A stretch of 36,067 nucleotides of DNA from a virus, in IMG/VR virus record IMGVR_UViG_3300042484_000132, positions 1 to 36,067 of that record. One strand, given 5' to 3'. The notes under the pieces were generated by a model. That model searched no databases. It was given only the letters and a program-made list of their open reading frames with translations, and had not been told where the DNA came from. The position numbers were made by a program, and so were the translations under genes. Positions 1-36,067 of this stretch are shown piece after piece; the first letter of the stretch is position 1, and each line of letters begins with the position of its first letter.

Positions 1-588
1 TTTGCTGAAGTTAAAGTAAGCAATGATGCAAAATTCCAATGGGTTAATACCAGTACAACAGATCCAGGCTCTGCCTCGTCAACTCTACTAGTTGCCACAA
101 ACAAATTAGTAACCTCTACTGCCAATGTTGTTATTGCTTCTGGTAACTTATATGTGGGCGGGAATATTTTCCAAGGTGGTAGTCAGGTCAGTACTACTGT
201 AGCATCTGGATTAATTACTAGTGTAATACAAGGCAACGATTCTTCAGGGCCATTTAGTTTAAGTAATACACCAGCTGATATCAATCAAATTTCAGTTTGG
301 TGGAACGGTATATACCAACCAAAAAATACATATTCCCTGGCCGGAAATCAACTTACTTTTACAGAAGCTATTCCTACTGGAAGCAATGTTGAGGTTAAAA
401 TTCTTGCTGGTTCAGGTGTTAGCGCATTAGGTACACTAGCCGATATTGATTTTACTAATGCTCCTGCTAACGGACAATTTTTACAATATGACTCAGCAAC
501 TAGTAAATGGAGCGCAGGATCTTCAACATCGTTGCAAGTAGTCCAAAATACAGCATTAGTGTATGCAGTTGCTTTAGGTGGCTTCTAA
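1..588 (+). CDS. Tail-fibre/structural protein, 5' end missing
   Basis: The reading frame is open from base 1 to a TAA at 586-588, so the gene begins upstream of the window. A GTG at 154 could be read as a start, but the frame continues without a stop before it and no ribosome-binding site precedes it. The visible 195 residues are rich in Thr, Ser, Asn and Gly with the short beta-repeat style of marine phage fibres. A middle part (about residues 70-140) resembles the 'SVWWNGIYQP...NTYSLAGNQLTF' beta module common in marine phage fibres. The C-terminus ends in a small hydrophobic stretch (AVALGGF), similar to the AMAIVFGG end of the fibre gene at 8083. It is followed by a late promoter box and a second structural gene, which fits a virion fibre or baseplate-attached protein. 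The exact role is unknown. Confidence 0.75.
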   Translation, partial: FAEVKVSNDAKFQWVNTSTTDPGSASSTLLVATNKLVTSTANVVIASGNLYVGGNIFQGGSQVSTTVASGLITSVIQGNDSSGPFSLSNTPADINQISVWWNGIYQPKNTYSLAGNQLTFTEAIPTGSNVEVKILAGSGVSALGTLADIDFTNAPANGQFLQYDSATSKWSAGSSTSLQVVQNTALVYAVALGGF

Positions 589-593
589 TAACC

Positions 594-601
594 GATAAAT
601 A
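594..601 (+). promoter_or_regulatory. T4-type late promoter box (GATAAATA)
   Basis: GATAAATA lies 23 bases before the ATG at 625 and matches the T4 late promoter consensus TATAAATA except for the first base. An AAGGA ribosome-binding site follows at about 610-614. Similar boxes recur before many genes in this window. Confidence 0.65.
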
Positions 602-624
602 GAGAATACAAGGATATTTAAAAA

Positions 625-3213
625 ATGGCAAAGAAAACTTTTACAAGCGGTTATATTTTTACAACAGGTACAAGCGGTAATACCCAAATTACCTTACCGG
701 AAAAAGTAACACCAGAACAGGTATTACTAATTATTCACGTACCCAGTAAGACTACCTTATATAATTTTAATGATACTACATTTAATACAGTAACATTTAC
801 ATACATTCAGCGAGCATTAACTGTCCAAGGTAATACTGCTAGTGGTAATACTGCAATTAAAATGACTGCAGGTCAATATAATTCGTTAAATGTTTCTACT
901 ACAGGTATTAGACAAGGATGGAGAATTAGTGGTACTGGTACACCAACTACAGGAAATACTGTTGATTATGTTAACGGAACAGATATTGTTTATCTTGATT
1001 CCCCAGCTACAGCAACCGGAACTAATGTAAGTTTAACTTATACAGATCAAAGTTATCAAACTAGAATTGGTAATATTCCTGTTGATACCAGTGCATATAC
1101 ATCAACTGACAAACTATTAATTATCACTGATTCGGAACCAGCACCATTGGTTTCGTTTAGAGACTTCTTGGTTGATCCTGTTGGTAAATTACGTGTTAGC
1201 CAACCGCAGTCGCTAATTGACACAGATTTTGAATACGGTCCACAAGCCACTAAGTGGCAAACAATGAAGTTTATTAATAATTATTTTTCCAGTTACGGTC
1301 GCAATACTGATACACCATTGTCACAAACAGCAAATATTAGCACTATCGCCGGCAACGGAACAGCTATTGTATCACTTACTACAGCAACCGCACACGGATT
1401 GTCGGAAGGACAACCAATTACAGTGGTTGGAACAACTGACGAACAAGCAAATGGTGAATTTTTAGTATCCAACATTAATGCAACAACTTTTAGATATACC
1501 GGAACTGGTACAGTAAGTTCGGGAAGTATACTTCAAAACGGAGTAGCAATTTATCCTGGTGCGTTCTTTAGCGGAGCAAATATTGCTATCACAGCATTAA
1601 AGACTTTTGGTAACACTACTGTAGAAGTTATTACAAATAGTAATCACGGGTTAAAAATTAATAACACTATTTCTGTAGTTAATTTTGCTACTGCTGCAGT
1701 AAACGGAGCACAAGTTATTGCAGCCACAGCAAACGGTAGAGCATTTACATATACAATAACCGGATCTCCGTCAGGTGCAACATTAACAGCAGGTAATGTG
1801 TATGTAAGGCCACAAGGTATTGCATATTCACAGCCAGTTGACGGTGGTATTATAATGACTACCAATGATACACAACCTAATAGTCGTATCATTAGACAAA
1901 GTCGTAAATATTTCCGTTACCAGTCTGGTAAAGGTGTGCAAGTATCGTTTGCAGTAGCATTTAACAACCCAGCACAGCCAGCCACTGATATCATTAATCG
2001 TGCCGGCGTATTTGATGACCAAAACGGTGCTTTCTTTGAATGGGATGGCACTGTATTATGGGCAGTTCGTAGATCAAGTGTTAGGCAACTGTCAGGAACA
2101 ATCACTGTGACTAACGGGTCGGCAACATTTGCAGGATCCGGGACAGCATTCGCAACAGAATTAACTGTTGGCGAATATATTGTAGTTAAAGGTAATAGTT
2201 ATAAAATTATCACTATTAATAGTGCTACCAGTATTGATGTAACTCCTACCTATAGAGCAGACTCATCAATTGCAACATTGGCTGGTGTTAAGATTAGTAA
2301 AACTACAGATAGTAAAATTCCTCAATTGGCATTTAATTTAGATAAAGCTGACGGAACTGGTGAATCTGGATTTAACTTAGACATTAACAAGATCTTGATG
2401 TACTACATTGATTATGCATGGTACGGTGCAGGTACAATTCGTTTTGGTGTTAAGGATCAAGACGGAGAGATTTTATATCTACATAAATTTGTACACGGTA
2501 ACAACAAAATTGAAGCTTATTTCCGTTCGGGTAACTTACCTATTAGGTATGAAGTATTAAACGGAGAGTCAGCACCAAGTGCAGCTCCCACATTGTTCCA
2601 TTGGGGAACGTCCATGATTATGGATGGCTTGTTTAACGAAGACCGCGGATACACATTCAGTGCCACTGGACAATTGAATACTATTAATCAGTTTAGCCCG
2701 TATACTATTCTAAACGTGCGCCTGGCACCCACAGCAGATTCAGGTATACCAGGTGGATTTGGTGTCAGGGACCTGACCAATCACATGCAAATGTGGCCGT
2801 TGAGTTGTGACGTATCTGCCACCGACGCTTGCCAAGTACAAATTATTCTTAATGGAACACTGACTTCCAATGCACCAGTCTGGGTCAATGTTGGTGGTAA
2901 CAGTCTGTGTCAATACGATGATCAAGCAACATTGACCACCGGTGGCGAGATTGTGTGGCAAGGCATTGTAGGCGCCCCAGCAGCTAGACAGAGTGCAGTC
3001 AACTACTCGGGCACAGTGACCACTGCAGGTTTAAACTTCCAAACTATCACATACGACTTGACTAAGATCAAAGAGTTGAATAACAGTTTGTTAGGCGGAT
3101 TTAACACATTCCCTGATGGTCCGGATACATTGTCAATTGTTGTAACTCCGCTCAACAATAATGTTAGAGTACAAGCTAGAGCAGTATTACGTTGGCAAGA
3201 AAACCAAGCATAA
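625..3213 (+). CDS. Large virion structural protein (tail fibre/baseplate-associated)
   Basis: An 862-residue protein with an AAGGA site just upstream of the ATG. About residues 199-211 (DTDFEYGPQATKW) resemble a segment I recall from large structural proteins of marine T4-like cyanophages. Two copies of a beta module centred on 'HGL' lie at about 250-300 and 335-390, and a further 'GSGTAF...GEYIVVKG' type beta domain lies at about 490-550. These look like Ig-like or adhesion-type insertions in a structural scaffold. There is no signal peptide or membrane segment. It sits between two fibre genes and behind a late promoter, so a role in the distal tail or baseplate is the best inference. No catalytic motif was seen. 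It could equally be a baseplate wedge-associated fibre connector; the exact T4 counterpart is unclear. Confidence 0.7.
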   Translation: MAKKTFTSGYIFTTGTSGNTQITLPEKVTPEQVLLIIHVPSKTTLYNFNDTTFNTVTFTYIQRALTVQGNTASGNTAIKMTAGQYNSLNVSTTGIRQGWRISGTGTPTTGNTVDYVNGTDIVYLDSPATATGTNVSLTYTDQSYQTRIGNIPVDTSAYTSTDKLLIITDSEPAPLVSFRDFLVDPVGKLRVSQPQSLIDTDFEYGPQATKWQTMKFINNYFSSYGRNTDTPLSQTANISTIAGNGTAIVSLTTATAHGLSEGQPITVVGTTDEQANGEFLVSNINATTFRYTGTGTVSSGSILQNGVAIYPGAFFSGANIAITALKTFGNTTVEVITNSNHGLKINNTISVVNFATAAVNGAQVIAATANGRAFTYTITGSPSGATLTAGNVYVRPQGIAYSQPVDGGIIMTTNDTQPNSRIIRQSRKYFRYQSGKGVQVSFAVAFNNPAQPATDIINRAGVFDDQNGAFFEWDGTVLWAVRRSSVRQLSGTITVTNGSATFAGSGTAFATELTVGEYIVVKGNSYKIITINSATSIDVTPTYRADSSIATLAGVKISKTTDSKIPQLAFNLDKADGTGESGFNLDINKILMYYIDYAWYGAGTIRFGVKDQDGEILYLHKFVHGNNKIEAYFRSGNLPIRYEVLNGESAPSAAPTLFHWGTSMIMDGLFNEDRGYTFSATGQLNTINQFSPYTILNVRLAPTADSGIPGGFGVRDLTNHMQMWPLSCDVSATDACQVQIILNGTLTSNAPVWVNVGGNSLCQYDDQATLTTGGEIVWQGIVGAPAARQSAVNYSGTVTTAGLNFQTITYDLTKIKELNNSLLGGFNTFPDGPDTLSIVVTPLNNNVRVQARAVLRWQENQA

Positions 3214-3228
3214 TAAAAGGAAAAAGCA

Positions 3229-4059
3229 ATGGCATTACAAAGAATAGATACAGCATACGGTCCAAATCCCGTTAGATTCAACGGGAACATACAACCACAG
3301 GCCGCAGGCAACGTTTACTTTGGTAACGTTTCTTATCCTTTTGCAAGTATGTACAGTAGCACTGTGGAAGCTGTTGGTAACACACAAGCAACCAGTACAA
3401 CCACCGGGGTGTTAAAGATTACTGGTGGTGCTAGCATTAGTTCTGGTAACTTATACATCAAGGGCTCTGCAGGAAATGCTATTGTTGCTACAGGCGCAAT
3501 TCAGATCTTGGCAGACACCAGTAGCGGTAGTCCAGGCAACGGATTGGTTATAAGTAGATCTGGACCAGGCAGTGCTGACATGTATATTGCAGGGAATATT
3601 ATTCCATTTACTGCAAATGCCACGTACAACATTGGGTCTGTGGCCAGTTGGTGGGGCACATACTTTGGTGTTTCAACACAAGCCAAATACGCTGACTTGG
3701 CAGAAAATTATCAAGCTGATGCAGCATACAAGCCAGGCACAGTATTAGAATTTGGTGGCACAAATGAAGTTACTATTGCAGAAGATGGCACACGCAGAGT
3801 TGCTGGTGTAGTTTCTACAAATCCTGCACACTTGATGAATGGCGGATTAACTGGCGAAAATGTAGTGGCAATTGCACTACAGGGTCGTACTCCTTGTCAA
3901 GTGCGTGGAAAAATTAGCAAAGGTGATATGCTGGTTAGTGGCGGAGCAGGATTTGCCCGCCCAGACAATAGCCCACAGCTAGGTGCAGTAATTGGTAAAG
4001 CACTAGAAGATTTTGACGGACTTGAGGGCGTGATTGAAGTAGTAGTCGGACGTTTATAA
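3229..4059 (+). CDS. Tail-fibre protein with C-terminal peptidase-G2-like domain
   Basis: A 276-residue protein starting 15 bases after the previous stop, with AAGGAAAAA before the ATG. The N-terminal half has the fibre motif 'TQATSTTTGVLKITGG' (about 48-65), which recurs in the 1311-aa fibre downstream. From about residue 150 (STQAKYADLAENY) to the end is a domain resembling the C-terminal intramolecular chaperone/autocleavage domains of phage fibres (peptidase G2 type): a 'YADLAENY' opening, 'VAGVVSTNPAHLMN', then 'TPCQVRGKISKGDMLV'. In that family the domain assists folding of a trimeric fibre and may be cleaved off. I did not identify the catalytic residues, so cleavage is inferred only from family resemblance. 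A paralogous domain ends the gene at 13621, including a stretch identical at DNA level. A strong terminator follows. Confidence 0.75.
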   Translation: MALQRIDTAYGPNPVRFNGNIQPQAAGNVYFGNVSYPFASMYSSTVEAVGNTQATSTTTGVLKITGGASISSGNLYIKGSAGNAIVATGAIQILADTSSGSPGNGLVISRSGPGSADMYIAGNIIPFTANATYNIGSVASWWGTYFGVSTQAKYADLAENYQADAAYKPGTVLEFGGTNEVTIAEDGTRRVAGVVSTNPAHLMNGGLTGENVVAIALQGRTPCQVRGKISKGDMLVSGGAGFARPDNSPQLGAVIGKALEDFDGLEGVIEVVVGRL

Positions 4060-4077
4060 ACACTATTTTTACAATTT

Positions 4078-4104
4078 AAGGGCCTTAGGGCCCTTTTCTT
4101 TTTT
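4078..4104 (+). terminator. Rho-independent terminator after the fibre gene
   Basis: A 7-bp perfect GC-rich stem (AAGGGCC / GGCCCTT, loop TTAG) at 4078-4095 is followed by a T-rich tract (TTCTTTTTT). It separates the first fibre block from the next late promoter. Confidence 0.85.
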
Positions 4105-4105
4105 C

Positions 4106-4113
4106 CATAAATA
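4106..4113 (+). promoter_or_regulatory. T4-type late promoter box (CATAAATA)
   Basis: CATAAATA directly follows the terminator at 4078-4104 and lies 20 bases before the ATG of the 1311-aa fibre gene. It matches the late consensus TATAAATA in 7 of 8 positions. A terminator followed by a late promoter makes the next gene an insulated unit. Confidence 0.7.
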
Positions 4114-4133
4114 CATAATTACATGGAATTAAA

Positions 4134-7100
4134 ATGGGTTTAACTAGAACTAGATTCTCACAAGCTAATACAACTGTTGCTCGAATTCAAGACCCAATTA
4201 CTGTTTTGAATAGTGAGTCAACATTGGCCAATGTTGACGTTGGTTTCTTGATTAATCGCGATTTAGGCTCCAGTTCAAACGTAGCATTATTTTGGAAAGA
4301 ATCCACTGATGAATTTGTAACGGCCTTAACAGCCAATACCGGAATATCCGATGCCAATCTGACAATAACATCATATGCTAATCTAAGAGTTGGAACTTTC
4401 TTTGGAAATATTGGCGGCAGCAGCAGCCTGGCAAATGTCTATATATCAGGCTCATTGATACCCAGTGCTAATGTAGCATATGATCTAGGAACCGACGGTC
4501 GCAGATTTAGAGATTTATGGTTAAGCGGAACTACCCTTCATATGGGAGATCAACGATTAACTGTAACCAACGGAGAATGGCGATTTAGTACGCCAACTAC
4601 TACAGTAGTTTTAGGTGCCGAATCAACAGTAGGAAATCTGACTGTAACTGGCAATTTAAACTTACAAGGATCGTCAACTACTTTTGATAGTAATAATCTA
4701 ACTGTCCAAGACTCAATAATTGAATTACATACGTTAGCCAATCTGGCTCCTTTAACCGGAGACGATGGCAGAGACATTGGTTTAAAGTTTCATTACTATA
4801 AGACACAAGATGAACATGCTTTCCTAGGTTGGTCAAACAGTACAGGATACTTAGAATGGTATGATTCGGGTAGAGAAGGTGTTGGTAATGTTTTTACTGG
4901 CAACACATTTGGTACAATCAAGTCTGGTGCATTAATACTAGCAAACAGTACGGCAAGTACAAGTACTACCACTGGTGCCTTGCGTGTCAGTGGCGGCGCC
5001 GGTATAGCCGGTAATGTGTACGTAGGAACAAATTTAGTAGTAGGTTCTATAAATGTAGCCTCTAATTTGACCACAGCAGCAACAAATATTAACACACTGT
5101 TTTCTAGTGCGACTACACAAGATGCCAATTTGGGTACAGCAACAACAAATATCACTGCCGCCAATGTGCGTGTACAAACACTAGATAGCAATCTAGGAAC
5201 TGTAACAACAAATATTTCTGCACTGCAAGCCAATATAATTGCGGCTAATACTAAAATACAAACCCTAGACGCCAATTTAGGCACAATTAGTGTCACAGTG
5301 TCCAATCATGAAACTTTATTTGCCAATGCAGCTACTCAGCAAGTGCAGATCAATCATATAGTGTCAACAGCAAACGCCAACGCATACGCTTATTTGACAA
5401 GTACCGGTGCAACAGTGACCGCGGCAACTAATGCATTTAAAACACAAGTTGAATCAAATATCAGTCCCGGCACTGCTTACATAAGTTTTGTAAATGCAAC
5501 GTCAGGCAACGTTAGTCAAAATGTCAACACAGGCCTAACGTACAATCCCAACACCGGAAATTTAACTGCATACGGATTAATAACCACAACCGGATTATTT
5601 TGGGCCAACGGAACAGCATTTTCTAGCGGAAGCAATTACGGCAATACACAAGTGGCAGAGTATCTGCCGGGGTTTAATGGCACCATTGGTGGTACACTGT
5701 CAGGGTCAAGTCAGCCCAACGTTACTGATCTGGGCACATTAACTGGCCTAGATGTCACAGGTGACACATACTTAACAGGTTTTGTCACAATGGACGGGAC
5801 TGGTAATGGCACTCCACAATATTCCGTCAAAATTGGAAATGCTGACGGCGAAAAAATAGCGTTTGCCACAAGAGGCACTGCCGGTTACGGAGTCGGGATT
5901 GAAGTACTTGAAGATGATGAGTCCGGCTACGGAAAACTAAATGTTACTGCATCTGAAATACATTTTAATATTAAAGATGGATCTGCAGCTAATGTACAAA
6001 ACAATGCCATTGTACTACAGGCTAATGGCATTGTTACCCTAGATGGTACCACAGATTCAACTTCAACAACCACAGGAGCACTAGTTGTTCGAGGTGGTGC
6101 TGCAATTGGTGGTAATGTGTATGCTGGAAAAATTTACACCACAGATGGGTTGTACTGGGCCGGCAACGGTAACGTAATTTCAACGGGTGGCGGCGGAGGT
6201 GGAACATTAACAGCAAGTAATACTGCACCGTCAAGTCCAAACACTAGTGATTTTTGGTATTATATAGCCGGCGATATATTGTTTCAATACATTGATGATG
6301 GCGACAGCGAACAGTGGGTCGATACCAGTAGTCCATATAATACACAAACACAAACCATCACTGATGCGGTGCTATCAAATGTCACTGTAAGCAGTTGGGC
6401 AAATGTCACTACTGTAAGAACTAGTTTAGGTATAACACCAACTACAGTAGGTATAGCACCCCCAGGCAGTCCCTATTTAGGTGATACCTGGTACAACACC
6501 GATGAAGATGTGATGTATCAGTATATAAATGACGGTGTAGGTAGCTGGTGGGTCGATATATCGTCGGACACATTATCAACTATTGGTGCAACTAATCTAC
6601 TAGAAACTACTATACAAGGAAATTTATTACCATCGGCAAATATTACATATAATTTAGGTAGTACAACGCAACGATTTAAAGATTTATTCTTGAGTGGAAC
6701 TACTATTGATCTTGGCGGTGCTACTATTAAAACAGATGCAACCAGTGGAGCAATTGCATTAATACCACAACCAACAGTAGCTAATCCAAATCCAACAGGT
6801 ATTGTAGTTTCTCCTGCAGGAACTGTAAGTACTGTATCCACTACTGGTGGAAATTTAACTGCAAACGCCATTAGTAATTCATCTAACACCGCAGTTACAA
6901 CAAACACAACTACATTTGGAAATATAACTACTTCGAATGTATATGCAGATAGATTTTTCTATTCAAATGGAACTGCATTTAGTAGTTCAAATTTTGGTAA
7001 TACCGAAGTTGCAGCATACCTTGTAGCTAATCCTCAAGGGTCAACATATAGTAACTCTAATGTAGCGACTTATTTAACTTCAAATATATCTGGTTTGGCA

Positions 7101-8069
7101 ACTAGAACAGATGCATTAACTGTTCCGGTAGGCACAACAGCACAAAGACCAGCAACTGCTTCCAATGGTGCAATTAGATATAATACAACAATCGCTGCTT
7201 TAGAAACTTATTTGTATATTGCTGGTTGGCAGAGTATTATTTCAGACACCTATGCTATAGAATATCTAGCTGTTGCTGGAGGTGGTGGTGCAGGAAGATC
7301 TAACGGTGCAGCAGGTGCAGGTGCTGGCGGATTATTAAATGGAACATTCTCTATAATTTCAAAAACAACTATTTCTATAGTAGTAGGCGGTGGTGGCGCA
7401 GCAGCAACATCAACAGGTGCAAAAGGTAGTAACGGAACCAACTCAACTATCGTTTACGGAAGTGTTACTACCATAGGCGGTGGTGGGTCCGGAACAGAAT
7501 CGGGCGGAACATATAATTCTGGTGCAGTTGGTGGATCGGGCGGAGGAGGAGTTCGTGGCGGGTCTGGTGCAGCCGGAACAGCGGGTCAAGGTAATGCTGG
7601 CGGATCTAACGTCAGTGATGGATCTCCGCACTACGGCGGTGGTGGCGGCGGTGGTGCAGGAGCAGCTGGAACAAATGGTAGTTCGGGTGGTTCAGGAAAC
7701 GGCGGCATAGGATTACAATTTTCTGCATGGGCAACAGCAACATCTACCGGCGATTCAGGATATTATGCAGGTGGTGGCGCAGGTGGTTCGTATGACCAGG
7801 CTGGTGCAGCTGGTTCCGGGGGAACTAGAGGAACAGGTGGCGGTGGACAAGGCGGAACAAACAAAACAACCGAACAATTAGCTGGGCAAACAAACACCGG
7901 CGGCGGTGGTGGTGGACATGGAAACGTAGGATCAAACGGTGGTGCCGGTGGTTCTGGAATTGTAATTCTACGCTATCCCGGAACACAAAGAGGACTTGGT
8001 GGTACATATTCATATTCAAGTGGATATAGTTATCATCTATTCACAGCGTCGACGAACTTCACTGCATAA
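4134..8069 (+). CDS. Large modular tail fibre with glycine-rich tip
   Basis: A 1311-residue mosaic fibre. In order: an N-terminal region; a 'STSTTTGALRVSGGAG' module (about 272-290); an Asn/Thr-rich region of repeated 'TQDANLGT/TLDSNLGT' units (about 306-442) that looks like a trimeric coiled or beta-helical stalk; a second 'STSTTTGALVVRGGA' module (about 640); two 'P..GD.WY....D...QY..DG...WVD' modules (about 690-735 and 767-810); a linker module (about 830-963) nearly repeated in the genes at 10232 and 11933; and a glycine-rich domain (about 1044-1276) ending in 'GGSGIVILRYPG' and a short 'YSYHLFTASTNF' tail. The glycine-rich part recalls polyglycine-helix adhesins such as T-even-type gp38 with variable loops, so receptor binding is inferred. 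The ribosome-binding site is weak (GGA). Confidence 0.8.
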   Translation: MGLTRTRFSQANTTVARIQDPITVLNSESTLANVDVGFLINRDLGSSSNVALFWKESTDEFVTALTANTGISDANLTITSYANLRVGTFFGNIGGSSSLANVYISGSLIPSANVAYDLGTDGRRFRDLWLSGTTLHMGDQRLTVTNGEWRFSTPTTTVVLGAESTVGNLTVTGNLNLQGSSTTFDSNNLTVQDSIIELHTLANLAPLTGDDGRDIGLKFHYYKTQDEHAFLGWSNSTGYLEWYDSGREGVGNVFTGNTFGTIKSGALILANSTASTSTTTGALRVSGGAGIAGNVYVGTNLVVGSINVASNLTTAATNINTLFSSATTQDANLGTATTNITAANVRVQTLDSNLGTVTTNISALQANIIAANTKIQTLDANLGTISVTVSNHETLFANAATQQVQINHIVSTANANAYAYLTSTGATVTAATNAFKTQVESNISPGTAYISFVNATSGNVSQNVNTGLTYNPNTGNLTAYGLITTTGLFWANGTAFSSGSNYGNTQVAEYLPGFNGTIGGTLSGSSQPNVTDLGTLTGLDVTGDTYLTGFVTMDGTGNGTPQYSVKIGNADGEKIAFATRGTAGYGVGIEVLEDDESGYGKLNVTASEIHFNIKDGSAANVQNNAIVLQANGIVTLDGTTDSTSTTTGALVVRGGAAIGGNVYAGKIYTTDGLYWAGNGNVISTGGGGGGTLTASNTAPSSPNTSDFWYYIAGDILFQYIDDGDSEQWVDTSSPYNTQTQTITDAVLSNVTVSSWANVTTVRTSLGITPTTVGIAPPGSPYLGDTWYNTDEDVMYQYINDGVGSWWVDISSDTLSTIGATNLLETTIQGNLLPSANITYNLGSTTQRFKDLFLSGTTIDLGGATIKTDATSGAIALIPQPTVANPNPTGIVVSPAGTVSTVSTTGGNLTANAISNSSNTAVTTNTTTFGNITTSNVYADRFFYSNGTAFSSSNFGNTEVAAYLVANPQGSTYSNSNVATYLTSNISGLATRTDALTVPVGTTAQRPATASNGAIRYNTTIAALETYLYIAGWQSIISDTYAIEYLAVAGGGGAGRSNGAAGAGAGGLLNGTFSIISKTTISIVVGGGGAAATSTGAKGSNGTNSTIVYGSVTTIGGGGSGTESGGTYNSGAVGGSGGGGVRGGSGAAGTAGQGNAGGSNVSDGSPHYGGGGGGGAGAAGTNGSSGGSGNGGIGLQFSAWATATSTGDSGYYAGGGAGGSYDQAGAAGSGGTRGTGGGGQGGTNKTTEQLAGQTNTGGGGGGHGNVGSNGGAGGSGIVILRYPGTQRGLGGTYSYSSGYSYHLFTASTNFTA
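6621..7023 (+). repeat. Fibre linker module, copy 1 of 3
   Basis: About 134 codons encoding 'DLFLSGTTIDLGGATIKTDA' followed by 'SGAIALIPQPTVANPNP' and 'VYADRFFYSNGTAF'. The same protein module recurs at 10538-10957 and 12221-12640. The three copies are very similar in protein but differ at many synonymous positions. Confidence 0.85.
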
Positions 8070-8082
8070 GGATAATATATAA

Positions 8083-8532
8083 ATGGCATTTCCAGCAGCA
8101 CCAACAAACGGGCAAGCAGCGGTAGTAAACAATATTACCTATACCTACAACAGTTCTACAAACAGTTGGCGTAAGACTGTGTCTTCACTTTCAAATCTTG
8201 CAGTAACTAATACCTTAACTGTAAGTAATTTGTCCATTGCCGGAAACATTATTACTTCGGCTAACATACAAGGCAATTATGTTTTAGCAACCACTAATGT
8301 TATTGCCACAGGCAATGTCCAAGGCTCAAACTTAACGACAACAGGAAACGTTACATCCGGTAATGTAGTTACAGGAATAGTTACTGCCACTGGGAATGTC
8401 ACTGCAGTAAATATTACAACATCAGGTAATGTACAAGCCGCTTATGTACAAGGTAACGGATCAAAATTAACAAATTTAAATGCAGCAAGTACAGGAAAGG
8501 CTATTGCAATGGCAATAGTATTTGGAGGATAA
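8083..8532 (+). CDS. Short tail-fibre protein with shared N-terminal anchor motif
   Basis: A 149-residue protein with AAGGATAA upstream of the ATG. It begins 'MAFPAAPTNGQAAVVNNITY', the MxFPxxPxxGQ...Y motif also heading the genes at 10232, 11933 and 13621. The rest is repeated 'TGNVT' style units ('TTGNVTSGNVVTG', 'TATGNVTAVNITTSGNVQAA'), ending with 'GNGSKLTNL' and a short hydrophobic end (AIAMAIVFGG). It has an anchor and shaft but no glycine-rich tip. That suggests a short fibre, or a fibre shaft whose tip is encoded separately, for example by the glycine-rich gene at 8892. Function beyond fibre structure is inference. Confidence 0.7.
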   Translation: MAFPAAPTNGQAAVVNNITYTYNSSTNSWRKTVSSLSNLAVTNTLTVSNLSIAGNIITSANIQGNYVLATTNVIATGNVQGSNLTTTGNVTSGNVVTGIVTATGNVTAVNITTSGNVQAAYVQGNGSKLTNLNAASTGKAIAMAIVFGG

Positions 8533-8533
8533 T

Positions 8534-8890
8534 ATGGCAGCACCTAATATAGTAAATGTAACCACAATTTTTGGAAAATCTCAGTACCAACAATTGACAA
8601 CATCATTGTCAAATGTAGTCATTAACGGATCTACTAGTGGAAATGTTATTAAAGTAAATGATGTGTTAATTGCTAATTACACTACATCAAGTATTCAAAC
8701 AAATGTTGCCATTGGCAGAGGATCTACGGCCTACTATGTGACAGGTAATTTATCTGTACCAGCAAATAGCACATTGGTAGTATTGGCAAAAGATAGTTCT
8801 ATATACATGGAAGAAGGTGACTACCTGTTAGCAAATGCAAGTTCAGCAACAGCGGCTCAGATTACTTGCTCATATGAGGTAATTAGTTAA
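8534..8890 (+). CDS. Conserved small structural protein of the fibre block
   Basis: A 118-residue protein. The frame opens at 8522, but the ATG at 8534 is preferred because GGAGG at 8524-8528 is well placed for it and the product then starts 'MAAPNIVNVTTIFG', the form I recall for this family in marine phages. The sequence is an all-beta type fold with 'ANSTLVVLAKDSSIYMEEGD' near residues 75-95, like small virion beta-sandwich proteins. There is no catalytic motif. It lies between a short fibre and a glycine-rich adhesin, so it may be a connector or capping protein of the fibre. Related proteins are generally listed as hypothetical structural proteins. Confidence 0.7.
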   Translation: MAAPNIVNVTTIFGKSQYQQLTTSLSNVVINGSTSGNVIKVNDVLIANYTTSSIQTNVAIGRGSTAYYVTGNLSVPANSTLVVLAKDSSIYMEEGDYLLANASSATAAQITCSYEVIS

Positions 8891-8891
8891 A

Positions 8892-9806
8892 ATGCCAAGG
8901 CCCAATGGAGGAGTAGTAGGACCACAAAAATCCGGATTTTCAACCGCACCCACTGGTATAGTGACCTTGACAGATTTGCAGTTAACTAAGGTACAAAGTT
9001 ACTTGATTAGTATACTTCTTATTGGAGCAGGTGGAGGTGGTGGTGGCGATGACGGCGGATCCAATGGAGGTGGCGCAGGCGGCGGGGCTTCTGTAATTGG
9101 AGATTATACTGTTACTGCTGGAACAATTTTAAGTGTATATGTTGGCGGTGGTGGCGGTGGTGGATCAAGCGATGGTGGCGGTGTACCAGGCGGTGCCGGC
9201 GGAACCAATGGTGGCGGACCTGGTGGTGCATCTGGTGGTACACCATCTTCAGGAGGCGGCGGTGGTGGTGGTGGGTGGAGTGGAATAATGCAAGGTGCTG
9301 CTTATCTAGCCGTTGCAGGTGGAGGTTCTGGCGGCGGTGGAGCAACCGAAGGCGTAGCCAACGACGTTAATGCAGTCGGTGGTGGTGTACAAAATAATGG
9401 TGCAAATGGAACAAGCACAACAGGCGCCACCGGTGATCAGTACGGTGGTGATGGTGGCGGTTTTGCAGGTGGTGGCGGCGGCTATTTTGGCGGAGCAAAA
9501 CAAAATACCAGCAACGGAGCAACAAGTGGCGGCGGTAATTATTCCGCAGGAGTGACTGGTGCAACAGTTGCTAACGGCAGTACCGCAAGTGGCACTACCG
9601 GCGGCGCAGCCCTGTCTCCAACATTTACTGGGTACTCGGGCACTTACGGAAAAGGTGGTAACCGTGTTACAGCTGGAACAGGCGGTATAGTTTTAATTAG
9701 GTACGAAGGATCAGTTCAACGAGGATCTGGTGGCACTTATAGCACAGCCGGGGGATTAAGTTATCATACATACACTACTCCGGGAAGTTTTACGTTTACT
9801 GGATAG
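8892..9806 (+). CDS. Glycine-rich adhesin-like tail-fibre tip protein
   Basis: A 304-residue protein lacking the MAFP anchor and stalk and consisting almost wholly of the glycine-rich tip domain. About residues 45-270 contain runs of Gly separated by short variable segments, then 'GTGGIVLIRYEGSVQRGSGG' and the tail 'YHTYTTPGSF'. This is the same architecture as the C-terminal domains at 4134, 10232 and 11933, here as a free-standing gene. T-even-type gp38 adhesins are separate proteins with polyglycine motifs that bind the fibre tip, so a detachable receptor-binding adhesin is a reasonable inference. The start codon follows the upstream stop by one base. No enzymatic motif is visible. Confidence 0.7.
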   Translation: MPRPNGGVVGPQKSGFSTAPTGIVTLTDLQLTKVQSYLISILLIGAGGGGGGDDGGSNGGGAGGGASVIGDYTVTAGTILSVYVGGGGGGGSSDGGGVPGGAGGTNGGGPGGASGGTPSSGGGGGGGGWSGIMQGAAYLAVAGGGSGGGGATEGVANDVNAVGGGVQNNGANGTSTTGATGDQYGGDGGGFAGGGGGYFGGAKQNTSNGATSGGGNYSAGVTGATVANGSTASGTTGGAALSPTFTGYSGTYGKGGNRVTAGTGGIVLIRYEGSVQRGSGGTYSTAGGLSYHTYTTPGSFTFTG

Positions 9807-9809
9807 ATT

Positions 9810-9817
9810 TTTAAATA
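9810..9817 (+). promoter_or_regulatory. Possible weak late promoter box (TTTAAATA)
   Basis: TTTAAATA precedes the gene at 9841 by 24 bases and an AGGAG ribosome-binding site follows at about 9828-9833. It keeps the TAAATA core but differs at positions 1-2 of the consensus. Confidence 0.4.
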
Positions 9818-9840
9818 TAGAAAGAATAGGAGATTGGTAA

Positions 9841-10209
9841 ATGGCACATTTTGCTGAATTAGGCGAAAACAATGTAGTACTAAGAGTTATTGTTGTCAAC
9901 AATGTTGATACTATGACTCCGCAAGGAGAAGAAAGAGAAGAAATTGGTGTAGCTTTTTGCAGAAATCTACTAGGTGGAACTTGGAAACAAACCAGTTACA
10001 ATGGCACGTTTCGTAAAAACTATGCTGGAATTGGCTTTACGTATGACAGTACACGTGATGCGTTTATACCGCCACGACCATATGCAAGTTGGACATTGAA
10101 CGAAGAAACTTGTCACTGGACAGCACCTGTTGCATATCCTGATGATGGGCAACAGTATACATGGAACGAAGATACCCAAGGTTGGGACTTAGTTGAATCG
10201 CCCCAATAA
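9841..10209 (+). CDS. Conserved marine-phage protein, possible fibre accessory/chaperone
   Basis: A 122-residue protein beginning 'MAHFAELGENNVVLRVIVVN' with an upstream AGGAG. Strings such as 'GVAFCRNLLGGTWKQTSYNG', 'RKNYAGIGFTYD' and 'PYPDDGQQYTWNEDT'-like Trp/Tyr-rich endings are typical of a small protein family I recognise from many marine phages next to tail-fibre genes. Its biochemical role is not established to my knowledge. It is soluble, with no signal peptide or membrane segment, and rich in aromatic residues. Position between two glycine-rich fibre genes suggests a fibre component or assembly factor. Confidence 0.65.
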   Translation: MAHFAELGENNVVLRVIVVNNVDTMTPQGEEREEIGVAFCRNLLGGTWKQTSYNGTFRKNYAGIGFTYDSTRDAFIPPRPYASWTLNEETCHWTAPVAYPDDGQQYTWNEDTQGWDLVESPQ

Positions 10210-10212
10210 ATA
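10205..10212 (+). promoter_or_regulatory. T4-type late promoter box (AATAAATA)
   Basis: AATAAATA overlaps the stop codon of the 9841 gene and lies 19 bases before the ATG at 10232. It differs from the late consensus only at the first base. AAGG at about 10222 serves as ribosome-binding site. Confidence 0.6.
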
Positions 10213-10231
10213 TAGGACTATAAGGTAAAAG

Positions 10232-11917
10232 ATGGGATTTCCTAATACGCCCAGTGATGGACAACCAGCAACAGTAAATGGTATTTTATATACCTATAGT
10301 AGTGCAAGAACTGCATGGGTTCGCACCTCAACCAATGATCGTGCGTTATTTACAGCGTCCAATATTGCACCTACTAGCCCAACACTGGGCGACAAGTGGT
10401 ATTACATTGCCACGGAAGTGGTATACGAATATATCAACGACGGTACAACTAATTATTGGGTTGATACATCCGGTGCTGTTTATAGCTCCAATGTAAATAC
10501 ATCAATGACATTGATTGGTGATACATTATTATCAGGAAATATTATACCTGTAGCAAATGTTGTATATAGTTTAGGTAATACAACTAATAGATTCAAAGAT
10601 CTATTCCTAAGTGGCAACACAATTGATCTTGGCGGTGCTACAATCAAAACTGATGCTACCAGTGGGGCAATTGCACTGATTCCACAGCCAACTGTAACGA
10701 ACCCAAATCCAACAGGTATTGTTGTTTCTGCTTCGGGAACTGTGAGCACTGTCACCACCACTGGTGGGGTATTAACTACAAATGCCATTAGTAATTCATC
10801 TAATACTGCAACTGCAACTAATACAACTACATTTGGGAATGTAACTGTATCTGCCAACATTGTTACAGCAAATGTTTATGCAGATAGATTCTTCTACTCC
10901 AATGGTGTAGCATTTAGCAGTTCAAATTTTGGAAATACCGAAGTCGCGGCATATCTATCAAGTAGTAACGCTGTTGTAGGTACCGGGGCAATAACAGTTC
11001 CGTCGGGAAATACAGCGCAAAGACCTAGTTCTCCCTCGGTAGGAATGGTTCGATTTAATTATACCTTGGGTAGATATGAGGCGTACCTACCTGCAGGTGG
11101 CTGGCAGAATCTTTTATCAGACAGTTACACAGTTGATTATCTTATCGTTGCTGGTGGTGGTGCAGGTGCAGGTGGCCAAGGCGGTGAAGGATCTGGCGGT
11201 GGTGGTGGTGCAGGTGGATTACTACAAGGAAATGTTACTGTATACCCGCAAACATCATATACGATTACTGTTGGTTCTGGAGGAACAGGAGTAGCCAACG
11301 ACGCAGGATCGGCCGGTACTGATTCAAGCGCACTTGGTTCAACATCAATTGGTGGCGGACGCGGATCGCAAGGTCATGCCGCAAGTAGCCAAACTGCATC
11401 AAATACCATGGGAGGTGGTTCTGGTGGAGGTAGTGGGTTTTTTGGATCTACTTTTGGAGCAGGAACTGCCGGACAAGGTAATGCCGGAGGAAATTCTGGT
11501 GGTGGCGCTGGTGCTGGTGGCGGCGGTGGTGCAGGTGCTGCTGGTACCGGTGGAACAAGTGGGACTGCTGGTGCTGGTGGAGTTGGGCTTGCTTGGTTAA
11601 ATGGTACATACTATGCTGGCGGTGGTGGTGGCGGATTACATCAGTCTAGTACAGGAGGAGGCGCAGGCGGTAATGGCGGAGGTGGCAACGGAGGAAACAA
11701 TTCCAGCGGTTCGGTGAATCCAGGAACCGTAAATAGCGGTGGAGGTGGCGGTGGCGGTGGAGAAAATCCAATATCTAGTTCAACCGGCGGGTCTGGTGGG
11801 TCAGGTATAGTTATTTTACGTTACATTGGATCGCAAAGAGGAACTGGCGGAAGTGTCTCATCATCCGGCGGTTATACATATCATACATTTACAGGGTCAG
11901 GTTCATTCTTGGCATAA
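10232..11917 (+). CDS. Modular tail fibre with anchor, linker and glycine-rich tip
   Basis: A 561-residue protein. Residues 1-32 form the shared anchor (MGFPNTPSDGQ...YTYSS...AW). About 42-88 form the 'P..GDKWYY....VYEYINDG' module, 103-242 the linker module shared with the genes at 4134 and 11933, and about 303-530 the glycine-rich domain ending in 'GGSGIVILRYIGSQRGTGG' and 'YTYHTFTGSGSF'. It follows a late promoter box. The architecture is almost the same as the next gene, so the pair are paralogues with different tips. Receptor binding by the glycine-rich tip is inferred from analogy to polyglycine adhesins. Such repeated genes could recombine, with consequences for host range. Confidence 0.78.
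   Translation: MGFPNTPSDGQPATVNGILYTYSSARTAWVRTSTNDRALFTASNIAPTSPTLGDKWYYIATEVVYEYINDGTTNYWVDTSGAVYSSNVNTSMTLIGDTLLSGNIIPVANVVYSLGNTTNRFKDLFLSGNTIDLGGATIKTDATSGAIALIPQPTVTNPNPTGIVVSASGTVSTVTTTGGVLTTNAISNSSNTATATNTTTFGNVTVSANIVTANVYADRFFYSNGVAFSSSNFGNTEVAAYLSSSNAVVGTGAITVPSGNTAQRPSSPSVGMVRFNYTLGRYEAYLPAGGWQNLLSDSYTVDYLIVAGGGAGAGGQGGEGSGGGGGAGGLLQGNVTVYPQTSYTITVGSGGTGVANDAGSAGTDSSALGSTSIGGGRGSQGHAASSQTASNTMGGGSGGGSGFFGSTFGAGTAGQGNAGGNSGGGAGAGGGGGAGAAGTGGTSGTAGAGGVGLAWLNGTYYAGGGGGGLHQSSTGGGAGGNGGGGNGGNNSSGSVNPGTVNSGGGGGGGGENPISSSTGGSGGSGIVILRYIGSQRGTGGSVSSSGGYTYHTFTGSGSFLA
10538..10957 (+). repeat. Fibre linker module, copy 2 of 3
   Basis: About 140 codons matching the copies at 6621-7023 and 12221-12640 in protein sequence (FKDLFLSG.TIDLGGATIKT ... 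DRFFYSNG.AFSSS). Many third-codon-position differences separate the copies. Confidence 0.85.
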
Positions 11918-11932
11918 GGATAAAAAAAATAA

Positions 11933-13609
11933 ATGGCATTCCCAGTCGCACCAATTAACGGTCAAGAAACCACTATAAATGGTATCATATACATTTTTAG
12001 TAGTAGCAATAACGCATGGACACGAAAGCCAAGACAATTATATATAGCAGGAGCGAATCCTCCAGCCAACCCAGCTGCTGGTGATCAGTGGTATGATACC
12101 AGTGACGATATTCTTTATCAATATACCAGTGATGGCACAACAGATTTTTGGTTAGATATTCGTTCAGGTATATTTGGTGGTAATGCAGGTAGCGTATTGG
12201 GCGATACAACTATTACTGGAAATTTGGTTCCCAGTGCAAATGTCACTTATAATTTAGGATCATCGGATTATAGATTCAAAGATCTATTCCTAAGTGGCAG
12301 CACAATCGACCTTGGTGGTGCCACAATTAAAACTGATGCCACTAGTGGAGCAATTGCACTGATACCTCAGCCAACAGTGGCAAACCCGAACCCAAAAGGC
12401 ATTGTGGTCTCTCCTGCCGGTACAGTGAGCACTGTTACTACTACCGGAGGCGAGTTAGCTGCCAATGCTATTAGCAACTCATCTAATACTGCAGTTACAA
12501 CAAACACAACCACGTTCGGGAATGTAACAGCAAACGGTAATGTAATCACGGCAAATGTATACGCAGATAGATTCTTCTATTCCAATGGAACTGCATTTAG
12601 TAGTTCAAGTTTTGGTAACACAGACGTCGCAGCATATTTAACTAGTACCAGCGGACTAGGCTCGGCCACTAGTGGTTTAGTATTACCAACTGGGACTACA
12701 GCACAAAGACCAGCAACAGCAGCAAACGGAACTATGCGATATAATAGTTCAACTAATCTAATAGAAGCATTTTTTGGAAATGTTTGGGTTAGTGTAGCAC
12801 AAGCCTCTTACATTGCTTCATACTTAGTTGTCGCCGGTGGCGGTGGCGGTGGTGTACAAGTTGGTGGTGGTGGTGGCGGTGGTGGTGTATTGTCTGGTAC
12901 TATAAGCGTTTTTTCTGGGCAAAGTTATTCTATTGTAGTCGGAGCAGGAGGCACCGGATCATTAAATAGTAATTCACCTGGTAGCAAAGGTGCAAATTCT
13001 ACTGTTGGTGGATCAACCATTATTGCACAAGGCGGTGGTGGTGGTGGATCATATGGTTCTAATAACGGAGCAACTACTGGCGGTTCTGGAGGTGGTGCAG
13101 GCGCAGGAACAGGTGGTACAACTACCGGCGCATCCGGTGTTGCTGGGCAAGGTTATGCGGGTGGTAATTCGGTACAAAATAGTTGGGCAGGTGGTGGAGG
13201 CGGTGGCGGCGGTGGTCCGGGGTCAAATGCTTCTCCCAATATTGGTGGTAATGGCGGTATAGGATTTATGTCAAATATTGCCGGTAGTGTTCAGTACTAC
13301 GGAGGTGGTGGCGGTGGGTGTAGTGATACAGCAGTATCAACTCTGGCATCTGGTGGTTTAGGTGGTGGCGGTGGTGGATGGAGTACAAACTTCCATCCAG
13401 GTGCGAATAACAACGGAACTGATAACACAGGTGGTGGTGGCGGAGGACAAAGAGACTATCCATCAAGCAATGGACCTGGTGGTAATGGAGGGTCTGGTAT
13501 TGTTATTATTTCTTATCCCGGGTTGCCAAGAACTAACAGCGGTATCGTAACACAAGGTAACGGATATACTATACATACGTTTACTGGTACAAGTACTTTT
13601 ATAGCATAA
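11933..13609 (+). CDS. Modular tail fibre with anchor, linker and glycine-rich tip (paralogue)
   Basis: A 558-residue protein, closely similar in plan to the gene at 10232. It has the anchor at 1-32 (MAFPVAPINGQETTINGIIY), a 'P..GDQWYD..DDILYQYTSDG' module at about 37-80, the linker module at 97-236 and a glycine-rich domain at about 296-525 ending 'GGSGIVIISYPG', then 'YTIHTFTGTSTF'. The start follows AAGGATAAAAAAAATAA. The glycine-rich part differs in loop sequence and spacing from the neighbours, which is what would be expected of alternative receptor-binding tips. The tip contains one Cys (in 'GGGGCSD'). No catalytic motifs were found. Confidence 0.78.
   Translation: MAFPVAPINGQETTINGIIYIFSSSNNAWTRKPRQLYIAGANPPANPAAGDQWYDTSDDILYQYTSDGTTDFWLDIRSGIFGGNAGSVLGDTTITGNLVPSANVTYNLGSSDYRFKDLFLSGSTIDLGGATIKTDATSGAIALIPQPTVANPNPKGIVVSPAGTVSTVTTTGGELAANAISNSSNTAVTTNTTTFGNVTANGNVITANVYADRFFYSNGTAFSSSSFGNTDVAAYLTSTSGLGSATSGLVLPTGTTAQRPATAANGTMRYNSSTNLIEAFFGNVWVSVAQASYIASYLVVAGGGGGGVQVGGGGGGGGVLSGTISVFSGQSYSIVVGAGGTGSLNSNSPGSKGANSTVGGSTIIAQGGGGGGSYGSNNGATTGGSGGGAGAGTGGTTTGASGVAGQGYAGGNSVQNSWAGGGGGGGGGPGSNASPNIGGNGGIGFMSNIAGSVQYYGGGGGGCSDTAVSTLASGGLGGGGGGWSTNFHPGANNNGTDNTGGGGGGQRDYPSSNGPGGNGGSGIVIISYPGLPRTNSGIVTQGNGYTIHTFTGTSTFIA
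12221..12640 (+). repeat. Fibre linker module, copy 3 of 3
   Basis: About 140 codons, the third copy of the linker module. It is closest to copy 2 at DNA level, for example around the shared RFKDLFLSG segment, yet carries scattered synonymous changes. Confidence 0.85.
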
Positions 13610-13620
13610 TAGGATAAAAA

Positions 13621-14475
13621 ATGGCATTTCCAACAAGCCCAACAAACGGGCAAACAACAACAGTAAACGGCATAACCTATGTTTACAATTCTACTAGAAA
13701 TGCTTGGAAGCGTCAGACTCTGGTTGACTTACAGTTAACAGGTAATGTAACTGCTAGTTATTTTTTAGGTACTAGTGCTTCACTGAGTGGTAATGTAACT
13801 GCTGGTTATTTTTTAGGTACTAGTGCTTCACTGAGTGGTAATGTAACTGCTGGTTATTTTTTAGGTACTAGTGCTTCACTGAGTGGTAATGTAACTGCTG
13901 GTTATTTTTTAGGCAATGGTGCGTTATTAACAGGGATAGTTAGTGGCGGTGGTGGTGGATACGGGAACACCGAAGTAACAGCAAATTTAACAACCGGATT
14001 CTACGGCAACATTATCCCTTCAGCAAACTTGACTTATAATATTGGATCAAATACAGCATGGTGGGGAACATTTTATGGTGTTTCTACTCAAGCCAAATAC
14101 GCTGACTTGGCAGAAAATTATGTGTCAGATGCCGCATACGAACCAGGCACAGTATTGATATTTGGGGGGCCTTGTGAAGTTACAACAACCACTGTCACAC
14201 ACGATACTGCTGTTGCTGGAGTAGTGTCAACAAATCCAGCATATCTAATGAACGCTACTACTGGCAATACCAGTGTGGCACTAACTGGAAGAGTTCCATG
14301 CCAAGTGCGAGGACCGGTTAGCAAAGGAACATTGTTGGTCACAAGCAATATGTTAGGTGTGGCTGAAGCCATAAATAGTAGTATGTACAAGCCAGGTTGT
14401 GTAATTGGAAAAAGTCTAGAAGCAATTGACGATAATTCTGTCAAGACTATAGAAATAGCTGTTGGGAGATTCTAA
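13621..14475 (+). CDS. Tail fibre with anchor, 16-residue tandem repeats and peptidase-G2-like end
   Basis: A 284-residue protein preceded by AGGATAAAAA. Residues 1-32 are the shared anchor (MAFPTSPTNGQTTTVNGITY). Residues about 41-104 are four tandem 16-residue units 'GNVTAGYFLGTSASLS', the last degenerate (GNGALLTG). A 'GGGGGYGNTEVTANL' hinge follows. From about residue 155 to the end is the same peptidase-G2-like domain as in the gene at 3229 ('STQAKYADLAENY...VAGVVSTNPAYLMN...PCQVRGPVSKGTLLV'). So it combines the anchor of the glycine-rich fibres with the C-terminal domain of the first fibre. Trimer folding assistance by that domain is inferred from family resemblance. Its stop overlaps the next start (TAATG). 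Confidence 0.78.
   Translation: MAFPTSPTNGQTTTVNGITYVYNSTRNAWKRQTLVDLQLTGNVTASYFLGTSASLSGNVTAGYFLGTSASLSGNVTAGYFLGTSASLSGNVTAGYFLGNGALLTGIVSGGGGGYGNTEVTANLTTGFYGNIIPSANLTYNIGSNTAWWGTFYGVSTQAKYADLAENYVSDAAYEPGTVLIFGGPCEVTTTTVTHDTAVAGVVSTNPAYLMNATTGNTSVALTGRVPCQVRGPVSKGTLLVTSNMLGVAEAINSSMYKPGCVIGKSLEAIDDNSVKTIEIAVGRF
13741..13920 (+). repeat. 48-bp in-frame tandem repeat in fibre gene
   Basis: Three 48-bp units at 13741, 13789 and 13837 are identical except for one base in the first (CTAGTT against CTGGTT). A fourth, degenerate unit starts at 13885. Each codes for 16 residues. Near identity at synonymous sites points to a recent expansion. Confidence 0.95.
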
Positions 14476-15248
14476 TGGAAATAATTAAAAAACTATATCG
14501 TAAAGATTTTGCTGGAGAGGATGTTTCTACAGTTGGTCTTTACATTGACGCACAATGGACTTATCAAAAAGAATTTGTTCCTCTTTCAGTTGAATATCAG
14601 CCAGTCTCTAATAAAGCAGTAGTAATTGGTAACGGAATCTCAAGACAGGATTTTAATCTTAGATTATGTTTGCCATGGAGAGAAACTACAGCATGGGGAG
14701 AACAGACTGAGTGGAAGCCAGCATTAAACGCAGTTAAAAAATTTAATACCTATGGATGTAATGCTCTTTATAGAGATCATAAAGTTGATTTTTTAATTGC
14801 AACAGGTGACGAGTTTATTAATGAAATCGCCAACAACGAATACTCTACAAATAATATTGTATATGCTTCAAAATCTAATTTAACAAAATATCCAGAAAAA
14901 TTTAAGTACATTCCGCAAGATCCAAATTGGAATGCTGGTGCTGTTGCTGCATACATGGCAGCATTTGATGGACATAAAAAAGTTTATATGCTAGGATTTG
15001 ATGGAATTGATAATCCTACAGATATCTATAATGTTTATGCTGGGACACCATCTTATCCTGCCAAAACGGATACTATACTAGAAGATTTTTGGATGCTAAG
15101 TTTAGCTAACGTCATGAAAACGTATTCAGACACAGAATTTATACGTGTAGCACCTTCAAGAAGTTTTAGAACACCAGAGGATTGGAAATATTTCTTAAAT
15201 TACAGAGTAATTAATTTTAGAGATTTTGTTCTTGAGGCTGATGTATAA
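14475..15248 (+). CDS. Conserved marine-myovirus protein, Rossmann-like, possible glycosyltransferase-related
   Basis: A 257-residue protein starting in a TAATG overlap with the fibre gene. It has a nucleotide-binding-like stretch 'KAVVIGNGISRQDF' (about 49-62), then 'YGCNALYRDHKVDFLIATGD' (about 94-114), 'NWNAGAVAAYMAAFDGHKKV' (about 156-175) and 'YMLGFDG'. The pattern 'GNG.S...', a 'YRD..VDF' strand and a late 'G.D' loop resembles Rossmann-type proteins such as the DUF115/MptE-like and sialyltransferase-like groups. That would suit a sugar- or fibre-modifying enzyme. The resemblance is from memory, and no decisive catalytic motif was identified. Co-transcription with fibre genes suggests a job in fibre modification or assembly. 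A UUCG-loop terminator overlaps its stop codon. Confidence 0.6.
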   Translation: MEIIKKLYRKDFAGEDVSTVGLYIDAQWTYQKEFVPLSVEYQPVSNKAVVIGNGISRQDFNLRLCLPWRETTAWGEQTEWKPALNAVKKFNTYGCNALYRDHKVDFLIATGDEFINEIANNEYSTNNIVYASKSNLTKYPEKFKYIPQDPNWNAGAVAAYMAAFDGHKKVYMLGFDGIDNPTDIYNVYAGTPSYPAKTDTILEDFWMLSLANVMKTYSDTEFIRVAPSRSFRTPEDWKYFLNYRVINFRDFVLEADV

Positions 15249-15663
15249 CAGTTTCGACTGTTTTAATTTTATCAATTATACTTTTAAAACTAAATGTTCG
15301 CCAGACACCAGGGTGTAAAGGTTTTGGGTGATCAGTCAATTGTGTCCAGGCATACCCTCTATGCTCGTCATTTAAAACAGGAACAAATTCAGCCTCAACA
15401 GTTATAAGATAAGTGTGATACTCAAAAGGCTTATTATCGGCTGTAAACTTTTCTAGTGGTATAATTTTTTCAAAAGCGATAGGACCAATTTCTTCTACGA
15501 TTTCTCTTTGCAGTGCCTGTGCGGGAGTTTCGTTAAGTTCAACACCGCCACCAACTAATCCCCACGAACCAGCATGACGCTTTTGATTACGTAGTAAAAA
15601 TAGATAACGCTTGGTTGATTTGCTATAGATTAATGCACCACAACCTATATTACGATTGACCAT
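15217..15663 (-). CDS. NUDIX hydrolase
   Basis: A 148-residue protein on the minus strand. The Nudix box is clear: G39, E45, then R53-E54-I-V-E57-E58-I-G60, matching Gx5Ex7REUxEExG, with Pro in place of the final hydrophobic residue. An N-terminal 'NIGCGALIYS' strand and 'GLVGGGVELNE' fit the family fold. Such enzymes hydrolyse nucleoside diphosphate-linked substrates using Mg2+ held by the glutamates; the substrate (for example oxidised dNTPs, NADH, ADP-ribose or RNA caps) cannot be told. The ATG overlaps the end of gp15 by 19 bases with GAGG upstream, so it is translated from the gp15 transcript. Its 3' end overlaps the convergent + strand gene by 32 bases. Confidence 0.9.
   Translation of the reverse strand: MVNRNIGCGALIYSKSTKRYLFLLRNQKRHAGSWGLVGGGVELNETPAQALQREIVEEIGPIAFEKIIPLEKFTADNKPFEYHTYLITVEAEFVPVLNDEHRGYAWTQLTDHPKPLHPGVWRTFSFKSIIDKIKTVETVIHQPQEQNL
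15247..15271 (+). terminator. UUCG-loop terminator at the convergent gene junction
   Basis: AACAGT-TTCG-ACTGTT forms a 6-bp stem with a UUCG tetraloop at 15247-15262 and is followed by TTAATTTTA. It overlaps the stop codon of the upstream + strand gene and lies inside the 3' end of the opposing NUDIX gene. No T-run follows on the minus strand, so it should act on + transcripts. Confidence 0.75.
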
Positions 15664-17000
15664 TCGCCGCCTCGATATACACCTTCTACACTACGGACCC
15701 ATTCTGTTCCGGTCCATCTATATTGAACACCAGTATTAGTATTGGTTATGTACTCTACATCATGACTGTTTTGGCTATCAAATGACACTATCCATTGTGT
15801 TCCATCAAACTGAATAATATCGTTCGCTACAGCTACTACTGAACCCCAAACTGTACTGCCTGCTACGTTAATGTCACTACCAATATCATCGGTTAATAGA
15901 TATCTAGCTCCAGTGGTAGGAGTTAGTAAGTTACTGTCAACGGTAACGTTAATGGGATTAATAATAGCATCAACTGCTGTCAACGTGCTTACAGGCATTG
16001 TGTCTTCAATGGGTGTAAACAACAGTATCTTTGGATCAGTTGGATGGTAAGTAACTTGCCCTATCAGTTCATTGCCGGTAGGTAGTTGAAGTCTGATTTC
16101 AGTTTGACCAGTTACCAAGGTACCATAAATTTCAACTACAGACTTCCAAGTTTCTGGAGGATTAATTTTAATTAGACTACCAGCAACTTCAACTTCTTGT
16201 GGTTTGATCAATTTTAATTGATTGCCAGAATAATAAACTCCGTATTGCACAGGGGTATTGTAACGCTTGCCTATATCAACTGTTAATAAAGAATTTTCGT
16301 CAAATGCACCTTGCTCGTCATAAATGGTATTAATAATCTTTTGTATGACACCAAGCTTCTTGACTTTGGCAGGAGCACTGATCCAGATTGGCATATCAAA
16401 TGTTAATGTGGCAATATCAATTGGTTCTTCGGTCCCTGCTGGTACAGTTCTTGATGTCCAGGTCACATTTGTAAGTTGTACAAAAGTTAAACTGGTCCAA
16501 TCAATGTAATTGTCTGTGCTTTGTATTTCTAAACTTGGATTAAACAGTACAGCAATCTGTTCAATGATCTGCATTTTTTGTTCGGTATTGCTAGTCCATA
16601 TATCAAGTTTAACTGTCAGCTTATAAGGAACAGGCATTAAACGTTCAATAGTATATGCATCTCCCTGCTGAGTACCATACAAGCCAGTGGTAGGATCGTA
16701 TTCTCTTTCTCGCAAATGCATCTTGCTAACAAATGTAGGCTCTTGCGTTCGTGTTTGTTCGTAGGTCAAATCTGTGATATAAGCACTCATTGCTGGCACA
16801 GCGTTCATTACATTTTCGCTATTGCCTTTTAAGATTGTTTGTGCCTGTCTACTGGCATCACCGTAGTACACAGGAATACGTTGTAACGTGCGAGTACCGT
16901 CACGGTCCTTGCCAAATTCAACTTCAAAGTTACTTACTGCCCTGATAAACTGAACAAGGAATCTTCGTATTTGCCCGTCGTAAAAATATTGTTGTGCCAT
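15645..17000 (-). CDS. gp15: Tail sheath stabilizer and completion protein, gp15-like
   Basis: A 451-residue protein. The N-terminus 'MAQQYFYDGQIRRFLVQFIR', then 'VPVYYGDASRQA'-like text (IPVYYGDASRQAQTIL), 'PTFVSKMHLREREYD', 'YTIERLMPVPYKLTVKLDIW' and 'NPSLEIQSTDNYIDWTSLTF' are hallmarks of gp15 in marine T4-like phages. T4 gp15 (272 residues) forms a hexamer that caps the tail, stabilises the sheath and joins the tail to the neck. The extra length lies in the C-terminal third (about 300-451), with beta modules ending 'NTNTGVQYRWTGTEWVRS', an extension seen in marine relatives. It is the second gene of the minus-strand operon; the ATG overlaps the upstream TAA by one base (TAATG). Confidence 0.88.
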   Translation of the reverse strand: MAQQYFYDGQIRRFLVQFIRAVSNFEVEFGKDRDGTRTLQRIPVYYGDASRQAQTILKGNSENVMNAVPAMSAYITDLTYEQTRTQEPTFVSKMHLREREYDPTTGLYGTQQGDAYTIERLMPVPYKLTVKLDIWTSNTEQKMQIIEQIAVLFNPSLEIQSTDNYIDWTSLTFVQLTNVTWTSRTVPAGTEEPIDIATLTFDMPIWISAPAKVKKLGVIQKIINTIYDEQGAFDENSLLTVDIGKRYNTPVQYGVYYSGNQLKLIKPQEVEVAGSLIKINPPETWKSVVEIYGTLVTGQTEIRLQLPTGNELIGQVTYHPTDPKILLFTPIEDTMPVSTLTAVDAIINPINVTVDSNLLTPTTGARYLLTDDIGSDINVAGSTVWGSVVAVANDIIQFDGTQWIVSFDSQNSHDVEYITNTNTGVQYRWTGTEWVRSVEGVYRGGEWSIVI

Positions 17001-18382
17001 TAATTATCCGCCTGAGGCTTTAATGCCTTGCTTAAACTTTGTCTAACTGTGACATTACCGGAGTTGTTTGTATATGTTTCTGTATTATTAACAAAGCTAC
17101 TACGCTGTGTTTGATTTTCCGATCCTGGTGTCAGGTTAGTTCTTACGTTATCTTCCATCTTAATCCAACGACGGCCGTCGTATCTAAATAATCTATTTGG
17201 TAAGTAATCTGTTCTTAGTGCGTAGTCGCCTACTAACGGGCCAGTTGGGAAAGCAATACCGACAGTAACTGGTAATCCATTTGGAGTTAACCCGTCACCA
17301 GTTAAGTATCCTTCCACTGAGCTGTCAGGTGTTACCAGTCCAGCTGAAGAATAAATGCTTCCTGAATCTGCTGTTACGTTACCCGAATCGGCAGTAATAC
17401 CAACAGGATCGCCAACACCACCAGTTGGCTCCAATGGTTTAATATAAATGTGTGAAGTATCATAGCCCGAATACGGAACATTAAACTCTGCTTCTTTAAT
17501 TATAGCATCGTTGATCGCTTGATACTTGTTAATAATACTGCTAACAGATCCTAAAGTTACGTTACCGCCAGTGTTATCTAGTTCATTATCTAAGGTAATT
17601 TGATTTAGTATATCTTTGTATTCTTGACTGTCTGTTAACGGATTGATCTTACAACGCCATAGGTGTGGCCACCAACTAGCTGAATAACCTTCTGCTGCAT
17701 TTTGGCAATCGCTGACAACATAATAACGTTTTAATGCGACTGGCAAAGTGTCGTCTAATGGATTGTAGTCTTTAAGGTGAACAAGTTCGATCACATCACC
17801 GGACATTAATTTACGCCCTAGTGTCTCTATCATGTCGTTGATATGAAACACCATAAACAGTGTACCAGTTTGTAAGAACATACCAAACTGACTCAAATCA
17901 AATGTTACATCTTGTACTTGATAAATTCCACGCAATGAATATACGCTGGTATCGTATTTTCTATCTCTATTTTCCAGGAAAAATAGATCCTGGATGTTCA
18001 TTGCACTTTGGTTAATGTAACTTGGCCTACTTGCTTCTGTATAAAACTTAACAGTAGAGCCCGACGATCTCGCTGAAGTTGTACTAGCACTTAAAGTGAT
18101 TGTAGTGGCTGTTTTTGCGGAAACAGTTGCGCCTGTGGGAATTCCTGTACCAACTACATACATGCCTAAATCAATATCAGACGTACTTGCAAATGTTAAT
18201 GTTACGCCAGCGGCACCTTGGGCAGCACTGGTAGTTTTAACTAAATTCTGCTCATTTACGCCAAGATATTTGTGGATATAAATTCCAGTACCGCCAACAG
18301 TAAACATCTCGCTCATGCGACGATCCATGAACTTATAATCGTTGCTGTGTTTTCCGTCTTTCCAAAGTGATAATCTTGGCAC
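17000..18382 (-). CDS. Neck/tail structural protein upstream of gp15
   Basis: A 460-residue protein from a GTG at 18382. The frame stays open up to a TTG at 18460, but the GTG has a strong site (GAGGA, 7 bases upstream), and the TTG would place the late promoter box inside the gene. 'DYKFMDRRMSEMFTVGGTGI', 'DLFFLENRDRKYDTSVYSLRG', here shortened, and 'DLSQFGMFLQTGTLFMVFHI' are features I recall from conserved structural proteins of marine T4-like phages. A beta insertion (about residues 48-105: 'GAAGVTLTFAST ... IPTGATVSAKT') interrupts the N-terminal half. Lying directly before gp15, it occupies the place of T4 gene 14 (neck), but sequence resemblance to T4 gp14 is not evident. I therefore call it a virion structural protein and leave the T4 number open. 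Confidence 0.75.
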   Translation of the reverse strand: MPRLSLWKDGKHSNDYKFMDRRMSEMFTVGGTGIYIHKYLGVNEQNLVKTTSAAQGAAGVTLTFASTSDIDLGMYVVGTGIPTGATVSAKTATTITLSASTTSARSSGSTVKFYTEASRPSYINQSAMNIQDLFFLENRDRKYDTSVYSLRGIYQVQDVTFDLSQFGMFLQTGTLFMVFHINDMIETLGRKLMSGDVIELVHLKDYNPLDDTLPVALKRYYVVSDCQNAAEGYSASWWPHLWRCKINPLTDSQEYKDILNQITLDNELDNTGGNVTLGSVSSIINKYQAINDAIIKEAEFNVPYSGYDTSHIYIKPLEPTGGVGDPVGITADSGNVTADSGSIYSSAGLVTPDSSVEGYLTGDGLTPNGLPVTVGIAFPTGPLVGDYALRTDYLPNRLFRYDGRRWIKMEDNVRTNLTPGSENQTQRSSFVNNTETYTNNSGNVTVRQSLSKALKPQADN

Positions 18383-18402
18383 AATAAAATCCTCGTATCT
18401 AG

Positions 18403-18410
18403 TATTTAGT
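18403..18410 (-). promoter_or_regulatory. Late promoter box for the minus-strand operon (ACTAAATA)
   Basis: On the minus strand ACTAAATA precedes the GTG at 18382, with the GAGGA site between them. It retains the TAAATA core. It directly abuts the -35 element of the divergent sigma70 promoter at 18411. Confidence 0.55.
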
Positions 18411-18439
18411 TTGACAGTAAATACCAAAAATAGTATAAT
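18411..18439 (+). promoter_or_regulatory. Perfect sigma70 promoter (TTGACA-N17-TATAAT)
   Basis: TTGACA at 18411-18416 and TATAAT at 18434-18439 are exact consensus with the optimal 17-bp spacing. The expected start point is around 18446-18447, at the start codon of the following gene. It should be read by host RNA polymerase early in infection. Confidence 0.85.
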
Positions 18440-18446
18440 TATGGTT

Positions 18447-18728
18447 ATGCGTGAATTCAATTCTTTAAACGACTGGGCGTTGCTAGATCAGCAACTACGC
18501 CGTAATGTGCGGGAGTTGTATAATGTACAACATCGTCGCCAGTTGCTCAAAATGCACGACAATCTTTATAATAGTGTAACAGAGCTAAGTAAATCAGAAA
18601 TTGATGCCCGCAGAACGGGAAATTTTACACAATATTCTGAGAAGTTAGCTAAATGTAAACAAGAGTTAACAGATTTGCAACAATGGCTCGTATTTGCAAC
18701 ACTACTTGACACAAAACCCGAAGAGTAG
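18447..18728 (+). CDS. Small charged protein, sigma70-driven, unknown function
   Basis: A 93-residue protein read from ATG 18447 (MREFNSLNDWALLDQQ...). The frame is open further upstream, but that part would overlap the promoter and the opposing operon. ATG 18441 is two codons earlier and also possible. The protein is helical, highly charged and lacks hydrophobic segments; 'RRNVRELYNVQHRRQLLKMH' and 'YSEKLAKCKQELTDLQQWL' look like coiled coil. I recognise no family. With the -10 box ending at 18439, transcription should begin at or next to the start codon, so the mRNA may be leaderless. The promoter for the next gene is inside its last codons. Confidence 0.65.
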   Translation: MREFNSLNDWALLDQQLRRNVRELYNVQHRRQLLKMHDNLYNSVTELSKSEIDARRTGNFTQYSEKLAKCKQELTDLQQWLVFATLLDTKPEE

Positions 18729-18734
18729 TATAAT
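18706..18734 (+). promoter_or_regulatory. Perfect sigma70 promoter for the 396-aa gene
   Basis: TTGACA (18706-18711), 17-bp spacer and TATAAT (18729-18734) exactly match consensus. The -35 is inside the preceding gene and the -10 follows its stop. The next ATG (18764) has AAGGAG in front of it, giving a leader of about 20 bases. Confidence 0.88.
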
Positions 18735-18763
18735 GTTATATTCTAAGTAACAAGGAGCAAAAA

Positions 18764-19954
18764 ATGGCACTAGCACAAAGCATTAAAGCACCTAAAAAAG
18801 TACCCGCTAAAAAACGAGATCCCATGTTCTCTGATGAGAAGTACACCGGGAGTGAACCAGTATGGGATACGGAACGTGCAACAGCGATGAGCCAGGACGA
18901 ATTTGATCACTTCTTGCGTAAAAGTTTTTCGTATTACAATTATTACTACAGCCAAAAAGACCTAAAAAAGCATCTGGTTAAATGGATGCAGGATAACAAA
19001 TACACAAAACAGCAAGTCAGTGCATTTATTCGCAGTCCAGATCGCGCAGTCCCAATGACAGCATACGGCTTGCTTATGGCAAATCGTCAAGGCATGCCGC
19101 TACGTGAAAAAGAACTTGGCTATCTTCGAGAGCGTATTGAAATAGCATTGCTACAAGACGACGGAGATGTAGTAGAAAGTTCAACTGGCGCACCAATGCC
19201 AGCAGCTGAAAAAGCCACAGTACGAGCACCCACTATCCAGGATCGACTTAACGAAAAAACAAGTGAGCACTTGGCACACTTTGAAGGCTTGTATGACGAA
19301 GTTGTATTAGGCGGGACTGTTGATCCAAAGGCATTTGATTACTTGACTGCTAATACCGTACCGCAAAGTCAGATTAACAAATTTGTAGAACTGTTTGGTG
19401 CCCGTAAAGCAGAACTAGGCGCAGCACAAGGCAAACTGTTCGAAGATTATGTTGAATCTTATAAACATTTCAAAGCGGCAGACTATAAACGTCACTATGC
19501 GTTTTTGGATGCTGTACTGGATGCACTAGAACAGTATCGCGGAGTCAAGAAAGCAACTAAAAAATTACGTGTGAAACGTGCGCCTAACAAAGAAAAACTT
19601 GTTGGCAAGCTCAAATACATGCGTGAAGAAAAGACGCTGAAGTTAGTAAGCATTAACCCTGTGGACATTATTGGCGCACAGGAAGTCTGGTGTTATAACA
19701 CCAAGACACGCAAGCTCTACAAATACATTGCTGACAGTTTGACTGGTCCGTTGGGTATTAAAGGCACCAGTTTAACTGGATTTGATCTAGCAAAATCCGT
19801 GGGCAAGACGCTACGCAAGCCCGACGAAAAGCTAAAAGAGTTTGCAAAAGCTACCAAGATACAGCTACGCAAGTTCTTAGAAGATATTAAAGCAACAGAA
19901 ACAATTGGTAACGGGCGTATCAATGCTGATATGATTCTCCTAAAAGTTCAATAA
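18764..19954 (+). CDS. Conserved protein of unknown function, early-type promoter
   Basis: A 396-residue basic protein with a strong AAGGAG site. The N-terminus is Lys/Pro-rich (APKKVPAKKRDPMFSDEKYT). About residues 45-75 are aromatic-rich ('SFSYYNYYYSQKDLKKHLVKW'-like). About 260-290 are very basic (KKATKKLRVKRAPNKEK), and the C-terminus is a Lys-rich helical segment. The Lys-rich patches would suit nucleic-acid binding, but no known motif is seen. I believe related proteins occur in marine T4-like phages as hypotheticals. An exact consensus sigma70 promoter implies expression before the late structural genes around it, so a non-structural, host-takeover or DNA-handling role is more likely than a virion part. 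This is inference from position and promoter only. Confidence 0.7.
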   Translation: MALAQSIKAPKKVPAKKRDPMFSDEKYTGSEPVWDTERATAMSQDEFDHFLRKSFSYYNYYYSQKDLKKHLVKWMQDNKYTKQQVSAFIRSPDRAVPMTAYGLLMANRQGMPLREKELGYLRERIEIALLQDDGDVVESSTGAPMPAAEKATVRAPTIQDRLNEKTSEHLAHFEGLYDEVVLGGTVDPKAFDYLTANTVPQSQINKFVELFGARKAELGAAQGKLFEDYVESYKHFKAADYKRHYAFLDAVLDALEQYRGVKKATKKLRVKRAPNKEKLVGKLKYMREEKTLKLVSINPVDIIGAQEVWCYNTKTRKLYKYIADSLTGPLGIKGTSLTGFDLAKSVGKTLRKPDEKLKEFAKATKIQLRKFLEDIKATETIGNGRINADMILLKVQ

Positions 19955-19957
19955 ATA
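19950..19957 (+). promoter_or_regulatory. T4-type late promoter box (AATAAATA)
   Basis: AATAAATA overlaps the stop of the preceding gene and lies 22 bases before the gp13-like ATG at 19980. An AGGAA-type ribosome-binding site (ATAGGAAG) follows. It marks a switch from sigma70-driven to late transcription. Confidence 0.65.
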
Positions 19958-19979
19958 TAAGGAACAATAGGAAGTATAA

Positions 19980-21170
19980 ATGTCCAATCCGTATACAGGT
20001 AATGTAACACTAGATTCTAATTTAAATACTAGTCTAAGTCTAAAAACGAAAAGCTTGTTTTCTGGCAATACTGGTGCCGGCGCCGGCCCAATTGCATTTG
20101 ATGATAATTTAGTAACCTATGGGGAATCAGAACTAACACTAAATGCAAAACGCAAGGAGATAATCGACTATATCAGATTACGTTTAGGCGACGGCATTGT
20201 TGATGTTGAGCTAGACAAAGAACATTATGATCTGGCCATCAATCAGGCGCTAATTAAATATCGTCAACGTGCTCAAAATGCAGAAGAAGAAAGCTATGCA
20301 TTTTTAGAATTGCAACCTGAAGTGCAAGAGTATATATTACCACGAGAAACAATGACAATTCGTGCAGTGTATCGTCGTGGTATTGGTAGTGTTACAGGAA
20401 CCACAGCAAGCCAGTTTGAACCGTTTGCAAGTGGCTATTTGAACACATATATGCTAGCAGCAGGTAGAGTGGGTGGCTTGTTAAGTTATGAACTTTTTAC
20501 AGGTTATCAAGAAGTAACCATGCGTATGTTTGGTGGGTACATGAACTTTACATGGAATCCTACAACCAAAAAAATTACATTGATACGAAAAATGCCGCAA
20601 ACCGGCTACAGTTATCATCGCATGACTTCATTGACATCAAACGGACTTAGTATTGGATCAACTATTACTATCGAAGTAGAAGATTCTTGGAATGATCTCA
20701 GTGTTGGTGATATTATTGCTATAAGAGACTGTAAGATCGGCGGATATGATGGAAACTATTATGTGCTAACGGTATCTGACAATTTAAAAACAGTAACAGT
20801 ATCGGCAGTTAATCCACTAGTGGCAACAAGTGTAACCGGAAACGATTTACGTTTAACCAAAGTGTATGGGAATGTAACTGATGCAGTAAAAGAAACTGTT
20901 TTGCTTTGGGTTTACAATACCAAACCAGACATTATGTTGTTTAATGATGTGCATGCATTTCCGTGGTTACAGGATTATGCATACAGTTTTGCCAAGCGAA
21001 TAGTTGGTGAAGCCAGAGAAAAGTTTGCAAGCATTGCCGGACCACAAGGTGGTACACAACTTAATGGTGCAAGTTTAAAAGCAGAAGCAGCAACAGAAAT
21101 GGTCGAACTAGAACAACAATTAAAAGATTATGTTGATGGGTCGCAACCGTTAACTTGGGTTATTGGATAA
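19980..21170 (+). CDS. gp13: Neck protein, gp13-like
   Basis: A 396-residue protein. 'KEIIDYIRLRLGDGIVDVEL' (about 55-74), 'YDLAINQALIKYRQRAQNA' (about 82-100), 'EESYAFLELQPEVQEYILP' (about 102-120) and 'ETMTIRAVYRRGIG' match the gp13 family of marine T4-like phages. T4 gp13 (309 residues) joins gp14 to form the neck that closes the filled head and receives the tail. A beta insertion at about 220-300 (GSTITIEVEDSWNDLSVGD) adds length. The C-terminal helix (EAATEMVELEQQLKDY) is typical. A late box and a good ribosome-binding site support late expression. It is on the opposite strand from the gp15 operon, unlike T4, where genes 13-14-15 run together. Confidence 0.8.
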   Translation: MSNPYTGNVTLDSNLNTSLSLKTKSLFSGNTGAGAGPIAFDDNLVTYGESELTLNAKRKEIIDYIRLRLGDGIVDVELDKEHYDLAINQALIKYRQRAQNAEEESYAFLELQPEVQEYILPRETMTIRAVYRRGIGSVTGTTASQFEPFASGYLNTYMLAAGRVGGLLSYELFTGYQEVTMRMFGGYMNFTWNPTTKKITLIRKMPQTGYSYHRMTSLTSNGLSIGSTITIEVEDSWNDLSVGDIIAIRDCKIGGYDGNYYVLTVSDNLKTVTVSAVNPLVATSVTGNDLRLTKVYGNVTDAVKETVLLWVYNTKPDIMLFNDVHAFPWLQDYAYSFAKRIVGEAREKFASIAGPQGGTQLNGASLKAEAATEMVELEQQLKDYVDGSQPLTWVIG

Positions 21171-21550
21171 TGAAGATCAAAGACATCGTTACAGAAGAAA
21201 ACAGTAAAGGCAAATTATCAAAACGCCAGCAGCAACCAACCCGCGGACTAAACAAATTTAGTGATGGTGATCATTGGAACAGTGATTATACACTATATCG
21301 CTTAGGCCTGGCTGTAGCAGAAACAGATGGGAAAACAGTACCAAAAACAGATAAAGAATCCTGGGTGGGCAAATGGAAAATAACAGCACCTTATAGCCAA
21401 GTGGACCAAGATATGTTAGAAAAAGCATATCAAGCAGTTGGTGCTAGTTATAAAGATATCAATAAAGGCGACATGCGTAGCCAAGAGTTGAAGAGCACAA
21501 ACAAAACTAGTCCGGTTGCTGCAAGGAAAAAGAACAAATACGGGGTTTGA
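21170..21550 (+). CDS. Small conserved protein downstream of gp13
   Basis: A 126-residue protein. The ATG at 21170 overlaps the gp13 stop (TAATG) and is preferred to the upstream in-frame ATG at 21155, which lies inside gp13. It begins 'MKIKDIVTEENSKGKLSKRQ', followed by 'TRGLNKFSDGDHWNSDYTLY' (about 25-44), 'ESWVGKWKITAPYS', 'KAYQAVGASYKDINKGDMRS' and a basic C-terminus. I recognise it as a conserved hypothetical of marine T4-like phages, always small and soluble; function unknown. The opening 'MKIKDIVTE' resembles the short N-terminal peptides of the internal head candidates downstream (29935-36067). Co-translation with gp13 suggests a head or neck role. Confidence 0.65.
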   Translation: MKIKDIVTEENSKGKLSKRQQQPTRGLNKFSDGDHWNSDYTLYRLGLAVAETDGKTVPKTDKESWVGKWKITAPYSQVDQDMLEKAYQAVGASYKDINKGDMRSQELKSTNKTSPVAARKKNKYGV

Positions 21551-21575
21551 CATTTTGTAACAAATATATTAAAAT
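21547..21575 (+). promoter_or_regulatory. Sigma70 promoter overlapping a terminator
   Basis: TTGACA at 21547-21552, 17-bp spacer, TAAAAT at 21570-21575 (one base from consensus). The -35 overlaps the stop codon of the upstream gene and the -10 lies in the left arm of the hairpin at 21571-21595. Transcription should start near 21582, inside the hairpin loop. Confidence 0.75.
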
Positions 21576-21597
21576 GCTCCTATAAGGGGCATTTTTT
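21571..21597 (+). terminator. Terminator hairpin whose right arm holds the ribosome-binding site
   Basis: AAAATGCTCC (21571-21580) pairs with GGGGCATTTT (21586-21595) over a TATAA loop, one T-G wobble, followed by T to 21597. The core GC stem plus six T residues is terminator-like. AAGGGG in the right arm is also the only ribosome-binding site for the ATG at 21598. Confidence 0.75.
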
Positions 21598-22257
21598 ATG
21601 ATTATAGGAATCACAGGCTTTATTGGCAGCGGCAAAGACACCGCAGCAAACTATCTTGTGGCACAACACGGATTTAGGCGTGATAGCTTTGCTGGCGCAC
21701 TTAAAGATGCAGTGGCTCAGATATTTGGGTGGGATCGCGAGCTACTGGAAGGACTTACACCTGAAGCCCGCGAATGGCGTGAGCAAGTGGATCCATGGTG
21801 GGCAAAACGTTTAGATATGCCCCGCTTAACTCCAAGATATATGCTACAACTTTGGGGCACAGAAGTATGTAGACAAGGATTCCACGACGATATTTGGATT
21901 GCTAGCATGGAAAATAGACTACGCAAAACAGTAGACGATATTGTTATCAGTGATGTTAGGTTCCCCAATGAAATAGCAGCAATACGTAGAGCAGGTGGTG
22001 TATGTGTTTGGGTACAGCGCGGAGAACTTCCTGAGTGGTATGAGTGTGCTTATACAGAAAATACTACTCCAGATGACCGCCAATGGTTACTGGAAGATGC
22101 ACATCAGCTTATGCCCCAACGATATCCAACAGTGCATCAATCAGAATGGGCGTGGATTGGACAAATGTTTAATTATACTGTTGACAACAATAAAACTGTA
22201 GAGCATTTATACGATCAAATTAAAAATCTGCTACCAGCGGACTTTCACGCCAAGTAG
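21598..22257 (+). CDS. Deoxynucleoside monophosphate kinase (T4 gp1-like)
   Basis: A 219-residue P-loop kinase. Walker A is at residues 7-15 (GFIGSGKDT), and 'RDSFAGALKDAV' and 'DVRFPNEIAAIRRAGG' follow the T4 gene 1 dNMP kinase pattern. The family phosphorylates dNMPs to dNDPs with ATP to supply phage DNA synthesis. The length is close to the T4 enzyme (241 residues). Expression appears to be from its own sigma70 promoter immediately upstream, consistent with an early nucleotide-metabolism gene placed among late genes. The ribosome-binding site lies within a hairpin that transcripts from upstream genes would form but transcripts from the local promoter would not. It overlaps the convergent HNH gene by 38 bases. 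Confidence 0.88.
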   Translation: MIIGITGFIGSGKDTAANYLVAQHGFRRDSFAGALKDAVAQIFGWDRELLEGLTPEAREWREQVDPWWAKRLDMPRLTPRYMLQLWGTEVCRQGFHDDIWIASMENRLRKTVDDIVISDVRFPNEIAAIRRAGGVCVWVQRGELPEWYECAYTENTTPDDRQWLLEDAHQLMPQRYPTVHQSEWAWIGQMFNYTVDNNKTVEHLYDQIKNLLPADFHAK

Positions 22258-22564
22258 TTTTTCCGGTGTTTAATTCTATTCTGCAGTTTGCACAAACAGA
22301 CCTAAGATTTTGCCAATCGTTATTTTTTAAGTTTCCGTCAATATGAAACACAAATAGCTGATTGATTAGTTTTCCCTTGAAGTTACAACGCTCGCAGGTT
22401 GCTTTTTTCTTATACCCTGCTTTTACCCATCCGGGTATTGTCCTTACTTTCTTTCCTTTCCGAATACAGCCGGCGCACATGCGCCTATATCGTATTTTGT
22501 CGCCTGAGTGATAGTTTATAGCAGCAGGATTACCGTTACATGCGGTGCAAAGTGGCCTAGTCAT
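22220..22564 (-). CDS. HNH endonuclease with zinc-binding CxxC pairs
   Basis: A 114-residue protein on the minus strand from ATG 22564; the frame is open to 22669, but that part would cross two promoters and the gp18 start. Four CxxC pairs occur at about C6-C9, C30-C33, C57-C60 and C91-C94. The HNH core is 'HIDGNLKNNDWQNL' (H74, N82, N86), followed by CANC, as in phage HNH enzymes. This family cuts DNA at specific sites and often acts as free-standing homing endonucleases. It is inserted antisense between the dNMP kinase and sheath genes, as expected of a selfish element; a target in a neighbouring gene of related phages is inference. A late box (TATAAATA) sits six bases before the ATG, and no clear ribosome-binding site was seen. 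Confidence 0.82.
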   Translation of the reverse strand: MTRPLCTACNGNPAAINYHSGDKIRYRRMCAGCIRKGKKVRTIPGWVKAGYKKKATCERCNFKGKLINQLFVFHIDGNLKNNDWQNLRSVCANCRIELNTGKTTWRESPLVADF

Positions 22565-22569
22565 AGTAT

Positions 22570-22577
22570 TATTTATA
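22570..22577 (-). promoter_or_regulatory. Exact late promoter box for the HNH gene
   Basis: The minus strand reads TATAAATA exactly. The box is only six bases from the ATG at 22564, so transcripts would have almost no leader. Confidence 0.6.
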
Positions 22578-22583
22578 ACGAAA

Positions 22584-22595
22584 CCTTTCGAAAGG
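22584..22595. promoter_or_regulatory. 12-bp perfect palindrome between divergent late promoters
   Basis: CCTTTCGAAAGG is a perfect inverted repeat lying between the minus-strand late box (22570-22577) and the plus-strand box (22627-22634). It could be an operator or simply a small hairpin; nothing else in the 98-base gap explains it. Confidence 0.35.
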
Positions 22596-22626
22596 CACCT
22601 GTAACCACTAAAAATGTAAACCCTTT

Positions 22627-22634
22627 TATAAATA
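22627..22634 (+). promoter_or_regulatory. Exact late promoter box for the sheath gene
   Basis: TATAAATA exactly matches the T4 late consensus, 28 bases before the gp18 ATG, with AAGGA between. A strong late promoter suits a protein needed in large amounts. Confidence 0.85.
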
Positions 22635-22662
22635 CTAGAAATGTTTATAAAAGGATAAAAAC

Positions 22663-25600
22663 ATGGCACTAGTATCCCCAGGTTTACAAATTACAGTCAC
22701 TGACGAAAGTCAATACGTACCGGGAGCGGTCGGAACTGTACCACTAGTTATTCTTGCTACTGGACAAGATAAACTAAGCCCAGCAGGCACTGTAGCTGCT
22801 GACACCACTGCTTCAAGAGCAGGCAAACTACTGGCTTATAGTAGCCAAAGAGAATTAATTACTGCAATGGGTTATCCAAGCTTTAAACAAAGCTCGGCTG
22901 GTACACCGTTGCACGGCGATGAGCGCAACGAATACGGTTTAATGGCTGCTTATAGCGCACTTGGCAATGTTAATAGACTGTACGCTATTCGTGCAGATAT
23001 TAACCTCGACGAACTAGTTGGAACTAGTGTTCGTCCTACTGGTGCAGTTGCCAACAATACACACTGGATGGATTTAACAGAATCTACCTGGGGTATCAAC
23101 GAGTGGGATGCAGTTACAGGTACCTTTAGTCTTAAAAGTCCAATATTAGTTACTTCTACTGATGATAGTACTTCTAGCGGCAGCCCTGCTATTGAAGTAC
23201 CAGATTCAGATGTTGGTCAGATTGGTAGTTATGCAGTTGCTTTTAATACTGGCAGCAATGCATTGTTATTTTACAAGAACAGAAGTAATACTTGGGTTCG
23301 TTTAGGAACCACAGACTGGCAGATTTCATGGCCTACTATTAAAGGTACAACAACTACTGCTATTCCTGTTGCTAGCCCACAATGGACCATAGTTATCAAT
23401 GGAGTAACAGTTAGTTTAGCGAATACAGCAGATACCAAGTCTGTAGCACAAGTGGCTGCATTAATTAATGCTGCGCCAATTGATGGTGTAACTGCTGCTG
23501 CTGTTGATGGTAAACTTGAAATTTATGCAGACAGCACTGCAGAAAGCGACGGTAGCATAGCTGATGGTAAGATCATTATTGCAAATGGTGTTGGTACACC
23601 GTTAGCTACATTGGGTGTTGTTGCTGGAACATATGCAAATCCATTATTAACATACGGTACATTTGCTGAAGTACCAAGTTGGAGAAGCACCGATACAGTG
23701 CCTCGTCCAAGTGGAAGTATATTTGCAAAATTAGGAGCAACTGGTAGCGGATCTGATGTTGTTATCAAACGTTATAATTCAAGTACAGAATCATTTGCCA
23801 CTTTAGCAGCTCCTTTTTACAATAGAGCAGAAGATGCGTTATACGGATTAGATCCAGCTGGTGGCGGAAACGGAATTGCAGCAGGCACAGTATGGATTGC
23901 TTACGATCCATTACGTACAGACACAGGCGGATTCAAACCATTCCGTAGAAGAGTTGCTGGTCAAACGATCGTAACTGGTACTACACTTAGTGCAACTGCT
24001 TTAACCGCAACTGACGTTATTGTAATTGGTGTTACCTCTATTGGCAGCGCAACAATTACAGAATATACAGTTACACTAACAGGATCTAGTCCTGCCAGCT
24101 TTGTTAGTGATGTTTTAGCAAAAAATATTCCTGAATTGAATATTTCTGTTGGTACAGGTAATGCTATTACATTTACTCACATTTATGGTGGCGACATTTA
24201 CCTAACTGACAGTACCGGGACTCCAACTGTAGAGGCCGGATTTAGCACCAGTACTACTGGTGCAATTGCATATGGTACCACTTTGGCATTAACTAACTGG
24301 GAAGCATTAACATACACTTTCAGTGCAAACGAGCCTTACCAAGCTCCTGTAGATGGTACGTTATGGTATTATAGTGATCCTGCAACTGTTGATATCATGG
24401 TCAACGAAATTGGCGGCTGGAGAGGTTATAGAAATACATCATACTATGATGGTAGCCCAACTAAAACAGATGCACGTGGTTACGATCTAGGTTCCACTGA
24501 TCCCGAAGGCGTTATAGTTAGTGCCAGTGAACCAGAATATCAAAGCGATGGCGTTACTGCATTAGTAGGTGGCGACCTTTGGTTAAATACTGGAGATTTA
24601 GAAAACTATCCAGCCTTATATCGTTATGATGGCAGTGCTTGGGGCTTGATTGACAATACCGACCAAGTTAGTCAGAATGGTATTTTGTTTGCTGATGCTC
24701 GTTGGGACACCACCGGCACTACAGACATTATCACTGGCTCATTACCAGCAGTAACAGATCTAATAGCCAGCGATTACATTGACGTTGATGCTCCGGATTA
24801 TAGATTATATCCACGTGGCATGTTGTTATTCAACACACGTCGTAGTGGATACAACGTAAAACAATATGTAAGTAACAAGTTTAATGCAAATGCATATCCT
24901 GACTTACCTACATCACCGTCGGCTGGCGCACCTAGCTCGTTACCAACTATTAAAAATACTTGGCAAACAGCTAGTGGTTTGAAAGATAACGGCAGTCCAT
25001 ACATGGGTCGTCAAGCACAGCGTAGAATGATTACTGCCGCAATGCAAGCAGCAATTATTGCTAACACAGAAGTACGTGAAGATCAGTATCAATTTAATAT
25101 TATATGTGCTCCTGGGTACCCTGAGTTAATTGACGAAATGGTTTCGCTAAACAATGATCGTGCTAATACAGCGTTTATTATTGGCGATACTCCAATGCGT
25201 TTAGCACCTAATGCAATTGACATTGCCAACTGGAGCAATAACACTAACGGTGATGGTTTAGCAACAGCTGATCCTTACTTGGGTGTTTATTATCCAAGTG
25301 GACAAACAAGTGACTTGTCAGGCAATACAATCACTGTTCCGGCAAGTCATATGGCATTACGCACAATGATTTACAACGACAATGTGGCATATCAGTGGTT
25401 CGCACCAGCAGGTACACGCCGTGGTCTAGTTGATAATGCAAGTAGCATTGGTTATATTGATGCTGCTACAGGCGAGTTCAACTTTAATTCTATTAGAGAA
25501 GGACTACGTGATACATTGTACGAGAACAGAATCAATCCTGTTACTAACCTACCCGGAGTTGGTTTAGTTGTTTGGGGACAAAAGACACGTAACGGTACTG

Positions 25601-25932
25601 CAAGTGCATTGGATCGTATTAATGTAGCACGTTTAGTTAACTACATTCGTACAATACTTGCCTCTGTAGGCAACGGATTCTTGTTTGAACCAAACGATAA
25701 GATCACCCGTGATCAGATCAAGAATATCATTAGTGGCGCAATTAACGATCTAATAGCAAAACGCGGTATTTACGATTATCTAGTTGTATGCGACGAAACA
25801 AATAATACACCAACACGCATCGCTAGAAATGAGTTGTACGTTGATATTGCCATTGAACCAATGAAGGATGTTGAGTTTATCTATATCCCAATTCGTTTGA
25901 AAAATCCAGGTGATATAGCAGCAGGAATATAA
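22663..25932 (+). CDS. gp18: Contractile tail sheath protein, gp18-like
   Basis: A 1089-residue protein. The N-terminus 'MALVSPGLQITVTDESQYVP' and 'VPLVILATGQDKL' are typical of gp18. 'YSALGNVNRLYAIRADINL' (about 98-116) is the next conserved block. The C-terminal part has 'GRQAQRRMITAAMQAAI' (about 780-797), 'YPELIDEMVSLNNDRAN', then 'SALDRINVARLVNYIRTILA' and 'IEPMKDVEFIYIPIRLKN' at the end. Subunits surround the gp19 tube and contract to drive injection. T4 gp18 has 659 residues; here several beta-rich segments (about 230-330, 440-540 and 550-680) enlarge the middle and probably decorate the outside of the sheath. It has its own exact late promoter and an AAGGA site, and a hairpin follows. 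Confidence 0.92.
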   Translation: MALVSPGLQITVTDESQYVPGAVGTVPLVILATGQDKLSPAGTVAADTTASRAGKLLAYSSQRELITAMGYPSFKQSSAGTPLHGDERNEYGLMAAYSALGNVNRLYAIRADINLDELVGTSVRPTGAVANNTHWMDLTESTWGINEWDAVTGTFSLKSPILVTSTDDSTSSGSPAIEVPDSDVGQIGSYAVAFNTGSNALLFYKNRSNTWVRLGTTDWQISWPTIKGTTTTAIPVASPQWTIVINGVTVSLANTADTKSVAQVAALINAAPIDGVTAAAVDGKLEIYADSTAESDGSIADGKIIIANGVGTPLATLGVVAGTYANPLLTYGTFAEVPSWRSTDTVPRPSGSIFAKLGATGSGSDVVIKRYNSSTESFATLAAPFYNRAEDALYGLDPAGGGNGIAAGTVWIAYDPLRTDTGGFKPFRRRVAGQTIVTGTTLSATALTATDVIVIGVTSIGSATITEYTVTLTGSSPASFVSDVLAKNIPELNISVGTGNAITFTHIYGGDIYLTDSTGTPTVEAGFSTSTTGAIAYGTTLALTNWEALTYTFSANEPYQAPVDGTLWYYSDPATVDIMVNEIGGWRGYRNTSYYDGSPTKTDARGYDLGSTDPEGVIVSASEPEYQSDGVTALVGGDLWLNTGDLENYPALYRYDGSAWGLIDNTDQVSQNGILFADARWDTTGTTDIITGSLPAVTDLIASDYIDVDAPDYRLYPRGMLLFNTRRSGYNVKQYVSNKFNANAYPDLPTSPSAGAPSSLPTIKNTWQTASGLKDNGSPYMGRQAQRRMITAAMQAAIIANTEVREDQYQFNIICAPGYPELIDEMVSLNNDRANTAFIIGDTPMRLAPNAIDIANWSNNTNGDGLATADPYLGVYYPSGQTSDLSGNTITVPASHMALRTMIYNDNVAYQWFAPAGTRRGLVDNASSIGYIDAATGEFNFNSIREGLRDTLYENRINPVTNLPGVGLVVWGQKTRNGTASALDRINVARLVNYIRTILASVGNGFLFEPNDKITRDQIKNIISGAINDLIAKRGIYDYLVVCDETNNTPTRIARNELYVDIAIEPMKDVEFIYIPIRLKNPGDIAAGI

Positions 25933-25940
25933 TATGGGTA

Positions 25941-25961
25941 AGGGGGTGTAAAATACCCCCT
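25941..25961 (+). terminator. Hairpin after the sheath gene
   Basis: AGGGGGT (25941-25947) and ACCCCCT (25955-25961) form a 7-bp stem with a 7-base loop. Only short T-runs follow (AGAAAATTTTC), so termination may be partial. Confidence 0.55.
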
Positions 25962-25982
25962 AGAAAATTTTCGAAAAAATTT

Positions 25983-25990
25983 GATAAATA
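25983..25990 (+). promoter_or_regulatory. T4-type late promoter box (GATAAATA)
   Basis: GATAAATA lies 20 bases before the gp19 ATG at 26011, with a CAGGAGA ribosome-binding site between. Confidence 0.75.
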
Positions 25991-26010
25991 CCTATAACAG
26001 GAGAATATAA

Positions 26011-26634
26011 ATGGCAATAGCCTCATTAAACAAATTTACAGTACCATTAGCAACCAACCAAAGTGCTAGCACACAGGGTTTGCTAATGCCTAAACTAAAA
26101 TATCGTTTTCGTGCGGTATTTGAAAATTTTGGTGTTAGTACAGACAGAGTTGAACTTACAAAACAAGTTGCAACAATTAGTCGTCCAAATTTAAATTTTA
26201 ACCCGTTTACAATTGATGTTTATAACAGTAAAGTAAACCTAGTTGGCAAACCGACTTGGGAAGCAGTTAACGTTACTTTACGTGATGATGCCGGCGGCAA
26301 TGTCAGTAAGTTGGTTGGTGAACAGATCCAGAAGCAGTTTGATTTCGCCGAGCAAGCAAGTGCAAGTTCTGGTATTGATTACAAGTTCTTATTAAAGTTT
26401 GAAATGCTTGATGGTGGCAATGGTGCTAATCAGCCTAATATATTAGAAACATGGGAACTATATGGTGCGTTAGTACAGACTGTAAACTACGGTGAAATGG
26501 ATTATAGCAGCAACGAACCAGCTACTATTGCATTAACGATTATGTATGATAACGCAATACAAGCTCCGACCGGAACTGGTATTGGAACAGCAGTTGGAAG
26601 AACTTTAGGCACATTAATTACTGGTATAACATAA
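26011..26634 (+). CDS. gp19: Tail tube protein, gp19-like
   Basis: A 207-residue protein. 'LMPKLKYRFRAVFENFGVS' (about 26-44), 'RPNLNFNPFTIDVYNSKVNL' (about 64-83), 'PTWEAVNVTLRDDAGG' and 'ETWELYGALVQTVNYGEMDY' are characteristic of the gp19 family. Hexameric rings stack to form the inner tube through which DNA passes. The length is near the T4 value (163 residues) plus N- and C-terminal extensions. A late box, a CAGGAGA site and a strong terminator make it an individually insulated, highly expressed unit. No anomalies were seen. Confidence 0.92.
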   Translation: MAIASLNKFTVPLATNQSASTQGLLMPKLKYRFRAVFENFGVSTDRVELTKQVATISRPNLNFNPFTIDVYNSKVNLVGKPTWEAVNVTLRDDAGGNVSKLVGEQIQKQFDFAEQASASSGIDYKFLLKFEMLDGGNGANQPNILETWELYGALVQTVNYGEMDYSSNEPATIALTIMYDNAIQAPTGTGIGTAVGRTLGTLITGIT

Positions 26635-26651
26635 TTAAACAGTTGTTATTT

Positions 26652-26682
26652 AAAATACCCGGCATTGACCGGGTATTTTTTT
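26652..26682 (+). terminator. Strong terminator after the tail tube gene
   Basis: AAAATACCCGG (26652-26662) pairs with CCGGGTATTTT (26669-26679) over a CATTGA loop and ends in a run of seven T. One of the clearest terminators in the window. Confidence 0.92.
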
Positions 26683-26684
26683 GG

Positions 26685-26692
26685 CATAAATA
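26685..26692 (+). promoter_or_regulatory. T4-type late promoter box (CATAAATA)
   Basis: CATAAATA starts three bases after the terminator and ends only 9 bases before the ATG at 26702. The transcript leader would be about 3 bases, with no ribosome-binding site visible. Confidence 0.65.
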
Positions 26693-26701
26693 TTTTTAAC
26701 T

Positions 26702-28381
26702 ATGAACATCTTTGATAATTTTTTCCCACAATTAGGCCGCGGCGATACGATAAAAGACTATCAACATGCCTCACGCTTATTTGTAGATAACAATTATGCA
26801 TTAAGCCCTAAGTACTCTTGGTTATTTCATGTGTTTTTTGATTTAAATCCAACACTGGCCAGAATTGATAGGGATAAAAACCTAGAAGCAGGTATGCTAG
26901 TAAAAGGTGTTGATTTACCTAAATTTACAGTTAACACAAAAACTTTAAACAATTACAATAGACCAAATATTGTACAGAATAAAATTAACTATGACTCTAT
27001 TAACATAACCTTTCATGACGATCAATCTAATGTCGTTAGAAAATTATGGTTTGACTATTACAATTATTATTATAGAGATACTGATGCTGGTTATGATGGT
27101 AACAGTGGAGGAGTTAATCCTATATACCAAGCGCCTAACAAGTACACATTAGGACAAAGAGACAGACTTAACAATTTTGGTTATAGCCCGCGAACATCTT
27201 CACTTACTACCCAATACATACAATCTATACGAATTTACAGTTTACACCAGAAAAAGTTCAGCGAGTACACTTTAATTAATCCTACAATTACTGCATTTAC
27301 TCATGGCGGACATGATGTTAGCGCATCCGGCGGATTAGAAGTGACAATGACTATTAGTTATGAAACAGTGTTGTATGCCAGTGGATATGTGTCAGTTAAT
27401 ACTGTTAAAGGTTTTGCGGACTTACACTATGACAAAGGTCCAAGCCCATTGAGTGTGGCAGGAGGTGGTACCAAGAGTATTTTGGGACCTGGTGGTTTCT
27501 TAGCGGCCGCCGATGAAATAACTCAAGACGGAAGGGCTGGTAATTTTGGTTCTGCGGCATTTAAATTATTAAGATCAAGTCAAAATCTTAAAAATGTTGA
27601 CTTTAAAGGTTTAGCTGCACAAGAATTACTTACAGCAGGTAAAGATATTATAGGCGGTAAAGATCCTAGAGATAGATTTTTTGTACCGTACTCTGGATCC
27701 CTGGCTGATAAACCAACATCACCAACAGGAACAACAAATTTTGTTTCTGGTGCTGATGCCGGGAGCGTTTCAAGTAACGGCACAGGAATTGGCCTAGGAA
27801 AAGTATTGGCTACTGCCGGAACTATACTTGCTGTTACAGGAAAGCCTACGTTAGGTGCTGGTCTACTGTTAGCCGGAGTAGCAGTAAATAGACAAGGTTC
27901 TGTCACAGGAGGCTCAGTGAATAAAGTAGTGAATGTAACATATAATTCACCGTTGGTAGCGGTTAGTAGTACATCACCAGCTGACAATTTTACATACAGT
28001 AAAGCACTTAGCGATATAGCTACTAGTAGATCCGCTGCTGCAGCAGCTGAACGAGTTAAGAATGAACAGGCAACACAATCAGTTGCGTCTCAGTCAGCAC
28101 CTAATAGTCAAACAATATTAACTAGTCAATCTTTTGCAGGGTCTCAATCTATTACTGCAACAAATCAAGGCACTTTGTTTACTACTGGAACTAATACAAC
28201 CGTACAAACTATAAACCCTTTATTACAGACACCTTGGTCATCAACATATATTCCGCCAGAAACAGCACTGGCAAATAAAGATGCAGCAAACTTTAATACT
28301 GGCAATAATGTGCAAACTCTAGTCGAAGGTACTCCAGGAAAATACACAGGCGGTAGATCAACTGTACCGGCTAGAAGTTAA
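26702..28381 (+). CDS. Tail tube-like structural protein (gp54/gp48-like candidate)
   Basis: A 559-residue protein. The first half has a tube-type core: 'LSPKYSWLFHVFFDLNP' (about 34-50), 'GMLVKGVDLPKFTVNTKTL' (about 63-81), 'INYDSINITFHDDQSNVVR' and 'SGGLEVTMTISYETVLYASG' (about 206-225), reminiscent of the tail-tube fold shared by T4 gp19, gp48 and gp54. A hydrophobic Gly/Ala stretch (about 356-395) and a Ser/Gln/Thr-rich C-terminal half follow, ending in low complexity. It lies directly after gp19 with its own late box, fitting a baseplate tube initiator or tape-associated protein. The start is supported by frame length, but there is no ribosome-binding site and almost no leader. The T4 counterpart is uncertain. 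Confidence 0.68.
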   Translation: MNIFDNFFPQLGRGDTIKDYQHASRLFVDNNYALSPKYSWLFHVFFDLNPTLARIDRDKNLEAGMLVKGVDLPKFTVNTKTLNNYNRPNIVQNKINYDSINITFHDDQSNVVRKLWFDYYNYYYRDTDAGYDGNSGGVNPIYQAPNKYTLGQRDRLNNFGYSPRTSSLTTQYIQSIRIYSLHQKKFSEYTLINPTITAFTHGGHDVSASGGLEVTMTISYETVLYASGYVSVNTVKGFADLHYDKGPSPLSVAGGGTKSILGPGGFLAAADEITQDGRAGNFGSAAFKLLRSSQNLKNVDFKGLAAQELLTAGKDIIGGKDPRDRFFVPYSGSLADKPTSPTGTTNFVSGADAGSVSSNGTGIGLGKVLATAGTILAVTGKPTLGAGLLLAGVAVNRQGSVTGGSVNKVVNVTYNSPLVAVSSTSPADNFTYSKALSDIATSRSAAAAAERVKNEQATQSVASQSAPNSQTILTSQSFAGSQSITATNQGTLFTTGTNTTVQTINPLLQTPWSSTYIPPETALANKDAANFNTGNNVQTLVEGTPGKYTGGRSTVPARS

Positions 28382-28383
28382 TT

Positions 28384-28578
28384 ATGGATAGTAATAGCAA
28401 AATATTTACAACAACTGTATTTGGCAATAGCAGCAGCTATACCAGAGAAGAACTTGCTGCCTTACAAACACAAACTCAAGAAACATATTTACTTCAAAGT
28501 GGAATAGCAAACATGCGAGCAAAGTTACCCACAGTGCCAAGCAATCAAGGTATAGCCAAGGATAAGAATAATGGCTAA
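28384..28578 (+). CDS. Small hypothetical protein after the tube-like gene
   Basis: A 64-residue protein, two bases after the preceding stop and overlapping the next gene by 8 bases. It is Ser/Thr/Gln-rich and polar ('SSSYTREELAALQTQTQETY'), with a helical middle and no hydrophobic segment. No family is recognised. Tight packing between structural genes suggests it is real and translationally coupled. Confidence 0.6.
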   Translation: MDSNSKIFTTTVFGNSSSYTREELAALQTQTQETYLLQSGIANMRAKLPTVPSNQGIAKDKNNG

Positions 28579-28969
28579 GTTAATTACAAGGGCAACCTAT
28601 CCTACAAATTTAAGTGAAGTTAATACAAATCCCTTAACAACACGAGATGTAGAAAAATATTTTAATAATTATTTTGACATACCTGTAAATGTAAGTAGTA
28701 ATGTTGATAGTGCTATAGTTGCTTATTTTGAACAGATAACGTCTAATAAAGAAAGTGCTAAAGCATTGGCCAGTGCAGTAATCTATACCAGTCTTAAACA
28801 AGGACTAGATCCAATGATTACTTTAAAAGAGTTTCAAAAATTAAGTGCTGGCGAACTGGATGCGTACACAGCAATGTTTTTAAATTTTGAACGTGTAGGA
28901 ACTAGCTATCTTGGAATTAACAATAGCCCTCAATTGAACAAATACATTCAACGTACTATAATATCGTAA
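28571..28969 (+). CDS. Conserved small protein of the tail/head completion block
   Basis: A 132-residue protein. 'YPTNLSEVNTNPLTTRDVEK' (about 10-29), 'YFNNYFDIPVNVSSNVDSAI' and 'DAYTAMFLNFERVGTSYLGI' (about 97-116) are strings I recall from a conserved protein next to tail and head-completion genes in marine T4-like phages. It looks alpha-helical and soluble. The function is not known to me; neighbours gp19, the tube-like protein and gp4 suggest virion assembly. Its stop overlaps the gp4 start (TAATG). Confidence 0.65.
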   Translation: MAKLITRATYPTNLSEVNTNPLTTRDVEKYFNNYFDIPVNVSSNVDSAIVAYFEQITSNKESAKALASAVIYTSLKQGLDPMITLKEFQKLSAGELDAYTAMFLNFERVGTSYLGINNSPQLNKYIQRTIIS

Positions 28970-29406
28970 TGGGAAAATACGCCAACGGGTTTTATCAAAT
29001 TGTTAATGCCGACAAGTATGTGGGTAAAAAAGTTCCTCAATTCCGCAGTAGTTGGGAACATAGCTTTATGCGCTTTTGTGACGAAAACCCTGCTGTATTA
29101 CAATGGGCAAGTGAAGCAATACACATACCGTACAAGAATCCCTTTACAAATAAAAATACAATATACGTACCTGATTTCATGATCATGTATGTAAACAAAA
29201 ACGGCGAAAAGTACGGCGAACTAATTGAAATCAAACCCACAAAACAAACTACACTAGAAGCAGCAGGCAAGAGCCCTCGTGACCAAGCAGCAGCAGTATT
29301 AAACATGTACAAGTGGCAAGCAGCACAAGCGTGGTGTAGTCAAAATGGATTACGTTTTCGAGTCTTAACAGAAAATGATATCTTCCACCAAGGTCGAGCT
29401 CGGTAA
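28969..29406 (+). CDS. gp4: Head completion protein, gp4-like, nuclease fold
   Basis: A 145-residue protein with the gp4 (gp50) pattern: 'FRSSWEHSFMRFCDENPAVL' (about 25-44), 'WASEAIHIPYKNP', 'YVPDFMI' and 'GELIEIKPTKQT'. Length is close to T4 gp4 (150 residues). The arrangement E30, D69, E87-I-K89 matches a PD-(D/E)xK nuclease-type active site as in TnsA-like proteins. In T4 it acts at head completion before tail joining, perhaps by trimming or protecting the packaged DNA end. Transcribed with the preceding small genes (overlaps at both ends). Confidence 0.87.
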   Translation: MGKYANGFYQIVNADKYVGKKVPQFRSSWEHSFMRFCDENPAVLQWASEAIHIPYKNPFTNKNTIYVPDFMIMYVNKNGEKYGELIEIKPTKQTTLEAAGKSPRDQAAAVLNMYKWQAAQAWCSQNGLRFRVLTENDIFHQGRAR

Positions 29407-29414
29407 ATACGAGC

Positions 29415-29909
29415 ATGACTAAGAAACTAGCCGAACTATTTGATCTTCCTGAAGTTCCTGTAGACGCCTCAGCAGAAACCAGCGAAGCATTTCAAACTAT
29501 ACAAGAAAACCAAGACATTATCTCTCAAGTAAATGATGCTATTGATAAAATTGATCTAGCATTGCCCACAGTGCGCGACCTAGAAGCCAGCGACGAAGAA
29601 ATGGACGAGCTTGCAAATCTAGCCAAAGAAAAATTCGAAGATCTAATGGATCTTGGGATGAACATGGATCCCAGATTTGGTGGAGTAGTATTCCAAACTG
29701 CTGGTACATTGCTAGGGCACGCCATTACTGCCAAAACTGCCAAAATGGACAAGAAGCTACGCATGGTCAGCCTGCAGCTACAAAAAGCCAGACTAGATCA
29801 TCAAATGAGTAAAGATGATCCCGGAAGTCGTGCAGTTGAAGGACAAGGAATCGTACTAGATCGTAATGCTCTACTAGAGCAGATTCTCCAAAAGAACAAA
29901 AACACATAA
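29415..29909 (+). CDS. Probable small terminase subunit, gp16-like
   Basis: A 164-residue protein, the same length as T4 gp16. It has an acidic N-terminal part, a helical centre ('DELANLAKEKFEDLMDLGMN', about 57-76; 'GTLLGHAITAKTAKMDKKLR', about 97-116) and the tail 'GIVLDRNALLEQILQKN'. This acidic N-terminus, two-helix core and C-terminal interaction segment resembles small terminases of marine T4-like phages, which regulate DNA packaging by the large subunit. I am only moderately sure, because gp17 does not follow directly as in T4. GGTAAATA six bases before the ATG may be a weak late box. Confidence 0.55.
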   Translation: MTKKLAELFDLPEVPVDASAETSEAFQTIQENQDIISQVNDAIDKIDLALPTVRDLEASDEEMDELANLAKEKFEDLMDLGMNMDPRFGGVVFQTAGTLLGHAITAKTAKMDKKLRMVSLQLQKARLDHQMSKDDPGSRAVEGQGIVLDRNALLEQILQKNKNT

Positions 29910-29912
29910 ATA
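29905..29912 (+). promoter_or_regulatory. Late promoter box heading the internal-protein cluster (CATAAATA)
   Basis: CATAAATA lies 22 bases before the ATG at 29935, with ACAGGAT as ribosome-binding site. No further box was noticed before the following genes, which overlap or abut, so it probably drives the whole cluster to 36067 and beyond. Confidence 0.75.
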
Positions 29913-29934
29913 CTCTATAAACAGGATAAAACCT

Positions 29935-30561
29935 ATGAAAAGTCTACACGCTTACATTGCAGAACGAAACACAAACTACGAGTTTAGGATCAAAGTCGCT
30001 AAACAAAATCCCAAAGACATAATGGAAGAAATTAAGAATGCACTAGATGCATATGAACTAGTGAGTGTTACCGCTCCCAAGAGTCTTCCAGTTATGGAAC
30101 ACAGAGAATTTCCAAAGTGGGGTGCATGCGAGTGCTGGCAGTTTGAAGCCACAGTAGCATATCCAACCACTGCCGCACAGATTGCACAACTACTACGTGA
30201 GCGTACTGGCATGCAAGCCGAGTGGGTATGTGTATATGGTAAACAACAAGCAGAGCAGAATGATTATGCAGAAGCCTATGGTAAAGATCATACTGGTGCA
30301 TTACTATTAGATAACGAACTTAAAGATGTACCTGGTGCACAAGAACTAGTGGGCGATAAGCGCAGAGATAGTATGCTTAAAGAATTAGATACACAGTCGC
30401 CCAAGATGGTAGCATTAGAATCTAATCCTGAACTAACTTCGACTCGTGCTACAGAAAGAACCAAAGCAGCAGCGACAACAAATCAGATTCCACAAGGTGT
30501 TAAGAGTCCTGTAGGATCAAACCAAAATAAAATTACCGACATGCGTAAAGGAAAAAAATAA
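29935..30561 (+). CDS. Conserved protein with capsid-targeting-like N-terminus
   Basis: A 208-residue protein. Residues 1-10 'MKSLHAYIAE' closely resemble the T4 internal-protein capsid targeting sequence, which I recall as MKTYQEFIAE, including the IxE site cut by prohead protease. The body has a conserved folded part ('FRIKVAKQNPKDIMEEIKNA', 'HREFPKWGACECWQFEATVA' at about 56-75, 'YPTTAAQIAQLLRERTGMQ') and a disordered C-terminus ending in 'TDMRKGKK'. The fold looks like a small alpha/beta domain, not recognised by name; I believe it is conserved in marine T4-like phages. It is first in the cluster and has a late promoter. A role inside the capsid is inferred from the N-terminus and neighbours. 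Confidence 0.7.
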   Translation: MKSLHAYIAERNTNYEFRIKVAKQNPKDIMEEIKNALDAYELVSVTAPKSLPVMEHREFPKWGACECWQFEATVAYPTTAAQIAQLLRERTGMQAEWVCVYGKQQAEQNDYAEAYGKDHTGALLLDNELKDVPGAQELVGDKRRDSMLKELDTQSPKMVALESNPELTSTRATERTKAAATTNQIPQGVKSPVGSNQNKITDMRKGKK

Positions 30562-31259
30562 TGTCAAACAATATCTATGATATCCTAAAGAAGTTTAACA
30601 ATCTTGATTCAGTTAAAAATGTATTGTCTGAAGGTAAGACAGTTTGTAAATCTTGCGGCAAAGCAAAATGCAAATGTGTAGACGAAAGCAAAGGCAGCAA
30701 GCCTGACTTTCTTGACATGGACAAAGATGGCGATAAAAAAGAGCCAATGAAAAAGGCTGCTAAAGAAAAAAGCAAAGGTGCTGTTGCTGAAGCAGTTGCA
30801 CAAGTTGAACGACAACTAAATGAAAAGTACATGGGCTTTAAGAAAATGCAAGAAAGTGAAGCCAATGAAGATATGTTGTCACCAGGGCAAAAGAAAATTG
30901 CCAAAATGAGTCCGCCACCTGATAAAATTGATGCCAATGATCTCAAGGCATTACGTGCTGGAAAAGACAAGAAAAAAGAAGGTAATGCCTTTAGTGGTGC
31001 AATGGCCAAAGCTAAAGCCAGTGGTGCAGATGAATTTAAAGTAGGCGGCAAAGAATATGCGGTCAAAGAAGGCTTTCCTACAGTAGCCGACGCTAAAAAG
31101 CGCATGGATGATCGAGAAGGTAAAACTGCACACGGTAAAAAAACAATCACTAAAACTGGTACTAAACACGAACGTGATTATGATGCAGTAGACAAAGGTG
31201 CCGATGTTGACTCAACACCAAAAGGTCGTGGTCGTCCTAAAAAAGATAGATTTGCATAA
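30561..31259 (+). CDS. Lys-rich prohead-core-like protein with Cys cluster, DxDxDG loop and AT-hook
   Basis: A 232-residue very basic and acidic (Lys/Asp/Glu-rich) protein starting in a TAATG overlap. Residues 22-24 (LSE) fit the prohead protease site. C29-x2-C32-x4-C37-x-C39 looks zinc-binding. 'DFLDMDKDGDKKEPMKKA' (about 49-66) contains an EF-hand-like DxDxDG calcium loop. 'NAFSGAMAKAKASGADEFKV' (about 142-161) is a repeat-type module I recall from marine phage core proteins. The C-terminus 'GRGRPKK' (222-228) is an AT-hook, which binds the minor groove of AT-rich DNA. The combination suits a DNA-condensing internal head or scaffold protein. No enzyme domain is seen, and no direct T4 homologue is clear. 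Confidence 0.65.
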   Translation: MSNNIYDILKKFNNLDSVKNVLSEGKTVCKSCGKAKCKCVDESKGSKPDFLDMDKDGDKKEPMKKAAKEKSKGAVAEAVAQVERQLNEKYMGFKKMQESEANEDMLSPGQKKIAKMSPPPDKIDANDLKALRAGKDKKKEGNAFSGAMAKAKASGADEFKVGGKEYAVKEGFPTVADAKKRMDDREGKTAHGKKTITKTGTKHERDYDAVDKGADVDSTPKGRGRPKKDRFA

Positions 31260-33619
31260 TGAAGATCAGTGATATTACCAATGAGGCAGATCAGTCGCCT
31301 CGCCCAGGTAGAGGACCAACTGTTCTGCCTGTTCCAAAACAAAGGGCAGCAGTTGACATTCCGGCAGTGAGATCACCGGCCGGAGAAATCATCGGATCAT
31401 TGATGAATCCTGACCCCGGCATTGAAGATTTTACACAAGCAGCAAGAGAGAAAAATATTCCTGGCATGGCATTGGCCGGAGTGACCGCAGCAGCCGGACC
31501 GTTTGGCAAACTTGGTAAACTTGCTAAAAAAGTATTTGGCAAAGGCGAAAAAACAGCAGCAGACATTGTTAAACGAGATGTTGACATTCCTGCAGCTAAA
31601 GATTATTCTAAATTAGATAGACCTGCAGTACAAAGAAAAGCAGAACCTCAAGCAGCACCAGTGGCAGATGTTCAAATTACACCAAGAACCGGCTCTAGAT
31701 CCGGAAAAGAATTAGATTTAAATAAGCCAGCTGATGCGCCCGCATCTAAAGTAGACGCACCTGTAGTTAATGCTCCGGCTGCGGCCGCAGCAAAAAAGCC
31801 TGGACTAGTAGACAGATACAAAGACTTTCGATACGGTACTACTGATCCTAAAGGAATAGAAGCGGTTAAACAAGCCAGAATTGATACCAAAATTAAACAA
31901 AAAGAGCTTGATAATATTCCTGGATGGGTATCGCGTAACCCAAAAACCGCCACTGCATTAACAGTCGGCGGAGCAGCCGCAGCAACAGATTATGTAACTA
32001 CTCCCGCAGATCAAGAATGGACACCTAGTCTAGGTGGACTTGTTAAAGGACCAATGCGAGCATTCATGGACCCACCTGCTAGCAATACGGGATCTGGTGA
32101 TACAGCAACTGATAGTCCAACTGCTACTCCTAGTTCAGGTTCTAACACAGGTTCTAACACTCCTGACGTTGATACGTCGTGGATTAACGATGGTTCACGT
32201 AGTAGTGGTAACAGTGGTAGTGGAAATAATAGCCCTAGCAATCGTGCTCCTGCTGCGCCAGATGCACCTGCAGCAGCACCAGCATCTGCAGCAGACGAAA
32301 TATCTCCGGAACAATCAGCAGCTGATAGATTAAAAGCCAGAGGCAGCAAGTATTGGCCCAGTGATGGCAAAACCAATGAATCATTGCGATTAACTGAAGA
32401 CGATTCTGAAGCAGTTAAACAATTTCTAAGAAATGTAGTAAGCAGAGAAAGCGGCGGAAAGAATATACAGAATAAATCGGGTAGTTCTGCTTTTGGTATA
32501 GCACAATTTATGCCAAGCACATTTAAAGGCATGGTACAACAAGCACGACCAGATTCTCCTATATACGGTAAAACTTGGGAAGAGTTTAAAGCTGATACCA
32601 ATTTGCAAAAACAAACATTAGCTATTGCAACTCAAGACTATATTAATAAATTAAGATCATCTAAGGTACCTGTTACAAGTGGTTCGTTATACATGAGTCA
32701 TTTCTTTGGACCAGAGAAAGCCACACAAATATTACAGCGCGGTCCTGATGCAACATTATCTTCAGTTATTCCCGAGTATGTACGTAAAAAAGATAAGCGT
32801 ACCGGAGAAGTTAGAATAATCAAGAATCCTGTTTATACTCAGAATCCTAATCTAAGTCCAACCGATACAGTTAGATCAACATATTCAAATCTAAGTAACC
32901 TGATGCAAGATCGTCAAGTGGCATCAGCTAAAAAAGGAAAACTTGCAGCAGCCGGAACAGCAGCACTAGGAGCATTAGTCGGCGCAAAAAGTGCAGAAGC
33001 CGGTGAAATGCCAGGACGTACCAAAGGCGATGCAATGGCGGATTGGTTTAAAAATAAATTTGGATCAGAAAAAGCAACTGCCACAAATAACAAATCAGAT
33101 GTTAAACCTGATCCAACCAAGCCAGCTGCAGCACCAACTCAAGCTGCGCCTGTAACACCTGACAAGCCGACAAAGACATCTGCACCTGTAGCACCTGTAA
33201 CACCTGACAAGCCGACAAAGACATCTGCAGCGCCTGCATCTTCAACAGACAAGACAGCACCTGTAAAAGATACTACTAAGGAAAAACCAGCTGAGCCAAC
33301 TCCTTTTAAGTTTGAACCTATTGCATCACAAAAAGTTGAGCCAGTTAATTTTAAATCAGCCAATCCACAACTGCCTGGAGTAACACACACCGTTGATAAA
33401 ATTGATCCAGATAAAATTTTACAGAAAAACTATGCACCTATAGATAGCAAGTCTGATGATGCTGATGATGAAATAGCAAAAGTAATTAAACAGAAACAAA
33501 GTAGTCCAGCTACTAGCAGCAAGGAAGCAGTTAAGCCAGTTCAATTTGAATCAATAAATACTACACCAGACCCTGAGTTGCAGGATATCTTGTGGTTGGC
33601 AGGAAAGAAGAGAAAATAA
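31259..33619 (+). CDS. Putative internal head protein with SLT-type lytic transglycosylase domain
   Basis: A 786-residue protein. N-terminus 'MKISDITNEADQSP', then an amphipathic/hydrophobic segment (about 70-96) and long Pro/Ala-rich low-complexity tracts. The lytic transglycosylase domain spans about 385-530: 'VSRESGGKN' with the candidate catalytic Glu at E397, and 'SSAFGIAQFMPSTFKG' (about 409-424) are the classic SLT motifs. An LTE site (378-380) just before the domain could allow release by prohead protease. A hydrophobic segment (about 561-580) and 'PVTPDKPTKT' repeats follow; the C-terminus is 'DPELQDILWLAGKKRK'. The domain would cleave peptidoglycan glycan strands without hydrolysis. 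The cluster context suggests packaging in the head and ejection with DNA, similar in idea to T7 gp16; a tail location is also possible. Confidence 0.78.
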   Translation: MKISDITNEADQSPRPGRGPTVLPVPKQRAAVDIPAVRSPAGEIIGSLMNPDPGIEDFTQAAREKNIPGMALAGVTAAAGPFGKLGKLAKKVFGKGEKTAADIVKRDVDIPAAKDYSKLDRPAVQRKAEPQAAPVADVQITPRTGSRSGKELDLNKPADAPASKVDAPVVNAPAAAAAKKPGLVDRYKDFRYGTTDPKGIEAVKQARIDTKIKQKELDNIPGWVSRNPKTATALTVGGAAAATDYVTTPADQEWTPSLGGLVKGPMRAFMDPPASNTGSGDTATDSPTATPSSGSNTGSNTPDVDTSWINDGSRSSGNSGSGNNSPSNRAPAAPDAPAAAPASAADEISPEQSAADRLKARGSKYWPSDGKTNESLRLTEDDSEAVKQFLRNVVSRESGGKNIQNKSGSSAFGIAQFMPSTFKGMVQQARPDSPIYGKTWEEFKADTNLQKQTLAIATQDYINKLRSSKVPVTSGSLYMSHFFGPEKATQILQRGPDATLSSVIPEYVRKKDKRTGEVRIIKNPVYTQNPNLSPTDTVRSTYSNLSNLMQDRQVASAKKGKLAAAGTAALGALVGAKSAEAGEMPGRTKGDAMADWFKNKFGSEKATATNNKSDVKPDPTKPAAAPTQAAPVTPDKPTKTSAPVAPVTPDKPTKTSAAPASSTDKTAPVKDTTKEKPAEPTPFKFEPIASQKVEPVNFKSANPQLPGVTHTVDKIDPDKILQKNYAPIDSKSDDADDEIAKVIKQKQSSPATSSKEAVKPVQFESINTTPDPELQDILWLAGKKRK
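33149..33229 (+). repeat. Two 36-bp direct repeats (45-bp period) in the transglycosylase gene
   Basis: The 36-bp unit at 33149-33184 is repeated exactly at 33194-33229, coding for 'PVTPDKPTKTSA' twice with a short spacer. It lies in the low-complexity C-terminal part of the protein. Confidence 0.9.
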
Positions 33620-33620
33620 A

Positions 33621-35576
33621 ATGACAATGAGAAAACTTTTAAAATTATTTGAAGCACCCGGTGTAGGTGGTTATGCTGGTGTACCAACAGCAACAACGTC
33701 TAATCGTGTACCCAAAATGGCATCAGACGCTGATGTTAAAGTTGCGCCTAATCTATCATCAGGAAAGCCAGTGACAGCAGGAAAGCCAGTAGTTAATACG
33801 CCGGCTGCTCCTTATAGAGGCAGCACTAGCGCACAGGCCATTGCTCAAGCTAGTGGCGTCAAAGATGTCAATAAGATCCAAGCTGGTCAGAAATTAACTT
33901 TACCTGGTGGCGGCAGTTACACTGTGCAAAAAGGTGACACCATGGATAAAATCGCCAAACAAACTGGCAGTGGAGCCGCTGCACCGCAAAGTGATCAAAC
34001 AGCCGCTGGTAACCAAACAAGCAGTGGATATAACGCACAGTCACAAGCTCAAAAAACGCCAGATGCAGCAGAACCAGTAGCAGGACAGCGACCAGGTGGA
34101 GTAGCATTCAATCAAGATGCAGGTACAACATCAGGGCAAGCAGCACCAGCATCACCAGGACAGCGACCAGGTGGAGTAGCATTCAATCAAGATGCAGGTA
34201 CAACATCAGGGCAAGCAGCACCAGCATCACCAGGACAGCGACCAGGTGGAGTAGCATTCAATCAAGATGCAGGTACAACATCAGGGCAAGCAGCACCAGC
34301 AACAAAAAGCTCACTGCCTATTACAACCACCGGTGGACCAACCGCAGCAAATCCTGCATCAGTTAATCCACCTACACAAGGTGGCCCTGCAGTAACAGGC
34401 GGATTTGGTCAAGAAACTAATATCTCCAGAGATTCCGATGATGTAATTGCAAAAAGAACCCCATATGGGCAACAAAATCAAGCAACAAAAAGTTATGACA
34501 GTTTTGGAGATTTTGCTAGTGCAATAGGAAATAAAGTCAAGAGTACATTTGGGGCAAGTAACCCACCTGCTACAATGGAAGAGGAGTTGGAAGAAGATAA
34601 CGAGCTAAGTGAATTAATGCGTCTAAGTGGCCGACCAATGAACAAACCTAAAATGAGTGAAAGCATTATGTTAGAAGCTGGTAGTACACTTGAGCATATT
34701 GTTAAAAAGTTCAAACATGAAACCAAGAACTTCTTGGCCGGAAATGATTTAGACAGCGATCTATACGATGCACTGTATGACTACTATTCAGACAATGGCG
34801 AAATGCCATATGGTGTTGCTAAAGCCCGTGACGGCGATCCTTATCAATGGATCAGTGATAGATTTGCTGACGAAATGCAAATGCATGGTTACGGTAGACA
34901 AGCAGACATGCTGAACATGCCTGGTGCCGATCACGAACTAACAGAACTAGCACGTTTAGCCGGACTAAGCGAAAGCCAAGTAGTTGAATGTGGTGACATG
35001 GATATGGAGCAAAAAGATTCCATGAATGTCAGCACTAACATGAGCAGTGACGGTACCAAGAGTGTAAACATCAGCGCACAAGGCGATCGTGCTGATGCAC
35101 TATTGCAAATGCTAAAGATGGCTGGCATGAGACCACATGACAATGATAACAGCATGGCGATGACAGAGCCAGAAGTTATTATGGTTAGCTCTGCACCACA
35201 TGACGATATGCATGAAGAAGAAATGATGGACGAAGAGTACGCCAACAGTCCGGAACAAGAATACCAAACCATAGATAGCATCATTCATCAAGGCGACGAT
35301 TTAAATCGTGAAAAAGCACAGCATCCAGTGGCCGGTTTTACAGGTGATAACCCATTGGTAGGCGAAGACATATCCTTGGATGAAGAACTACAAGATCTAC
35401 TAGATAGCATATTGTTCCGCGAAGAAATGACTGATGTGCTAAAAGCCGAACAGCCATACCGTGATGAAAAGACTGGCAAGATGGTTACACCCCCAAAAGG
35501 CGCAACAATGCCGCCTCCTGACAGTCAATATCCGCCAGGCGACAAGCGAAACATGATGCCACCTAAGGGAAAATAA
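33621..35576 (+). CDS. Putative internal head protein with LysM-like motif and repeats
   Basis: A 651-residue protein. ATG 33621 directly follows the previous stop; ATG 33627 (MRKLLKLFEAPG) is an alternative start and both keep the LFE site at about residues 9-11. A LysM-like pattern lies at about 72-116, but the usual halves come in reverse order: 'GVKDVNKIQAGQKLTLP' first, then 'YTVQKGDTMDKIAKQTG'. Three 25-residue repeats 'GQRPGGVAFNQDAGTTSGQA' follow (about 155-229). The second half is acidic and Met-rich, with the motifs 'DNELSELMRLSG' and 'DHELTELARLAG' containing LSE/LTE protease sites. LysM motifs bind peptidoglycan, so with the preceding gene this could be a wall-targeting internal protein. 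The function is inference. Confidence 0.65.
   Translation: MTMRKLLKLFEAPGVGGYAGVPTATTSNRVPKMASDADVKVAPNLSSGKPVTAGKPVVNTPAAPYRGSTSAQAIAQASGVKDVNKIQAGQKLTLPGGGSYTVQKGDTMDKIAKQTGSGAAAPQSDQTAAGNQTSSGYNAQSQAQKTPDAAEPVAGQRPGGVAFNQDAGTTSGQAAPASPGQRPGGVAFNQDAGTTSGQAAPASPGQRPGGVAFNQDAGTTSGQAAPATKSSLPITTTGGPTAANPASVNPPTQGGPAVTGGFGQETNISRDSDDVIAKRTPYGQQNQATKSYDSFGDFASAIGNKVKSTFGASNPPATMEEELEEDNELSELMRLSGRPMNKPKMSESIMLEAGSTLEHIVKKFKHETKNFLAGNDLDSDLYDALYDYYSDNGEMPYGVAKARDGDPYQWISDRFADEMQMHGYGRQADMLNMPGADHELTELARLAGLSESQVVECGDMDMEQKDSMNVSTNMSSDGTKSVNISAQGDRADALLQMLKMAGMRPHDNDNSMAMTEPEVIMVSSAPHDDMHEEEMMDEEYANSPEQEYQTIDSIIHQGDDLNREKAQHPVAGFTGDNPLVGEDISLDEELQDLLDSILFREEMTDVLKAEQPYRDEKTGKMVTPPKGATMPPPDSQYPPGDKRNMMPPKGK
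34083..34307 (+). repeat. Three 75-bp tandem repeats in frame
   Basis: Units start at 34083, 34158 and 34233. The first two are identical and the third differs only at its end. Each codes for 25 residues beginning 'GQRPGGVAFNQDAG'. A degree of identity this high at synonymous sites means a recent expansion. Confidence 0.95.
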
Positions 35577-36067
35577 TGAAATCTTTTAAAGACTACCTAA
35601 TGGAAACAGAACTAAACGAAGACTCTCCGAGTCTTGGTGACGTATTTGAATTAGAAATTGCTAGAGAAGAAATTGTATTAGAAACTACAGTTATTGATGT
35701 ACTAGATGATGGTATTGTAATTGAAGCAGATGACACCATGTTACAAATATTGATGCATGTTGGATATCTAAATGAGGATTCAAATATGCCCACTGCTAGA
35801 GATTCAATTAGTCCTATACATGGCAGTAATGATAGAGATATTGACGAAGCAGAATATCAAGGTCGTAACGTACCGCTAGGTAAGCCAATGAAGGGCGACG
35901 TTAAAAAGTCAAAAGTTTATGTTAAGAACGCAAAAGGTAATGTAGTTAAAGTTAACTTTGGTGATCCTAATATGAAGATCAAAAAGTCAAACCCCAAGCG
36001 TCGTAAAAGCTTCAGAGCAAGACATAACTGTGCCAACCCAGGTCCACGTACTAGTGCTAGATATTGG
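35576..36067 (+). CDS. Prohead-core-like protein, 3' end beyond the window
   Basis: The start (ATG 35576) overlaps the previous stop (TAATG) and the frame is open to the last base (164 codons seen). It begins 'MKSFKDYLMETELNEDSP', again like a capsid targeting sequence with an LxE site. A beta-rich part ('TVIDVLDDGIVIEADDTMLQ', about 40-60) follows, then 'AEYQGRNVPLGKPMKGDVKK' and a C-terminal part 'VNFGDPNMKIKKSNPKRRKS', then 'RARHNCANPGPRTSARYW'. This C-terminal half is a string I recall from conserved head-region proteins of marine T4-like phages. The basic C-terminus could touch DNA. The stop codon is outside the window, and the role is inferred. Confidence 0.72.
   Translation, partial: MKSFKDYLMETELNEDSPSLGDVFELEIAREEIVLETTVIDVLDDGIVIEADDTMLQILMHVGYLNEDSNMPTARDSISPIHGSNDRDIDEAEYQGRNVPLGKPMKGDVKKSKVYVKNAKGNVVKVNFGDPNMKIKKSNPKRRKSFRARHNCANPGPRTSARYW

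Follow-up and report, generated by a model that had tools for sequence, protein, structure and literature searches.

A probable set of head-packaged proteins with several types of start tag, and a motif shared with the head scaffold, in an uncultured T4-like phage

We propose that five adjacent genes (A to E) in a 36-kb window, the whole stretch of DNA analysed here and a fragment of an uncultured T4-like phage from a virus record, probably form a late operon of head-packaged proteins that carry ‘address’ tags, most of which a gp21-type protease could cut, while two of the proteins (C and D) would dock through a motif referred to below as ‘LAG’. This reading draws on the tags and their conservation, on gp21 and gp22 in relatives, on the shared motif and on recognisable domains, from which we infer targeting, cutting, docking and ejection; the presence of some homologues in virions comes from the work of others, by way of database notes. 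Comparative sequence evidence supports head targeting well, most strongly for A and E, and lends no good support to a single common tag or to a general proteolytic maturation. The preliminary description had suggested a set packaged in the head by one common tag: the packaged set is supported, given T4-type tags kept in homologues, gp21 in relatives and virion notes in phage PA5oct, but the common tag gives way to at least four tag types.

The five genes run in the same direction with 1-nt overlaps or 1-nt gaps, so that the adjacency and orientation originally described agree with the ORF coordinates (Table 1), and their products are, as had also been claimed, otherwise unrelated to one another (best pairwise E 0.48). 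Upstream lie genes for a tail sheath, a tube-like protein, a head-completion protein (phrog_218, E 4e-39) and a putative small terminase; the window, being a fragment, contains no gp21, gp22 or gp23 gene. Scanning viral contigs, we found 50 loci with A, 80 with E and 80 with the head-completion gene. In 33 non-redundant loci the five genes keep the order A-B-C-D-E to the contig ends, frequently joined by a sixth, F, which is also tagged. A nucleotide search with the window matched nothing beyond 194 bp of the E module, and tblastn of A directly against phage records gave no match; with a divergent relative as the query, PA5oct, Atu_ph07 and Phosso were found. Searches with the major capsid protein place the clade nearest to the T4-like jumbo phages Phosso, Vibrio 2.275.O, PA5oct/MIJ3, GAP32, CBB and XbC2. 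Elsewhere in the window, an HNH-endonuclease-like ORF lies on the opposite strand (22220-22669, -) ahead of the tail sheath gene, and tail-fibre-like genes at 4134-8069, 8892-9806, 10232-11917 and 11933-13609 have glycine-rich C-terminal tips in common, several of them starting with a common MAFPxxPxNGQ...NGIxYxYNSxxNAW segment.

Table 1. Genes, tags and motifs of the cluster, with one tagged gene outside it (positions in the window)
Feature	Coordinates	Strand	Remarks
Candidate T4-type late promoter element (CATAAATACTCTATAAACA) ahead of A	29899..29923	+	ATAAATA conservation; one mismatch to TATAAATA
Gene A	29935..30561	+	208 aa; T4-IP-like start tag and ferredoxin-like domain
Tag of A, MKSLHAYIAE	29935..29964	+	residues 4/7 hydrophobic/aromatic in 42/42; E10 in 32/42
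Gene B	30561..31259	+	232 aa, lysine/acid-rich; start MSNNIYDILKK...LSE
Tag of B, MSNNIYDILKKFNNLDSVKNVLSE	30561..30632	+	start conserved in relatives; mostly ends LxE, then G or S
Gene C	31259..33619	+	786 aa; SLT transglycosylase-like domain, MKIxxI-type start, C-terminal LAG tail
LAG motif, C-terminal end of C (PELQDILWLAGKKRK)	33578..33610	+	
Gene D	33621..35576	+	651 aa; starts MTMRKLLKLFE; LysM, linkers of low complexity, LAG three times internally
Tag of D, MTMRKLLKLFE	33621..33653	+	relatives: MNPKLLRQYADILDE or MNMRDLIDLFE
LAG motif 1 of D (LSELMRLSG)	34605..34637	+	
LAG motif 2 of D (LTELARLAG)	34938..34970	+	
LAG motif 3 of D (LLQMLKMAG)	35100..35132	+	
Gene E	35576..36067	+	164 aa visible, 3' end beyond window; T4-IP-like start tag
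Tag of E, MKSFKDYLME TELNE	35576..35620	+	
Gene E, parts			small beta domain; conserved C-terminal module with Cys/His
Extra tagged gene outside the cluster, MKIKDIVTEE	21170..21550	+	of the type found at the position of C

A single late promoter had been noticed at the front of the cluster, and here the picture is mixed. One mismatch separates each of two sequences, CATAAATA at position 29905 and TATAAACA at position 29916, from the T4 consensus, but such a match is no better than chance (87 one-mismatch sites found, 74 expected), and we have set aside the consensus by itself as grounds for calling a promoter. What does speak for an element is that ATAAATA stands at the same distance before A in 32 of 33 relatives, a conservation owed in part to the stop codon of the upstream gene, which the element contains.

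The N-termini first reported for A, C and E (MKSLHAYIAE, MKISDITNE and MKSFKDYLME) are those of the ORF translations, as are the LSE of B and the LFE of D, and the T4 sequence to which they were likened had been given correctly: IPII and IPIII of NC_000866 both begin MKTYQEFIAE. A and E share with the T4 internal proteins IPI-IPIII an MKxFxxYIxE-like start, hydrophobic or aromatic residues at positions 4 and 7 and a terminal [LI]xE, whereas B, C and D have tags of other types. Against an expectation of 0.0001 in 33 genes of this composition, two genes match the strict pattern MK.[FYL]..[FY][ILVM].E, and a looser version, applied to all ATG starts of the window on both strands, is matched by the starts of A and E only. 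Run over all T4 ORFs, the generic pattern matches only IPII, IPIII and gp24, known gp21 substrates that lose N-terminal propeptides (PMC5694885). As in T4, the gp21 protease is found in relatives of this phage; unlike IPI-IPIII, the cluster proteins are larger, have unrelated mature parts and several tag types, lie in one operon after a putative small terminase and, in A, vary in the cutting residues. A profile of A gave no significant match among T4 proteins and no sign of mature-protein homology to IPI-III; Foldseek paired A weakly with an Ip7 protein (E 0.005), a hit that we do not count as evidence. The tagged gene outside the cluster, listed in the ORF set with a TTG start at 21155, is flanked by neck-like and dNMP-kinase-like genes, and its tag is conserved in the relative G001 as MKIKEIVLEQ.

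Motif patterns were built on the window and G001 and then run on other loci, so that the tests on T4, PA5oct and upstream genes are checks outside pattern building; gene starts in the uncultured contigs were called by script, with single errors possible (two L045 starts, for example). The start types number at least four, namely MKSxxxYIxE (A and E), MSNNIYDILKK...LxEG (B), MKIKEIIxE or MKIxxI...SLNEAG (proteins at the position of C, hereafter ‘slot C’) and MNPKLLRxYxxILxE (D and F), with MNMRDLIDLFEAP as an additional D type. One type may sit on different bodies (A/E; D/F) and one body may carry different types (D, E), as would be expected of exchangeable addresses. In T4 IPIII, genetics assigns targeting to residues 4 and 7, and cutting to residues 8 and 10 (PMC9026906, section 2.6). 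The alignment with T4 internal proteins and relatives that had been suggested as a check bears this division out: all 42 homologues of A have F, L or Y at residue 4 and Y at residue 7, while I or L stands at residue 8 in 37 and E at residue 10 in 32, some homologues having YIAS, YIAA or FYNS, such that the targeting portion is fixed and the cut portion is not.

Further tags were seen in other phages. In Agrobacterium phage Atu_ph07 (L321:10001-10756) an ATG with a good ribosome site lies ahead of the start annotated for AUZ94910, and its use would give the tag MKTLQDYLTES. Syn9, P-SSM4, HTVC008M and Melnitz (L319, L227, L228) have T4-like start tags (MKKFSAFLSEA, MQGFKTFLSEA, MKKFSEIIEAR) in a cluster after the gp41 helicase, some of them on cytidylyltransferase-like proteins.

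A second element, the LAG motif (ELxDILRLAGRK, NELARLAGL), is present in C, in D and at the extreme C-terminus of the clade's scaffold, gp22; this scaffold-shared motif is new, and a function is proposed for it here from sequence. It occurs four times in the window against 0.15 expected, the C-terminus of C reading ELQDILWLAGKKRK, and is absent from A, B and E. The gp22-like scaffold was identified by its position, with gp21 on one side and gp23 on the other; in all 10 relatives readable to the end of the gene its last residues are NVFEIKRLAGLK or a similar sequence (an eleventh locus, L199, ends inside gp22 and was left out of the count). The same ending is found in PA5oct (VEELRRLAGIK) and Phosso (IHELRRLAGIEK), looser forms in GAP32 (FLDEIAKLSGMDKKR) and Vibrio 2.275.O (DLDRLTKIAGIRK), and Flavobacterium phage immuto has VSRWQKLAGIIK. 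In Melnitz, HTVC008M, P-SSM4, C48C1 and T4 other peptides stand at the gp22 C-terminus, and the ending proper to each was not found on its other head proteins; Syn9, whose gp22 gave no clean gene call, is left out here. Among relatives, LAG occurs in 14/14 D proteins and at the extreme C-terminus of 17 slot-C proteins, as opposed to none of 152 upstream proteins (46,240 residues). The gp22-like protein of PA5oct (EST35_0153; L323:4875-5981) is missing from that phage's mass-spectrometry list, on which gp20, gp21 and gp23 appear, as would be expected of a scaffold that is degraded.

It may be that LAG has nothing to do with the head, and is instead a common amphipathic helix, a handle for a protease or chaperone, or a leftover of shared descent. 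The motif is short, a few matches appear spurious (G001 57553, PA5oct 0159 and 0335), and the slot-C bodies form a mosaic family linked by shared pieces, so that their tails are not independent and count as one family. Even so, the excess in the window and the absence from upstream proteins argue against this, as does the spread of the motif over four unrelated families: gp22, C, D and the G001 85749 family (phrog_13484, virion structural protein), a member of which, PA5oct 0206, lacks LAG yet is noted ESI-MS/MS. We therefore regard a role outside the head as unlikely, whilst giving it real weight.

As regards cutting, gp21 (Peptidase_S77) was found in 11/22 related contigs and in 9/9 T4-like isolates, against 0/4 controls (marine phages of other types), and in relatives the first 42 residues of gp23 contain four [LI]xE sites. 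In the window [LI]xE closes the tags of A, B, D and E, and is missing from the start of C (ITNE). Across relatives, 69 of 91 distinct cluster N-termini have [LI]xE in residues 5-26, where shuffling predicts 11.9; for upstream proteins the count is 27/143 against 18.1, with 19 of the 27 belonging to one family, the putative small terminase (MTKKLSELFDLP), which we treat as a standing false positive. The difference between the two sets (p 2.5e-18) is optimistic, since the sequences are related by descent. In PA5oct, [LI]xE in residues 6-26 does not separate virion proteins (20/89) from others (66/316), so the site by itself is not diagnostic.

These proteins might also be targeted to the head and yet stay mostly uncut, with the tags serving as permanent docking helices to core or portal, several of which would contain [LI]xE only by coincidence. 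Residue 10 of A does vary, the PA5oct version without it is still annotated as a virion protein, and T4 IPIII with aspartate at residue 10 is no longer cut but is still targeted (PMC9026906). Set against this, B, D, F and most C and E tags retain a glutamate after a hydrophobic residue, and [LI]xE sites lie far above the expectation from composition, which makes a largely uncut set rather improbable in our view. A small gene between gp20 and gp21 (L204:107 onward; G002 45260-45484, and relatives) begins MIVTELFDP, resembling the start of T4 Alt (MELITELFDE); its PA5oct counterpart starts MKINDIITE.

Preferring, then, tags that are cut in most of the proteins, we turn to a cultured relative, the Pseudomonas jumbo phage PA5oct, in which gene order around A is conserved. 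EST35_0202 (the A homologue), 0203, 0205 and 0206 are noted in the database as ESI-MS/MS (virion proteins), as are the tagged proteins 0150 (MKINDIITE, between portal and gp21), 0235 and 0238 (MKIKDILVE). The segment EST35_0202-0206 thus resembles our cluster in gene order, in its A homologue, in a LAG protein beside A and in these notes; it differs in that A (MKSFRDYYDA) keeps residues 4 and 7 and lacks the cutting residues, that LAG stands at the N-terminus of 0203, and that no slot-C enzyme was seen. The mass-spectrometry list also includes replication enzymes and enzymes of nucleotide metabolism, so the notes are no proof of head location and are taken as supportive only. Among the hits, enrichment is weak for tags (p 0.07) and reaches p 0.009 for LAG; the virion proteins of PA5oct show no enrichment of IP-like tags.

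The likely cargo includes enzymes of the cell wall. C has an SLT-like domain that spans roughly residues 383-513 (E 0.0007, narrowly under the Pfam cut-off) and matches phrog_4067 (transglycosylase) at E 3e-14, with SLT reaching E 8e-19 in slot-C relatives, among which GH19-like, GDSL lipase with an endolysin-like part, and LysM domains also occur. Some of these relatives match phrog_342, the T7 gp16-type internal virion protein with an endolysin domain; both have a virion-associated transglycosylase domain, but similarity lies around the SLT part, and here there are address tags at both ends. The model of A (mean pLDDT 67) has a short N-terminal helix at residues 4-11 and a ferredoxin-like domain, for which fold comparison gave nothing beyond the common arrangement (Z at most 7). 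That of E (mean pLDDT 60) has a tag helix, a small beta domain and the conserved C-terminal module. This Cys/His module is highly conserved; Kolga and other phages that lack gp21 have it on its own and with no tag, whereas in the T4-like C48C1 it is tagged MKKFKQYIDE. The module (35840-36067; L231:8016-8255; L229:11932-12249), with the sequence KVYVKN...FGDPNMxIKKSNPKRRKSFRARHNCxNPGPRxxARYWSCRxW, is widespread in marine phage types, alone or fused.

That A to E are instead parts of the neck, tail or baseplate, with ordinary assembly helices at their N-termini, no head targeting, and murein domains working at the tail tip like those of many contractile phages, would suit the position of the cluster after sheath, tube and head-completion genes and the match of some slot-C proteins to tail lysozymes (phrog_17230, phrog_2013), but is improbable in view of the match to the T4 internal-protein tag with its identical residue pattern, of a LAG motif common to the head scaffold and absent upstream, and of the head-class PHROG matches (phrog_342, and phrog_14802 for A at E 0.0095 only).

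Retaining the head as the destination, we note that, of 18 LAG tails at a C-terminus, 16 are closely preceded by [LIV]xE, mostly as VPES, ITES or INET, as if both ends of slot-C proteins were removable address peptides; the window's own C has no such site directly before its tail (QFES). T4 gp22 contains ITESINTPD, like the VPESINTEL/ITESINKEI that precedes slot-C LAG tails, although its own C-terminus is not of the LAG type, whereas gp22 of this clade ends in LAG; unlike gp22, C and D are no scaffolds. Two-ended processing such as we predict for C is known from T4 Alt (PMC9026906), the start of which resembles LFE-type tags of D (MNMRDLIDLFE); Alt is an ADP-ribosyltransferase, and C and D instead have murein-related domains. 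We tentatively suggest, at somewhat less than an even chance, a ‘two-ended’ address in which a cleavable N-terminal tag is combined with a copy, C-terminal or repeated internally, of the peptide that ends the scaffold, cut off by the same protease, such that cargo is loaded by imitation of the scaffold; its logic would resemble that of the shell-binding tail of herpesvirus scaffolds.

Synthesised into a model, a short amphipathic start peptide would hold each protein to the core of the assembling prohead, like the T4 capsid targeting sequence, and in most (A, B, D and E) this address would end in an [LI]xE that a gp21-type prohead protease could cut. The LAG helix, at the end of C and internal in D, might dock cargo to the partner of the gp22 tail, be it shell or core, with a cut just before LAG then freeing the enzyme, much as in the two-ended processing of Alt. 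At infection the contents of the head would leave with the DNA, and the murein enzymes may aid passage through the wall.

To our knowledge, worked examples of capsid targeting sequences beyond T4 are few. Such sequences have been suggested as a general way of loading varied proteins in T4-like phages (PMC9026906), and the cluster described here would provide a whole operon in a widespread uncultured phage group, with the expected residue pattern in dozens of relatives and exchangeable cell-wall enzymes as cargo. If true, the two-ended address would add to the T4 capsid targeting sequence a second route of loading, one for which we found no description in the literature, and the motif common to scaffold tail and cargo offers a simple, testable idea of how cargo is held to the scaffold and released. 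LAG would also allow head cargo to be predicted from sequence, and could account for many of the ‘structural, unknown’ proteins of T4-like jumbo phages.
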